DNA of 55,585 nt from assembly GCA_007693505.1 (NCBI GenBank), contig REDL01000076.1:1-55585 (forward strand), written 5' to 3'. The notes under the pieces are model-generated. The model had not been told where the DNA came from. It did no database searches and saw only the letters and a list, made by a program, of their open reading frames with translations. The translations under genes and the position numbers were made by a program. Positions within the stretch are counted from its first letter, which is position 1. The number at the start of each line of letters is the position of its first letter. Below are positions 1 to 55,585 of this stretch, piece by piece. Origin of the DNA: Desulfovibrionales bacterium. Its GTDB lineage: Bacteria; Desulfobacterota; Desulfovibrionia; Desulfovibrionales; Desulfonatronaceae.

Positions 1-92
1 CACCCGGCGACTGTCAACAAAAAATTTAAAAAAATTAAAAGAAATATTTTTACGTTACAATCGAGGGTGTTGAAACCTACCCTGAAATGAAT

Positions 93-118
93 CAAGCCGG
101 TCCATGGGCACCGGCTTG
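93..118 (-). terminator. Hairpin downstream of the acylphosphatase-like gene
   Basis: A perfect 9-bp stem (CAAGCCGGT / ACCGGCTTG) with an 8-nt loop lies about 50 bases past the stop of the minus-strand acylphosphatase-like gene. No clean T-tract follows on either strand, so intrinsic termination is only a reasonable guess. The first 60 bases of the window are A/T-rich and hold nothing else I can identify. Confidence 0.4.
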
Positions 119-168
119 AACGGGTGGCGGGCTGGTCACAAGCAGCCGCTCCTTTTATCTGTGTAAGG

Positions 169-456
169 TTACTGGCGCATCTCAAAAGAGGAAAAGGCCT
201 TCTCATACTCAATCCACTTGCATTCCAGGTCAGTAACCTTGCTCAACGGCGGCCCTTGAAGAATGCGGACGCGCAACTCCTGAAGATTCTCGTCGCTTCC
301 TTGAGCCAGAACCTCAAGCCGATCATCATGCAGGCTACGCACCCAGCCGTTGATGGAGAGATTTTTTGCTTCATTCATGATCCATTCCTTGAACTCTCCA
401 CCAGGCATGGCGCTCGCGGACTTTCCGGTAAAAACACAATTGAGACTTCGAGTCAT
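169..456 (-). CDS. Acylphosphatase-like protein with replaced catalytic residues
   Basis: 95 residues, the normal acylphosphatase length, with the alpha/beta sandwich landmarks in order: an N-terminal strand, the GWVRSL turn, the LEVLAQG strand, a GPP turn and the C-terminal FSSFEMR strand. Acylphosphatases hydrolyse acyl phosphates using an Arg in the phosphate loop (GVGFR) and an Asn in the GWVRN motif. Here the loop reads GGEFK and the second motif reads VRSL, so Arg is Lys and Asn is Ser. Fold membership looks secure; catalysis is doubtful, and a binding role is possible. A strong AGGAGG lies 5-6 bases before this ATG. The gene stands alone. Confidence 0.8.
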   Translation of the reverse strand: MTRSLNCVFTGKSASAMPGGEFKEWIMNEAKNLSINGWVRSLHDDRLEVLAQGSDENLQELRVRILQGPPLSKVTDLECKWIEYEKAFSSFEMRQ

Positions 457-899
457 CTTTTCCTCCTGAAGGCTATACGGTTTATCCTTGCCAGCAACAT
501 GGTCGTCAAATGCGCCGTTGCTCGCTCACGACTCCCGAGCTTTCGTCATTCCATGCCCATAGTCAACGTCCAATATAATGTAAACAATGACAATCATCAG
601 ACGAACACCTTCTGGTGTGTTCCGCCAAACCGTTTAAATTTCCAGCCCACATTTCGAGTATAATTGCCGTTTGACGGAACGTTTTAAAACTGCTCAACTT
701 GAATCGTTCTCGGACTATTTACCTTTAGCCCGTATGACCTGGCGGGGGAAACAAAGCTATCCCCTTCAACTCAAAAGCTTTCTTTCAAAAGATGCTGTGG
801 AGCATAGCACTTTTTTTTGCATTTCAACACTCAACACGCACTTCTTCCCCTGGCACTGAGCACATGTATCCAAAATTCTTTGAATAGGAGGGTAATTCA
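457..899. other. Intergenic region, no gene recognised
   Basis: 443 bases between the divergently transcribed acylphosphatase-like gene and the flavoprotein gene. It must hold both promoters, but I could not find a convincing -35/-10 pair in either direction. The short ORF at 671-859 has no ribosome binding site and no recognisable product. No RNA gene or repeat was recognised. Confidence 0.5.
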
Positions 900-1529
900 A
901 TGATGAAAGCCATTGCGATCAATGGAAGCCCCAGAAAGGGTGGAAATACGGAAATACTTCTCCGCAGGGTCCTGGAGCCCCTCGAGACAGCTGGATGGGA
1001 AACCCGGTTGCATCAGGTCGGCGGCAAGCGGCTCGGAGGGTGCATCGCTTGTTACCAGTGTTTTGAAAACAAGAACATGCAGTGCGCGGTCACCTCGGAC
1101 ATCTGCAATGACATTGTGGCCGAGGTGTGGGGCGCGGATGCACTGATTCTCGGCTCGCCGACCTACTTCACCGACGTCAGTGCCGAGATGAAGGCACTGC
1201 TTGACCGGCTGGGCCTGGTCAGCGTGGCCAACGGAGGAGCTTTGCGCGGCAAGATTGGGGCGGCAGTGGTCGCTGTTCGCCGAGGCGGGGGGACCCATGT
1301 CTTTGACACCATCAACCACATGTTTCTGATGTCGTCCATGATCATCCCCGGGTCATCCTACTGGAACCTTGGCTTCGGCCTGAACAAGGGCGATGTGCTC
1401 CAGGACCAGGAAGGGCTGCGGAACATGGACTATCTTGGGCGAACCATCGCCTGGCTTGGCCGGGCCATCAAACCCAACCTCGATACATTCCCGTCTTCTG
1501 ACGGTTCGAGCGAGGCCCGGAACGGATGA
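900..1529 (+). CDS. Flavodoxin-fold NAD(P)H-dependent oxidoreductase, iron-sulfur flavoprotein-like
   Basis: 209 residues. The start MMKAIAINGSPRKGGNTE is the FMN phosphate-binding loop of the NADPH-dependent FMN reductase/flavodoxin superfamily. GSPTYFTDVSAEMKALLDR is the second flavin-contacting stretch typical of this group. A compact cysteine cluster (GCIACYQCF followed by QCAV and IC, residues about 48-70) resembles the CX2CX2CXnC motif of iron-sulfur flavoproteins, so a [4Fe-4S] cluster alongside FMN is plausible. The role would be electron transfer or reduction of small quinone- or nitro-type substrates in the cytoplasm; the substrate cannot be read from sequence. GGAGGG precedes the start. 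ATG codons at 900 and 903 are both usable. Confidence 0.85.
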   Translation: MMKAIAINGSPRKGGNTEILLRRVLEPLETAGWETRLHQVGGKRLGGCIACYQCFENKNMQCAVTSDICNDIVAEVWGADALILGSPTYFTDVSAEMKALLDRLGLVSVANGGALRGKIGAAVVAVRRGGGTHVFDTINHMFLMSSMIIPGSSYWNLGFGLNKGDVLQDQEGLRNMDYLGRTIAWLGRAIKPNLDTFPSSDGSSEARNG

Positions 1530-1607
1530 TGGTTTCTTCCCGTTTCGAAAGATTGTATGTACTGCCTTGAGCAACGTATGTGCAGTTCATTTGCCGGGAG
1601 GGCATTC

Positions 1608-2588
1608 ATGGATTTTTGGGAAATCGGGAAAGGTTTACAGGAAGAACGGTTGCGGCAGGGGGTGGACCTGCAACAAGTGGCCAAGGTGACCAGGATCGGG
1701 GTTTTTGCCCTGAAGGCCATAGAGGAGGGAAATGAGAGCGCCCTGCCGGGTTCGGTCTACGTCAAGGGCTTTGTCCGGAGCTATGCTCGTTTTTTGAATC
1801 TCGACCAAGCGATGATCGAGGATGCTCTCAAGAACATGCAATTCAGCACGGACTCCGCTGTCTGGACTCCGCAGCCCCAAAATGAATCGGTCACGCGGCC
1901 ATCTTTTCCACGATGGCAGGCCGGTTTGGCTGGAGTGGCCCTGCTCACCCTTGTCGGGGGAGGGGCAATGCTTCTCCAGTCCAGGATGAGCCCGGAACAC
2001 ACATCGGAGGAGGCCATGGTGGACACCAGCCTCACGCCGCCACAGGCGGTCAGCGAGGCACCCTCCCCACAATCAGCTTGGCAGCTCCCCACTCCATTGC
2101 AGGAGGATCTTGTCCCGGTCGCACCGCCGGACACTCCCCTTCCTGATACCGATTTAGACGCCCCGTCGGAACTGCCGCCCAACTCGGTTGTTGTTGAGCA
2201 GATTGATCAACCGCTCCCTGTCCGCGAGGACCTGGACCTCCAGATCGCCACCCTGGACGCCATGCAGTTGCGTTTGCAGCCTGGAAACAAGCGGGCCGAT
2301 TTCGAGGTGCGCAACCTCACAAATGACCTCATATCCGGGCAGATCAATGTTTCGTTCATCAGCAGGGGGGGTGGCACCTTTCCCGCTCTCGGCCAGGAGG
2401 ATATCCCGCAATTTCGTATCCGCAACTTCCGCCCGGTTTCCACCCGTCTCCACCTCCCACCGGAGTTGCGCCACGAGGAACTGGCGGGAATCCAGTTTGT
2501 GATTACTGATTCCGAAAACAGAGACGTCTTTGTCAAAACCTACCCGGTGGGTCAGAGCGAACCAGCCGAAACCAGATCCCTTGAGTAA
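1608..2588 (+). CDS. RodZ-like helix-turn-helix membrane protein
   Basis: 326 residues from the ATG at 1608, chosen over an upstream in-frame codon because GGGAGG sits 7 bases before it and the N-terminus then matches the family (MDFWEIGKGLQEER). Residues 1-75 form the Xre-like HTH_25 domain of RodZ, which in rod-shaped cells links MreB to the elongation machinery. A single membrane segment follows near residues 103-121. Then comes a Pro/Glu-rich periplasmic linker and a C-terminal beta-rich domain that I do not recognise as standard DUF4115. Topology is cytoplasmic N-terminus, periplasmic C-terminus. A cell-shape role is inferred from the N-terminal half only. Confidence 0.75.
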   Translation: MDFWEIGKGLQEERLRQGVDLQQVAKVTRIGVFALKAIEEGNESALPGSVYVKGFVRSYARFLNLDQAMIEDALKNMQFSTDSAVWTPQPQNESVTRPSFPRWQAGLAGVALLTLVGGGAMLLQSRMSPEHTSEEAMVDTSLTPPQAVSEAPSPQSAWQLPTPLQEDLVPVAPPDTPLPDTDLDAPSELPPNSVVVEQIDQPLPVREDLDLQIATLDAMQLRLQPGNKRADFEVRNLTNDLISGQINVSFISRGGGTFPALGQEDIPQFRIRNFRPVSTRLHLPPELRHEELAGIQFVITDSENRDVFVKTYPVGQSEPAETRSLE

Positions 2589-2608
2589 TCCGCACAGTGG
2601 CGCAAATA

Positions 2609-2650
2609 AACACACCGGAATCGGGGGAGCTCCCCCGATTCCGGTGTGTT
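2609..2650. terminator. Perfect 42-bp palindrome between convergent genes
   Basis: A loopless perfect inverted repeat with 21-base arms centred at 2629/2630 (core CGGGGGAGCTCCCCCG). It lies 20 bases after the RodZ-like stop and about 150 bases beyond the end of cydB on the other strand. Convergent placement suggests a bidirectional terminator, though T-rich sequence appears only some 20 bases further on (about 2658-2675). Such a long perfect palindrome is unusual for a simple terminator. Confidence 0.6.
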
Positions 2651-2799
2651 GCCGGTATGTTTCTTTGTTTGCTGTTTCGGTCAGACAGGAGAATGAAAAG
2701 CGGAGTGCAGCCGCATCGTCACCCCTTGTGGCCTCTCTGGCCATCACATCGTTCCAGCTTCTCCGACTCTCGTTTTTTCCTCACTCATGTGCTTCTTCC

Positions 2800-3825
2800 T
2801 CAATAGGCCTCCTCGTACTCCAGATCCGCATCCGTGATCTTGTGCCCAAACGTCACATGCAGCCAAGCCTGATAGGCAATCACCAGGGGAACGAAGACCA
2901 GGACCACACCCAGCATGATCTTCAGTGTCAGCTGGCTTGAGGCGGAGTTGGCAATGGTCATGCTGTAGGCCGGGTCCAGGCTGGAAGGCAAAAGTGCGGG
3001 AAACAGGCCGATCACCCCGAACAGGGTCACGCTGATGATGGCCACAGCCGAAGCTGCCCAGGCCTTGAGCATGGACCTCTTGCCCAGGAAGACTCTGGCC
3101 TGCACCAGACCCAGGACGGCCAAAAGCAGAATCACGAACAGGACCGGATTGTTCATGTAATTGTCAAAAAGTTGAGTGAAGTAGGCGCTTGAGATCAGAA
3201 ACAAGACCACCACGACCAACAGGGCCAGCCACAGCTTCTCGGCCATGGCCGCGGCCCGGGCCGCTATCGGCCCCTCGGACTTGACCCCCAGCCAGAGGCT
3301 TCCGTGCAAGGAAAACATCAGCACGAACAGAACGCCGCCCAAGAGGCCGTAGGGGTTGAGCAGGTCCAGCAACCCTCCTTCATTGACCCCTTGGGCATTG
3401 AGCGGAATGCCCTGGAAAATGTTCGCAAATGCCACGCCCAACAACAGTGCCGGCAAAAAGCTTCCCCCAATGTGGCAGTAGTCCCAGACCCTTCGCCACC
3501 GTTCACTGTCCACCTTGCGGCGGAACTCGAAGGACACGCCACGCAGGATCAGGGCGAACAGCAGCAGCATCAAGGCCGTGTACAGTCCGCTGAACAGGGC
3601 GGCGTACGTGGCCGGAAACGCGGCAAACGTGACTCCGCCGGCAGTGATCAGCCACACCTGGTTTCCGTCCCAGAAGGGCCCGGCGGCATTGTACATGATC
3701 CGCCGATCCCGTTCATCCGCGGCCAGGATGGGCATCAATGTCCCCAGTCCCAGATCATAGCCATCCAGGGCGAAATAGATCGCCCACAATAAGCCCCAAA
3801 GCACAAACCATGTGATTTCCAACAT
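2800..3825 (-). CDS. cydB: Cytochrome bd oxidase subunit II
   Basis: 341 residues, about the normal CydB length, with the FALDGYDLGLG motif at the N-terminus, the NAAGPFWDGNQVWL motif, and eight or nine hydrophobic segments. CydB is the structural partner of CydA in the quinol:O2 oxidoreductase that reduces oxygen to water with high affinity at the inner membrane. It starts 45 bases after the cydA stop with AAGGAG before the ATG, so it is co-transcribed with cydA. In anaerobes this oxidase mainly removes oxygen. The C-terminus ends in an acidic EYEEAY tail. Confidence 0.97.
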   Translation of the reverse strand: MLEITWFVLWGLLWAIYFALDGYDLGLGTLMPILAADERDRRIMYNAAGPFWDGNQVWLITAGGVTFAAFPATYAALFSGLYTALMLLLFALILRGVSFEFRRKVDSERWRRVWDYCHIGGSFLPALLLGVAFANIFQGIPLNAQGVNEGGLLDLLNPYGLLGGVLFVLMFSLHGSLWLGVKSEGPIAARAAAMAEKLWLALLVVVVLFLISSAYFTQLFDNYMNNPVLFVILLLAVLGLVQARVFLGKRSMLKAWAASAVAIISVTLFGVIGLFPALLPSSLDPAYSMTIANSASSQLTLKIMLGVVLVFVPLVIAYQAWLHVTFGHKITDADLEYEEAY

Positions 3826-3870
3826 TTGGATTCTCCTTGATCACGAGATGTCGAGTCGCACCGTCCGGAG

Positions 3871-5247
3871 CTATGCCGGCGATCCCTGGGACGCAACGCC
3901 TGGGTCGGCATCCTGACCTTGCGCATCATCTTCCTTGCTCCTGGAGGATTTTGGCCCCTTCCTCCCATGATGCATCAGCAGAAAAACATTCACAGCCACC
4001 AGCAATCCGTAGATCAGCCCGAAAAGCGCCAGTGAAAACCCGACCTGCCCCAAAGTCACACCAGCGGAAACCGCATCCTCGGTACGCATGATTCCGTTCA
4101 CGATCCAGGGTTGACGCCCGACCTCCGCCACGATCCAACCCAGCTGGATGGCGATGTACGGCAACGGGATCACCCAGGGCAGAGTGCGTAACAGCCTGGG
4201 AGAGGACTGGGGATCCTTGCGGCGAATCCAGACCCAGGCGGCAAGTGCCGGGAAAAGGAACCCGAGAGCGACCATGGTGCGAAAGGAGGCAAAGGTCAGC
4301 ATTACCGGTGGGCGGTCTTCCAAGGGAAAGTCTCGAAGCCCTTTCACTTCCGCGTCAAAGGAATGGTAGGCGAGCATGGACAGGCCGCCGGGAATGGGCA
4401 GAATCTCAACCAGATTCCGTTCATTGGCCGGATCAGGAATAACGAACAGATACTGGGGGGCACGGTTCATGGTTTCCCAGTGGGATTCCATGGCCGCCAG
4501 CTTGGTAGGTTGGAATTTGGCCACAGTGGAACCATGATGATGTCCCTGCACCACCAGAGCCAGGGCGAAAACCAGGGTAAAAGGGGCGGCGATCCGAAAA
4601 GAGCGGGTGAAAAAGTCCACATTGCTGCCACGGGCCAGATGCCAGGCAGAAACGCCCAGGACGAAAAAACCGCTGAGCACATAGGCCGAGAAGAGGACAT
4701 GGACAAACTGCTGCCACGCAAAGGGATTACTGACCAAGGCGGCAAAACTTTCCAGTTCGGCACGATCCCCGCGAAGCACGAATCCCGTGGGATTTTGCAT
4801 CCAGCCGTTGGCCATCAAAATCCAGAACGCCGACAAATTGGCCGCCAGAGCCACCAGCCAGATACTGGCGTTATGCAGCTTGGGGGACAACCGGTTCCAG
4901 CCAAATATCCAGACTGCCAGGAAGGTTGACTCCAAAAAAAAGGCCAGGGTGGCTTCGATGGCCAGCAGCGAACCAAAAATATCACCCACATAGGCCGAAT
5001 ATCGTGCCCAGTTGGTTCCAAACTGAAACTCCAGAGCAATTCCCGTGACCACTCCAAGTGCAAAATTGATCAGAAAAAGTTTCCCCCAGAACTTGGCCAT
5101 CCGCTTGTACACCTCGTCTCCAGTGCGCACCCACTTGAACTCCATATACGCCACCAAGAGCGACAGCCCCAAGGTCAGCGGCACGAAGATGAAGTGCACA
5201 AAGGTCGTGAAGGCGAACTGCAGCCGCGACAACAGCAATACGTCCAT
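3871..5247 (-). CDS. cydA: Cytochrome bd ubiquinol/menaquinol oxidase subunit I
   Basis: 458 residues from ATG 5247, which has GGAGGG upstream and gives the family N-terminus MDVLLLSRLQFAFTTFVH; a longer in-frame extension to 5331 has no support. CydA carries hemes b558, b595 and d and the quinol site. The His in RLQFAFTTFVH, the His in WQQFVH and the Met in SFRTMV match the heme ligands, and GWIVAEVGRQPW is the conserved late motif. The quinol loop looks short (Q-loop-S type). The gene lies between the rrf2-like regulator and cydB with gaps of 37 and 45 bases, and ends in a hydrophilic tail. Confidence 0.97.
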   Translation of the reverse strand: MDVLLLSRLQFAFTTFVHFIFVPLTLGLSLLVAYMEFKWVRTGDEVYKRMAKFWGKLFLINFALGVVTGIALEFQFGTNWARYSAYVGDIFGSLLAIEATLAFFLESTFLAVWIFGWNRLSPKLHNASIWLVALAANLSAFWILMANGWMQNPTGFVLRGDRAELESFAALVSNPFAWQQFVHVLFSAYVLSGFFVLGVSAWHLARGSNVDFFTRSFRIAAPFTLVFALALVVQGHHHGSTVAKFQPTKLAAMESHWETMNRAPQYLFVIPDPANERNLVEILPIPGGLSMLAYHSFDAEVKGLRDFPLEDRPPVMLTFASFRTMVALGFLFPALAAWVWIRRKDPQSSPRLLRTLPWVIPLPYIAIQLGWIVAEVGRQPWIVNGIMRTEDAVSAGVTLGQVGFSLALFGLIYGLLVAVNVFLLMHHGRKGPKSSRSKEDDAQGQDADPGVASQGSPA

Positions 5248-5284
5248 TAACCAACCCTCCTTAAAGTGTTGAAAACCTGACTCC

Positions 5285-5722
5285 TCACCCTTTTCCAAAT
5301 GCGCAATCGGGGAGGTTAGCCTGCTCCACATCTTGAAGTTCGGACAAGGGCACGCTCAAGGTTTCCCGCAGCCCCGCTCTGGCGTCATGCCAAACCCGAT
5401 GCACGCCGCACACTGATGTCCGCCCACAACTGTCATGACGAAAAAGACACTCATTGAGAAAAATTTCCCCTTCCACCGCTTCGATCACATCCAGGAGCAA
5501 AATATCCTCTGGGGCCTTGAGGAGCCGATATCCGCCGCGTGGGCCTTGCACGATCTGAATCAGTCCGGCCCGGGCCAATTCCTGGGCAATCTTGGCCAAA
5601 AAAGGACCGGGGATATCCATGGTCTCGGCAATCTCCTTACGAGCCACGACACCCTCAGTATTCCCGCGTGACATGTAGAGCATGCACCGTACAGCGTACT
5701 CCCCGGCTTTCGTCAGCATCAT
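5285..5722 (-). CDS. Rrf2-family iron-sulfur transcription regulator of the cyd operon
   Basis: 145 residues with the Rrf2 winged-helix signature: an MMLTKAGEYAVRCMLY N-terminal helix, a recognition helix near IPGPFLAKIAQEL, and the wing GPRGGYRL. Residues about 92-109 carry three cysteines and a histidine in the spacing C-X6-C-X5-C-X2-H, close to the IscR cluster motif C-X5-C-X5-C-X2-H. It therefore probably binds an Fe-S cluster and senses oxygen, NO or cluster supply. It is the first gene of the operon, 37 bases before cydA, behind a clear promoter. I infer it regulates cydAB and itself. Confidence 0.9.
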   Translation of the reverse strand: MMLTKAGEYAVRCMLYMSRGNTEGVVARKEIAETMDIPGPFLAKIAQELARAGLIQIVQGPRGGYRLLKAPEDILLLDVIEAVEGEIFLNECLFRHDSCGRTSVCGVHRVWHDARAGLRETLSVPLSELQDVEQANLPDCAFGKG

Positions 5723-5769
5723 GTTCTTGTGGCTCCTCTCATTACCAAGATAAATGTGATTTTTTTTCT

Positions 5770-5798
5770 CCTATATGGGGGTCACCCGGATCTGTCAA
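5770..5798 (-). promoter_or_regulatory. Sigma70-type promoter for rrf2-cydAB
   Basis: Read on the minus strand: TTGACA at 5798-5793, a 17-base spacer, then TATAGG at 5775-5770. The -35 box is perfect. The start site would fall about 45 bases before the rrf2 ATG. A stretch of eight A residues follows in the leader. The spacer and -10 region are the likely place for an Rrf2 operator, but no clear dyad is visible. Confidence 0.75.
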
Positions 5799-5863
5799 GC
5801 CTCTTTCTTCCGGGCAGGCTGAAAAGAATCTCGGGCAACGCGACATGATCGCGCTTGAACCGC

Positions 5864-6262
5864 TTAACCGCCGAGAAAAACCGCGTGCATGATCCGTCCA
5901 GGAATGAACGTGAAACCGCCGGCAACGACAAGGCCGCCGACAAACAAGCCGATCATGTTCGCCCGGTGTATGGGGATCTGATGTCTGCGGGCCGCCAGGA
6001 CGGCCAGGGGGGTGACGATGCAGACATAAATGGAGATCAAGTGAATGGGGCTGAATGGCCCGATGATACGCAATTGAAAAATCCCAAAGGAGGACAGCGC
6101 CACGATGATCATCAGCCCTACCCAGAGATATCCAATGCGACGGTGAACCAGCCCGCCTTTGGATGCGAAGAACTGGTAAATTCCCAAGATAAATGCAAGT
6201 ATGGCTGTATAGGTGTGGATCTGGATGATCCAGTTCGCGTTGTTCAGTGGCGCCAAGTCCAT
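5864..6262 (-). CDS. DUF2306-like small integral membrane protein
   Basis: 132 residues with four predicted membrane helices (roughly residues 13-32, 44-62, 70-90 and 102-125). The landmark HRRIGYLWV between helices 1 and 2 is typical of DUF2306 and related heme/quinone-region membrane proteins. No function is established that I can assign. It starts 15 bases after the uvrA stop on the same strand, so it is probably a downstream passenger of the uvrA transcript. A role in DNA repair is not implied. Confidence 0.75.
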   Translation of the reverse strand: MDLAPLNNANWIIQIHTYTAILAFILGIYQFFASKGGLVHRRIGYLWVGLMIIVALSSFGIFQLRIIGPFSPIHLISIYVCIVTPLAVLAARRHQIPIHRANMIGLFVGGLVVAGGFTFIPGRIMHAVFLGG

Positions 6263-6277
6263 ACGTTCTCCTTGGTT

Positions 6278-9040
6278 TCAGCTTCGCATCTCCCGCAAAA
6301 ACTGGCCCGTCGCCGAATCAGGGTTCTTGCGAATCTGCTCCGGGGTGCCGCTGGCCACGATGCGGCCTCCGGCATCCCCCCCTCCGGGTCCCAGGTCAAT
6401 GACATGGTCCGCGGCCCAGATTACGTCCAGATTATGCTCGATGACCACGACGGAAGCCCCCTTGTCCACCAGCTTCTGCAGCACGTGGATCAGCTTGCCT
6501 GTTTCATGCATGTGCAGACCGGTGGTGGGTTCATCCAGGATGTACATGGTTCCCGGCAGACTGCGCTTGCCCAGTTCTCGGGAAATTTTGATTCGCTGGG
6601 CCTCCCCTCCGGAAAGGGTTGTGGCTGGCTGGCCCAGACGTAAATATTCCAACCCGACCTCCTGGAGGACTTCCAGGCGACGTTCCAGGGTCGGATAATT
6701 GGTGAAAAACCGCCGGGCTTCGGCGACGGTCAGGTTCAGAACCTGGGCAATGTTCAGCCCCTTGTATTCGATGGTCAGGGTCTCCCGGTTGTAGCGCTCC
6801 CCGCCGCAAACCTCGCAGGTCACGAACACGTCCGGCAAAAAATGCATCTCCACCCGGATCTGCCCGTCTCCCTGGCAGGTCTCGCAGCGCCCCCCGGGAA
6901 CGTTGAAGCTGAATCGCCCAGGGGTGTAGCCGCGTTTGCGGGCTTCCACCGTGGTGGCGAAGATCTTGCGGATCTCGTCGAACACCTTGGTGTAGGTGGC
7001 CGGATTGGAGCGCGGCGTGCGTCCGATGGGCGTCTGATCAATGGCAATGATTCTTTCCACACGCTCCAACCCCTCGATGCCTCCGATCTTTCCAGGCGTA
7101 TCCACCTTGATCCCCCGGGCCAGGGCAATATGCTTGTACAGGGAGTCCACCACCAGGGAGCTTTTGCCCGAGCCGGAGACACCGGTCACACAGACCAGCG
7201 CGGCCAGAGGGATCAGACACTCCAGATTGTGCAGGTTGTTCGTGCGCACCTCGCGCAAGACAAGTGACGTTGCGCCGTTTCGGCGCTTTTCCGGTCCGGT
7301 GATGACCAGATCTCCACGCAGATACTTTCCCGTCAGGGAGTCCTGGTGGCGCAGCAGCCCCTCCACCCGACCGCCGTAAACCAGGTGCCCGCCAAGGGCA
7401 CCGGATCCAGGCCCCAGTTCCAGAACATGGTCCGCGGCCCTGATGGTAGCCTCGTCATGCTCGACGACCAGCACGGTATTGCCACGAGCCTGCAGATCTC
7501 GCAACGAAGCCAGCAACCGGGCATTGTCCCGGGGATGCAACCCAATACTCGGCTCATCCAGGACATACGTCACACCCACCAGGCCGGAGCCCAACTGACC
7601 GGCCAGACGGATGCGCTGGGCTTCACCGCCGGAGAGCGTGGACATGGTCCGTGCCAGGCTGAGATAATCCAGTCCCACCCGCACCAAAAAATCCAGACGG
7701 TGGACCAGTTCCTTGAGGAGTGGTCCGGCGATCAATTCCTGCTGCCCGGCAAAACGCTGGGCCCGCAGCCATTCCAAGGCTCGGGCCACGGGCAGGCTGC
7801 AGAACGCAAAAATATTCAGGTCCTCGACCCTGACCGCCAGGGCCTCTGGCTTCAGGCGCGCCCCGCCGCAGGCCGGGCAGGGCCTGTTCTGGCGAAAACG
7901 GGAGAGTTCGTCGCGCCAGACCGGGCCAAGCACCTGATGGCCTTGGTCCAGGAGCGGAACCACTCCCTCCCAAGACGTACCAGGATCGCCGTGAAACAGC
8001 GCAGCCCAAGCCTGTGGTGAATACGCAGAGAGCGGGGTATCCAGGTTGAAATCATACGCCGCACCGAGACGTTGCAACGCCTCGGCATAGCGTCCCAGCG
8101 CAGTGGGTTTGCGCCAGGGAATGATGCCTCCCTGCCGCAGACTCAAGCCCTTGTTCGGTGCCAGCAGATCCGGTTCAAAGTACTCCACGCTGCCGATTCC
8201 GGAGCAGGTCGGACAGGCTCCCTGCGGGCTGTTGAAGGAGAACAACTGCGGAGAAAGTGGTGGCAGACTGATATCACACGTTGTACAGGCCGAGGTTGTG
8301 CTGAAAACCAACTCCTCCCCGTCCACGATCTGAATCGAGACGCGCCCCTTGCCGTACTTCAGAGCCAGTTCCAGGGAGTCCGCCAAACGATGCCGGATTT
8401 CCGGCCCGGCCACCAGCCGGTCCACGACCAGGTCCAAGGTATGACGCTGATTCTTGGAAATTTCCGGCAAAGGCTCCAGCGGAAGCACATTCCCGTCCAC
8501 CCGGACCCGCACAAAGCCTTGGGCCTTCAGCTTGCGCATCAGTTCCTGCTGGGTTCCCTTCTGGTTCTCCACCAGAGGCGCCAGAAGCAAAAACCTGGTT
8601 TTTTCGGGCAGCCCGAGGACAGCCTGGACAATCTCATCCAGACTGCGGGCCTCGATGGCCTTTCCGCAGCGGGGGCAAAACATGCGGCCTAAGCGGGCGT
8701 AAAAGACCCGCAGGTAGTCGTACACCTCCGTGACCGTCCCCACCGTGGACCGGGGATTGCGGGTCAAGGTCTGCTGCTCCAGGGAAATTGCCGGAGACAA
8801 CCCCTCGATCTTCTCCACCTGGGGTTTGTCCAGCTGAGGGAGGAATTGCCGGGCGTAGGCGGAAAGCGACTCCACGTAACGGCGCTGCCCCTCGGCATAG
8901 ATGATGTCAAAGGCTAACGTGGACTTTCCTGACCCGGACGGACCGCACACGACCACCAGCTTGTCCCGAGGAATAACCAGAGACAAGTTCTTGAGGTTGT
9001 GCTGGCGAGCGCCTTCGATGTGTATGACGGATTCGGCCAT
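6278..9040 (-). CDS. uvrA: Excinuclease ABC subunit A
   Basis: 920 residues, close to the usual 940. Two ABC ATPase halves are visible: GPSGSGKST near residue 32 and GVSGSGKSS in the second half, each with an LSGGEAQR signature. CXXC zinc-finger pairs include CPRCG, CTTCD, CPACG, CETCQ and CEVCGG. UvrA recognises bulky DNA lesions and loads UvrB in nucleotide excision repair. No ribosome binding site precedes the ATG: it lies only 12 bases after the T-tract of a strong terminator serving the upstream gene. The uvrA promoter must therefore overlap that terminator or uvrA relies on read-through. Confidence 0.97.
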   Translation of the reverse strand: MAESVIHIEGARQHNLKNLSLVIPRDKLVVVCGPSGSGKSTLAFDIIYAEGQRRYVESLSAYARQFLPQLDKPQVEKIEGLSPAISLEQQTLTRNPRSTVGTVTEVYDYLRVFYARLGRMFCPRCGKAIEARSLDEIVQAVLGLPEKTRFLLLAPLVENQKGTQQELMRKLKAQGFVRVRVDGNVLPLEPLPEISKNQRHTLDLVVDRLVAGPEIRHRLADSLELALKYGKGRVSIQIVDGEELVFSTTSACTTCDISLPPLSPQLFSFNSPQGACPTCSGIGSVEYFEPDLLAPNKGLSLRQGGIIPWRKPTALGRYAEALQRLGAAYDFNLDTPLSAYSPQAWAALFHGDPGTSWEGVVPLLDQGHQVLGPVWRDELSRFRQNRPCPACGGARLKPEALAVRVEDLNIFAFCSLPVARALEWLRAQRFAGQQELIAGPLLKELVHRLDFLVRVGLDYLSLARTMSTLSGGEAQRIRLAGQLGSGLVGVTYVLDEPSIGLHPRDNARLLASLRDLQARGNTVLVVEHDEATIRAADHVLELGPGSGALGGHLVYGGRVEGLLRHQDSLTGKYLRGDLVITGPEKRRNGATSLVLREVRTNNLHNLECLIPLAALVCVTGVSGSGKSSLVVDSLYKHIALARGIKVDTPGKIGGIEGLERVERIIAIDQTPIGRTPRSNPATYTKVFDEIRKIFATTVEARKRGYTPGRFSFNVPGGRCETCQGDGQIRVEMHFLPDVFVTCEVCGGERYNRETLTIEYKGLNIAQVLNLTVAEARRFFTNYPTLERRLEVLQEVGLEYLRLGQPATTLSGGEAQRIKISRELGKRSLPGTMYILDEPTTGLHMHETGKLIHVLQKLVDKGASVVVIEHNLDVIWAADHVIDLGPGGGDAGGRIVASGTPEQIRKNPDSATGQFLREMRS

Positions 9041-9052
9041 AATGAAATGAAC

Positions 9053-9074
9053 AAAAAAAGGCCCCGGCGGGGCC
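9053..9074 (-). terminator. Rho-independent terminator of the SLOG-like gene
   Basis: On the minus strand a GGCCCC/GGGGCC 6-bp stem with a 3-base loop is followed at once by seven T residues. This is a textbook intrinsic terminator, 8 bases after the stop of the SLOG-like gene and 12 bases before the uvrA start codon. Confidence 0.85.
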
Positions 9075-9082
9075 CTGTCGAT

Positions 9083-9637
9083 TTACCCGAACGAGCGCTC
9101 AAAAAGCTGTTCTATGGCCTCTCTTCCATTCGCCTCCAGGAACCGGGTTCCAGTACCGGTGAAATGTCTGTGCCCGATGACCGGCGCTTCCAGGACTGTC
9201 CACGCGGCCTGCTCCCAGCGAAACCAGCCGTTCTTGGCTTGATCGAAGACGCAAAGGGGTTTGTTGCAGATCTTGGCGAACTCCGCCCCCCAGCCTGTTC
9301 CGCCCTTGACCGTACCGTCATCCTGGATGCTGCCGATGACATAGATTTCCATACCCTGATTGACCTGGTACCAAATGGTCTGCAGGACTTTGCGCATGAT
9401 CGGCGCGTTGGAGTAGGTCCGGTTCAACAACCTGGACACATAGGTCATGCTCACATCGCCCCGCCGCAGCTCTTCCTGGGTCAGGACCCGCATGCCGCGA
9501 GTCCGCTGGATTTGGTGACCTTCAAAGGTATAATTCACCTCCGCGACGCCAAACTTCTCCGCCGCGGCCCCAAATTCTGTTTCCGCCCCGGTTGCTCCCC
9601 CGCTGTACAGCGTACACTCACTCGCATTCAGCTTCAT
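9083..9637 (-). CDS. SLOG-like nucleotide-binding protein, function unknown
   Basis: 184 residues. The N-terminus TLYSGGATGAETEFGAAAEKFG has the Gly-rich loop and acidic residue of the Rossmann-like SLOG/YpsA-related superfamily, whose members bind nucleotides or nucleotide-derived ligands. IYVIGSIQDDG and GGTGWGAEFAKICNKPLCVFD fit the later strands of that fold, in which a second Gly-rich patch follows an Asp. I cannot name a substrate. AAGGAG lies 4-6 bases before the ATG, and that ATG overlaps the stop of a small upstream ORF as ATGA, suggesting translational coupling. It ends at a strong terminator. Confidence 0.55.
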   Translation of the reverse strand: MKLNASECTLYSGGATGAETEFGAAAEKFGVAEVNYTFEGHQIQRTRGMRVLTQEELRRGDVSMTYVSRLLNRTYSNAPIMRKVLQTIWYQVNQGMEIYVIGSIQDDGTVKGGTGWGAEFAKICNKPLCVFDQAKNGWFRWEQAAWTVLEAPVIGHRHFTGTGTRFLEANGREAIEQLFERSFG

Positions 9638-9786
9638 GATTGCTCCTTGTAATGATATTTATTCCAATACGCTTTCAAAAGTCCCGATGCAGACAGATTC
9701 AAATTGAATCCGGAATCGAAGTCGGCATGGAAATCGAAAAAACCATCTGTCTTGCAAAACAACTGCGGATTGTCGGGATGGTTCAT
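9634..9786 (-). CDS. Possible small coupled ORF, 50 residues
   Basis: The stop of this ORF overlaps the start of the SLOG-like gene as ATGA, the usual sign of translational coupling. The translated C-terminal half (rich in Phe, Asp, Asn and aromatic residues, ending NKYHYKEQS) reads more like protein than the frame-shifted upstream part. I chose ATG 9786, although its GAGGAA is too close for an ideal site; an alternative start would extend it to 9939. No family recognised. Confidence 0.35.
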   Translation of the reverse strand: MNHPDNPQLFCKTDGFFDFHADFDSGFNLNLSASGLLKAYWNKYHYKEQS

Positions 9787-10065
9787 TTCCTCGGAAAAAA
9801 TGGGTGACACTTTCGAACACGGTTGTCCATATCCAGGCCGGCGAGGCGACCGGCCGGTCACCCGCCACCGAACGGATGCCGGAAAGCAGGCACTGCGATG
9901 GGTCAACAAGTTCGAAACCATCCCGGATTGCCAGCACAAAATTCGTTATATCGCTGCCTGGTCATGCCGACTCACCGTATAATATGCGGGACAGGGCAAC
10001 CACGAGCGTCGGCAAGCAGAAGACGCTACTGGTTCCTCCGCACATGGGCTTGGACAAGCTCGCGC
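9787..10065. repeat. Intergenic region with a degenerate palindromic repeat
   Basis: 279 bases between the ubiA-like stop and the small ORF, all minus-strand context. It contains a perfect 12-base palindrome GACCGGCCGGTC at 9848-9859 inside a G/C-rich patch (about 9835-9870). Related patches occur near 18.3 kb and 19.6 kb, so this looks like a decayed member of a dispersed intergenic palindrome family. The short ORFs through it are not convincing. Confidence 0.4.
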
Positions 10066-10935
10066 TCAAACCGCCAGGTCCAGCAAAACCCCAATGAATA
10101 ACAACGCCGCGACAACCCCGTTGAGCGTGAAAAACGACATGTTCAGCAGACTGAGGTCCTTGGGTGAAACAAGACGATGCTCCCAGAAAAGAACGATGCT
10201 GACAACAGCCCAGGCCAAAAAGTAGATCCAGCCCAGGGATGCGGCCCCCCCGGCCAGCAGGAAAAACAGGGCCGCCTGGACATGGCTGAAACCGGCCAAG
10301 GCAAAGGCCGTTTCCAGGCCAAAGGCGGCGGGAACCGAGTGCAGCCCATGGGTTTTGTCAAATTCCGCATCCTGGGCCGCATAGAAAATATCGAATCCGG
10401 CGACCCAGAACAGAACGCCGAAAAACAGCAGAATCGCGGGAAGGGTAAACTGGGGGTCTACGGCGATCCATCCGGCCACAGGGGCCAGCCCAAGGACCGA
10501 GCCCAGAAAAAAGTGGCACAGCCAGGTGAAGCGCTTGGTCAGACTGTAGGCCGCTGACCAGAGCAGGGCAGGTACCGCGAGGATCAGGCAAAGCATGTTC
10601 AGCCCGGCACAGGCCAGAATGAACACCAGGGCGGCTGCCAGGGCAAATCCGAGAGTGAACCGGACGCTCAAGGCGCCCGTGACCAGTTCCCGATTCCGGG
10701 TTCGGGGGTTCAGGCGATCAACATGCAGATCCAGCATCCGGTTCATGGCCATGGCAAACGACCGGATCATCACCATGGCCAGGGTCAGCAAAATGAAGAC
10801 CCTCCAGCCCGGCCAACCGCCGGCAGCGAGAAATGCCCCAGAGTAGGCAAAAGGCAGGGCAAAAATCGAGTGTTCGATCTTGACCATGGCCAGGACCAGC
10901 CGCAAGCGCTGTCCAAAAGATTGCGAAGCGGTCAT
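10066..10935 (-). CDS. UbiA-family prenyltransferase, probably MqnP-like
   Basis: 289 residues with eight or nine membrane segments. Both Asp-rich motifs are present: NRMLDLHVD (N-X3-D-X3-D) near residue 65 and YAAQDAEFD (D-X3-D) near residue 185. These bind the Mg-diphosphate of the prenyl donor. The family transfers polyprenyl chains to aromatic quinone precursors in the inner membrane. In menaquinone-making anaerobes with the futalosine pathway this clade serves as MqnP, which I favour over a true ubiquinone UbiA; no other mqn gene is in the window. The ATG overlaps the tyrS stop as ATGA. Confidence 0.85.
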
Positions 10936-12170
10936 GAGGATGCCGGCTCACTGACGACAACACGCAAAAAACGCTTTTTGCCGACCTTCAGCACATACTC
11001 GCCGGGTTCCAGCACCTTTTCCGGGTCGTGTACCTTCTCGCCATTCACCGTGCATGCACCCTGGCGGCAAAGGCGTTTGGCCTCTGCCCGGGAGGGGCAC
11101 AGACCCGCAGTGTCCAGGATAGCCAGCAGGCGGCTTTCCAAGCCTGATCCGGTACGGAAAACATCCATGTCCTCAGGATTTTCCCGCTGGGCAAAGACCC
11201 GTTCAAACGCTTCCCTGGCAGAGTTGGCCTGAACCCGGCCGTGAAACCGGGCTGTCAGTTCCAGAGCGAGATCCACCTTGGCCTGCTTGGGGTGCAACCG
11301 GCCCTGGTCCACGTCGTTGCGCAACCCGGCCACCGCGGCCAGGGAGCGGTCGGAAAGCAGTTCGTAATAGCGCCACATCAATTGATCCGAGACGGACATC
11401 ACCTTGCCGAACATGTCCGCGGCCGGTTCCTCAATGCCAATATAGTTGCCCAGGGACTTGCTCATTTTCTGGACGCCATCCAGACCCTCCAGAATGGGTA
11501 CAGTCAGGATCACCTGGGATTCCTGGCCATAGTGTCTCTGGAGCGTCCGGCCCATGAGCAGGTTGAATTTCTGGTCCGTTCCGCCCAGCTCCACGTCCGA
11601 GCGCAGGGCAACGGAATCGTATCCCTGCACCAGAGGATAGAGAAACTCATGGATGGCGATGGGCTTGCCCGCGGTGTAGCGGGTGGAAAAGTCCTCCCGC
11701 TCCAGCATCCGGGCCACGGTGGAGTGGGAACAAAGGCGGACAAAATCCGCCGCGGAGAAGGCGTCCATCCACTGCGAATTGAAGACCACCGAGGTCTTGT
11801 CCGGGTCGAGAATCTTGAATACCTGGCGCTTGTAGGTTTCCGCGTTGGCCAGAACCGCCTCACGGGTCAATGTTTTGCGGGTTTCGGATTTGCCCGAAGG
11901 GTCGCCGATCATTCCGGTGAAGTCGCCGATCAGAAACAGGATGTCGTGCCCCTGCTCCTGAAAATGCTTCAATTTCTGGATCAGGACCGTGTGTCCAAGG
12001 TGGATGTCCGGGGCGGTGGGATCAAACCCGGCCTTGATGCGCAACGGCCTGCCCCGCCCGATCTTGACCTTCAGTTCGTGCAGGTCGATGATTTCCACCG
12101 TACCGCGCTGGAGCTGTTCCAGCTCAGCCTTGGTCACCATCCGTTTGGAGCTTTCTTCAGCACTGCTCAT
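10932..12170 (-). CDS. tyrS: Tyrosyl-tRNA synthetase
   Basis: 412 residues. The class I signatures are HLGH (within [13 protein letters not shown], near residue 56) and KMSKS (near residue 235), and a C-terminal S4 RNA-binding domain covers about residues 340-405. The sequence style is that of the TyrZ type of bacterial TyrRS. It charges tRNA-Tyr in the cytoplasm. It follows rny by 14 bases and overlaps ubiA by 4, so rny-tyrS-ubiA form one transcription unit. An internal Met at residue 11 is an alternative start. Confidence 0.97.
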
Positions 12171-12184
12171 GTCAGCGGTTTTCC

Positions 12185-13744
12185 TTACTTTGCATAGCCC
12201 ACGGCCCGGCGTTCCCGGATCACGGTGACCCGAATCTGGCCTGGGTAGGTGAGATTCTGTTCGATTTTCTTGGTCAGGTCATTACAAAGCAAAAAGGTCT
12301 TGTCGTCGTCCACGACATCCGACTCCACGACGACCCGCAACTCCCTTCCGGCCTGGATGGCGAACGCCTTGGAAACCCCTTGCATATCCGTGGCCATTCC
12401 TTCCAGTTCCTCAAGACGCTTGACGTAGTTTTCCAGGAGTTCCTTGCGAGCGCCCGGACGTGCTCCGGAAAGTCCGTCAGCAGCCTGGACCAGCACGGCC
12501 ATCACGCTCTTGGGAGGAATCTCTTCGTGGTGGGCGGCAATGGCATGAACGATATCCTTGCTCTCACCGAACTTCTTGGCCAGGTCCGCGCCAATAGTGG
12601 CGTGCGGGCCTTCCACTTCGTGGTCCACGGCTTTGCCGATATCATGCAACAGCCCGGCCCGTTTCGCTTTCTTGACATCCAGACCGAGTTCCGCGGCCAT
12701 GATCCCGCAGACAAAAGCCACCTCCAGAGAATGCTGCAGCACGTTCTGGGAAAAACTGGTCCGATAGCGCAATTGCCCCAGCAGGCGAATGATCTCCGGA
12801 TGAATGCCATGCACGCCCACGTCAAACGTGGCCTGTTCACCCCACTCCCGAAGCTTGACGTCCATTTCCTGCTCGACCTTCTTGACAATGTCCTCGATCC
12901 GGGCCGGATGGATACGTCCGTCGCTGATCAATCGCTCCAGGGACTGCTTGGCTACCTCGCGACGCAATGGGCTGTATGCGGAAAGGATCACGGTTTCCGG
13001 GGTGTCGTCGATGATCAAGTCCACGCCGGTAGCCGCCTCCAGGGCGCGGATATTCCGCCCTTCCCGGCCGATGATCCGGCCTTTCATGTCCTCACTGGGC
13101 AGAGATACCGAAGACACGGTCTGCTCGGCGACAAAATCCCCAGCATAGCGCTGAATGGCCGTGGCCAGAATTTCCTTGGCCTTGCGGTCGGCCAACTCTC
13201 GGGTTTCACTTTCGATCTGGCGCAATGCCTTGGCTGATTCATGCCTGGCCTGACTCTCAATTTCCTCCATCAGCCGCTTCTTGGCTTCCTCCACGGTCAG
13301 CCCGGAAATCTCCTCCAGGCGCTTTTGCTGCATCTGGGTCATCTCCGCGAGTTGTTCCTCTTGAGAGGCAAAGTCGCGCTCGCGCTGGATAAGCGCCTTC
13401 TCCAGATGGAGAACCTCGCTTTCCTTTTGGGAAGCCTTTTCCAGCTTCGCTTCCAGTCGCTCTTCCTTCTCCAACAGCCGTGTTTCCTGCTTCTTCAGCT
13501 CATGCTCTCGATCGCGATGTTCCTGTTCCTGTTCCTTCTTCCGCCGAAAAATCTCGTCCTGGGCCTGAAGCAGGTATTCCTTTTTCTGGACCTGCGCTTC
13601 CTTGCGGGCTTCTTCCAGAATCTTGCCCGCCAATGCTTCAGCTTCCTTGACTTTTGTACCGGCAATGTGCTGCTGGGCCATGTGGACCACCACTCCTCCG
13701 GCCAACAGCCCGAGAAGCAGCAGCAATATACTTTGTATGGTCAT
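12185..13744 (-). CDS. rny: Ribonuclease Y
   Basis: 519 residues in the expected order: one N-terminal membrane anchor (about residues 4-22), a long charged coiled coil (about 30-200), a KH domain with [15 protein letters not shown], and an HD hydrolase domain with LLHDIGK. RNase Y is a membrane-anchored endoribonuclease that starts mRNA decay. Its own start is 33 bases downstream of a leader hairpin and follows the 6S RNA gene on the same strand. Confidence 0.96.
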
Positions 13745-13771
13745 GGGAATCTCCCCGTTATCGAATCACCA

Positions 13772-13792
13772 GGCCCATCCTCACGATGGGCC
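13772..13792 (-). promoter_or_regulatory. Leader hairpin upstream of rny
   Basis: Perfect 8-bp stem GGCCCATC/GATGGGCC with a 5-base loop, 28-48 bases before the rny ATG on the minus strand. No T-tract follows, so it is more likely a leader structure affecting rny mRNA stability or translation than a terminator. Confidence 0.4.
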
Positions 13793-13957
13793 GCACAAAC
13801 GCTACCGCACCCGCCATCGAGCGGAAGATGCTCACCTGTAATGCATTGGCAACGCGCGAAAACCGTGTGAATCGGGGAGACCAGGAAGGCGAACCAAAGG
13901 GTTCACCAAGGAAGAGTGCTGGAATTCAGCGGGTGGAGAAAAGAAAGCTCTTTCACG

Positions 13958-14137
13958 GAGCAATATCGTCGAACTACAGGCAAGTGCATCAGGTAAAACC
14001 CCGGAAAGCCGTGTCATGAGCTTCTTTGAACCTTGCATGGCAAGGTGGGCGCCACTGTCCGGACTTCAGGCTCCCCAGGTGACTGGGTCTGCGCACCGCC
14101 CGGTTGGAAGCGGCTCCCGTTTGGACTATATTGGCTC
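13958..14137 (-). ncRNA. ssrS: 6S RNA
   Basis: The two ends of this 180-base segment pair into a long closing stem on the minus strand: GAGCCAATATAGTC at the 5' end with GACGATATTGCTC at the 3' end. Inside, several blocks resemble E. coli 6S RNA in the same order: CCAGTC...CCTG...GAGCC, then GTGGCGC, a CATGC, AAGAAGC and GACAC. The length matches the usual 180 or so. 6S RNA mimics an open promoter and sequesters sigma70 RNA polymerase in stationary phase. It lies between zapA and rny; linkage of ssrS to zapA is known from gammaproteobacteria. A GAAAG-AG-CTTTC hairpin followed by TTTTCT comes just after it. Confidence 0.78.
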
Positions 14138-14178
14138 AAAAAAGTACTCGATGATCACAAACCTTCCAGGGCATTGAA

Positions 14179-14475
14179 TTATTCCGACTGTGGTTCAATA
14201 TCATTTCCGGGCGTATCGTCTTGTTCCATCCGGTGAAGCAATTTTTCCAGCTTTGTCTCCAACTGCCCCAATTTTTTGCATGTCAGGAGATAATCATCCG
14301 CTAGACCCAGCGCCAAAAACGCCAGGAGTTTTTCTCTGCTCATATGCCTGCCCTGTGCTCTCAGCATGGCGTACCGCTCTTCAATCTCCTTTCGGGCGGC
14401 GACGACCTGGGCATGTTCCGCATCAGCCTTGAAAGCCAAATCCAACCCCAAGACCGATATGGTGTGACTGGGCAT
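14179..14475 (-). CDS. zapA: Cell division protein ZapA
   Basis: 98 residues. The N-terminal beta strand (SHTISVLGLDLAFKA) precedes a long helix with the ALGLADDYL core and a C-terminal coiled coil, matching the ZapA dimer/tetramer architecture. ZapA bundles FtsZ protofilaments at the division site. It starts 7 bases after the zapB-like gene, so the two are translated together. Confidence 0.88.
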   Translation of the reverse strand: MPSHTISVLGLDLAFKADAEHAQVVAARKEIEERYAMLRAQGRHMSREKLLAFLALGLADDYLLTCKKLGQLETKLEKLLHRMEQDDTPGNDIEPQSE

Positions 14476-14482
14476 GAGCTGG

Positions 14483-14659
14483 TTATATAGCCGCTTCTTG
14501 AATCTTCTTCAAGAGGTTGTCAATCCTGCCTAACACTTCCTGCTTCTGGACTTTTTCAGCTTCAAGCTCTTCACGAAGGCGGCTGTTTTCGGCCTCAACC
14601 GATTGAATCCGGTCCAGTAACCGATCGATCTTGTCTTCAAATTGAGTGAGTATGTCCAT
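14483..14659 (-). CDS. ZapB-like small coiled-coil protein
   Basis: 58 residues starting MDILTQFEDKID and ending LLKKIQEAAI. Nearly the whole length is one heptad-type coiled coil rich in Glu, Lys, Leu and Gln (RLLDRIQSVEAENSRLREEL). ZapB, which joins the Z ring through ZapA, has just this size and make-up. AGGA lies 11 bases before the ATG. The stop is 7 bases from the zapA start, which strengthens the assignment. The sequence itself is too repetitive to prove homology. Confidence 0.75.
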   Translation of the reverse strand: MDILTQFEDKIDRLLDRIQSVEAENSRLREELEAEKVQKQEVLGRIDNLLKKIQEAAI

Positions 14660-14735
14660 GAGTTCAATTATCCTGAAACGATCAAAATGATCAAGAACGA
14701 ATTTTGCCCGAATACGAGGGCACCGTTGTTTACAT

Positions 14736-14749
14736 CGAAATCGATTTCG
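14736..14749. repeat. Palindrome CGAAATCGATTTCG upstream of the zapB-like gene
   Basis: A perfect 14-base dyad in the 169-base gap between glmU and the zapB-like gene. Its position, about 80 bases before the zapB-like ATG, suits an operator, but it could also be chance in an A/T-rich stretch. Confidence 0.3.
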
Positions 14750-14828
14750 TCACCGATTCATATACCGCGTACAACTCGAGTACGTATCTACCATCCTGAC
14801 CAGGACCCTCTTCGAGCCGGATACCCGA

Positions 14829-16205
14829 TCATTCCGGTTTTCGTTTCGTGAACGACTGCTGCTTTCCCCGAGCCACGGCCACGGAACCATCCGGAACATC
14901 CTTGGTAATCACCGAACCCGCACCGACCAGGGCGTCGGCCCCAATCCGGACCGGAGCCACCAGTGCGGTATTGCTGCCAATGAACGCCCGGGGGCCGATT
15001 TCGGTCAAATGCTTGCGCTTGCCGTCGTAGTTGCAGGTGATGGTCCCGGCTCCGATGTTCACGTCTTCTCCGACCTGGGCATCCCCAAGATACGTCAGGT
15101 GCGACGCCTTGGCCCCCCTGCCCAGCCGGGCTTTCTTCATTTCCACGAAGTTGCCGATCCGCGCACCGGAATCCAGGATGGCACCGGGACGCAGCCGGGC
15201 GTACGGCCCAACCACGCAATTCTCCGCGAGAGTGGCCTCCTCGAGATGCGAAAAGGACCGCACAACACTGCCGGGGCCGATGCGCGCGTCCTTGACCCAG
15301 GAGTGGGATTCCACAACAGCACCGCGGCAAATATGCGTTGCCCCGTAAATCTCACATGGCCCGGTCACGACTGCCCCGGGTTCCACTTTCGCTTGCGGTC
15401 CGATGCGCACGGAGGCAGAGGCATGGATGGTCACACCGCTGACCAACAACCCGCGAACGATCCGCTGTTGCAGCGCATCTTCGGAAAGGGACAGTTCCAG
15501 CGGGCTGTTCACCCCCATGCAGGCCAACGGATCGCCGGCATCCATGGCCGCCACGTGCATCCCGCTACGAACCCCAAGCTCCACCAGATCGGTTAGATAG
15601 TATTCGCCTTGCTTGTTATCCGCGGAAATACGGGAAAGCATCGGCCCCATGGTCTCAACCCGCAAGAGATACATTCCGGCATTGATTTCTCCGGTAGCCT
15701 GGCCATGCTGTTGGACATCGAAGTCCTTGGCTTCCACGATGCCACGCACCCGGCCGTCGACGTCGCGAACCACCCGACCGTAGGACGCGGGGTCGTCCAG
15801 GGTCAGCGTCACAAAAGCCAGGTCCACGTTGTCCTGGATCATTGTCGAACAGAAGCGCTCAAGCATCCTCTGGTCGATCAGTGGTGTATCCCCGTTGACC
15901 ACCAGACACCACCGGGCATTCAGGGCCTGCACCGCAGGCCAGGCGCACTGCACCGCGTGCCCGGTTCCCAACTGCTGGTCCTGCATGACAAACTGCTCAT
16001 GGGGGAACACAGCGCGAAGCATGTCCGCCCGATGACCGATGACGGTTCGCAACCCGCCGCCAACCAGCGGCCGGGCCGCCTCCAGCACATACCAGAGCAT
16101 GGGTTCGCCCAGCAGCGTGTGCAAAACCTTGGGCTTATCGGAATGCATCCGCGTCCCCTTGCCCGCGGCAAGGATGACGGCGGCAAGTGATTGATCTGCT
16201 CCCAT
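14829..16205 (-). CDS. glmU: Bifunctional GlmU: GlcN-1-P acetyltransferase / GlcNAc-1-P uridyltransferase
   Basis: 458 residues from ATG 16205, where GAGGG sits 4 bases upstream and the N-terminus MGADQSLAAVILAAGKGTRM matches the family; an upstream extension to 16367 has no support. The N-terminal half is the nucleotidyltransferase (LAAGKGTRM, VVNGDTPLI). The C-terminal half is the left-handed beta-helix acetyltransferase with repeated hexapeptides (NFVEMKKARLG, GAGTITCNYDG). It makes UDP-GlcNAc, precursor of peptidoglycan and lipopolysaccharide, in the cytoplasm. Confidence 0.97.
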   Translation of the reverse strand: MGADQSLAAVILAAGKGTRMHSDKPKVLHTLLGEPMLWYVLEAARPLVGGGLRTVIGHRADMLRAVFPHEQFVMQDQQLGTGHAVQCAWPAVQALNARWCLVVNGDTPLIDQRMLERFCSTMIQDNVDLAFVTLTLDDPASYGRVVRDVDGRVRGIVEAKDFDVQQHGQATGEINAGMYLLRVETMGPMLSRISADNKQGEYYLTDLVELGVRSGMHVAAMDAGDPLACMGVNSPLELSLSEDALQQRIVRGLLVSGVTIHASASVRIGPQAKVEPGAVVTGPCEIYGATHICRGAVVESHSWVKDARIGPGSVVRSFSHLEEATLAENCVVGPYARLRPGAILDSGARIGNFVEMKKARLGRGAKASHLTYLGDAQVGEDVNIGAGTITCNYDGKRKHLTEIGPRAFIGSNTALVAPVRIGADALVGAGSVITKDVPDGSVAVARGKQQSFTKRKPE

Positions 16206-16557
16206 AATTCCCTCGTCGATGCAAATTCCTTCATTTCGGCTGGAAACGGGACCGCCCACTTCGTGATGCATGTCTCCGGTATCCTCGACCTGGCCCCATA
16301 TTCTCACGCCGACGAAATAAACAGTCCGGTCCACCCCGGCGACCAATTTCGGCTTCCGGTTGTACACGCGAGAAAACCATCAGGCAACCAAATTCCGGCC
16401 ACGTGCCCGAAGTTCAATGCGTGTTGGCCTCAATTTTATCAGATTCAGGCAACTCATCATTGCATACGAGTAATACGCCTGCGCGGGAATGACGGGTGTG
16501 ACGGACCGTAGGCGCGAAAAATCTTTCGCCCCTCCTTGCGACAGGACTGCATAAAAC
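16206..16557. other. Intergenic region upstream of glmU
   Basis: About 350 bases between glmU and the porin terminator. The glmU promoter should be here but I see no convincing boxes. Short ORFs such as 16380-16592 have no ribosome binding site and no recognisable product. Confidence 0.5.
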
Positions 16558-16589
16558 AAAAAAAGCCGGGGCAATTGCCCCGGCTTTTT
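16558..16589. terminator. Bidirectional terminator after the porin gene
   Basis: A 10-bp GC-rich stem (GCCGGGGCAA/TTGCCCCGGC) flanked by seven A residues on the left and five T residues on the right, so it would work in both directions. It lies 34 bases past the porin stop codon and is the expected end of that abundant transcript. Confidence 0.88.
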
Positions 16590-16622
16590 CATGCCGTGAT
16601 GAATGCGTCGAACCGTTCGTGA

Positions 16623-17981
16623 CTAGAAGCGATAGTGGAAACCGAAAGCGGCTTTCCAGGCGTTGTCCGGAGCAAGATCGACACCGCCGCGGTTGCCGGT
16701 ATCCATGTCCAGCTTGGCCCAGCCCAATTCCAGCACAGCGGACAGGTTTTCGTAGATCTGGTAGGTGTGGTCAAAGGACACTTCGTAGTACTTGTCGTCC
16801 TTGGTGAACAGATCAATGTTGGCCTTGTCGTTGGTACCCTGAGCATACACGAAGATCAGGTCATGGGACAGACGATCGATGAACTGGATGTCGCCCAGCT
16901 TCAGGCCCAGCGCCCACATGCCAATGGTGCCTTCCTCAACCAGGTAGGCATCGTAGGAAGTCAGAGCGATATCGGACAGGAAGGAACGCAGCAGGCCGTC
17001 AACACCGCCACCGAAGGAAGAACCCACGAAGCCCATGGCCGTGGGGGCCCAGGAGGTGCCGTCCGTGTTGATGGTGGGCATACGCTTGCTGTCGCTGGTG
17101 CCGGCGATATAGCCGGAATCTTCACCAGACTCGTAGATCCAGAACAGTTCCGGAGTGAACATGTCCATCTTGTACTGGGCGGCCAGGTTGACCATGAAGC
17201 CGGAGGCCTTGAAATCGTCCATCAGGTCCACGGTACCCCAGTTCACGTCACCCATGAACACGATGGGATCCAGCATGTCCACGGTGAAGTTCAAACCGGC
17301 GAACCATTGGTTGGCATTCTTGAACGGATTGGGCCCTCCGCCAAAGCCAAATTCATCGTTCAGGAAATCCTTGCCCCAGCGAGCATAGACACCAAAGGGA
17401 TTCAACTGCACGCCGTCCATTTTGATGGGCAGCACGGCGAAGAACACGTCCACTTCGTCGTCGATCTTGGTGTCAAAGGTACCCTGGGAGCGGTCATAGG
17501 CACGAGCCCAACCAGCGGTCAGGCCGACCATGTCGTTAAAGGGAATGGACGCGGCCAGGGCGGCATGGTTACCGGCCAGGATGTGCGAACCATAGGTGCT
17601 GGGCAGGCTGAAGGGCAGCTTACCAGCCATGACGGTAGCATCGGTGCCCGGGACCTTGAAGTTCAGGTACAGTTGCCGAGCAGTAATGTTTGAGTTGGCG
17701 TTGTTGATTTCACCGCCACCGGAGCCCCATTTGATATTCCCCGCCTGCAACTGCATGACACCCTTCAGATTCTCGCTGGCAATGAACTCGAAAGCAATAC
17801 GAGCACGATGCATGGCCTGGAAGTTGTCAAATTCAGCGTCATTGTCAAAAACGCCGCCATCCTTCAGATAATTGAAGTGAACACGCCACTGCCCGGAAGC
17901 CTTCAGCTCGATGGCCGAGGCAAAGCCCGCGGTACCGAGAATGAAGGCGGCCATTACGGCCAAAACGACTAACTTTTTCAT
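16623..17981 (-). CDS. Outer-membrane porin, Desulfovibrio-type
   Basis: 452 residues from ATG 17981, with AAAGGAGGAAGG upstream. A signal peptide (MKKLVVLAVMAAFILGTAGFA, cleavage after ASA) is followed by alternating beta-strand sequence rich in Gly, aromatic residues and Asn. The protein ends in FHYRF with a terminal Phe, the outer-membrane insertion signal. Length and style match the homotrimeric porins that are major outer-membrane proteins in Desulfovibrionales. It stands alone between a strong promoter and a strong terminator, consistent with high expression. Substrate unknown. Confidence 0.88.
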   Translation of the reverse strand: MKKLVVLAVMAAFILGTAGFASAIELKASGQWRVHFNYLKDGGVFDNDAEFDNFQAMHRARIAFEFIASENLKGVMQLQAGNIKWGSGGGEINNANSNITARQLYLNFKVPGTDATVMAGKLPFSLPSTYGSHILAGNHAALAASIPFNDMVGLTAGWARAYDRSQGTFDTKIDDEVDVFFAVLPIKMDGVQLNPFGVYARWGKDFLNDEFGFGGGPNPFKNANQWFAGLNFTVDMLDPIVFMGDVNWGTVDLMDDFKASGFMVNLAAQYKMDMFTPELFWIYESGEDSGYIAGTSDSKRMPTINTDGTSWAPTAMGFVGSSFGGGVDGLLRSFLSDIALTSYDAYLVEEGTIGMWALGLKLGDIQFIDRLSHDLIFVYAQGTNDKANIDLFTKDDKYYEVSFDHTYQIYENLSAVLELGWAKLDMDTGNRGGVDLAPDNAWKAAFGFHYRF

Positions 17982-18063
17982 ACCTTCCTCCTTTTGAAAT
18001 CCCATGAAAACCTTCCGCATTCATCCACGCCCCGACGAAGTGCACCTTCGCAGGTGGAAACCT

Positions 18064-18091
18064 TCTATGCTTGGCCCAACAATCTTGTCAA
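18064..18091 (-). promoter_or_regulatory. Porin promoter with A/T-rich upstream element
   Basis: Minus strand: a perfect TTGACA at 18091-18086, a 16-base spacer, and CATAGA (or ATAGAA with 17) as the -10. Immediately upstream, about 18092-18140 is a run of A and T tracts resembling an UP element. The leader is about 80 bases. This fits an abundant porin. Confidence 0.65.
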
Positions 18092-18140
18092 GAAAAAAAA
18101 TCATTTTTTTGACGGAAAATAAAATTTTTTTTACCCGCCA

Positions 18141-18415
18141 AAATATTGAACCCCACGCAACCCGGCAAACACCAGTATTCCAGGCCATAGGAGTTTAGCA
18201 AATACAGCTTGAACAGCTTGACGCAAGGTAAAAATATTTTGAAGCATTTCTCTGACGATGATTTCCGTAGAGGCAGGCCTCGCGCCTGCCTAGTTTGCGA
18301 GCAATCACATGGAATACTAATGTCTAATGGGCGTAATTTGTTACCGCCCCTACGAAAGGACAAACGTGCCAGGGAAACAACCACAATACTGTTTGGGATA
18401 TTTTTGCTCGACTCC
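18141..18415. repeat. Intergenic region with dispersed palindromic repeats
   Basis: Between the porin promoter and the pgsA stop. It contains AGGCAGG/CCTGCCT (7-bp stem, 18271-18291) and an imperfect GGGCGTAA/TTACCGCCC hairpin (about 18329-18350) ending in CCCCTACGAAAGG. The GTAG...CTACGAAAGG border style is that of short intergenic palindromes found in many copies in some genomes. No gene is recognised. Confidence 0.45.
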
Positions 18416-18991
18416 TTAATCGACCGGTCGTTGGCCATCCCCGGAAAAATGCTTCAGCCCGATAGCGACATAGTGGATACCGGAAAGCACGGTGCTCGCC
18501 GTGACCAGAACCACAAGCCCCTGTACCAGCCCATGCCACGGCAAGGCGAAGGAGTGCATGGCCAGGACGCCGATGATCAGCACGATTTGTCCGCAAGTAT
18601 TGACCTTGCTCAACCTCGTCGGCTGAATCCGGGCCCGGACATCCTCCCCCCAGACATGCAGTAAGGCCATACCGCCAATAATCAGCACATCCCGGCTGAT
18701 GACCAGCACGGCCAACCAGCTGGGCAGCAATCCCGTAAGCCCAAGGCCCAGGTAGGCCGTGACCAGCAACAGCTTGTCCGCGACCGGGTCCAGCAGGGTC
18801 CCGAGTTGGGAACGCTGTTGAAGCACCCGGGCCAGGAAACCGTCCAACCCGTCACTGACCCCGGCAACCAGAAACACCACCAACGCCGCGCCAAAGCGCT
18901 GATCAATGAACAACACCACGAACACGGGAACGAGAACGATCCGGAACAGGGTGATCAGGTTGGGGATGGTCCAGTTGCTCTGTGGGGCCAT
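18416..18991 (-). CDS. pgsA: CDP-diacylglycerol-glycerol-3-phosphate 3-phosphatidyltransferase
   Basis: 191 residues with the full CDP-alcohol phosphotransferase motif DG-X2-AR-X8-G-X3-D-X3-D (DGFLARVLQQRSQLGTLLDP...D, near residues 50-72) and five or six membrane segments. It makes phosphatidylglycerol-phosphate at the inner membrane. It begins 18 bases after yajQ and is co-transcribed with it. A phosphatidylserine synthase or another family member is less likely given the length. Confidence 0.92.
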   Translation of the reverse strand: MAPQSNWTIPNLITLFRIVLVPVFVVLFIDQRFGAALVVFLVAGVSDGLDGFLARVLQQRSQLGTLLDPVADKLLLVTAYLGLGLTGLLPSWLAVLVISRDVLIIGGMALLHVWGEDVRARIQPTRLSKVNTCGQIVLIIGVLAMHSFALPWHGLVQGLVVLVTASTVLSGIHYVAIGLKHFSGDGQRPVD

Positions 18992-19009
18992 GCATCGATT
19001 CCAATTGGC

Positions 19010-19501
19010 TCAGCGCTTCATGTTCACATGCTGCAAGGGTACATCGAATTCCTGCTGGTCCAATAGATTGATGACGGCCTGCAAGTCATCGATCTGCTTG
19101 CCGGTGACCCGGACCTGTTCATCCTGAATGGCGGCCTGGACCTTCATCTTCTGGGACTTGATCAGCTTGACGATCTTCTGGGCCGTGTCCTTGGAAATGC
19201 CCTCCTTGATCCGAATGTCCATCTTCACCCGGCCCTGGCTGGTGGCCTCCAGCTCCAGAAACTCCAGACTCCTGGGATCCAATTTGCGCCGGGTGAAATG
19301 CATTTTCAGCAGATCCTGGATGGCCCGCATCTTCATCTCGTCGCCGGTGACCACATGCAGAACCTTTTCTTTGCGGTTCAAGTCCAGGTCCGTTTTTACG
19401 TTACGAAAATCAAACCGCGTATCCAATTCTTTCCGGACGTTGTTCACGGCATTGTCCACTTCCTGCAGATCCACCTTGCTGACGATATCAAATGACGGCA
19501 T
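19010..19501 (-). CDS. yajQ: YajQ-family nucleotide/cyclic-di-GMP-binding protein
   Basis: 163 residues, the standard family length, starting [21 protein letters not shown] and containing the internal [15 protein letters not shown] and [21 protein letters not shown] stretches that define the UPF0234/YajQ family. Members bind nucleotides, and in Xanthomonas cyclic di-GMP, to influence transcription. The partner here is unknown. Confidence 0.93.
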
Positions 19502-19649
19502 CAGTTTCTCCTATGTCTGTATTCAGGTTTGCGTTCAACAGGCGCCCAACGCCCGACCATGCTCGAGGGCAAAACTGGAGGGGCGACCCGTTGGTCACCC
19601 CGACGAGAGCGGGACATCCGCAACGGGTCTTCCCTGAAATGAACCCGCC
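19502..19649. repeat. Short intergenic region with a palindromic repeat remnant
   Basis: A patch at about 19573-19625 (GGGGCGACCCGTTGGTCACCCC plus a distant GCAACGGGT) resembles the palindromic patches at 9.85 kb and 18.3 kb: a G-rich arm, GCGACC...GGTCACC core, then a downstream partner arm. No gene is seen. Confidence 0.4.
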
Positions 19650-20555
19650 TTATTTATGAAATATCGCGTGCTTGCCTTTCTTTCGCCAGCGCTTCCATGG
19701 CGAACTCAGCACCCCGCCGGAATACACCGCGCCGGCCCATCGCTCATGGAGAATCTTGTTGAAGACAACCATGTCGTTGAGCACATTACGGATTTTAAGG
19801 TGGTGCATTTCCTCGCAGACCTGCTCCAGAAGCAGGACAACATCCTCCAGCCTGCCCCCAATGATGCCGCAATTCAGAACAGGCCTGTCATGTAAAAAGG
19901 AAAAGCGTTGTCCATATATCCGATCAAAATGTTTCAGCATCCAGGGGTTGTTCCCGATCAGCGTGTCCTCCCCTCCGAGAAACAGCCGATAGCTCTCGCG
20001 CTTGCGCAGCTGCTCCGCCTGGTGCCGCCACCACCCGGCCACCCCGCCGGGAGCGAGAAAAGGGTCGGATTCCCGGCCCAAGGCACTGCGCAGTGCATCC
20101 TTCAGCCCGGTTGTGTCCAGATAATCCCAGAGCCGGCGGCGTTCCAGAAGCAGAAAGGGATCGCGCTGAAACCAGGCATCCGCAACATCAACAAGAAACA
20201 CATGGCCAACGCCGGCAGTGATATCGGCCCGCTTCAGATAGTCCCGAAACAGGAAAAAACGCTCATCGCCAGCCGTGAAATCACCAAGTTCAACCTGCTG
20301 AAAACAAAAGCTCCCCCCACGCCGCCCTCCACCCAGGACGTCAAACCATTGCGTATACTTGGCTACAAATGTCGCACTGAGGTGATCGTGCAGGAGGACC
20401 CCGGACAAGCCCAGGCGTAAAATGGAATGGAACCAGTCCGCAAAATAATCGAAACTGGCCGCAGTTACGGACTGGCCATGTTGCGGGTGGCGCTTGCCAG
20501 CGAAATAGGCGCCCAGGATGAGATTTTCCGGGGCATTGCCGGATGGGGTGGACAT
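19650..20555 (-). CDS. Putative GT-A-type glycosyltransferase, family not recognised
   Basis: 301 residues from ATG 20555; an upstream TTG would add 7. Neither start has a clear ribosome binding site. The pattern FLVDVADAWFQRDPF (near residue 122) resembles the metal-binding DxD strand of nucleotide-sugar transferases of the DUF616/TOD1 type. VLNCGIIGG with a following helix is the later acceptor-side motif of the same fold. GEDTLIGNNPWML also fits. Soluble, no signal peptide. It follows the PqqD-like gene by about 50 bases. A glycosyltransferase role is inference from motifs alone. Confidence 0.5.
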   Translation of the reverse strand: MSTPSGNAPENLILGAYFAGKRHPQHGQSVTAASFDYFADWFHSILRLGLSGVLLHDHLSATFVAKYTQWFDVLGGGRRGGSFCFQQVELGDFTAGDERFFLFRDYLKRADITAGVGHVFLVDVADAWFQRDPFLLLERRRLWDYLDTTGLKDALRSALGRESDPFLAPGGVAGWWRHQAEQLRKRESYRLFLGGEDTLIGNNPWMLKHFDRIYGQRFSFLHDRPVLNCGIIGGRLEDVVLLLEQVCEEMHHLKIRNVLNDMVVFNKILHERWAGAVYSGGVLSSPWKRWRKKGKHAIFHK

Positions 20556-20603
20556 CGCGGAGGTTGGTGGGTTCAAGGAAGAGGGAAGGTCACGCTTGAG
20601 GGA

Positions 20604-21023
20604 TCAGCGCAGCCCAATGATCCCCCTGCGCCCCAGTTCCTTGATGAACGCGGTCACGGAGAGTTCCGCCTCCTTGCGCTCCAAACCGTATTCCCGGATG
20701 AAGGCGTCGATGATCTGCTGCACGGTATTTTTTCCGTTGATCAGACTCCAGGCCAGCCCGCCCATTTCATCCAGCTCCAGCTGTTTGACCATTGGCCTGC
20801 CGTCCCATTTGCCAAATTTCTGTGCCCATTTCCCAAACCAGGGCTTCATGGTCGTCGGATAGCTCAGCCGAATGATTCCATTGGGCTGCGGATGCTCCTG
20901 AACATCCTTGCTGCGCACGGGACGAAACGCCAGGGCTTCCTTGCGGGATGCGGGGGAGGATGTTTCAGCCGCCTTCGTGTCGGGGGATTGTGGCATAGGT
21001 ATTTCCGATGGATCCGAATTCAT
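20604..21023 (-). CDS. PqqD-family protein
   Basis: 139 residues. The C-terminal 80 (about 58-139) form the PqqD winged fold: LELDEMGGLAWSLINGKNTV, then a helix, then ELSVTAFIKELGRRGII. PqqD domains bind precursor peptides for radical SAM and other modifying enzymes, but many stand-alone copies have no known partner. The first 40 residues are a low-complexity Pro/Ser/Ala tail. ATG 21023 is favoured because GCGGAG lies 5 bases upstream, which makes it overlap the preceding gene by 59 bases; ATG 20996 is the alternative. No peptide gene or cyclase is adjacent. Confidence 0.75.
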   Translation of the reverse strand: MNSDPSEIPMPQSPDTKAAETSSPASRKEALAFRPVRSKDVQEHPQPNGIIRLSYPTTMKPWFGKWAQKFGKWDGRPMVKQLELDEMGGLAWSLINGKNTVQQIIDAFIREYGLERKEAELSVTAFIKELGRRGIIGLR

Positions 21024-21981
21024 TCAACTCCGCAAGTCGGGCCTGGAGCAGAAACATGGCCAGGATCATCCGGCCGTCTTCCGAAAGCCGGATAAAGGCC
21101 CGGGACCCGCGGCGTGTCCATCCGCTGGGCGGTTTCTGCCAGCGAACCTCCACGGAAGACCGCGTCGTGTCCAGGGCCCGCAACGAACCCAGCTCCTTGG
21201 CGTAATAGGCCTCGGCCCACTCCCGCAATCCCTTGCCCTTCAAAACCGCTCGAGCCGGGGCAATCCGTTCCAGGACCAGCCTGGTTGGGCTTTTCCAGCC
21301 TCGGTTCTTGAATTCCAGGCGGTACCGACCGGCCTTGAAAGAATGCGCAGCCAGCTCCAGCCAAGGCGGAGTCCGGAAGCGGATACCAAAAAGCTCCCAG
21401 GGAAGCCAGTGATTCGGATCCGGATTTTGCAGGCTGTGCAGGATGGCAATCGCGTCCTCGACGACGGATCGTCCTCCGGCTTCGTAAAACTGGATCATCC
21501 AGGCCAGTCCCGAGACAGATGAATGCACCACCGCGCCCCGGCCTGCCGTGATGTTTTTTGCAGGCAACTCACTCTCAAGGTGGTCGCGCACCCGCCAGAA
21601 AATTGGCTGAGCCCGGACTTCTTGCTCCGCCATCCGCCTCTCCAGCTCAGCCACGGCCTCAGCCCATGGACGTGGAATCGTCTCCTCAGCCGGCTTGGAA
21701 TCATCACGCCCGGATGGATCTTGAGACTCTCCTCCATCTCCGCTGAAAAATTCCGCCCCCTTCAATTCCTTGGAAAGTTTTTGAAATACCTTGTCAAAGG
21801 ACAACTTCCCCCGGATTTTTCCCCACTTGACCTCCATCACCGGCCCCTGGTCATCCTCGACCAGCAGATAGTACTTATCCAGAACCGCCGGAGTCCAGGA
21901 CGGCGGCACCCGAAGTAGCAGCCCGTTCCAGTACAAGGGAACAGGCTGTTCCGGAAACGCGAAGGATGCATCAGCCACCAT
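20965..21981 (-). CDS. Conserved-looking protein of unknown function
   Basis: 338 residues, soluble, no signal peptide. The N-terminal part (LYWNGLLLRVPPSWTPAVL, then EVKWGKIRGKLSF) reads as a small beta-rich domain. Residues about 75-110 are a charged linker. The centre (VVHSSVSGLAWMIQFYEAGG then FGIRFRTPPWLELAAHSFKAGRYRLEF) looks like a second beta domain repeating the first: both have a substrate-face phrase, an RxPPxW motif and a strand. I do not recognise the family. Overlap with the PqqD-like gene implies a functional link. Confidence 0.7.
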   Translation of the reverse strand: MVADASFAFPEQPVPLYWNGLLLRVPPSWTPAVLDKYYLLVEDDQGPVMEVKWGKIRGKLSFDKVFQKLSKELKGAEFFSGDGGESQDPSGRDDSKPAEETIPRPWAEAVAELERRMAEQEVRAQPIFWRVRDHLESELPAKNITAGRGAVVHSSVSGLAWMIQFYEAGGRSVVEDAIAILHSLQNPDPNHWLPWELFGIRFRTPPWLELAAHSFKAGRYRLEFKNRGWKSPTRLVLERIAPARAVLKGKGLREWAEAYYAKELGSLRALDTTRSSVEVRWQKPPSGWTRRGSRAFIRLSEDGRMILAMFLLQARLAELNEFGSIGNTYATIPRHEGG

Positions 21982-22035
21982 TGCCCCCCATCAAGCGCAT
22001 ATCACTCCCCGTCACCGTGCCCCATGCCCGTCCAC

Positions 22036-22230
22036 GTCCCCGTCCCCCGTTCAGCCTCCAGGAATCAGGCAAAACAACAAAAAGCATTCGAAACAGGCTC
22101 AAGTTCACCGAACAATCCGCCGTGGATATTTTTTCCAAAATAATCAAATTTTTAGACATATCGCGACGAACAAAGCTGCTTTCGCGGCCGTGGTGAGTTG
22201 TTTTGGGCGTCCCCGTGCACGTGAACGGGG
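22036..22230. repeat. G/C-rich inverted repeat pair flanking an A/T-rich core
   Basis: Arms near 22036-22053 (CGTCCCCGTCCCCCGTTCA type) and 22207-22230 (GTGAACGGGGACGGGG type) are nearly inverted copies surrounding about 150 bases of A/T-rich DNA. It lies between the 338-residue gene and the next upstream minus-strand gene. It could be a decayed miniature element or simply paired intergenic repeats. Confidence 0.3.
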
Positions 22231-22253
22231 ACGGGGGGCAGGAGCGAGATGAT

Positions 22254-22889
22254 TCAGTGCGGGATAAAATCCTCAAGCCTGCGGATTTCCTTTTCGCCGT
22301 TCATATCCATTCCCTGACGATCGCGGGACCGTTCCCAACAGGCCCGCTCCTCCTCCCATAAGGTGGTATGCGTCATTTTGATGGACACTCCCGGACGCAT
22401 ATCATCCACTTTGCTGTACATCAGCACAACCTCCACCTGCTCCGGCCCGTCCTTGCCCAAAATCCACTTCCAGGCCTGGATGGTATTGAAAGGATTGCCC
22501 AGCCATTGATCAGGCCTGCCCCAACGCTCCCGGTACATCCGGTTCAAGTCCCGGAACAACTTTTCCGTGGGATCCGGGAAAAGATCCCGGAACAAGGATT
22601 CGCTACGCTCCGCGAACTTTATCTTCACTCGGGATACCAGCTTCTCATCCCTGCACACGGTATAGCTCAACGACCCTCCCCGAACCCCGGGAATGACCCA
22701 GGGCTTGAGCTTGGCCTCTTTCATGAACAGCACATCCGGATGTTCCGTTGCGGTATCCCGATACACAAGATGCCAATAACGATCCATGTCCGTGCCCAGC
22801 TCAACCCCTGCCAGGATTTTGAAAGATTCGGCCCCGGCCGAACCGGTCCAGGCAAGACAACACATTAGCGCCCACACCCACTTTTTCAT
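22254..22889 (-). CDS. Exported protein of unknown function
   Basis: 211 residues with a clear signal peptide (MKKWVWALMCCLAWTGSAGA, cleavage before ESF). The mature part is mixed alpha/beta: an LGTDMDRYWHLVYRDTATEHP stretch, a GGSLSYTVC strand followed by VKIKFAERSE, and RWGRPDQW followed by WKWILG. It reads like a periplasmic protein with one small beta-sheet domain that monitors or binds a ligand. No family recognised. AAGGAG precedes the ATG. It stands alone. Confidence 0.65.
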   Translation of the reverse strand: MKKWVWALMCCLAWTGSAGAESFKILAGVELGTDMDRYWHLVYRDTATEHPDVLFMKEAKLKPWVIPGVRGGSLSYTVCRDEKLVSRVKIKFAERSESLFRDLFPDPTEKLFRDLNRMYRERWGRPDQWLGNPFNTIQAWKWILGKDGPEQVEVVLMYSKVDDMRPGVSIKMTHTTLWEEERACWERSRDRQGMDMNGEKEIRRLEDFIPH

Positions 22890-23250
22890 AACAGCTCCTT
22901 AACCGATGTCACGAAAAAACCCGAATTCGACAACCTGACCTCATATACGGCATATACGACCATAAAGGAAATTCAACTCCCTGGACATGTTCCGTGTCCG
23001 GGCATTTTGGGCTTTGGCTGCGCTGCATTCTCTTGTCCTAACGCGGGCCATGCCCGCAACCCTGTTATCAGTTAGTCAGTTATTTGTTATTTGTTATCAG
23101 AAAAACCAATTAACCAAATAACTGATAACAATTTCTTGTTTTTTTATGACATGGTCTCATGGCTGAGTCACTAAAGTTTGCAGAATAAGGATGGAAGAGG
23201 CGGGCCGTTGGTGTCTTGCGGTTCGATCCGGCGGGGTGTAGTTAGCGGGA
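22890..23250. other. Divergent intergenic region with an A/T-rich inverted repeat
   Basis: 361 bases between divergent genes. An inverted repeat spans 23064-23129: CAAATAACTGATAAC on the right pairs with an interrupted left copy (GTTATCAGTTA...GTTATTTG), and GTTATCAG also recurs directly at 23093. This is probably an intergenic repeat element; it may affect promoters on either side. No RNA gene recognised. Confidence 0.4.
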
Positions 23251-24906
23251 ATGGCCACACATTCCAACCCATCCATTTCCCCCAGCAAACACCCAGCCCT
23301 GAATTCCCCGCGCAGTGGGGACATGCGCGCCCTGGCCCATTACATTTTCGCCCTGGTCATTATGACGCTCTATGGGGGAAGCGTCTGACCTCTCCTCGAA
23401 TCGCTCTCGGTCTGGGAGCTGGGTCGGATCATCTTCATCCCCCTTGCCGCCGCCTATCTGTTGCGGCTGGTCCTGATCCATCGGCTGGTCGATCCGCTTC
23501 CTCCCCTGGAACGCTCCCGCCGCCAGTTCAGGATCGAGCTCTCCCTGCTTGTCGGCGTCGGCCTGACTATCGCCGTGTTCAACCTCGTTTTCATGGATTT
23601 CCCGCTGGTGCGTAGCGGGTTGAAGGTGGTCCTGGGCTTTCTCGCCTTTGGACTGTTCCAGTCCCTGGACATGACGTTGGAACGCGAGCGGCAGGTCATC
23701 GGCCAGGCCAAGCACCTGGGATTCGGTCATGCCCCCCCGGCGATGCTCTTCCCCTTGACACGGCGTTTCCTCTACCTGACCATTTTATTGACATTTCTCG
23801 TCTCGGCCATCCTGATCCTGGTCATCATCCACGATTTGCGCTGGCTTTCGGCCAGTGCCATGGGCCAGGACGACATTTCCATGCTCGTACGGGCGGTGAT
23901 TATTGAAATCCTGTTTGTCATGGTTGTCATGATGGCCCTGGTCATCAACCTGATTCTCTCCTACACCAAAAATCTCAGCCTGCTCCTGGACAACCAGACT
24001 TCGGTCCTGGAGCGGGCCAGCAAGGGAGATCTGAGTGACTATGTCCCGGCCGTGACCAATGACGAATTGGGATTCATCGCCGGCCACACCAATCAGATGC
24101 TCGAAGGTCTTCGGGAGCACCTGCGAATCACTCGCGGCCTGGAGGTGGCCAGGGAAATCCAGACCACACTTCTGCCCGCGGCCTCTCCCGCGGTTCCCGG
24201 GCTGGACATCGCCGGGAAGAACATTCCCTGCGAGGCCATTACCGGAGATTATTTCGACTATTTCCACACACGGGACGGGGAGCATCTTGCCGTGCTCGTC
24301 GGAGATGTCAGTGGCCACGGAGTCGGCTCGGCCTTGATCATGGCCTCGGTCCGTTCCCTGATCCGGCTTCGGGTCACACTTCCGGGTTCTCTGGCTGAAT
24401 GCATGGCTGACGTCAACCGGATGATGACCCGGGATACCTTTGGCTCCGGTCGATTCATGACTCTCTTCTGCCTGGTCATCGATACCCGCAGTTTTCAGCT
24501 CCACTGGTCCGGCGCGGGTCATGACCCGGCCATTGTTTACTCTCCGACCACTGATAAATTCACGGAACTGCCCGGCATCGGGCTGCCTCTGGGCATCCGG
24601 GAAACCAGCCGGTATGCGGTTGCCTCTCGCAACAGGCTGGAACCCGGTGCGATCATTCTTTTGGGCACCGACGGAATCTGGGAAACCATGGATGATCAGG
24701 GTCGATTCTTCGGCAAGGACCGCCTTCGCGCCACCATTCGGAAGCATGCAGCGGGATCCGCCCAGGACCTGCTGGATGCGATAACCAGGGACGTGGCCGC
24801 GTTTCGCGGCGAGCATTCCCAAGAGGACGACGTCACCATGGTTGTGGTCAAAATGGCCGATCATCCGAATTCCGCTGACTCGGCGTTCACGGCCACACGG
24901 AATTGA
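23251..24906 (+). CDS. SpoIIE-type PP2C phosphatase with HAMP domain; frame interrupted by TGA at 23386
   Basis: The intact part (23461-24906) encodes, counting from 23461, membrane helices, a HAMP-like linker (about 175-222) and a SpoIIE/PP2C phosphatase domain with metal-binding Asp residues in GDYFDYF and VGDVSGHG. Such enzymes dephosphorylate STAS-domain antagonists in partner switching; an antagonist gene lies 6 bases past its stop on the other strand. The same frame continues upstream through TGA (23386-23388) into a plausible N-terminus (ATG 23251 or ATG 23323, the latter with GTGGGG before it) forming another membrane helix. The only start after the TGA is a TTG without a ribosome binding site. 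So the gene is nonsense-mutated, suppressed, or a selenoprotein. Confidence 0.75.
23386..23419 (+). promoter_or_regulatory. In-frame TGA followed by a SECIS-like hairpin
   Basis: TGA at 23386-23388 is followed after 14 bases by a 6-bp stem (GCTCTC/GGGAGC, one T-G pair, 23403-23419) with loop GGTCT. The E. coli fdhF selenocysteine element has loop AGGUCU at nearly the same distance (about 18 bases versus 20 here). The hairpin match may be chance; Trp (TGG to TGA) would fit the membrane-helix context equally well. Confidence 0.3.
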
Positions 24907-24912
24907 CAGGCA

Positions 24913-25257
24913 TCAGCCATCAACCCGCAACCGTCGCAATGCCTCGGAACAATCCTGATGCAGGGCGAAAATTTGGTCGTAACCGGAAATAGTAAAGATT
25001 TCCTGGATATAGTCTTTCAATGAGCAGACGGCGATCCGACCTTCCCGACCGTGCAGTCGCTGGTAGGCCATGACCAGGACCCGCAATCCGGTGCTATTGA
25101 TATAGTCCAGCCCGTTACAGTCGAAGATGATCTTTGTCGTTCCATTTTCCAAAGCCGCCAGCACGGATTGCTCAAACTCGCCGGCAGTGCTGCCATCCAG
25201 CCGCCCCTTGACCGAAAAAACAACAACACCATCCCTTGTTGTCTGCTCCAAATTCAT
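24913..25257 (-). CDS. STAS-domain anti-sigma factor antagonist
   Basis: 114 residues from ATG 25257 (AAGGAGGG upstream; ATG overlaps the kinase stop as ATGA). The STAS fold motif DYINSTGLRVLV carries the conserved phosphorylatable Ser. Non-phosphorylated antagonist binds the anti-sigma kinase and frees its target; phosphorylation by the kinase reverses this. Its dephosphorylation would fall to the SpoIIE-type phosphatase encoded convergently 6 bases away. Confidence 0.93.
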   Translation of the reverse strand: MNLEQTTRDGVVVFSVKGRLDGSTAGEFEQSVLAALENGTTKIIFDCNGLDYINSTGLRVLVMAYQRLHGREGRIAVCSLKDYIQEIFTISGYDQIFALHQDCSEALRRLRVDG

Positions 25258-25751
25258 TGCCACCCTCCTTGCTCTGTTCCACCCTGGCCAAAACCGACCA
25301 CGGGACGGGTGATACATGACGTGGCTTTTTCCAGGTTCTTTTCCAACTCCAGAACATTCTGCCCGTGCTCATACCGGTAGCGAACCGCATCCATCAAGGA
25401 TTTCATGATGTGGATGCCCATGCCCCCCACGGAGCGCTCCCGCTGCAGGGGCGGCTTATCCAGTTCAGGCGCGGCCTTCTTCAATGGATTGAAGGGAGCG
25501 GCATTGTCCTTGATCTTCATTTTGAGCAAAGCTCCATCCAGTTCCAGAAAAATTTCAATGCGATGCATTCCTGGAGTAACGTAACCGTATTCCAGAGTGT
25601 TGCTGACGATCTCATCCAGGGCCAGGTTGAGCTGATAGATACATTTCTCCGACCACTCCAATTCCCGGCCCATTTTCTGAATGATTTCGGCCATACCGGC
25701 AATGGAACCGCGCTGAGCGGTGATGATATACGCCATCAGGTTTTCCGGCAT
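25254..25751 (-). CDS. Anti-sigma factor serine/threonine kinase, RsbW/SpoIIAB-like
   Basis: 165 residues with a HATPase_c (GHKL) fold: the N-box LALDEIVSNTLEYGY (Glu and Asn for Mg-ATP), the G1 box IKDNAAPFNP, and the G2 box SVGGMGIHIMKSLMD. There is no histidine-kinase dimerisation domain. It binds ATP, phosphorylates the STAS antagonist, and holds a sigma factor or another partner. No sigma gene is nearby, so the target is unknown; the divergent ABC exporter and cyclic-nucleotide protein are candidates. Confidence 0.92.
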   Translation of the reverse strand: MPENLMAYIITAQRGSIAGMAEIIQKMGRELEWSEKCIYQLNLALDEIVSNTLEYGYVTPGMHRIEIFLELDGALLKMKIKDNAAPFNPLKKAAPELDKPPLQRERSVGGMGIHIMKSLMDAVRYRYEHGQNVLELEKNLEKATSCITRPVVGFGQGGTEQGGWQ

Positions 25752-25943
25752 ACGTGTCGATCCTTGTTCCAGGCGGTTCAGCGAGGCAGCCGGCCTGAAT
25801 TTTCAGCAATACGGTTTGCCCGAAGAAATCGAAAACAGGGCGCAGCAACCGCGGGTTCACCCCTTCTCCCAAACCGGCAAACGTCGCTTGCTCCAGGCCC
25901 CGAACACCCGTAAGACACCCCGCATGCACCAGGAAACGTAACC

Positions 25944-28472
25944 ATGGGGACCAAAGCAATGAAATCCGAACCTCGGGTAACGCAACGCACGCTCTTTTCG
26001 TGGATCTATAAACGCCACATCAAGCTGCAACTGCTCTTGCTGGTGATCATCTGCATCACCGTCGCTTCCAGGGTACTGCCCCTGGAATTGCAAAAAAACA
26101 TTATTAACGATGCCATCGGGATGCGCAATGTCGACTTGTTGCTGCTCTATTCCGGCCTGTACATCGGCTTCGTCGTCCTGGCTGGGGCCCTGAAATACGT
26201 CATCAACCTGCTGCAAACCTACATCGGGCAACAGACCTTGCGGGCCATCCGCCGCGATCTGTTCAACCACATCATCTCCCTGCCCCTGCCGTTTTTCCGC
26301 AAAACTCCTCCCGGCTCGGTCATCAACTCCACGGTCACCGAACTCAACCCGGTGGGCGAATTCATCGGGCAGGCCATCTCCACCCCCCTGGTGAACATCC
26401 TGACGTTTCTGTCCATTGTCGGTTTCATGTTCTATCTCAACCCTGTTCTGGCCGCAATGAGCATGGTCATCTACCCCGCAACCCTGATCCTGCTCCCCTG
26501 GCTGCAGCGCCGCATGAACAACGCCAACCGCCGACGGATCAATTCCAACCAGGCCATCAGCGGGGTTATCGGCGAGTCCATCGGCGGGGTGCAGGAAATT
26601 CACGCCAATGCCAGTTTTCGGCTGGAGGACCGCAAGTTCAAAAAATATCTTGATGCGTTATACAAGAATACCTTTGCCGTGAACGCCTACAAATTCGGCA
26701 TCAAGTTTCACAACAATTTCTTTCAGAGCCTCGGTCCGTTCATCCTGTTCCTGGTGGGCGGCTACATGGCCATTCAGGGACGGATGGACATCGGTGCCAT
26801 TGTGGCCTTTCTCTCGGCGTATGAAAAGCTCTACGATCCCTGGAAGGAATTGATGGAATACTACCAGACCTACCAGGACAGCCGGGTACGCTACTCCCAG
26901 GTCATGAACTATTACGACACGATACCGGCCTATCTGGCCCTGCCGGCGGGTCGTGATCCCCACAAGATGATCGGCCGGATCGACATCCAGAACCTGAGCT
27001 ACGAGGTCAACGGCAACATCAGGCTACTGGACAGAATCAACCTGTCCATCCAGCCCGGCGAGATGGTCGGCTTGGTGGGTTTCTCCGGCTCGGGCAAGTC
27101 CACCCTGGCCCTGTGCATCGCCCAGATCTACTCCTATACAGGTGGCTCCCTGAAAATCGACGGTCGCGAACTGGACCAGCTGACCAAGGCGGACATGGCC
27201 GTGAACATGGGCATGGTTGCCCAGCACCCGTTCATCTTTGAAGGGACATTGCAGGACAACCTGCTCTACTCTTGTGAGGCGCAGCGACTGCAAGGCAAGG
27301 CCTGCTTCAGCCAGGATACGGAATTGGAACTGGACCGAATCATTGAGATGGTCCAGCAGGTGGGCCTCTATCTGGACGTGCTCAGCTTTGGCTTCCGCTT
27401 TACCCTGGATCCGGAACAGGATGAGAAAATGGTCGGCCATATTCTGCATGCCCGGGCCATGTTCCTGAAAAACTACAGCCAACAACTGGAAGGGGATTTC
27501 GAGCCCTTCAATCCGGATCGGTACATCCTCGGCCAGACAGTCACCCAGAATCTGGTTTTTGGCTGCTCGGCAAAACCCGGCTTCACCCTGGACACCCTTT
27601 CCACCAATCCTCTGCTTCTGGAATTCCTGGACAAACAGGGGCTCACCACCCCACTGACGGAGTTGGGATATGCCATAGCCGCCCGGACCGTGGACGTGAT
27701 CACCTCCCTGGGCAAAGGGCAGGAACTGTTTGCCGACTCCGCCATACCGGAAGAAGATTTTGAGGAATACGCCGACCTTGTGCACAGGGTCGAACCTGAC
27801 GATCTTGCCCGGCTGGTGGAGAAGGATCAACGCAAGCTGGTCAAGCTGGGCCTCGATTTTGTCGCCGCAAGCAATGCCATGGCCCATATTTCTTCGGAAC
27901 TGATGCAGCGGATCGTGGCCTCTCGCCCAGTATTCAGGGAACGGGCCGAGTCCCTCGCTCCGGGTGTTTTTCAATTCTATAACAAGGAGGCCTACATCCC
28001 CAGCGAATCCATCCTGGGCAACATCCTGTTCGGCGTTGCCCGGTCCGACGTGGCCGGAGCCGAGGAGCGGATCAAGCAACGGGTGATGCAGGCACTCATC
28101 GAGGAAGACGTCCTGGATCGGGTTCTGGAATACGGATTGCGGTTCAATGTCGGCAGTCAGGGAGACCGACTCTCCGGGGGCCAGCGCCAGAAAGTAGCTC
28201 TGGCCCGCGTCTTTTTGAAACGCCCCCCGATTTTGATCTTGGACGAAGCCACCGCGGCCCTGGACAATGCCTCACAAGCCCGCATCCAGCACCTGTTGGA
28301 GCGCAACTTCAAGGGCAAGAGCACCGTGATCTCCGTGGCCCACCGCCTGGATATCCTTAAGGGCTACGACAAGATCGCCGTGCTCAAATCCGGGTCCATT
28401 CTGGAAATTGGCAGCTATGCCGAACTCATCGCTAAAAAGGGAGCATTTTATGAACTCGCCCATGGACGCTAA
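25944..28472 (+). CDS. ABC exporter (fused TMD-NBD) with an expanded nucleotide-binding domain
   Basis: 842 residues. Residues about 15-310 are an ABC exporter membrane domain with six helices. The NBD has Walker A GFSGSGKST (379-387) and Q-loop Q427, but the LSGGQ signature is only at 743-747, then Walker B ILILDEAT and the H-loop His800. The usual Q-loop to signature distance is about 70 residues; here it is 316. The extra stretch seems to contain further copies of the helical subdomain: GTLQDNLLYS (435-444), GQTVTQNLVFG (530-540) and SESILGNILFGV (688-699). The gene starts a divergent unit from the kinase/antagonist pair and overlaps the next gene by 23 bases. Substrate unknown. Confidence 0.9.
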   Translation: MGTKAMKSEPRVTQRTLFSWIYKRHIKLQLLLLVIICITVASRVLPLELQKNIINDAIGMRNVDLLLLYSGLYIGFVVLAGALKYVINLLQTYIGQQTLRAIRRDLFNHIISLPLPFFRKTPPGSVINSTVTELNPVGEFIGQAISTPLVNILTFLSIVGFMFYLNPVLAAMSMVIYPATLILLPWLQRRMNNANRRRINSNQAISGVIGESIGGVQEIHANASFRLEDRKFKKYLDALYKNTFAVNAYKFGIKFHNNFFQSLGPFILFLVGGYMAIQGRMDIGAIVAFLSAYEKLYDPWKELMEYYQTYQDSRVRYSQVMNYYDTIPAYLALPAGRDPHKMIGRIDIQNLSYEVNGNIRLLDRINLSIQPGEMVGLVGFSGSGKSTLALCIAQIYSYTGGSLKIDGRELDQLTKADMAVNMGMVAQHPFIFEGTLQDNLLYSCEAQRLQGKACFSQDTELELDRIIEMVQQVGLYLDVLSFGFRFTLDPEQDEKMVGHILHARAMFLKNYSQQLEGDFEPFNPDRYILGQTVTQNLVFGCSAKPGFTLDTLSTNPLLLEFLDKQGLTTPLTELGYAIAARTVDVITSLGKGQELFADSAIPEEDFEEYADLVHRVEPDDLARLVEKDQRKLVKLGLDFVAASNAMAHISSELMQRIVASRPVFRERAESLAPGVFQFYNKEAYIPSESILGNILFGVARSDVAGAEERIKQRVMQALIEEDVLDRVLEYGLRFNVGSQGDRLSGGQRQKVALARVFLKRPPILILDEATAALDNASQARIQHLLERNFKGKSTVISVAHRLDILKGYDKIAVLKSGSILEIGSYAELIAKKGAFYELAHGR

Positions 28473-28974
28473 TGGTCCTGCCTGTGAATTCGATCAGAAT
28501 CTGAACATGTTGCGCAATATCCCCCTGTTCGCCGAGCTGGGTATCGAGCCCCTCAAGGCGCTGACCTATGTTTGCAAAAACATGCGTTATCGCCAGGGAG
28601 ATATTCTCTTTGAACAGGGCATGCAGGACACACAGGCCTACTGCCTGGTCAGCGGAAATCTGGAAGTGAGGCATTTCGACGGTGAACGCCAGGCCACCCT
28701 GCATCAGCTGGAGCCGGGCGCATTCATCGGAGCGTTGTCACTGATCACCCGGACCAAGCGACTCTTCACCCTCCAGGCTGCCGGACCGGCCACCTGCATG
28801 ATCCTGCCTCAACGCCACTTCCAGTCCGTTGTGGTCAAAAATCCGGATGTGGCCGGAGCCTTTTTCAAGGCCCTGTACCAGGCCATGTATCGCTGGGAGG
28901 AGCAGTTCATCTCCCGCCCGGCCTGGCGAACCCTGCAAGAGACCGACGGCTATCTCGGCGTGACGTTGCTGTAG
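28450..28974 (+). CDS. Cyclic-nucleotide-binding-domain protein
   Basis: 174 residues from ATG 28450 (GGGAG 6 bases upstream); it overlaps the exporter gene. The CNB domain spans roughly residues 20-135: RQGDILFEQGMQDTQAYCLVSG and a second strand pair ending GAFIGALSLITRTKRLFT. The canonical phosphate-binding cassette (GE-X6-8-RAA) is replaced by GAFIGALSLITRTKR, so cAMP binding may be altered. There is no DNA-binding domain, so it is not a Crp-type regulator. Its overlap with the exporter suggests it regulates or is part of that transporter. Confidence 0.85.
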   Translation: MNSPMDANGPACEFDQNLNMLRNIPLFAELGIEPLKALTYVCKNMRYRQGDILFEQGMQDTQAYCLVSGNLEVRHFDGERQATLHQLEPGAFIGALSLITRTKRLFTLQAAGPATCMILPQRHFQSVVVKNPDVAGAFFKALYQAMYRWEEQFISRPAWRTLQETDGYLGVTLL

Positions 28975-29046
28975 GCAACTGCGCGGGATTTTGCGCTGCC
29001 AAACCCTGCGTCCGACCTTGTTTGCGTCAAAATTTGCGCTCCGGTT

Positions 29047-29075
29047 TTGACATCGACTGAGGCCTTGCCTACTAT
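29047..29075 (+). promoter_or_regulatory. Sigma70-type promoter for sodC
   Basis: TTGACA at 29047-29052, an exactly 17-base spacer, and TACTAT at 29070-29075. The start site would be about 30 bases before the sodC ATG, with TTTGGAGGTGG as the ribosome binding site. This is one of the best promoter matches in the window. Confidence 0.78.
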
Positions 29076-29114
29076 CGGTCATTCTCATTTTTCAACCGGA
29101 TTTGGAGGTGGATC

Positions 29115-29675
29115 ATGTGCAAAAGAGGTATAGGGACAAGCATTGCCGCGGTTCTGATCATGGTGTTCGTGGCCCTTGGCGCTCACGCCGGAAACCCGAC
29201 GGCCACGGCGGAATTCATCAACCAGAAGGGAGAGACCATCGGGTCGGCGCACCTTGAACAGGGCCCGAGCGGCACCCTGATCCGTTTATCCCTGGATGGA
29301 TTGGCGGACAAACCAGGATTTCACGGCATCCATATTCATGAACACGGAGACTGTTCCGACCCGGATCAAGGCTTCATGGCCTCCGGAGGACACCTCAATC
29401 CCGACGGCAAGAAGCACGGCCTGATGCACCCGGAAGGTCCGGATGCCGGTGATTTCCCCAATATTTATGTCCATGAGGGCGGCATGGTCCGGGCGGAGCT
29501 GTTCACAAACTACGCGACGCTGGATGGTGCGGTGGGAGCGCGGATACTCGACGAAACAGGCGCGGCCCTGGTTATCCACGCCCATCCGGATGATCATTTC
29601 ACGCAACCCATCGGCAAAGCCGGCCCACGAATTGCTTGTGGGGTGATTGTCCCCGTCTTGGGTGCCGACGAGTAG
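29115..29675 (+). CDS. sodC: Periplasmic Cu/Zn superoxide dismutase
   Basis: 186 residues. A signal peptide (MCKRGIGTSIAAVLIMVFVA, ending GAHA) precedes the SodC domain. Metal ligands are present: the HIHEHGDC block, GGHLNP with later HG, and HAHPDDH. The disulfide Cys pair (HGDC and IACG) is also there. It dismutates superoxide in the periplasm, a typical oxygen defence in anaerobes exposed to air. Monocistronic, with its own promoter and a long downstream hairpin. Residues Gly-Lys-Ala-Gly-Pro-Arg near the C-terminus hold the active-site Arg. Confidence 0.95.
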   Translation: MCKRGIGTSIAAVLIMVFVALGAHAGNPTATAEFINQKGETIGSAHLEQGPSGTLIRLSLDGLADKPGFHGIHIHEHGDCSDPDQGFMASGGHLNPDGKKHGLMHPEGPDAGDFPNIYVHEGGMVRAELFTNYATLDGAVGARILDETGAALVIHAHPDDHFTQPIGKAGPRIACGVIVPVLGADE

Positions 29676-29689
29676 TATCCTGCCTCCGT

Positions 29690-29730
29690 GTTTCATGAAT
29701 CGCCCTGCGCAACAGGGCGATTCATGAAAC
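29690..29730. terminator. Long perfect hairpin between sodC and trmO
   Basis: An 18-bp perfect stem (GTTTCATGAATCGCCCTG and its complement) with loop CGCAA lies in the 68-base gap between these convergent genes. There is no T-tract, but its placement suits a bidirectional terminator. Confidence 0.65.
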
Positions 29731-29743
29731 GTCCACGAACCGC

Positions 29744-30238
29744 CTAAGGTTTCTCGCTCACAAACCGGCCGTCCGACCTGGTTGCCCGGACCTTTTCTTC
29801 GGCGCTTTCCAGCCATCCGGTGCGTACATTCTCGGGATGGTCGAACGCGGGAAAAAAGGGTTTGATATCCAATAACGGGGTCCCATCCAGAACGTCGATA
29901 TTTTGAACGTGCAGCACGCCGTCCGCCAGACCGTCCAGTTGGACCACGGAGATCCCGATGGGGTTCGGCCGCCTGGGGGCCCTGGTGGCGAAGAGACCAC
30001 GGGGTACGGTGTCCATGAAGGGCACCACTTTCAGATTGAACCCCTCGCTGCGGTGAAACACGTACAGCAAAATGACGTGGGAAAATCCATCCAGGTCTTT
30101 CAAGCCGGCTCGGTATTCCTCGAATACCTCCACCCGCCCCCGCACGCCCACGGCGCCGGCCGGCTGGATGGGCATGTCTTTCAGGTCGGTAAACGGCGTC
30201 TGAATCGTGCCGATGGGGTGCATCATCAATGGTCTCAT
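29744..30238 (-). CDS. trmO: tRNA (N6-threonylcarbamoyladenosine37-N6)-methyltransferase TrmO
   Basis: 164 residues from ATG 30238, where GGAG lies upstream and the N-terminus MRPLMMHPIGTIQTPF matches the family; an extension to 30331 has no support. The domain shows the TsaA/UPF0066 landmarks: DGFSHVILLYVFH, LFATRAPRRPNPIGIS and the DGTPLLDIKPF motif. It methylates t6A37 of tRNA with SAM. The fold is a small beta-barrel, cytosolic. No operon partner is evident; the next gene downstream is sodC on the other strand. Confidence 0.9.
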   Translation of the reverse strand: MRPLMMHPIGTIQTPFTDLKDMPIQPAGAVGVRGRVEVFEEYRAGLKDLDGFSHVILLYVFHRSEGFNLKVVPFMDTVPRGLFATRAPRRPNPIGISVVQLDGLADGVLHVQNIDVLDGTPLLDIKPFFPAFDHPENVRTGWLESAEEKVRATRSDGRFVSEKP

Positions 30239-30359
30239 GCCAGGTCTCCATGCGTGTTTGATCGTGTTTGGTCGTGATTGCGGCTCCCAGGTACCTGGCT
30301 TTGAGGTCTCCAAGGAAGCACCAAGGCGCATGCCGCACCCGGATGGCCAGCCCGTCTGA

Positions 30360-33300
30360 TCACGCAGCCCGGCTTTCCCTGTCTTGGAAAAAAAGCAGGT
30401 AGAAAACCGGCACCACCAGCAGGGTCAGCAAGGTGGCGAAGCCGAGTCCGAACATGATCACCACGGTCATGCTTTTAAAGAACGGATCAAAAAGCAGCGG
30501 CGCAACGCCGAGAATGGTGGTCAATGCCCCCATGGCCACAGGCCGCATCCGGCTCACCGAGGATTCCACGATGGCCAAGCGCAACGGCTTGCCCACGGAT
30601 CGCTCCAGATCGATCTGGTCCACAAGGACGATGGCGTTCTTCACCAATAGCCCGATCAGGCTGAGAAAGCCCAATATGGCCATGAATTCGAAGGGCGTTC
30701 GGAATACCAGAAGGCCCACGGTCACGCCGATCAGCGCCAAAGGGGCGGTGAGCCAGATCACCAAGGGCTGGCGCAGGGCGTTGAACATCAACACCACGGC
30801 CAAAATCATCGCCGCGAAGCCGTAGGGCGCGGAAACGGCAAGCCCCTGATTGGACTCCCGGGCGGCCTCGTACTCACCTTCCCAGCTCAGATCGTATCCC
30901 GGAGGCAGATCAATTGCCTCGATTTGCGGACGCAGCCGCTGGAACAGCGGCCCGGCAATCTCCCCTGCCGGTGGGTCGCATTGGGCCTTGATGGTCGGGA
31001 AACGGTCCTGACGGCGGATCAGGGTATCCTCAAAGACCGTGGCGAAGCCGGTCACGAACTGGGCCAACGGCACGGTCAATCCGCTGACCTTGCTGGTCAC
31101 CAGCACCGTTTCCAGGTCCACGAGCCTGGAGCGGGATGTCTCCGGGTAGCGGACGATCATGGGGATCAATTTGTTCCCATCGCGATAAACCCCGATCTGT
31201 TTGCCATCCAGGGCGGTGAGCAATGCCGTGTTGATGTCCGCGCTGGAAACGCCCGCCCGGCGGGCCGCGGCTTCATTGACCAGTGGGCGGATGGTCGGGA
31301 CCTGCTCCCGCCAGTTGTCCTGAATGCCCACGGCATCGGGGTCAGCGAGCATGATGGCCTTGGCCTGCCCGGCCAGTTCCCGCAGTACCTGTGGGTCCGG
31401 TCCGCGGAACTGGGCCTCGATTTTCGAAGGCAACGGTTTGCCCAGCATGAACTTCCAGGCCTTGATTTTGGCTTCCGGAAAGGCCATGTCCAACTCGTGC
31501 TGCAGTTTGGGAATCAAATGCTCCAGAACCTTGTAATCCGTAACGTCCACCAGCAATTGCCCATAGGCCGTGTTGGCCGGCTCCGGTGAATAGGTGAGCA
31601 TGAACCGCAGACCTCCGGAGCCGATGAATGATGTGACGGCCTGGACTCCGGGCTTGCCCTGGACAACCTCCTCCACCCGGCGCAACCCCTCGGACGTGGC
31701 CGCGATGTCCGTGCCCTGGGGCAGCCAGTAATCGACGACGAACTGCGGCCGGGTCGAGTCGGGCATGAACCCCGGAGGAACGTATCGAGCCCCGAACAGG
31801 GCCAACCCCAGCAGCATCAGCAAAATCGCTACACTGAGAAACGGCCGGCGGAGCAGAGCCAGAAGCAGGAAACGGTATCCGCCATAGACGAAGCCCTGGT
31901 AGGGAGTAATCGTCTGGTTCCCTTTCGGGGCAGGAATGAACCGCCAGCAAAGCAGCGGCGTGATGGTCACGGCCAAAAGCCAGCTCAGAAACAGGGAATA
32001 GGCGATCACCCAGAACAATGAGCCGGCGTATTCCCCCATGCCCGTGGGCGAAAAGCCGATGGCGCTGAAGGCCAGGATGCCCACCACGGTCCCGCCAAGC
32101 AGCGGCCAGATCGTGGTCCCGACCACCTCCTTGGCCACGGTCAGGCGGTCCTCTCCAGCCCGGATGCGCTCCAGCATCGCGTCGGTGACCACGATGGCGT
32201 TGTCCACCAGCATGCCCAGGGCGATGATCAAGGCCCCGAGGGAAACCCGGTGCATGTCGATGCCGTCCAAAGCCATGGCGATCAAGGTGCCGGCGACGAT
32301 CAACAGGAGCACACCGCCGATGATCAGGCCGCTGCGCAGGCCCATGAAGAGCAGCAGCACCCCCACCACGATGGCGATGGCCGCGATCAGGTTGGCCAGG
32401 AAAGAGTTTACGGACTCCTGTACAGATTGCCCCTGATGCGAAACCACATGCAGGTCCATGCCCAGAGGACGACTGCTCTCCAGTTCCGCCAAACGCCGGT
32501 CCACCAGTTCGCCCATGCGCACCACATTGCCGCCGCTGACGTTGGAGATGCCGATGCCCACCGCGGGCCGGCCATCATGGCGCATCAATGCCCGCGGCGG
32601 GTCCGCGACACCCAGGGCAAGGTTGGCGATATCACCCAGGGTCACCAGCCCGGCGTCCTGGTCAACGGTGACCAGGAGTTCCCGGAGGGCCTCCAGGCTC
32701 GGGGAGGAATCCCCCGGCGAGACGCGGACTCGGGCCGTATCCACCACGGCGCTGCCCGCCGGAGTGATCGCGGTCTGCCGGCGAAGCTGCTCGTAGACTT
32801 GTTCCAGGGAGACGCCGTAACGGGCCGCACTGGCCCGGGAAACCTCCAGGAACAATGCCTCGCGGGGTGCACCAAAAAAGGAGACCTTGGCCACTCCGTC
32901 CACAAGAAGCAGTTCCTTGCGCAGATCCTCGGCATAATCCGCCAATTCCACAAGACTGTATTCCGATCCGGTCACGGCCAAAAACAGGGCATACACATCC
33001 CCGAAATCGTCATTGACCAGGGAAGGACCCGCTCCGGGGGGCAGGCGGGTCTGGGCATCCGCGATCTTGTGGCGCATCTTGTCCCAGATTTGCTCCAGGT
33101 CCCCCTGCTCCGGGGCGAAGCGCATCTGGATCTCCACTTGGACCTCGGATTCTCCGGGCCGGGAGATGGACGTGATCTGCTTCACTTCCTGGAGCTGTTG
33201 AATGGCCGCCTCAATGGGATCAGTGACCTCTTCGGCCACCTGCAACGCCGAGGCTCCGGGATAGGGGGTGATCACCACGGCCTGCCGGATGACAAAGGCC

Positions 33301-33413
33301 GGATCCTCGTAGCGCCCGAGACTGTTGAAGGCCAGATAGCCGCCGACAAGCAGGAGCAAGACGGCCAGCCAGGAAATGGTCTCCTTGCGGATGGCGTACA
33401 GAGCGGGATTCAT
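30360..33413 (-). CDS. RND efflux pump inner-membrane permease
   Basis: 1017 residues, the AcrB/MexB length and layout: a first membrane helix at residues 15-32, a large periplasmic porter domain, helices 2-6 with the conserved Asp-bearing helix (GALIIALGMLVDNAIVVTDAM), then the second half with the same pattern. The proton relay Asp and the RND fold make drug, metal or lipid export likely; the porter sequence does not reveal the substrate. It follows the adaptor gene by 10 bases. No outer-membrane channel gene is nearby, so an unlinked TolC-like protein must serve. Confidence 0.94.
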   Translation of the reverse strand: MNPALYAIRKETISWLAVLLLLVGGYLAFNSLGRYEDPAFVIRQAVVITPYPGASALQVAEEVTDPIEAAIQQLQEVKQITSISRPGESEVQVEIQMRFAPEQGDLEQIWDKMRHKIADAQTRLPPGAGPSLVNDDFGDVYALFLAVTGSEYSLVELADYAEDLRKELLLVDGVAKVSFFGAPREALFLEVSRASAARYGVSLEQVYEQLRRQTAITPAGSAVVDTARVRVSPGDSSPSLEALRELLVTVDQDAGLVTLGDIANLALGVADPPRALMRHDGRPAVGIGISNVSGGNVVRMGELVDRRLAELESSRPLGMDLHVVSHQGQSVQESVNSFLANLIAAIAIVVGVLLLFMGLRSGLIIGGVLLLIVAGTLIAMALDGIDMHRVSLGALIIALGMLVDNAIVVTDAMLERIRAGEDRLTVAKEVVGTTIWPLLGGTVVGILAFSAIGFSPTGMGEYAGSLFWVIAYSLFLSWLLAVTITPLLCWRFIPAPKGNQTITPYQGFVYGGYRFLLLALLRRPFLSVAILLMLLGLALFGARYVPPGFMPDSTRPQFVVDYWLPQGTDIAATSEGLRRVEEVVQGKPGVQAVTSFIGSGGLRFMLTYSPEPANTAYGQLLVDVTDYKVLEHLIPKLQHELDMAFPEAKIKAWKFMLGKPLPSKIEAQFRGPDPQVLRELAGQAKAIMLADPDAVGIQDNWREQVPTIRPLVNEAAARRAGVSSADINTALLTALDGKQIGVYRDGNKLIPMIVRYPETSRSRLVDLETVLVTSKVSGLTVPLAQFVTGFATVFEDTLIRRQDRFPTIKAQCDPPAGEIAGPLFQRLRPQIEAIDLPPGYDLSWEGEYEAARESNQGLAVSAPYGFAAMILAVVLMFNALRQPLVIWLTAPLALIGVTVGLLVFRTPFEFMAILGFLSLIGLLVKNAIVLVDQIDLERSVGKPLRLAIVESSVSRMRPVAMGALTTILGVAPLLFDPFFKSMTVVIMFGLGFATLLTLLVVPVFYLLFFQDRESRAA

Positions 33414-33423
33414 GGCTGCCAGC

Positions 33424-34548
33424 CTAATGGGTCATGAGGGGGGTCATGGGGCGGACGTTCAGGCCTTCGCGCAGATGCCCCAGTCCACTGACGATCACCC
33501 GTTCGCCGGGTTCAAGGCCGCTGATGACCTCGATGCCGTCAGCCCTTGGAGCACCAACGGTTACCTCGCGCCGGTGGGCCTGACCGGTTTGGACACCAAA
33601 CACCCAGACCATCGTCTGCCCGGAGGCGTCGGTGATCAAGGCCCTGGGGGGTACGACGAAAATCGGCGTCACGGAGGGTAAACCGCGTTCCACGGTCAAC
33701 GTGGCCGTCACTCCGGGCAGGACCAGCAGGTCGTCAGGGCGCTCCAAGGAAAAGACCGCCTGAAAGGTCTGGGTGCGCGGATTGGCCTCGGTACTGACCT
33801 CCTTGAACCGGGCCGGGAGGGCCACGTCGGGTTGAGCGTCGAAGCGGACCAGGGCTTCGTCCGGCCGGTCCTCCCCTCTGGATGTGCGCAGGATGAGGGG
33901 CTCGGGAATTTCGACGACGGCCTCCAACCGATCCGGGGACTGAAAGAGGACAATGGGCTGCTTGGCCTGAATGTTCTGGAAGTTGTTCACGTAGCGAATG
34001 GAAACCACCCCGTCGAAGGGTGCATGGAGCACCGTATCCTCCAACGTCTTGCGGGTTGTGGCCAAGATAGCTTTGGCCGACGCGTGGGCCGCGCGCAACT
34101 GGTCCAACTCGGCCGCGGCGATGATCTGGGCTTCGGCCAGCCGCTGCGCCCTTTCGTAATTGGCCAGGGCCAGATCATAGGCCGCCTTGTCCGCCTCCAG
34201 CCGGATCCGGACATCCCGGTCGTCCAGTCGCGCCAATACGGTTCCACGCTGGACCAGACGGCCCTCCACCACCGGGAGTTCCGTGAGGGTGCCGGGGACG
34301 GTGAAGGCCAGTTCCGTGCGCTCCGCTGAACGGATTACCGCTGGAAAATTTAAGGGCGGCAAGGAGTCCGCAGGCAGCACTTCAAGCATCTTGACCGGCC
34401 TGGAGTCATGTTGAATCGCCTGTTCTGGTTGCCCTTCCGGCCCACAGGAGGCCGTCAGAAGAAAAATCCAGATCACGGCAGCCATCAGCAAAAACAAGAA
34501 CCGCGATTCATGATGTGGTGCAGTTGTCCATTTCTTGGTTGCGTTCAT
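33424..34548 (-). CDS. RND pump periplasmic adaptor lipoprotein
   Basis: 374 residues from ATG 34548 (GAGG 6 bases upstream). It starts with a basic stretch, a hydrophobic segment and the lipobox LTASC (near residue 35), so it is anchored as a lipoprotein. A short biotinyl-lipoyl-like half (GTLTELPVVEGRLVQRGTVLARLD), an alpha-hairpin (about residues 95-160), the matching second half (DTVLHAPFDGVVS), beta-barrel and membrane-proximal domains follow. It couples the RND pump to an outer-membrane channel. Confidence 0.92.
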   Translation of the reverse strand: MNATKKWTTAPHHESRFLFLLMAAVIWIFLLTASCGPEGQPEQAIQHDSRPVKMLEVLPADSLPPLNFPAVIRSAERTELAFTVPGTLTELPVVEGRLVQRGTVLARLDDRDVRIRLEADKAAYDLALANYERAQRLAEAQIIAAAELDQLRAAHASAKAILATTRKTLEDTVLHAPFDGVVSIRYVNNFQNIQAKQPIVLFQSPDRLEAVVEIPEPLILRTSRGEDRPDEALVRFDAQPDVALPARFKEVSTEANPRTQTFQAVFSLERPDDLLVLPGVTATLTVERGLPSVTPIFVVPPRALITDASGQTMVWVFGVQTGQAHRREVTVGAPRADGIEVISGLEPGERVIVSGLGHLREGLNVRPMTPLMTH

Positions 34549-34618
34549 CTGAACCTCGTTCCCTGTTTCCGCAATCATTCTTGGTTTGGATAAAGGGGGC
34601 GGACCTGGAGAGCACTGC

Positions 34619-36586
34619 TCAGTAGGCCAGCCGCCCCAGGGATTTGAGAATCAACGTGCAGCCCATGGCCATCATTCCGGTGAGCCCCATGCCGCAGGAA
34701 AACCCGGCCAGGAGCACCGGGGCGTATTGCCGCCAGGACGCGCCGTACTTCTTGTAAAAATAGTACCGCCCCAGCAGCGCGCCGAACACCTCCAGGATGA
34801 TCCCGTGCGGCGTGCTCTGCCCCAGCCCGCGGACCACGCCATAGACCAGAAGAATGGGCAATCCCAGAACGGTCAAAATGGCGTAGATGATCAGCCCGAA
34901 CACCGCGCCGGCACCCACGATCACGAAGTTCAGGGCCTGAAAGAACAGCGAATCCCCCTCCAGGGTGGAGGTTTGCATCAGCAAGGTGTTCAGGGCCTGG
35001 AGATGCCAAAGTTCCTGGGCATAGGGATAGTTGGCCGAAGGGATGGGCGCCAATCGCCAGAGGAACTGGGAAAAAATCAGGGAGGCGATCATCACCACCG
35101 GGAAAACCACCAGCTCGGCCTTGATGATTCCCCGCAGGCTGGTGCCGGTCAGTTCGATCTGCCGGAACTGGACCGTGGCTTCGCCGTAATTGTGCATGGG
35201 GATGGGCGCGTACCAGATCTCGATACCCTGGTAACCGAAAAACCGGGCCCCGGCGATGAAGCTGGCCTCCCGGACCAGGGGCAAACTGACGAACTGCCCG
35301 GCCATACCCTCCATCCGCGCCGAGATATAGGAGATGATCGGCGTGTACACGAAGCCGTAAATGGCGAAAAAGATCCAGGGAAAGGTCGGCACCAACAGCA
35401 CGCAGAGCCAGATGTAGGCCAGGGTGGAAAAGACATAGATGCCGATGGAGATCCAGAAGTTGATGTCTCCGCGACCTTTGGGCGGATTGAACAGCACACT
35501 GAAATCCAGCTTCCCGTCACCGGCCTGCCGCAGGGACCGGACCACGGACCAGACCCCGATCACGGCAATGGCCAGACCCAGGCCGATACCAAAGCTCATG
35601 TAGAAGTCGAAGTTGTTGGCAAAGACCGTCTCCACCGTGGCCATGCCCGGATGCCAACGGTGCAGAATCCCGAAATTGTACAGGATGGGGTTGGCGACGA
35701 TGGTCACAAGCAGTCCAATGAGCCCGCCGATCACGGCCCAGAACGGCAGGACCATGCCCAGAAACACCAATCCCAGATCCAGTTGCAACCCGGTGGCCAC
35801 AGCCGGAAGCACGCCTTCCGTGTGCTGGGTCAGTTCAATCCAGGGAATGGGAATCAGGCGGATCTGCTCGGCCAGGAGCAGTCCGGAGAGCGCCGGCAGG
35901 AGCACATAGAGAAAGCCGAAAATGAGGCCAATCACCCCGCCGATGGAAAAAACCCGCCATTTCCAGCCGGTTTTGCGGTCCTCGGTGGACTCGGCCAAGG
36001 CCATGGTCCCCAGGGCTCCCACCGGGGCCATGGGGAAGGGCAGCTTCTCCACGTCCGAGGTAATCCGGTACAGGGCGTAGCCCAGGCCGAAGTGATCGAT
36101 GCGCTGAATGATCTGCGCGCCCACCAGCAGCAGAATCGGGATCAGCCAGTCCCGATGGAAGAAGGTCCGCTCCAAATAGGAAAGGGATTCCGGTTGCGGC
36201 GCGATCCAGGTGGGGATGAACTCCACCAGCCCGAGCATCTTGGCCGCGTCGGACTGGATCAGGTACTGGCTCCAGATCAATCCCTGAAACGGCGAGGCCA
36301 GGGCTGCCCCGGCCATGTAGTAGAGCAGAAAAACTTCCTGCTGTTTCAGTTCGGTATAAGCGCGTTTGGCAATTTCCGCGAACAGGATGATGGTCACCCA
36401 GCGGGCCGCCGGCCCGATGCCCTGCCCGATGACCAGCTGGAGATACATGGAGCCGGGCATCATCAAAAAACCGATGAAGATCGCGCCGACGATGGTCTTC
36501 CAGTCGAACCCCTCCTCAAAGTGTTTCGGGGGTTGCAGAAGATCGCGATATTCCTTGAGTTCCTTGTCTTCACGCATGGGCGTCAC
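34619..36586 (-). CDS. OPT-like polytopic membrane protein (second of pair)
   Basis: 655 residues with about 14-16 hydrophobic segments. A cytosolic N-terminus (KEYRDLLQPPKHFEEGFDWK) leads into helices with conserved phrases such as GLIWSQYLI, PFPMAPVGALG, and a long central hydrophilic loop (about residues 355-385). The arrangement resembles oligopeptide-transporter (OPT)-like proteins such as the DUF6784/DUF6785 group, and the neighbouring gene is of similar size and style. Substrate unknown. It starts 9 bases after that neighbour, so the two are likely obligate partners. Assignment to OPT is a resemblance, not proof. Confidence 0.65.
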   Translation of the reverse strand: MTPMREDKELKEYRDLLQPPKHFEEGFDWKTIVGAIFIGFLMMPGSMYLQLVIGQGIGPAARWVTIILFAEIAKRAYTELKQQEVFLLYYMAGAALASPFQGLIWSQYLIQSDAAKMLGLVEFIPTWIAPQPESLSYLERTFFHRDWLIPILLLVGAQIIQRIDHFGLGYALYRITSDVEKLPFPMAPVGALGTMALAESTEDRKTGWKWRVFSIGGVIGLIFGFLYVLLPALSGLLLAEQIRLIPIPWIELTQHTEGVLPAVATGLQLDLGLVFLGMVLPFWAVIGGLIGLLVTIVANPILYNFGILHRWHPGMATVETVFANNFDFYMSFGIGLGLAIAVIGVWSVVRSLRQAGDGKLDFSVLFNPPKGRGDINFWISIGIYVFSTLAYIWLCVLLVPTFPWIFFAIYGFVYTPIISYISARMEGMAGQFVSLPLVREASFIAGARFFGYQGIEIWYAPIPMHNYGEATVQFRQIELTGTSLRGIIKAELVVFPVVMIASLIFSQFLWRLAPIPSANYPYAQELWHLQALNTLLMQTSTLEGDSLFFQALNFVIVGAGAVFGLIIYAILTVLGLPILLVYGVVRGLGQSTPHGIILEVFGALLGRYYFYKKYGASWRQYAPVLLAGFSCGMGLTGMMAMGCTLILKSLGRLAY

Positions 36587-36595
36587 ACAGCCTGG

Positions 36596-38668
36596 CTAGA
36601 GGGGAAAGACGTTGTAGCCGGACCTGGCGAACATGCCCACCAGGGCCCAGATTCCGCCCATCAGAAAATCGCCGAGCACCAGACCGACGAATAAGAACCG
36701 CACCTTGTTGAACAGCCCGGTCCCGCCGTAACGCAGACAGAGATGATTGCAGAGCCAGCCCAGGAAAAAACAGAACCAGAGCATCTGCATCCCGGAGGTG
36801 TAGGCGGTCAGGTAGCCGATGGGATGCAGGGTCCACCAGGTCACCCGATAGTACATGAAGACCAGAAAGAGCATCACCAAAGCACCCACTCCACCGAAGG
36901 CGAGCACCCACGTGTTGGGTTCCGCGGGGACATCCAGCAGGCGCTGCACGTTTTCATAGGTGGCAATGGTCGAACTCGTGGCCCAGTCCATGTTCATGTC
37001 CCGCACCCCGTACTTGTAACTCAAGGCGAGCATGGTCACGAAGGACAGGGCCACGGCGACCATCAACGCCCCGGCGATAACCCCGAACCACAGCCTGTGG
37101 TTGCGCACATTCTCGGAAATCTTGGCCGAATGGAACAGCGTGGGCAGCAGCGATTCCCGAAGATTCAGGAAGAGCAATTTCTGCATCACCGCCGTGGCCA
37201 GCAATCCGACATGGCCCAGAAAACCGCTGCCAAAAGTTCCGATCAAACCGTCGCTGGGCGCGGCGGTCACGGTGAACAACGGCAGCCCGCCCTGAACAAT
37301 GATCCGGCTGGCCACGATCAGCACCAGAAAGAAGGCCATGGGCACGAGAACGGCCGCGATCATGGGCAGCCCGAAAAACCGGCACCACCAGACCAGGCAG
37401 GCACCACCCAGCAGCAGCCCCCATCCAGGCCAGGGTGAGGCCTCCCAGGCTTCGTGCCGTGGACGCTCCCGGTCCCGGTCCGCGGCACAGATCCCCTCAT
37501 CCGTGGCACCTGCTTGGCCTTGCGGACCTGCCTTCTGCGTCCAAAACCGCAACGGTTGAATCATTTCCCGAATCTGGCACCAGAGATGGGTTCTGGCCAG
37601 CCAGAGGATGAACAGGAAAAAAATCAGATACGCGCCGATGATCTGGGCTTCCTCCGGCCGGGCGAAATCCGCGCCAAAGGTCACACCCAGGGCGGCCTGG
37701 GGAATCTGCATGCCGGAAACATAGAGGATGCCGGTGACCAGGCCGGCCAGGAGGTAGAAGAACCAGAAGCTGAAGGAGATCTGGCGAGGAGCCAGAAACG
37801 CAAAAGCGATGAAGGCCGGGAAGATGTACATCCGCAGATTGTAGTACCCGGAAAACAGACCGTACTTGGGAAAGTACGACCCGGCCAGGATCAGCGTGGG
37901 GATCTCGGGGACATGTGGATAATAGAAATGCAGGCCGTTGAGCAGATGCAGGGAGGCGGCGCTGCAAAGACCGACCAGCAGGAATCGATCGCGAAAGAAT
38001 GTGCCCATGCCCCGGTTGTCCAGGGCCTCGCCCATCAACTGCGGCACGCGGAGCAGGGGGAAATTGATCCGCTCGTTGACCACCCACTGCTTGCTGAGCA
38101 GGGCCATCAGGCAATACATGACAAAAAAGCACAGCAGCACGAAAGCGCCCCAGGCCAGCAGCGGACCAATCCAAACGTCCCAGTGGATCCGCCCGAAGAC
38201 TTCCACCCAGGACATCTCCCAACCGCCGTCCAGGCCGTCGTAGATGGTCCGCACCGCCTCCATGCCCGCACCGCCGTCGTGGGCGTCCGGATACCAGGCC
38301 CGTGGCAGTAGGGGTTGCAGGGCCTCGGCCCAGCGGAACCCGTCTTCGGCAAAGTAGAACGGTGCGGTGATGTTCACGAAAAAGGTCTGGGCTAGTCCGG
38401 CATAGGATATGCCGGAGAAAATAACCATGAGCACCCAGGCCGTGAGGATTTCCAGACCGGAAAGCAGGCCTGCCCCCTTGCGCACCCAGCCGGTGAACGC
38501 CGAGAAGACGAACAGCCAGGCAGCGATAAAAAAGGGTGCCAGGGGGAAATGCCCACCACCCAGGGGAGGGTTATGCAGGTACGCGCTGTTGTAGGGAGTG
38601 AGCACGCACAGCACCAGCCCCAGGACGAACCCGAGCACCAGAGCCCTGGGACGGACGACTTGGTTCAT
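36596..38668 (-). CDS. OPT-like polytopic membrane protein, DUF6785-like (first of pair)
   Basis: 690 residues with about 14 hydrophobic segments. It opens with RALVLGFVLGLVLCVLTPYNSAYL, a phrase typical of DUF6785-family proteins, and has a late ASRIIVQGGLPLF motif typical of the same group and of OPT transporters. A charged linker at about residues 385-415 divides the protein. No function is established for the family. Its ATG overlaps the stop of the giant M28-like/FtsX gene as ATGA, tying it to that ABC-type complex. Confidence 0.7.
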   Translation of the reverse strand: MNQVVRPRALVLGFVLGLVLCVLTPYNSAYLHNPPLGGGHFPLAPFFIAAWLFVFSAFTGWVRKGAGLLSGLEILTAWVLMVIFSGISYAGLAQTFFVNITAPFYFAEDGFRWAEALQPLLPRAWYPDAHDGGAGMEAVRTIYDGLDGGWEMSWVEVFGRIHWDVWIGPLLAWGAFVLLCFFVMYCLMALLSKQWVVNERINFPLLRVPQLMGEALDNRGMGTFFRDRFLLVGLCSAASLHLLNGLHFYYPHVPEIPTLILAGSYFPKYGLFSGYYNLRMYIFPAFIAFAFLAPRQISFSFWFFYLLAGLVTGILYVSGMQIPQAALGVTFGADFARPEEAQIIGAYLIFFLFILWLARTHLWCQIREMIQPLRFWTQKAGPQGQAGATDEGICAADRDRERPRHEAWEASPWPGWGLLLGGACLVWWCRFFGLPMIAAVLVPMAFFLVLIVASRIIVQGGLPLFTVTAAPSDGLIGTFGSGFLGHVGLLATAVMQKLLFLNLRESLLPTLFHSAKISENVRNHRLWFGVIAGALMVAVALSFVTMLALSYKYGVRDMNMDWATSSTIATYENVQRLLDVPAEPNTWVLAFGGVGALVMLFLVFMYYRVTWWTLHPIGYLTAYTSGMQMLWFCFFLGWLCNHLCLRYGGTGLFNKVRFLFVGLVLGDFLMGGIWALVGMFARSGYNVFPL

Positions 38669-41600
38669 GCAGCACCGCCCTTGCCGACTCCTCGAGCGCT
38701 CTGGCCCAGTTCCTGATGAAACGCATCTTCGTAGCTTCCGCGCATGGATTCCTCCAAGGATCGCCAGACCAGCAATTGCTTGCGCAGTTCGTTCAGGAAA
38801 AGCTTGTTCTGATTCTGCCAGACCTTGTGTTCTCCGGCTTCACGGTCGATGCGCACCAGGATTTCCCGAAACCCGGCATAGACATCTGACGGTCGGAACA
38901 CCAACCGCACCGTCTGGCGGATGCCGAAATCGAAGGGGGCCAGCCAGACACGCAGGGTCATCATGTACTGTGGCGAATCCGCATGCTCCGTGGAGAAAAA
39001 GGGATCGTCCTGACGCACGGCTTCACAGGAGATGTTGTCCGTGGAAAAGGCACCGTGGGTAATGTCCTGGTGTGAACGGAAATATTCCATGAGAAATCCC
39101 CCGGCGCAGACCTGTTCTTCCAGCTTGATCAAAAACGGCAGCACCACTTCCAATCGATCGCCGTGGGCCTTGGGCATGGTCCAGGAGCGGTTCACGTCCG
39201 GGATGGCGATTTCCGCGGCCATCCGGGCCGGATACAGGGTTGAGACGAGCACCACCAGAATGACCAGGGCCATGGCCGCGACGCCGGCGGTGGAGGAATA
39301 GTTGGCGGTCATCCCGGCCCAAAGCGGTGTCCCGGCCAGAAATGCCGCCGCACCCTGGGCCAGAAGATAGCCGGACACGACGCTGATGACCGCCAAAGCC
39401 AGTGCCTCGGCCAGGAACAGAAACCCGACATGGGACGGTGCCAGGCCCACGGACGTGTACACGGCGATTTCCCGCTTGCGCTCATGGACACTGCCGATCA
39501 TGGTGTTCAGAACGATCAATGCGGCGATGAGCAGGGGAATCAAAATATTGGAAACACCTTGATAGCTCATGGCGTTGGCCGCGAAATAGACAAAGGTGCC
39601 TTCCGGCCCGCCCCGGAACAACATCAGTCCGAACCGTTCCCCGAGTTCGGAGGCCAGTTGGGCATCGGTCTCCCCATCCATGGCGGAAACGGCCAGGGCC
39701 TTGAGTCGACCGGCTCCCCCACCCATGGAGAGCAGGGTTTCAGAAGGGATGATCACGGTCTGGTCCCCGGCCACATGCTGATAGCGGCTCTGAAACAAGA
39801 GCACGTCCCGACCGGTTTCAATGGCCTCGGCCTCAACGGTGCTGACCACCCGGGCCGCCTCGCTGGGGTAGAACACCGGGGTGATGGGCTCGCCGTCCAG
39901 GTCCGGACGGCTGTCCAGCCCATCGTCGGCCATCACGCCCACAACCTCAAAGGGTTGCCCCCAGATGACCGCCGTTTGCCGCTCCGAGGATGTCAGATCC
40001 ACACCCAGTCTGCGGGCCATGCCTTGGGGCAGGATCACCGCGGCCCGCTCCCCTTCCCGGAACCAGCGCCCCTCTACCAGAATCTCATCCAGGCCGCTGA
40101 CCAGCGGCTCCGCATGGCTAAGTCCCACCAGACCCCGGGCCATGTCCGAGGCGGTTCCACGAGTCAATGGCACCATGGGCGCGGTGGTCATGTCCTCGGT
40201 AACGTACCAGGCCCGAGGCGTCACCACGCCGCGCCCCTCGAAAAAATTGCCCACGATGGTCAAAGCCTCCACGGGCATGTCCTGCCATCCCAGGTATTTC
40301 ATCATCGCCCCGGAGTAGGAAGCCTGGTCGCTGAATCGGGACCACCCTTCCTGACGAACGCTCTTCACCGCGGTGAAATTCATGATCGTGAACGTCAAAA
40401 TGGTCAGGGTGATGCAGGTCAGCAGGGTCCGTAGCGGTCGGCGGCGCAGGTTGCTGACACCAAGGATGAATGCCGCGGTGAATGCACCGGTTCGGCTGAT
40501 GTTCATGGTTTTCAAATGGCGTGAACGGCGCTGCATCTCCTCCACTTCCCGCTCGAAGCGGGAGATAATGATCATGGCCACCAGCAGCGAAAGGCCGAGA
40601 ATAAAAAAGGCCAGAATAACCACCATGGGGCTGTAGGTCAGCTGGAAGGCCGGATGCACGGCATAGACCGCGCCGATGATTGCCGCCAAAAAGCCGAAAA
40701 AGGCAATGATCCGTTTATGGATGTCCGTGAAGCCGAAAATCAGCCGTTCCATGCAAAAGGAAAACGGGATGAACAGGGCCACGTAAAACAGAACACCCAC
40801 CAGAACGTCGCGCTGAGTGCGGTCCACGTCATTGTAGACCTGCGAGGCAATGGCCAAGGCAGTACCGGCCTCGCGCTGGAAGGTGTCCCAGTGCAACGCA
40901 TCCCGGGCCTGGTCGGCATTCGCCAGGGACTGCATGCCCCGAATGTGCAGATCGCGGATCCGGTCGTTGACAATGCCCCGACTCTCCAAATTCTGGATCC
41001 GAGGCATGAGCAGGCTCCACATGTCACGGGCAGCCATGTATTCCGTTGTGGGAACGATGGGCCAATCTCCGATGCGGTAGCCAAGCCCCTGGGGGTGCTC
41101 CTCGTCGGCATTGAGCAGCACAACCTTGGTATCGATGAAATTATCCGAAAGGGTCAGCTTCAGAGGAACGTCGGTTTCCAGAAAAAACGTCCCCAGGGTG
41201 GAAGCCCGCGTATCCAGCCGACTGTACCAGTGCCGCAGGGGCTCGGCTTCATTGCGGGCATCGATCAGCCTGGGCACGTACAGGTAGTGGAAAGTGCGCG
41301 GCTCCAGCATGGAAAAAAAGGTGGACTGGCCGACATGGAACATGGTCAGATCCGTGGACACATCCCGGGTACGCATCCGGACGCGGTAGTTGTCCAGACC
41401 GGTACGGGCCTTGTCCACGGCGTGTACGGCCCGACCCGTCTCGGGATCAAAGGTGAATCCTTCCAGGATGGCCTTGTGCACGGTCTGGCGCCTGATCGCC
41501 AGGCCCTTGACGTGGAACTGACCGACCTGATCCACCATGGTCCAAAACCGGGCTGGCCCTTGAAAAACCAGAAAAACCCCGCCCACCGAGGGCTGGTCCG

Positions 41601-43713
41601 GAAACAGTTCCCCTTGGCGCAGCAGATTGACCCGGGCCGTCAGTTCGGCGAATCCGTTCTGCGGATCGGCCCTGGGGTCCGGGATGGGCTTATCCACCAG
41701 AGCCCGTACCAACCCGGAAACAACCTCGGCCTGCTTCTGAACGTACTCCAGGTGCATGTACTCCGGCAGGTCATAAGGCGTCCCCCAGTATACACGGGCA
41801 TCGTTGACCGTGGCCAGGGTGAATCCGGGCAGTGCGGCCAAAGCTACCGGTTCGCCGCCCATCACCGGACGATCAGGAAGCCAGCTTTGCCAGGATCGAA
41901 TCCTGCTGGGCCGCAACGTGTCGTGAAAAAGGGCGGAAAGGTCCTCGCCCTGGGAAGAGACTAGGCCCGCAGCTGTGGATCGAAGCAGCTCGTCGATGAC
42001 ATTGAACTGTCGGGTACGAACCACGGTGTCGAACAGCTCGAACAGCCATCCCTTGTCAAAAGCTCCAATCCCGTCGCCGCGACTGGAAAGATGCAGCGAT
42101 GCCGAAGCCACGATCCGCATATCCACCAGTTGCTCCCGCAGTTGATGCGAACTGCGGGCATGGTCCAACTGTTCCAGGGCGTCCAGGGCGATGGCCTGCT
42201 GCCGGGCCAGGGCCCGCTCCCGGAGGCGGAGCAGTTGTTCCCGCTCTTCATCGCTGATGGCCACGTCCAATCCTCTGGGTGCGCTGAGCCAGCGCAACCG
42301 TTTGAGGGTCAACCGCAGGGCGGCTGCCTCCCGAATGCGACGCTCCAGGTCCATATGAGAACCTGGTTCTGGACCCAGACCTGGCTCATCCGCGGTCTGA
42401 TCGTGACGCCGCAGTCGCAAGCGCATCAATTCGGTGCTCAATTCGTCAATCCGGTCTCGGACCACATCTTGGAACGCCTCACGCAACAGCTGAGCCTGAT
42501 CCGGGTCGGCCAAGACCGTGGGCACGAAGGGATCGCGTACATCCAAAAGTACAGCCGCCGCCTCGGAGTGTTCAGACCGCCGGGTCAAGGTGTCAATCAT
42601 CGACTCCAGCCTGTCGCCCCGTGTGGTCAAAGACCACACGAACTCCCGAACCCCGGCCACACCCTGGGCGTGGCCGCTGGTGGCCAACAGCAGGGTTGGC
42701 CGTTTCGGTGGTTCACGCCCCAGGGCTTCGGCCACAGTGAGCAACGTGGCAATGGACACGGATTCGTCGGCCCCCGGGGATCTGTCCGGCACATGGGATG
42801 TGGAATCGTAAAATGCCTGGACCACGGTCAGTTCCTCGGCCAGATCCGGATCGGTTCCCGGCAGAAGGCAGTAGATATTCTCCGTGGTCATGTTTTCCCA
42901 GCTGATCCGGGATGTCAGGCTGATGCGCGGCGCGGCGTGGGCATGGCGCAGCTTCTCCAGATCCCCAAAGATTTCCTCGGTTTCAGCCTGGGTCAACCAG
43001 AACCGTGGAAAGTCAATGGGTGTCTGCTCGATCTTGTCTTCGAAAAGATTTCGCGGAGCAGGGATCACTTCCGGTCCGGGATCAACATAGATCACGGCGG
43101 CGGCACCGAGTTTCGCGGCATGAATCCAGTGCTTGCCGGAATCCATGTCCATAAGCACCACGGCCCCTTCCACGGAAATATCGTTAAATTCCCTGTAGGT
43201 TCCTGTGCCGACATAGAGGACCGGGGCAGTGATTCCCGGAGGCTCGATCGCCGGGGCCGAGAGCATGTTCAGACGCAATGGCCGTAGCGAAAACGTCCTT
43301 TCACTTTCCAGCAACGTCAATGAACTCTCCTGAAGCTGCTGAACCGGAACGGCGAAAGACTGCCGCCCGATGATGCGATTCTCAGCCCTGGTTCGTTGGG
43401 CAAAGGCCTGTTCAATCGCGTCGGCAGCCAAAGAGTTGCCTGGACTGCCCACACCGCGATCGCCCAGATCGCTGAAAAAGGTGACCCAGTCCGTCACGGA
43501 ATGAAGATCAGACACGACATCGAGAATGGAAGCATCCGGAGAGGCCGGCAAAGCTCCCTTGGAGACGTTCCGATCCCCGGAAAGTGCATACTCGCCAGTG
43601 CCGGCCAGGCCGGCAACCGGAGCGGCCAGCAGTAAAATCGCGATCGCGACCATACGGCACAAATCCAAAACCCTGCCTGCCATGTTTTGCGGCAGGCCGC
43701 GTCGGATCATCAT
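38665..43713 (-). CDS. Giant fusion: degenerate M28 peptidase plus FtsX/MacB-type permease
   Basis: 1682 residues. In order: an N-terminal signal or anchor (19-38); a PA-like insert (about 160-262, GAVVLMDMDSGKHW); an M28 aminopeptidase-like core (about 295-420); a helical region (410-540); a large periplasmic part (550-965); membrane helices near 970-993, 1003-1020, 1029-1050 and 1096-1115; a MacB-like periplasmic domain (1117-1385); three FtsX helices (1389-1412, 1425-1452, 1473-1496); and a 170-residue cytosolic tail. The M28 site is broken: HxD is FYD (301-303) and the catalytic EE is HA (348-349), though D316 remains. It is probably a binding module fused to a mechanotransmission permease. 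The ATPase gene is 15 bases upstream. Confidence 0.88.
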   Translation of the reverse strand: MMIRRGLPQNMAGRVLDLCRMVAIAILLLAAPVAGLAGTGEYALSGDRNVSKGALPASPDASILDVVSDLHSVTDWVTFFSDLGDRGVGSPGNSLAADAIEQAFAQRTRAENRIIGRQSFAVPVQQLQESSLTLLESERTFSLRPLRLNMLSAPAIEPPGITAPVLYVGTGTYREFNDISVEGAVVLMDMDSGKHWIHAAKLGAAAVIYVDPGPEVIPAPRNLFEDKIEQTPIDFPRFWLTQAETEEIFGDLEKLRHAHAAPRISLTSRISWENMTTENIYCLLPGTDPDLAEELTVVQAFYDSTSHVPDRSPGADESVSIATLLTVAEALGREPPKRPTLLLATSGHAQGVAGVREFVWSLTTRGDRLESMIDTLTRRSEHSEAAAVLLDVRDPFVPTVLADPDQAQLLREAFQDVVRDRIDELSTELMRLRLRRHDQTADEPGLGPEPGSHMDLERRIREAAALRLTLKRLRWLSAPRGLDVAISDEEREQLLRLRERALARQQAIALDALEQLDHARSSHQLREQLVDMRIVASASLHLSSRGDGIGAFDKGWLFELFDTVVRTRQFNVIDELLRSTAAGLVSSQGEDLSALFHDTLRPSRIRSWQSWLPDRPVMGGEPVALAALPGFTLATVNDARVYWGTPYDLPEYMHLEYVQKQAEVVSGLVRALVDKPIPDPRADPQNGFAELTARVNLLRQGELFPDQPSVGGVFLVFQGPARFWTMVDQVGQFHVKGLAIRRQTVHKAILEGFTFDPETGRAVHAVDKARTGLDNYRVRMRTRDVSTDLTMFHVGQSTFFSMLEPRTFHYLYVPRLIDARNEAEPLRHWYSRLDTRASTLGTFFLETDVPLKLTLSDNFIDTKVVLLNADEEHPQGLGYRIGDWPIVPTTEYMAARDMWSLLMPRIQNLESRGIVNDRIRDLHIRGMQSLANADQARDALHWDTFQREAGTALAIASQVYNDVDRTQRDVLVGVLFYVALFIPFSFCMERLIFGFTDIHKRIIAFFGFLAAIIGAVYAVHPAFQLTYSPMVVILAFFILGLSLLVAMIIISRFEREVEEMQRRSRHLKTMNISRTGAFTAAFILGVSNLRRRPLRTLLTCITLTILTFTIMNFTAVKSVRQEGWSRFSDQASYSGAMMKYLGWQDMPVEALTIVGNFFEGRGVVTPRAWYVTEDMTTAPMVPLTRGTASDMARGLVGLSHAEPLVSGLDEILVEGRWFREGERAAVILPQGMARRLGVDLTSSERQTAVIWGQPFEVVGVMADDGLDSRPDLDGEPITPVFYPSEAARVVSTVEAEAIETGRDVLLFQSRYQHVAGDQTVIIPSETLLSMGGGAGRLKALAVSAMDGETDAQLASELGERFGLMLFRGGPEGTFVYFAANAMSYQGVSNILIPLLIAALIVLNTMIGSVHERKREIAVYTSVGLAPSHVGFLFLAEALALAVISVVSGYLLAQGAAAFLAGTPLWAGMTANYSSTAGVAAMALVILVVLVSTLYPARMAAEIAIPDVNRSWTMPKAHGDRLEVVLPFLIKLEEQVCAGGFLMEYFRSHQDITHGAFSTDNISCEAVRQDDPFFSTEHADSPQYMMTLRVWLAPFDFGIRQTVRLVFRPSDVYAGFREILVRIDREAGEHKVWQNQNKLFLNELRKQLLVWRSLEESMRGSYEDAFHQELGQSARGVGKGGAA

Positions 43714-43728
43714 ATCACACCCGCCTGT

Positions 43729-44493
43729 TTATGCGGAGTGTTGGCTTTCAGGCGTTGCTTCGTCTTTGCCATGAATCGCCCCCACGGAAATCTTCAACTC
43801 TTCGCGTCGCTCGATCTTGTCCACCCGGCCATCCCGGATCCAGACCACCCTGTCGGAAACCGCGAGCATTTTGTGGTCATGTGTTGCGGAAATAATGGTC
43901 ACCCCCCGCTCCGAGCTGAGCATTTTCAACAATTCGATGATCTCCTCGCCAGTGACCAGGTCCAGGTTGCCCGTAGGCTCGTCGGCCAGAACAATGGCCG
44001 GATCATTGGCCAGGGACCGGGCAATGGCCACCCGCTGCTGCTGTCCTCCGGAGAGTTCCAGGGGCTTGTGCTGGAAGCGGTCCCCCAGGCCAACCAGCTT
44101 GAGCAGCTCGATGCCTTTTTCCGTGGATGCATCGCTGTTCATTCCGGCAAAGGTCATGGGCAGGGTCACGTTTTCCAGTGCGGTCATCACCGGAATGATA
44201 TTGAATGTCTGAAAAATATACCCAATTTTCCGATTGCGCAGCCAGGCCAGTTCGTAGGCATCCAGTTGGGAAATATCCACCTCGTCGATGAACACCTTGC
44301 CTTCGGATGGTTTGTCCAGGCCGCCGATCATGTTGAACAACGTGCTTTTTCCGGAGCCGGAAGGCCCCATGATGGAAATATACTCCCCAGCGAAGATTTC
44401 CAGGTCCACGCCCTTGAGGGCCTGAACGTCCACCTTGCCCATCCGAAACTGCTTGGTCACGGCAATGACCCGGACGATGGTGCGTTGCGTCAC
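43729..44493 (-). CDS. ABC transporter ATPase, LolD/MacB type
   Basis: About 254 residues: Walker A GPSGSGKST, Q-loop FQTFNII, signature LSGGQQQRVAIAR, Walker B AIVLADEPTG, and the D-loop NLD typical of the LolD/FtsE/MacB group. These ATPases drive FtsX-fold permeases that move lipoproteins or peptides, or transmit force across the membrane. Start: GTG 44493 has GGAG 6 bases upstream; GTG 44505 is the alternative. It is flanked by the short FtsX permease upstream and the giant FtsX fusion downstream, so it most likely serves a heterodimer of the two. Confidence 0.95.
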   Translation of the reverse strand: MTQRTIVRVIAVTKQFRMGKVDVQALKGVDLEIFAGEYISIMGPSGSGKSTLFNMIGGLDKPSEGKVFIDEVDISQLDAYELAWLRNRKIGYIFQTFNIIPVMTALENVTLPMTFAGMNSDASTEKGIELLKLVGLGDRFQHKPLELSGGQQQRVAIARSLANDPAIVLADEPTGNLDLVTGEEIIELLKMLSSERGVTIISATHDHKMLAVSDRVVWIRDGRVDKIERREELKISVGAIHGKDEATPESQHSA

Positions 44494-44524
44494 GATACTC
44501 TCCACATGCTCGTTGGCAATAAAA

Positions 44525-45235
44525 TCAATGCTCGGCCTTGAGGGCCAAGACCGGCCGCATCCGGGCCGCGATCCAGGCCGGGTAGAGCACGCCGACCAGG
44601 CTGAGCGTCACCCCCACGCCCATGGCGACCAACAGGGAAAAGCCGGTGGAGGTCCAGGGCAGGGCCGTCCAGACCTGAAAACCGAACCTGACGGTGCTCA
44701 CCAGCAGGGAAACAACAAGTCCGCACAGCGCCCCCAGAGCCGCTCCGGCCAGCCCCTGCATCCCGGCCTCCAGCATGAACAGGCGCAGAATCATGGAGTC
44801 CAGCGCCCCCAGGCATTTCATGATTCCAATTTCCCGGAACCGCTCGGTCACGGCCATGAGCTGGGCATTGACGATGCCCACGGCGCAGACCAGCAGGGAT
44901 AAAATGATGATCCAGCGCTCCTTCGGCGTCATGGCCACGGTCCCGGCTTGGGCGTCCACGTCGAAACCGGCCTGGGAAAGCCTGACCGCGGCCTCGTCGC
45001 CGCCGACGGCCATCAGCCCCTCGGCCACATCCAGGTTAACGAGAACAAAGCTCAAGAACGATGTGGCCAGGACCAGGCTGCCTACGGTGATCAATGATCG
45101 AAAAAAACGAACCTGCAGGTTTTTGACACTGATTTCCAATGACTTGCGCCAGGACAGAACCACCGCGCGCTGGATCGACGGTTCAGACCGGCCCTGAGGC
45201 CGACTCTGGATGGATTTCGGGGAGACGTCAGGCAT
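44525..45235 (-). CDS. Short FtsX-family permease
   Basis: 236 residues from ATG 45235, whose start overlaps the deacetylase stop by 8 bases. It has four helices in FtsX order (about 46-68, 108-126, 152-180, 198-222) and the coupling phrase TERFREIGIMKCLGA. The extracytoplasmic loop between helices 1 and 2 is only about 40 residues, against 200 or more in MacB or LolC. The partner fusion carries a full periplasmic domain and an extra peptidase-like module, so the complex would be strongly asymmetric. Confidence 0.85.
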   Translation of the reverse strand: MPDVSPKSIQSRPQGRSEPSIQRAVVLSWRKSLEISVKNLQVRFFRSLITVGSLVLATSFLSFVLVNLDVAEGLMAVGGDEAAVRLSQAGFDVDAQAGTVAMTPKERWIIILSLLVCAVGIVNAQLMAVTERFREIGIMKCLGALDSMILRLFMLEAGMQGLAGAALGALCGLVVSLLVSTVRFGFQVWTALPWTSTGFSLLVAMGVGVTLSLVGVLYPAWIAARMRPVLALKAEH

Positions 45236-46061
45236 GGCGACGAAGGGGGTGGAGGTGAATGTTTTCCTGAACCAACTCATCCAGCCCTGCCAGCCGGATT
45301 CGGGGTTCGGCGATCAACACCGAAAGCAGTGTGTCCAGGAATTCCAGGGCATGGCTGTTCATCCGCTGGTGGTGCAGCATCACCCCAAGCATTCCCTGGG
45401 CAATCCACCACTGAAATTCGGCATAAAAATCCGCCCAGGCCTGCCGGGTGGTTCCCCGTCGGGTGTGCAGATCACAATTCACCGGAACCTCGAACAAATC
45501 AAGAGGTTCCCGAAAAAAAACCTTGTCGTTCCGGGATACGGCAAGAAAACCTAACGATTGCAAAATGTAATCCATTGAACCGTCCATGCGGTTCCACGGC
45601 GGGGTGAAGGCCGGAAAAAAGGATGTCCCAAGAAAACGTTCCAGCCGTTGTTTGCCGCGCAACACATCAGCAGCTCTGGCTTCCAGGGAGCGGGCCGGGC
45701 CGAATTCGCTCTTGCGCCCATGCGGCTGATGGTTCACGTGTCTTCGGCCATGCTGGTGAAAACACCACCGTCCGCCTTTTGCCGTCTGAGACTGGACCGC
45801 CTGCCACCGCGACGCACTGAGCCAGGATGGAACCATGGCCAGGGCCAGAGGTGCGTCATGACGCCGGAAACACTCCAACATGGCAAACAGGTTCGCCGAG
45901 GGCACCCCCACATCATCGGCCCGGAACCACACCACCGGTTCGGCAACCACACTCGCGTCCAGGGCCTTGGCCAAGGCTTCCCGCAATGCCGCATGGAAAG
46001 AATGATTCGCCAGGAAGGCCGGATCGGACCACATGGCGCTGATCCTCACCCGCTTACCCAT
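45228..46061 (-). CDS. Polysaccharide deacetylase-like protein
   Basis: 277 residues from ATG 46061, which gives GGGG 8-9 bases upstream; ATG 46070 is possible. NodB-type landmarks: VVWFRADDVG (metal-binding Asp pair), then FHQHGRRHVNH (His residues of the second motif) and TPPWNRMD as a third motif, in a soluble protein without a signal peptide. Members remove N-acetyl groups from sugars; the lack of export signal suggests action on a cytosolic, perhaps lipid-linked glycan. It overlaps both neighbours. Confidence 0.82.
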   Translation of the reverse strand: MGKRVRISAMWSDPAFLANHSFHAALREALAKALDASVVAEPVVWFRADDVGVPSANLFAMLECFRRHDAPLALAMVPSWLSASRWQAVQSQTAKGGRWCFHQHGRRHVNHQPHGRKSEFGPARSLEARAADVLRGKQRLERFLGTSFFPAFTPPWNRMDGSMDYILQSLGFLAVSRNDKVFFREPLDLFEVPVNCDLHTRRGTTRQAWADFYAEFQWWIAQGMLGVMLHHQRMNSHALEFLDTLLSVLIAEPRIRLAGLDELVQENIHLHPLRRHA

Positions 46062-47304
46062 GATGGGCATCCCCGCAAAAGCATTCCAAAATCTTTCGAG
46101 TGGTCGCCGCACCGTCGAGGTTGATGCGAAACCCGCCATCCGAAGCCTCTGGAAAGTCCACAGTCAGCTTTCTTGCACTTGCGGCACCCAACGCCTCGCC
46201 CATGCGCACAGCCAGCTGCTCCGGTTTGAGGTCGTCCTTGCGGAGCACGGACAGCAGGCCAACGTGTTCCAGTCGCTCAGCGCGCATGGCCTGCTCCCGG
46301 TTCTGGCCATAGGGCCAGACCAGGCCGAAGGTTTTCGCGGCCAAAAGATTCATGGTCGTATTGTAACCGGCCATGGAAACCGAAAGATCCGCGGCAGACA
46401 GCCAATTTCCGAAATTCTCGGTAAACCGGTGCACATGCACCCGTTTCCGGCCTGCCGCCTGTTGGAATAGTTCCGTGAATTCAACCTCGGACAGGAATGG
46501 CCCGGTAAAAACCCAAAGGTGGTGCGGCCTGTCCGGCTGGAGCAGCACAGAGGCCTCCAGCACCGCCTCCAAAAGTTCCCGGCCCACGGCACCGCCGCCG
46601 ATACTGGCCACGATCATCTCGTCCCTCGACGCAAGCCCCAGAGAATGCCGCAGTCGCCCCCCTTGGGCTGCATCCACCGGCGCGACAACGTATCCCGTGT
46701 ACACGATCCGCGGAACAATGGCGTCCACGCTCGCAAATGTCTCCTCCAGTCGCACAAGGTAGGGGTCGGCATGGACCAACACCAGATCGAACAAGGTGTT
46801 CAGCTGGTGCACCACGCGCGCTTCGTATTTGGCTGGATCCCGCTTCTCCACCAGTATGTCCCGAACGCTGCACACCGTCCGGCACCGGCCCAACTCCCCG
46901 CGTCGTGACGCTTCGAGAACAGGAAGCAGTTCAAACCCGAACCGTTTGCGGCCAAACGGGAAGAGCTCGATCAAAAACAGGTCTGGCCGGGCTTCACGAA
47001 GGTGTTCCAGGAGGCGCTGGCGGCGCCTGGTCATCACGTCGTCCATGGACTGGGAGGGAGAAGCTGCCTGAGACACACCGGCCCTGGTAAGGGCGGATCG
47101 GGAGGTTTGCAGGGTCTGAAAGTCGGCGTCCATGCACAGCGGGGGCAGGGGAATGTGGCGAACATGCGGGGGGAGGGACACGGCCACGTGTTCCCCCCCG
47201 GTGATCAGGTCCACGTGGTGCGGAGCGAGGGCCGTGGCAATCTCCAGGCTTCGAAACAGGTGGCCCATGCCCAAAACGTGTTGGCTGTAAAAAACGACCC
47301 GCAC
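46054..47304 (-). CDS. MurG/GT28-like glycosyltransferase (paralogue 1)
   Basis: 416 residues starting at a GTG that shares one base with the phosphatase stop (TAGTG), with GGAGG 4 bases upstream. The N-terminal domain begins MRVVFYSQHVLGMGHLFRSLEIA, the acceptor-side GxGH signature of MurG-like transferases. The C-terminal domain has SIGGGAVG and VSMAGYNTTMNLLAAKTFGLVWP, where the nucleotide sugar binds. It resembles the gene at 50678-51883. It probably adds a sugar to a lipid-linked or cytosolic glycan. Confidence 0.82.
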   Translation of the reverse strand: MRVVFYSQHVLGMGHLFRSLEIATALAPHHVDLITGGEHVAVSLPPHVRHIPLPPLCMDADFQTLQTSRSALTRAGVSQAASPSQSMDDVMTRRRQRLLEHLREARPDLFLIELFPFGRKRFGFELLPVLEASRRGELGRCRTVCSVRDILVEKRDPAKYEARVVHQLNTLFDLVLVHADPYLVRLEETFASVDAIVPRIVYTGYVVAPVDAAQGGRLRHSLGLASRDEMIVASIGGGAVGRELLEAVLEASVLLQPDRPHHLWVFTGPFLSEVEFTELFQQAAGRKRVHVHRFTENFGNWLSAADLSVSMAGYNTTMNLLAAKTFGLVWPYGQNREQAMRAERLEHVGLLSVLRKDDLKPEQLAVRMGEALGAASARKLTVDFPEASDGGFRINLDGAATTRKILECFCGDAHHG

Positions 47305-48032
47305 TACACCTCCGCCAAAAGCGGCTGATTCATGGCCAGGATGTGCATCCCCTTTAGATTGCCGCGGGAATCAGCCCCAGCGACTGCATCGTGACAACCA
47401 TCCGTCATGCCCTCCACGGTGATGGAGTGCAGGGCCTCCGGGATCAACGGGTCGCCTTCTTCCGGCAAAAAACGCATTGCCAACAGGCGATAGAGCAAAC
47501 ACTTCAGCACCCCCCTGTGGGTCACCACCAGGACATGTTCCGACGGATAGCGCTCTGCAAGGCGGCGCAAGGCCCCAGAAGCCCTGCTCCAGACCTCCCA
47601 CCGGCTCTCTCCGCCTGGAGGGCGAAAGGCCCAGCCCAAGCCTTCCTGGCGGCGGACCTCCTCCCCGGATAATGCGCGCAGTTCTCGAATCCGACTTCCG
47701 GTCCAGTCACCCCAGTCCTGTTCGCCCAGGCCACGTACGCTGGAAACCGGCAGTTCCAGCAGACGGCCAAGAATTTCCGCGGTCTCCACAGCTCGCTCCA
47801 GATCGCTGCTGACGATCCTGGAGAGAGGCCCAAACCCGGCCCATCCTCCCTGATGACGACGCAACGCCTGGCCCCACCGCTGACAGCGCTCCCGACCCAG
47901 GCCCGAGAGACGGGTCTGGGTGCGGCCCTGAATGCGCTTTTCCTTGTTCCAGGTCGTGGGGGCGTGGCGCATCAGTGTAATGTGTCCCTTGGCGATGGAG
48001 ACGGTTTGGGACGATAGGCACATGGGAGTCAC
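47304..48032 (-). CDS. Histidine phosphatase family protein
   Basis: 242 residues from GTG 48032 (AGGAG 4 bases upstream); an ATG at 48068 lacks a ribosome binding site. The catalytic LMRHAPTTWN is followed by the RIQGRTQTRLSGLGR block, the acid residue in GEQDWGDWTG and the second His in VVTHRGVL. Phosphoglycerate mutase-like phosphatases in glycan operons often act on sugar phosphates or intermediates, for example in GDP-sugar supply. The substrate is not readable. Gap of 145 bases from the upstream gene. Confidence 0.88.
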   Translation of the reverse strand: MTPMCLSSQTVSIAKGHITLMRHAPTTWNKEKRIQGRTQTRLSGLGRERCQRWGQALRRHQGGWAGFGPLSRIVSSDLERAVETAEILGRLLELPVSSVRGLGEQDWGDWTGSRIRELRALSGEEVRRQEGLGWAFRPPGGESRWEVWSRASGALRRLAERYPSEHVLVVTHRGVLKCLLYRLLAMRFLPEEGDPLIPEALHSITVEGMTDGCHDAVAGADSRGNLKGMHILAMNQPLLAEV

Positions 48033-48177
48033 GCTGCTCCTGTATCGTTTTACACACCCCGCTGTCATCCATTACTTGTTGGTGCATGTATCAATGGAAA
48101 AGCAGGAAGAGCCCTGCAAGGTTGACCTGCCTCAGTCAACGCAGAATTGTGTCATAAACGCGGATTGCTCCCGACGC
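48033..48177 (-). promoter_or_regulatory. 145-base gap inside the long operon; possible internal promoter
   Basis: The largest break in the glycan gene run. It contains an inverted repeat GTTGAC-N8-GTCAAC (near 48121-48140) and a TTGACT box, but no clear -10 at the right distance. It could hold an internal promoter or operator for the downstream genes. Confidence 0.25.
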
Positions 48178-49329
48178 TCACCATCGAGCATTTTTTTTCG
48201 CATCCGTGCCCTGCGTTACAAGCTCCTGGAGCAGGCCTTCCATCACGGCGTAATTTCGCTCGATATCGTGTTCCATAGACACGAAGCGGACAGCATCCTG
48301 TCCCATTGACCTGCGCAGTTGCGGGTCGCGCATCAGGCGGGAACAGGCCTCGGCAAAAGCCGGCATGTTGAAAGGCGGGACCAGGTATCCAGTCTTCTCG
48401 TGCTGGATGACGTCCTTGGCTCCGGCATGGTTCGTGGCCACCACGGGGAGGCCGCAGGCCTGGGCCTCCAGGTAGACCATGCCCAGACCCTCATGAATGC
48501 CTGGAAAGGCAAAAACATCCCCGGCGCTGAACACGGACTTCAGGTCGTCCCGAGGCACCAAACCCAGAAAACGGACCCGCTCCGGCGCGATCTCCGTGGC
48601 CAGTCGCTCCAGCCCCTCTCGTCCCGGACCATCTCCAGCCACCACCAGCAGTGGATCGAGTCCTTGTCGCACCAGCTCGGCCACACACCGGATCACCCAC
48701 GCCACTCCGTCAACCTTGACGCCGGGTCGCAGCACGGCCGCGGTGACCAGCACCGGACGGCGCTCCTTGTCCCGGTCTCCCAGCCACTTTCCACGCAAGA
48801 CAACGCGGGCCTGAGGGAGAAACCCGAATCGTGCCGTGGGTATCCCTTGCCCCACGAAGGTCCGGCGCTCATCCGGGACCAGACCATGCAGCGCACCATG
48901 GTCCGACGGCTTGTTGGAAAAAATATGGTCTGCGGCCACCAATGCGCGTCTGTTCAGCAGATATCCAGGCAGGGTTTTGCATGTCCTTGCCCGCTTGGCC
49001 GCGTATGCCCCGGAAAAAAGACCGTAGCGTAAGCCACGGTTCTTGAGATACGGACCGATCAGGTCCGGAGCCTTGTAGTAACTGTGGTAGGTCAGGACGA
49101 TCTCGGCCCCGAACCGCCGGGCTTGGTGCCACGCCCGCTGCCGCGTCCACACTAGGCGTGGCCAGAGCCAGGGCTTCCAGAAAATCCACGTGCAGGGCAC
49201 GAAGGGACTGGTTTGGACCTGATGTCCGCGCCGCTCCAGGTAGTCCAGCAGATCCCGGGCAATGGTCACATCGCCGGACAGGCGGGGGTGATCCAACGGC
49301 TTGAAAGGCGTGTTCAAGAGGATACGCAT
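48178..49329 (-). CDS. Glycosyltransferase family 4 protein
   Basis: 383 residues from ATG 49329 (MRILLNTPFKPLDHPRLSGD), 17 bases after the stop of the preceding gene; upstream extension not supported. GT-B fold: acceptor domain with SGDVTIARDLLDYLERRGH, then the donor domain with LVVAGDGPGREGLE, RVRFLGLVPRDDLKSVFSAGDVFAFPGIHEGLG and the EAQACGLPVVATNHAG helix with the Glu that binds the donor ribose. Cytosolic or peripheral. The donor sugar is unknown. Confidence 0.93.
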   Translation of the reverse strand: MRILLNTPFKPLDHPRLSGDVTIARDLLDYLERRGHQVQTSPFVPCTWIFWKPWLWPRLVWTRQRAWHQARRFGAEIVLTYHSYYKAPDLIGPYLKNRGLRYGLFSGAYAAKRARTCKTLPGYLLNRRALVAADHIFSNKPSDHGALHGLVPDERRTFVGQGIPTARFGFLPQARVVLRGKWLGDRDKERRPVLVTAAVLRPGVKVDGVAWVIRCVAELVRQGLDPLLVVAGDGPGREGLERLATEIAPERVRFLGLVPRDDLKSVFSAGDVFAFPGIHEGLGMVYLEAQACGLPVVATNHAGAKDVIQHEKTGYLVPPFNMPAFAEACSRLMRDPQLRRSMGQDAVRFVSMEHDIERNYAVMEGLLQELVTQGTDAKKNARW

Positions 49330-49346
49330 GGCCGCACCCGCGGTGT

Positions 49347-50681
49347 TCAGGAAGCAGGCCCGGTGCCTCGCCGAGGACCGGCAAGTCCGGAGTCCCGCCA
49401 ATACACCTCGGCCAAGTGCTGCGTGAGCACCCTGTTGTCAAAAACCTCCTCCACCCGTTTTCTCCCTGCCGCGATAACCCGGCTGCGCAGATCCCGGTCC
49501 GTGAGCAGGCGCTCCATGTTCGCGGCCAGGGAAGCTGCATCATCGCATGGGGCCAAAAGCCCCGTCTGTCCGTGCCTCACCAGTTCCGGCAGTCCGGAAA
49601 TATTCGTAGCGGCCACGGGCACTCCCATGGCCAGGGCCTCGGCCACCACGTTGGGTATCCCATCCCGATCTCCATCCTCGGCCTCCCGGCAGCCCAAAAC
49701 GAACAGATCCGCCTTGCCGTAAAGTTTAACCACTTCCTCGTGGGTGATGGTCCCTGTCAGCCGGACCTGGTCCTGCAAACCCAGTTCCCGGATGAAAGCC
49801 TGGATCGGACGCCTGTCCGATCCACTGCCCACCAGGGTGTGGACAAAATCGATCCCCCTGTCCTGGAGCAGACGCAGGGCGCGCAACACAGTGGGTACCC
49901 CCTTCTTGCGCACCAGCCTGGCCACGGTCAGGATGTTGTATGGTGGGTGCACGACAATCCGGGGATCATGAAACGCGAACAGCGACAAATCAATGCCATG
50001 ATAGACCGTATGCATGGGTGGAAAAGCCGCGTCCTCCAATCTTTCCATCGTTCGGACCAGGGTTTCCAGATGCTCCCGGTTATATCGCGTACAGGTGATC
50101 ACGAAGCGGGCCTGACGCATTTTTGCCAGCAGCCGGCTGGGTTGCTGGGTGTAGATGTCCTTGGCATGGGCGGTAAAGCTGAAGGGCACCCCGGACATTC
50201 GCGCGGCATACAGGGCCACTGAAGTGGGAGTATGAGCGAAATGGGCGTGGATATGGCCGACAGGCTGGCCATTCCTGGCCAGATCACGCATCGCGGCGAC
50301 CATGCATCCGGCCTGAAGGAAATGCTTCAGCCAGGTGTGTTTCTTGGGTGCACCGGAGTATCGTTTGAGCAGCAACCGCACCCCGGCCCGCCAGATGGCC
50401 GGAGTCTCATGTAGCAGCCGGACATTGGCCCTGATCAGACTGGGGAGCCCCCAGAACAAACTTTCGGGAAGGTAGGTGACCCGGGCCGTGATCCGCTTGA
50501 CCGAGGCATGGCTGAAGGACTCCCTGGGCCTGCGCATGGAGAAGATATGGATGCGCAATCCCTGCTCTTCCAGGAGTTGGATCTCGTTGGAGATGAACGT
50601 CTCGGAAATCCGGGGATAGCCCTTGAGCACCATGGCCAGCACAGGTGCCGATGGGCTGTTGCCCGCTTGCGATGCATTCAC
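49347..50681 (-). CDS. Glycosyltransferase family 4 protein
   Basis: 444 residues from GTG 50681, chosen because it overlaps the upstream stop as GTGA and has GGGAG before it; the ATG at 50789 would overlap the neighbour by 112 bases. N-terminal phrase KGYPRISETFISNEI and HIHAHFAHTPTSVALYAARM are typical of colanic-acid-type GT4 enzymes. The C-terminal donor domain has VGSGSDRRPIQ, LYGKADLFVLGCREAEDGDRDGIPNVVAEALAMGVP. Likely adds a sugar to a surface glycan repeat. Confidence 0.93.
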   Translation of the reverse strand: MNASQAGNSPSAPVLAMVLKGYPRISETFISNEIQLLEEQGLRIHIFSMRRPRESFSHASVKRITARVTYLPESLFWGLPSLIRANVRLLHETPAIWRAGVRLLLKRYSGAPKKHTWLKHFLQAGCMVAAMRDLARNGQPVGHIHAHFAHTPTSVALYAARMSGVPFSFTAHAKDIYTQQPSRLLAKMRQARFVITCTRYNREHLETLVRTMERLEDAAFPPMHTVYHGIDLSLFAFHDPRIVVHPPYNILTVARLVRKKGVPTVLRALRLLQDRGIDFVHTLVGSGSDRRPIQAFIRELGLQDQVRLTGTITHEEVVKLYGKADLFVLGCREAEDGDRDGIPNVVAEALAMGVPVAATNISGLPELVRHGQTGLLAPCDDAASLAANMERLLTDRDLRSRVIAAGRKRVEEVFDNRVLTQHLAEVYWRDSGLAGPRRGTGPAS

Positions 50682-51883
50682 TCCCACTCCCGGCGAAACG
50701 CAGCAATGCGCGAACGCATTCCTTCCAGACCGGTCATGGGAAACCCGCGCACGGCCTGGATGTACCGCTCCGGCTTGGCCAGAAGGCACTCCGTCTTCTC
50801 CCGTAGCAGGTCCGGCGTCATGGCCTCCCAGGAAATAAATTCAACAAGCCCTCGACCTTGCATCACCCTGGCCCGAATTTCCTGCTCCATGCGCGGCGTG
50901 TTTCGGGGTATGAGCAGCGAGGGCTTTTGCATGGAGAGAATCTCACAAACGGTATTGTAGCCGCCCATGGACACCACCAGGTCCGAGCAGGCCATTTTTT
51001 TTTCCAGGTTCTTGTAAAACGTCGCGAAGCGCACCCCCAGACATCTGGCCCGTTCGGCCAGATGATCCCGCACGGAATCGGGCAAAAAGGGTCCACTGAT
51101 CATCAGGGTCTTGAAGGGGGCGTCGGGCCATTGCCCGAGCATGGTCAGCCAGTTCTCCAGTACCGCGTAGCCGTCCCCGCCGCCGCCGATGGTCACCAGA
51201 ACCTGGCGCTTGCGTTTGTTCCCGCCATTGCTGCCGCCTCCGCCCGAGGTGCCGGAGTTTTCGTTCAGGCATCGCGGCGTCAACCGGGGAATATAACCCA
51301 CGAACTGTGTCTTGGCCGCGATGTGCTCGGGGATGGCGTATTCCTGGATGGGGTCGTAGAGATCCTGAATTCCGTAGACCCAGATCTCGTCATACAACCG
51401 CTCCAGAATTTCGTTGTAGCCTTTCTCCAGCCAATCGGCCCTGGTGGATGCGGCATCGTCCAGGATGTCCCGCAACCCCAAAATGACCTGCGACCGTGGC
51501 CGCTTGCGCTTGAACCATTCCAGGGTGGGAATAAGCTCCCCTTTCAATCCCAGTGGAACCTTGTCCACGATGAAGATATGCGGATCAAAGGCCTTGGCCG
51601 TGGCCGCGATGATGGAGCGGCGGATGTGGATGGCGTGTCGGGGATCGACCCGGATGGAGTGGGGGAGATAGACGGTGTTGGACTGCTTGATCATCCCGGG
51701 CATGCGCACGAAGTCTACGCCCAGGGGGAAGGAGAACCTCCCGGCGATGGGGGACCCGGTCAGGATCAGCACGTTGACCCCTTTTTCCCGTAAGGCCGCG
51801 GCAATGGCCATGGTTCTGCGGATATGCCCCAGACCATAGGTGTCGTGGGAGTACATCAGGATGTTGAACGTGCTTTCGTCCAT
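50678..51883 (-). CDS. MurG/GT28-like glycosyltransferase (paralogue 2)
   Basis: 401 residues from ATG 51883 (GGAG 8 bases upstream); ATG 51916 and 51982 lack a site. The start ILMYSHDTYGLGHIRRTMAIA is the GxGH acceptor motif. The C-terminal domain has TIGGGGDGYAVLENW and VVSMGGYNTVCEILSMQKPSLLIPR, as in paralogue 1. A poly-Gly/Ser/Asn stretch lies near residue 225. Together the two copies suggest successive or partner reactions on the same glycan. Confidence 0.85.
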   Translation of the reverse strand: MDESTFNILMYSHDTYGLGHIRRTMAIAAALREKGVNVLILTGSPIAGRFSFPLGVDFVRMPGMIKQSNTVYLPHSIRVDPRHAIHIRRSIIAATAKAFDPHIFIVDKVPLGLKGELIPTLEWFKRKRPRSQVILGLRDILDDAASTRADWLEKGYNEILERLYDEIWVYGIQDLYDPIQEYAIPEHIAAKTQFVGYIPRLTPRCLNENSGTSGGGGSNGGNKRKRQVLVTIGGGGDGYAVLENWLTMLGQWPDAPFKTLMISGPFLPDSVRDHLAERARCLGVRFATFYKNLEKKMACSDLVVSMGGYNTVCEILSMQKPSLLIPRNTPRMEQEIRARVMQGRGLVEFISWEAMTPDLLREKTECLLAKPERYIQAVRGFPMTGLEGMRSRIAAFRREWE

Positions 51884-51934
51884 GTTCGTCTCCGGCAACG
51901 CCAAGTCGGCAGCCATGGATGAGGGCGCACCAAA

Positions 51935-51984
51935 CAACGGCGTCTCGTCGGTCTCATCACAACGGCGTCTCGTCGGTCTCATCG
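51935..51984. repeat. Two tandem copies of a 25-base repeat
   Basis: The unit CAACGGCGTCTCGTCGGTCT plus CATCA occurs at 51935-51959 and again at 51960-51984 with only the last base changed. It lies in the leader between the radical SAM gene and the MurG-like gene. Two identical copies of a unit not divisible by three indicate a recent duplication in non-coding DNA, supporting the start at 51883. Confidence 0.8.
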
Positions 51985-51994
51985 GGGAGGGTGT

Positions 51995-53215
51995 TCAGTC
52001 CGATACACCCGTTCCAGGATGTCGGCAACCGGTATCATTGGGAGCAACTTCATTGCTTAACTGGGGGGCAGTTTCCACCTGGATGCGTTCCAGATTCGCG
52101 GTATAGAGTTGATGACCGGGGTGAACCTCCAGAGCCCGCTCAAGACCGGCACGGGCCCGGGGACATTCTCCCTCCTCCCAGTCCAGCACTGCCAGATTGC
52201 AAAGGGCATTGGACATTTCACTGCCGGCTGTCAGGCAGCGTTCCCAGGCTTGGCGCGCGGCGCTTCTTTCTCCGATCACGGCCTGGCGCAAACCGTCCAC
52301 AAAAGCCTCCTGCTCCGGCGAGAGCACCACCCAGTCCAGTCCCCGGCATGGGCATTTGGTCACCGTGCACGGTTGCGGCGCACTATTCAGGCGGACATCG
52401 TCAAGCACGTTTCCCAGCCTGGTCTTGTCCCCGGAGCAGCGCAGCACCGTGCCGTCCGGTTCCAGCCGGGTGAAGCGCATCCCGCCGTAACAGGGCACCC
52501 CCTTGAAGTTGTAGACCATCTTTGACCCGGCCTGGGGGTGATCGGCAAAAATGGCCCGGACTTCCGGACCGTAGGCCTCCGGGTAGCGCCGCCCGGAGTA
52601 TTCCCCCTTGAAGGGCCGGGGGACAAGGGTCACGCCGCTGCGCGCAAAGCGCTCCCGGTCCCCGGGAAACCGGTCAACGAGAGTCGGGTGCAGCACGGAA
52701 TTGACCACGACCCGGAACCCTCGCTCCTGGAGCAGGACGACATTGGCAATGAAGGCCTCCACCCCCTTGACCCGCTCCCGTTCCTCGATGTGCAGGGAGG
52801 CATAGATGTAGTCCACCCGCGCCGGGTCGATCTGTTCGGCGAATTCCCGGACCCGGGACGAAATGCTCAGGTTGGAGTCCAGGCCGATCCGGTGCTCGCG
52901 GGTCAACCGCCGGCAGATGTCCACGAATCCCGGGTAAAGCAGGGGCTCCCCCCCGGTCAGCCCCACCAGCCAGCCGGCACGGTCCGCGGCCTCTCCCCGG
53001 CTGCCGACCTGGGAAGGATTCTGCTCCAGGAGCCGCAAAATCCGGTCCACCGGCACGGTCTCGGTCACCGGCGAGGCGTCATGCGGAAAATAGCAGTACG
53101 AACACCGGAAATTGCACTTCCGGGTCATATTCCACATCAAATTGTTTGTCGGTCGAGAATTCTGCTTGGTGGCCACTGCGCAACCACCCTGTGACGCAAC
53201 ATTTTCAGCCGACAT
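51995..53215 (-). CDS. Radical SAM/SPASM protein with C-terminal TPR-like region
   Basis: 406 residues from ATG 53215. Radical SAM motif CNFRCSYC (C-X3-C-X2-C, residues 34-41) with GGEPLLYPGF later. A SPASM-like set of cysteines (PCYGG, LRCSG, PCTVTKCPCRG) probably binds auxiliary clusters. The last 80 residues hold TPR-like helices (SNALCNLAVLDWEEGECPRARAG). SPASM enzymes modify peptides or proteins, or act on small molecules; in a glycan operon the target is open. It overlaps the toxin gene by 11 bases. Confidence 0.85.
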   Translation of the reverse strand: MSAENVASQGGCAVATKQNSRPTNNLMWNMTRKCNFRCSYCYFPHDASPVTETVPVDRILRLLEQNPSQVGSRGEAADRAGWLVGLTGGEPLLYPGFVDICRRLTREHRIGLDSNLSISSRVREFAEQIDPARVDYIYASLHIEERERVKGVEAFIANVVLLQERGFRVVVNSVLHPTLVDRFPGDRERFARSGVTLVPRPFKGEYSGRRYPEAYGPEVRAIFADHPQAGSKMVYNFKGVPCYGGMRFTRLEPDGTVLRCSGDKTRLGNVLDDVRLNSAPQPCTVTKCPCRGLDWVVLSPEQEAFVDGLRQAVIGERSAARQAWERCLTAGSEMSNALCNLAVLDWEEGECPRARAGLERALEVHPGHQLYTANLERIQVETAPQLSNEVAPNDTGCRHPGTGVSD

Positions 53216-53702
53216 CTTCACCAGCCAACATACCAATTTTAGCTACCAATGAAGAATCAATCCGCATTCCTCTTGACTGGAGGTCTTCAACGAACGGCAT
53301 GACTCGCTCCAGCAGCCCATCCTTTTTCAGCAACAAAAGGACTCCCAGTGTGCCTTGGGTTGACACTCCCATTGACATCGCACAATTTCTGGCCGCTATA
53401 TCATCAATAATAACTGTATATTCCATGCTCCTCACAGCGTATGAAATCACTTCCGTTTCCCCCTTGCCCAGATTCCAGGCTGCGACAGTGGGATGCAGTG
53501 CAGGAGCGGTTGTCATGAAAAAGGGAGTCGCACGGGACAGCCAATTCCGAGCAGGGTCATCTTTCAAACCTCCTTGCACCTCCTCCACAACGGCTGGCGG
53601 TATCAAAAGATTTGAGGTTATTCGTGGCAAAAGGTCCAACAAGTTGACCTTCCCGAGTAATATTAACGGTGAAGCATTGATCACCCAGCGCCGCTCAGCC
53701 AT
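53205..53702 (-). CDS. DUF3368-type PIN-domain toxin
   Basis: 165 residues from ATG 53702, which overlaps the antitoxin stop by 8 bases. The N-terminus WVINASPLILLGKVNLLDLL and the later GKGETEVISYA (second acidic pair) and VIIDDIAARNCA (acidic Asp-Asp) are the DUF3368/VapC-like motifs. PIN toxins cleave RNA, often tRNA. The first acidic residue is Asn in this copy (VINAS), as in many DUF3368 members. Confidence 0.88.
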   Translation of the reverse strand: MAERRWVINASPLILLGKVNLLDLLPRITSNLLIPPAVVEEVQGGLKDDPARNWLSRATPFFMTTAPALHPTVAAWNLGKGETEVISYAVRSMEYTVIIDDIAARNCAMSMGVSTQGTLGVLLLLKKDGLLERVMPFVEDLQSRGMRIDSSLVAKIGMLAGEDVG

Positions 53703-53952
53703 CAGCCTGAAACTCCGCTTCAAGTTGCTCGGGCGTCATCTGAATTGGTGACACGCCGAAGGCGGACAAGGCATCAATAAATTCCTGACGGCTGACTTCC
53801 GCCAGTTCTGCTCCTTTTCCCTGAGACACCTTGCCCATTTCATACCATTTTGCCGCTGCAGCGAGTCGCATCTGATGGACAAAATTTTCCGGGGTGGTGC
53901 GAAGGATGGGTAACACATCCTCAGGCAAATTGATGGTCACCTGCAGTGACAT
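53695..53952 (-). CDS. UPF0175 antitoxin
   Basis: 85 residues from ATG 53952 (AAGGAGGG upstream). Sequence LPEDVLPILRTTPENFVHQMRLAAAAKWYEMGKVSQGKGAELAEVSRQEF is the UPF0175 helix-turn-helix style domain that accompanies DUF3368 toxins. It neutralises the toxin and should autoregulate. Further upstream is the short A/T-rich promoter stretch (54000-54080). Confidence 0.88.
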   Translation of the reverse strand: MSLQVTINLPEDVLPILRTTPENFVHQMRLAAAAKWYEMGKVSQGKGAELAEVSRQEFIDALSAFGVSPIQMTPEQLEAEFQADG

Positions 53953-54081
53953 CTTCAAACCCTCCTTTTTCCGTAAAGCATTCAACATGAGCGAAACGAG
54001 CCCTTCTTTTGGTTGCTCTATCGGCAATCGTTCGACAAAGCCAACCATCTACAATATAAAATAAATTTTCTCCAAATTAAA

Positions 54082-55548
54082 TCATTCTCCGCAAGCCCGC
54101 CCCTTGAAGCCGAAAAAGAACTTCAAGGTCTTTTTCACCCCGTCCGAGAAGATTTTCTCGCTGAGGTGCTTCCCGGCCACCTTCTTGTTGATCTCGGCCA
54201 GGGTCGGGTAGGCGTGCACCGCCCCGATCATGGTCGACAGCTTGACCTTGCCGCCCAGCACGGCCACCCACTCCGCCAGCAACTCGCCGGCCCTGGGCCC
54301 GGCGATCTGGACGCCCAGCGGCTTGTTTTTCTTGTCCAGGAGCAGCTTGATCCGACCTTCCCGCTCTTCTTCGGCCAGGCTGCGATCATTTTCGGCGAAT
54401 TCCTCTGTCCAGACGGTGTATTCCACTCCCTGCTTCTGGGCCTGCTTTTCGTTCAGCCCCAGGCTGGCGAACTCCGGGTCCGTATAGGTGCAGGCCGGCA
54501 TCCAGGTATAGTCCGCCTTGCGCGGCAGATGGAACACGGCGTTGGTCACCACCACCCCGCCTTCGTACCCGGCGGCATGGGTGAACTGGTAGGCGCCGGT
54601 CACGTCGCCGCAGGCATAGATGTGCTTCTGGGAGGTCCGCAGTCGGGCATCCACCTGGATGCCCTTGCGGTCAAAAGCCACCCCCGCGTTCTCCAATCCC
54701 AGGCCGTCCACGCCCACGCTGCGGCCCAGAGCCACCAGCAAGCCCGCACCGCGAACGGAGGTTTCCTCACCCGCGCTGGTCCGGAAAACGACCTCTCGCT
54801 CCTGGCCCAGATCCTGGACCCGCAGCAATTCCGTCCCCAGATGGAAGGTCACGCCCTCGTGCTCCATCACCCCCTGGACCAAAGCAGCCATGTCCGGGTC
54901 TTCCCGGGAAAGAATCTGCGGGCTGCGCTGGATCACGTCCACCTTGGAGCCCAGCCGGGCAAAGGCCTGGGCCATTTCCACGGCGATGGGGCCGCCGCCG
55001 ATGATCACCAGGGAGGTCGGCAGGGCCTCCAGGTCGAAAATTTCCCGGTTCGTCAAATACGGCGTGCTGTCCAGCCCCTCCAGCCTGGGCACGGCCGCGC
55101 TGGAACCCGTGGCCACCACCCAGGTTTTGGCCGAGACGTTCCGGGCCTCGCCTGCAGCGGTTTCTATCCGGGCCTGATGATCATCCACAAAGGCAACCCG
55201 GCCGAAGACCACTTCCGCACCCAGCTTGCAGAAGCGTTCCGGGGAATCATGCGGCTGGATGGTGGCGATGACCCGCCGAATGCGCTCCCGGACCTGGCGA
55301 AAATCCACCGCCGGAACCGCGATATCCGGCAGGCCGTAGCGGGCTGCCTGCTGCATCTGATGGTAGACATGGGCCGACTTGATCAGCGTCTTGCTGGGTA
55401 CGCAACCGTAGTGCAGGCAGTCCCCGCCCAGTACCGGCTCTTTCTCCACCAAAAGCGTCTTGGCCCCGGCCTGGGCCGCTCCCGCGGTGACGGTCAACCC
55501 AGCCGCTCCAGCTCCGATCACTGCGATGTCATAGTCGTATTGTGGCAT
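54082..55548 (-). CDS. Mercuric-reductase-like pyridine nucleotide-disulfide oxidoreductase
   Basis: 488 residues. FAD-binding GAGAAG near the N-terminus, the redox-active GDCLHYGCVPSK (C-X4-C), the NAD(P)-binding IIGGGPIAVEMA, a second FAD motif IYACGDVTG, and the C-terminal dimerisation motif HAYPTLAEI with the catalytic His-Glu pair. Overall style is the mercuric reductase/lipoamide dehydrogenase family. The N-terminal metal-binding domain and the C-terminal vicinal Cys pair of MerA are absent, so the substrate is probably an organic disulfide or quinone, not mercury. GGAGAGG precedes the ATG. Confidence 0.88.
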   Translation of the reverse strand: MPQYDYDIAVIGAGAAGLTVTAGAAQAGAKTLLVEKEPVLGGDCLHYGCVPSKTLIKSAHVYHQMQQAARYGLPDIAVPAVDFRQVRERIRRVIATIQPHDSPERFCKLGAEVVFGRVAFVDDHQARIETAAGEARNVSAKTWVVATGSSAAVPRLEGLDSTPYLTNREIFDLEALPTSLVIIGGGPIAVEMAQAFARLGSKVDVIQRSPQILSREDPDMAALVQGVMEHEGVTFHLGTELLRVQDLGQEREVVFRTSAGEETSVRGAGLLVALGRSVGVDGLGLENAGVAFDRKGIQVDARLRTSQKHIYACGDVTGAYQFTHAAGYEGGVVVTNAVFHLPRKADYTWMPACTYTDPEFASLGLNEKQAQKQGVEYTVWTEEFAENDRSLAEEEREGRIKLLLDKKNKPLGVQIAGPRAGELLAEWVAVLGGKVKLSTMIGAVHAYPTLAEINKKVAGKHLSEKIFSDGVKKTLKFFFGFKGRACGE

Positions 55549-55585
55549 AAAATCCTCTCTCCGCGGTCAAAAGTTGTAAAAAAAA

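Follow-up and report, generated by a model that had tools for sequence, protein, structure and literature searches.

MacB and LolCDE are built from an FtsX permease with a large periplasmic domain after its first transmembrane (TM) helix, a coupling helix and an ATPase of the LolD kind. The same elements recur in a locus within a window of 55,585 nucleotides, the whole stretch of Desulfovibrionales DNA analysed here. In this locus, however, the permease is prefixed by a dead peptidase and a middle domain, together about 960 residues, and by three extra TM helices, the partner permease has no large periplasmic domain, and OPT-like proteins are encoded in the conserved operon. Like this locus, the YbbAP-TesA system pairs a type VII ABC system with a hydrolase-fold periplasmic part. 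As two papers on such systems describe it (PMC12646458, PMC5985334), YbbP carries two permease units in a single polypeptide, and TesA is an active hydrolase that is not joined to it. Here, by contrast, the hydrolase fold is covalently attached, comes from another family and is dead. Its family appears to be that of the M28 zinc aminopeptidases (BSAP, 6hc6; 2ek8; AAP, 1amp), with which the fusion shares the fold and the bridging acid, and in the case of BSAP and 2ek8 also the PA insert, whereas a helical insert of about 165 residues and the loss of five of the six catalytic or ligand positions in all 92 sequences compared set it apart. Transferrin receptor and nicastrin are catalytically inactive relatives of M28 enzymes. 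They resemble the fusion in keeping the M28-PA fold without catalysis, but are a eukaryotic receptor or complex subunit with no ABC permease fusion. Among the carriers of the OPT family, members other than yellow stripe 1 (YS1) carry oligopeptides. YS1 itself imports iron-phytosiderophore as a homodimer and is placed in the OPT family by a reference title in the available text of PMC9691689.

None of the described transporters compared with the locus accounts for it. The fusion has no ABC_tran match and the ATPase is encoded by a separate gene, which excludes MacAB-TolC, as MacB joins permease and ATPase in one polypeptide (available text of PMC5985334). As for a MacA-type adaptor, no homologue of the adaptor encoded in the window at 33424-34578 is found in the best 80 of 243 loci, where some recurrent neighbours are untyped. 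LolCDE proper is rejected as well: the fusion is unmatched by TIGR02212 at E ≤ 0.1, and the small FtsX permease scores 55 bits against 362. The locus is not a YbbAP either, with one FtsX unit in the fusion and one in a separate gene rather than two per polypeptide. The original prediction could match the fusion to no described transporter, and among open-licence titles and abstracts we likewise found none describing the fusion or its partners; in the available text of PMC12646458 and PMC5985334, words beginning with "peptidase" occur 0 times. Each part of the system is of a known superfamily, and it is the combination for which no description was found in the open-licence literature.

A peptidase-permease fusion in one open frame

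An open reading frame of 1682 residues joining an M28-like part to an FtsX/MacB-type part had been proposed for the minus strand, and it is present as claimed (Table 1). The full-length fusion occurs in 20 of 297 genomes of the phylum, spread over 12 family-level groups. Matches at E ≤ 1e-10 are found in 43 of these genomes, extending over the fusion length in the 20 and confined to residues 1280-1525, the FtsX end, in the remaining 23. A scan of GTDB species genomes with the single fusion protein as query found no relative; with the alignment as query, it returned 243 relatives at tblastn E ≤ 1e-3. The best 80 of these 243, which were analysed as fusion loci, come from Desulfovibrionales, Desulfobacterales, Desulfobulbaceae, Syntrophobacterales and other organisms with deltaproteobacterial names, and one is labelled just "Proteobacteria". 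An open frame of at least 1450 codons is present in 78 of the 80; the other two, truncated below 1450 aa (L104 and L107), were excluded, and a locus with the fusion split over two ORFs (L131) was left out of one alignment. Because both halves share one frame free of inner stops in all 20 genomes of the phylum search (reaching the contig end in G135 and G213), and the same fusion recurs across many genomes, an assembly or frame artefact is ruled out.

Table 1. Features of the fusion locus; coordinates are positions in the window and residue numbers refer to the fusion.
Feature	Coordinates	Strand	Basis
P655, 655-aa polytopic membrane protein	34619..36586	-	profile
DUF6785-DUF6784 protein with predicted OPT fold	36596..38668	-	Pfam, model
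Fusion of pseudo-M28 peptidase and FtsX/MacB-type permease, 1682 aa	38665..43713	-	Pfam, family profile, model
Conserved C-terminal domain, residues 1513-1682, cytoplasmic by inferred topology	38668..39177	-	entropy
FtsX permease: TM1 1075-1118, MacB-like periplasmic domain 1119-1382, TM2-4 1383-1512	39178..40491	-	Pfam, profile, hydropathy
Three extra TM helices, residues 963-1056	40546..40827	-	hydropathy, entropy
Middle beta domain and helical segment, residues 681-962	40828..41673	-	model
M28 domain, last part, residues 531-680; LHLSS strand (S543), WGTPYD (G644)	41674..42123	-	model, alignment
Helical insert inside M28 fold, residues about 366-530	42124..42618	-	model secondary structure
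M28 domain, first part, residues 76-365, with PA-type insert; F301, D316, H348, A349	42619..43488	-	model, alignment
LolD-like ABC ATPase	43729..44505	-	closest model LolD
Small FtsX permease with coupling-helix motif, without large periplasmic domain	44525..45280	-	Pfam, hydropathy
Polysaccharide-deacetylase/DUF2334-like protein	45228..46139	-	two homologues; window copy itself without match
Two GT28-type and two GT4-type glycosyltransferases and histidine phosphatase, optional neighbours	46054..51982	-	Pfam

Pfam searches at E ≤ 0.01 across the 20 members detect FtsX in all 20, Peptidase_M28 in 16, MacB_PCD in 7 and PA in 3. The window copy is one of the four members without a Peptidase_M28 match and has a weak match to Nicastrin. 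A profile of the 20 homologues matches the solved chains 2ek8 (E 4e-16), 6hc6 (3e-13) and 1rtq (1e-4); the same profile also matches transferrin receptors and, over positions 1018-1207, MacB (5lil, E 7e-11).

Fold of the M28 domain

An AlphaFold2 model of residues 76-962, built with 78 sequences, has a pLDDT of 93.2 and a pTM of 0.92. Structure prediction had been named beforehand as a refuting test of the original prediction, and the M28 fold does appear. VIA-align superposes the model on BSAP with a Z-score of 26.3 (367 of 407 residues, 5.3 Å) and on the Aeromonas aminopeptidase 1amp with a Z-score of 26.2 (252 of 291 residues, 2.4 Å), the aligned rows covering only about positions 1-646 of the 76-962 model in its own residue numbering. 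The top Foldseek matches are M28 enzymes (2ek8, E 5e-17, TM-score by target 0.54), followed by transferrin receptor and glutamate carboxypeptidases; TM-scores by target reach 0.62 at most and are modest because the model is longer than the targets. By its predicted structure, the N-terminal half of the fusion belongs to the M28 peptidase fold. The domain had been expected to end near residue 420. The fold stands but this extent does not: in the model the domain continues to about residue 680, broken by the helical insert, which by entropy is the most variable part of the fusion. The PA-type insert proposed for this half is present in the model and is also recovered as a Pfam PA match at residues 162-247, below the cut-off.

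Loss of the active site

The zinc-binding His had been read as Phe and the Glu-Glu pair as His-Ala, and both replacements are seen in the HMMER alignment, at F301 and H348-A349. The last His ligand is also lost there (G644 in WGTPYD against YHTPxD), and D316 aligns close to the bridging Asp, next to a gap of one residue. S543 stands at the position of the fifth ligand, which is an Asp; the order of strands in the model, not a residue alignment, puts it there. All six ligand or catalytic positions were assigned from what we take to be the sites of M28 enzymes. The comparison of homologues suggested together with these readings gives a uniform result: zinc ligands are kept in none of 92 distinct sequences (98 minus six duplicates between two sets), the canonical residue being absent at five of the six positions in all 92. 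The sixth, bridging position 316, is acidic in 90 (D in 89, E in 1). At the other five, the commonest residues are S543 (92), G644 (84), F301 (76), H348 (63) and A349 (50), and minority acids are limited to Asp at 349 in two sequences and Glu at 644 in one. The residues flanking the lost His—W643, T645, P646 and D648—are nearly invariant. Since no homologue keeps the zinc ligands, the window gene is not a single decayed copy of an active enzyme. Sequence comparison argues equally against an active M28 metallopeptidase anywhere in the family, as the two-zinc ligand set and the Glu base are replaced at five of the six positions throughout.

The six site columns have a mean entropy of 0.90, compared with 1.82 in the M28 core, and 237 of 20,000 random column sets were as low. 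Columns 301, 316, 543 and 644 are responsible for the low mean, while those of the former Glu pair, 348 and 349, have entropies of 1.72 and 1.84. An earlier version of this test (0 of 10,000) used columns that had been widened around the ligands after viewing, and the ligand-only value is the fair one. Because the site columns are on average more conserved than the core, the former active site looks repurposed rather than decayed, although structural roles of these columns would also yield some conservation.

Permease half and partner ATPase

Pfam FtsX matches residues 1392-1501 of the fusion with an E-value of 4e-11 (43.3 bits against a cut-off of 25.5), and in the window copy MacB_PCD matches residues 1185-1290 with 24 bits, its cut-off being 27. 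The MacB-like domain is flanked by TM1 and TM2 in the hydropathy profile. The three extra TM helices are conserved to about the same degree as those of the FtsX unit (entropy 0.85 and 0.67-0.78, respectively), and the C-terminal domain has no Pfam match at residues 1513-1682. The ATPase encoded next to the fusion keeps Walker A and LSGGQ in 70 sequences, the exceptions being T in place of S twice and M in place of L once. The small FtsX permease has 251 aa as listed, and its true start may lie further in; the E-I-G and K-C-L-G-A motifs of its coupling-helix segment are kept in 68 of 68 sequences. With FtsX over the cut-off, a MacB-like domain between TM1 and TM2 and a partner ATPase with kept Walker A and LSGGQ motifs, the system is assigned from sequence to the type VII (MacB/LolCDE/FtsEX) ABC superfamily. 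By analogy with LolCDE, the natural reading would be a heterodimeric permease on an ATPase dimer, with the stoichiometry presumed.

OPT-like partners

The model of the DUF6785 protein (pLDDT 87, pTM 0.89) follows barley YS1 over 552 of 600 residues with a Z-score of 23.3 at 4.0 Å, while the next fold reaches a Z-score of 5.1. Foldseek separates the two in the same way, with an E-value of 3.5e-7 for YS1 and 0.35 for the next match. The DUF6785 alignment comprises 52 of the 57 listed loci (L084, L086, L106, L116 and L130 were left out). According to the model, DUF6785 has the OPT fold. Its sequence gives a fainter signal: no Pfam OPT match is found among 53 members at E ≤ 10, a search in which HMMER filters drop most weak matches, and comparison with an OPT profile yields a weak score of 36.2, with shuffles reaching at most 30.6 and the TM part of the fusion 20.0. 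We found no open-licence paper bearing the name DUF6785.

P655 is about 70-83% identical to its full-length relatives. The window copy has no Pfam match, and none of 14 members has a Pfam OPT match. Compared by hhalign with a profile of ten OPT proteins of the phylum, P655 aligns over 421 columns with a score of 49.0 (prob 71.7); no block shuffle out of 40 reaches this score (maximum 27.9), the reversed controls score 15.4 and 17.9, and comparison with the TM part of the fusion gives 21.3. Extended to E 10, the search for the OPT family produced 45 sub-threshold rows, mostly obvious chance matches. Four are P655 proteins (in genomes G073, G277, G233 and G026), that of G073 being the best of the 45 at E 8e-4, and all four lie within profile positions 489-621, the profile's end. 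By these profile comparisons P655 is probably a remote OPT relative. A direct comparison of the DUF6785 and P655 profiles was negative (prob 0.3), and neither profile matched a solved chain at E ≤ 10; a short E-x-x-x-F-P stretch is common to the DUF6785, P655 and OPT consensus sequences. No P655 was found on the plasmids or in the viral contigs searched. Unlike members of the OPT family proper, DUF6785 and P655 have no Pfam OPT match and, across the 297 genomes, always occur together with the ABC system. Ten of these genomes have OPT genes over the cut-off; none is among the 20 with the fusion, a non-overlap expected by chance about half the time.

A conserved operon

The genes for the small FtsX, the ATPase, the fusion, DUF6785 and P655 follow one another head to tail at intergenic distances of 19, 15, -4 and 9 bases, the start of the DUF6785 gene overlapping the stop of the fusion by 4 bases. 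Among those of the best 80 of 243 loci that have enough flank, the ATPase gene is adjacent to the fusion in 69 of 70; the small FtsX is a neighbour in 52 of 54, DUF6785 in 59 of 63, and P655 likewise in 48 of 50. Across the 297 genomes of the phylum, the fusion, DUF6785 (over the cut-off) and P655 are found in exactly the same 20, and this holds where the genes lie apart (genomes G254, G295 and G106, and P655 in G073). Because the genomes are related, these co-occurrences are not independent events, though 12 families are involved. One genome without the system (G001) has a below-cut-off match to DUF6785 (E 6e-4), which we took as chance. The glycan-related genes upstream are less constant: at least three of the five glycosyltransferase and phosphatase genes are present in 24 of 39 loci, the deacetylase-like gene in 27 and the phosphatase in 26.

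Possible functions

From the domain folds, the ligand loss and conservation, the operon, the ATPase motifs and the co-occurrence pattern we infer, tentatively and with somewhat less than even confidence, that these proteins form one ATP-driven complex in the inner membrane, of the type VII (mechanotransmission) ABC class. Its membrane pair would consist of the small FtsX and the FtsX unit of the fusion, on a LolD-like ATPase dimer. What was the M28 active-site pocket would now bind a peptide or peptide-like ligand, possibly metal-chelating or glycosylated, and ATP-driven movement of the ectodomain would take up or release this ligand. The ligand would be handed to, or received from, the DUF6785 and P655 proteins encoded just downstream, and these OPT-like carriers would take it across the inner membrane. 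Binding of a peptide or glycopeptide by the dead M28 domain and the passing on of a signal or substrate, as the original prediction proposed, is plausible, and the OPT-fold partners speak for it indirectly. Several observations weigh against the peptide-binding complex. The columns of the former Glu pair show no more conservation than the core, the two OPT-like partners are without a Pfam OPT match, their direct profile comparison is negative, and DUF6785 matches the OPT profile weakly. The genes for glycosyltransferases, a phosphatase and a deacetylase that lie upstream in many loci hint at a glycan as the ligand instead of a peptide, and by analogy non-catalytic M28-fold proteins can bind proteins instead of peptides, as does transferrin receptor with its non-catalytic M28 fold.

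The occurrence, in many sulfate reducers and their relatives, of an ATP-driven envelope pump with a dead peptidase and OPT-like partners suggests an undescribed machine that binds and moves peptide-like molecules. We regard as fairly unlikely the fuller proposal of a hybrid machine, in which a type VII ABC mechanotransducer gates or loads a pair of OPT-like carriers and a dead M28 aminopeptidase serves as its built-in peptide receptor. If true, it would mean that ATP hydrolysis gates or loads carriers otherwise run on ion gradients, and the question arises of whether carriers with an OPT fold can be driven or gated by an ABC motor. The analysis also offers a fold and a testable substrate class for DUF6785 and for the Pfam-less P655, and brings to light a further pseudo-peptidase of bacteria, whose conservation spans 12 family-level groups.

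A different and somewhat unlikely reading is an extractor similar to LolCDE or YbbAP, in which the ABC pair would pull a lipid-linked glycan, glycolipid or lipopeptide from the inner membrane and the M28 domain would act as periplasmic dock or carrier. The lipid-linked substrate would be made with the neighbouring glycosyltransferases, and transport of its building blocks, or of the lipid-linked product itself, across the membrane would fall to the OPT-like proteins. The glycosyltransferase, phosphatase and deacetylase-like genes do lie upstream in the same direction, but by the three-of-five measure they are missing in 15 of the 39 loci, whereas the ATPase and the small permease are nearly always present. 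The closest model of the ATPase is LolD, yet a separate LolCE over the curated cut-off is encoded elsewhere in the genome, and no LolA-like protein was found among the fusion neighbours scanned. A precedent is E. coli YbbAP-TesA, which combines a type VII system and a hydrolase of the periplasm and is proposed, in the available text of PMC12646458, to extract hydrophobic compounds.

The constant presence of two OPT-like proteins alongside the fusion argues for solute movement and against a quite improbable alternative, signalling in the manner of FtsEX. Here the ABC part would transport nothing: ATP hydrolysis would reshape the dead peptidase and so activate or recruit a separate periplasmic enzyme, or, in a variant, the M28 domain would sense a peptide and report inward through the C-terminal domain. 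That type VII systems can work so is known from FtsEX-EnvC (available text of PMC12646458), and the conservation of a C-terminal domain without a Pfam match is consistent with such a role, but no hydrolase is near-constant at the loci, the deacetylase-like and phosphatase genes falling well short of it. Residual catalysis by the M28 domain, relying on the acid at the bridging position and on the His that takes the place of the general base, perhaps with another metal arrangement, is highly improbable: the acid at 316 is nearly constant, S543 is invariant and H348, the commonest residue at its position, aligns with a His of 2anp, titled a functional Glu151His aminopeptidase, but H348 is replaced in 29 of 92 sequences, and none of the 92 retains either His ligand, the second Glu or the acid of the LHLSS strand (with Asp at 349 in two). 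The peptide-binding complex with OPT-like carriers is the reading that we favour.

Other genes of the neighbourhood

Several further genes of the window flank the operon. Directly downstream of P655, on the minus strand, are an RND pump and its adaptor (30360-34578), homologues of which are absent from the 80 loci and a further 19. A radical SAM protein with a weak TPR-like C-terminus (51995-53236, minus strand) is encoded directly upstream of the glycosyltransferase genes; it has no homologue in the 80 loci, 39 of which reach 9.5 kb upstream. On the plus strand, 25944-28472 encodes an MsbA-like ABC exporter with a split ATPase domain. About 100 residues usually separate Walker A from LSGGQ, and in all 14 homologues of at least 750 aa found near the fusion elsewhere the distance is 360-387 residues, which points to an insert of some 250 residues. 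Proteins with STAS, HATPase_c_2 and cNMP-binding domains adjoin the MsbA-like gene (L063:21344-22978; window 24913-25317), a cluster resembling a partner-switch regulatory module.

Further recurrent genes lie some 10-12 kb downstream of the fusion start in the relatives, for example at L057:14475-14942, L058:20971-21879 and L063:19252-19872. They include genes for proteins without a Pfam match, homologous to those at window 20965-21981 and 22254-22889. In addition, 24 loci encode a protein some 143 residues long, the one tested member of which is PqqD-like, PqqD being the fold of a peptide-recognition element in RiPP pathways.
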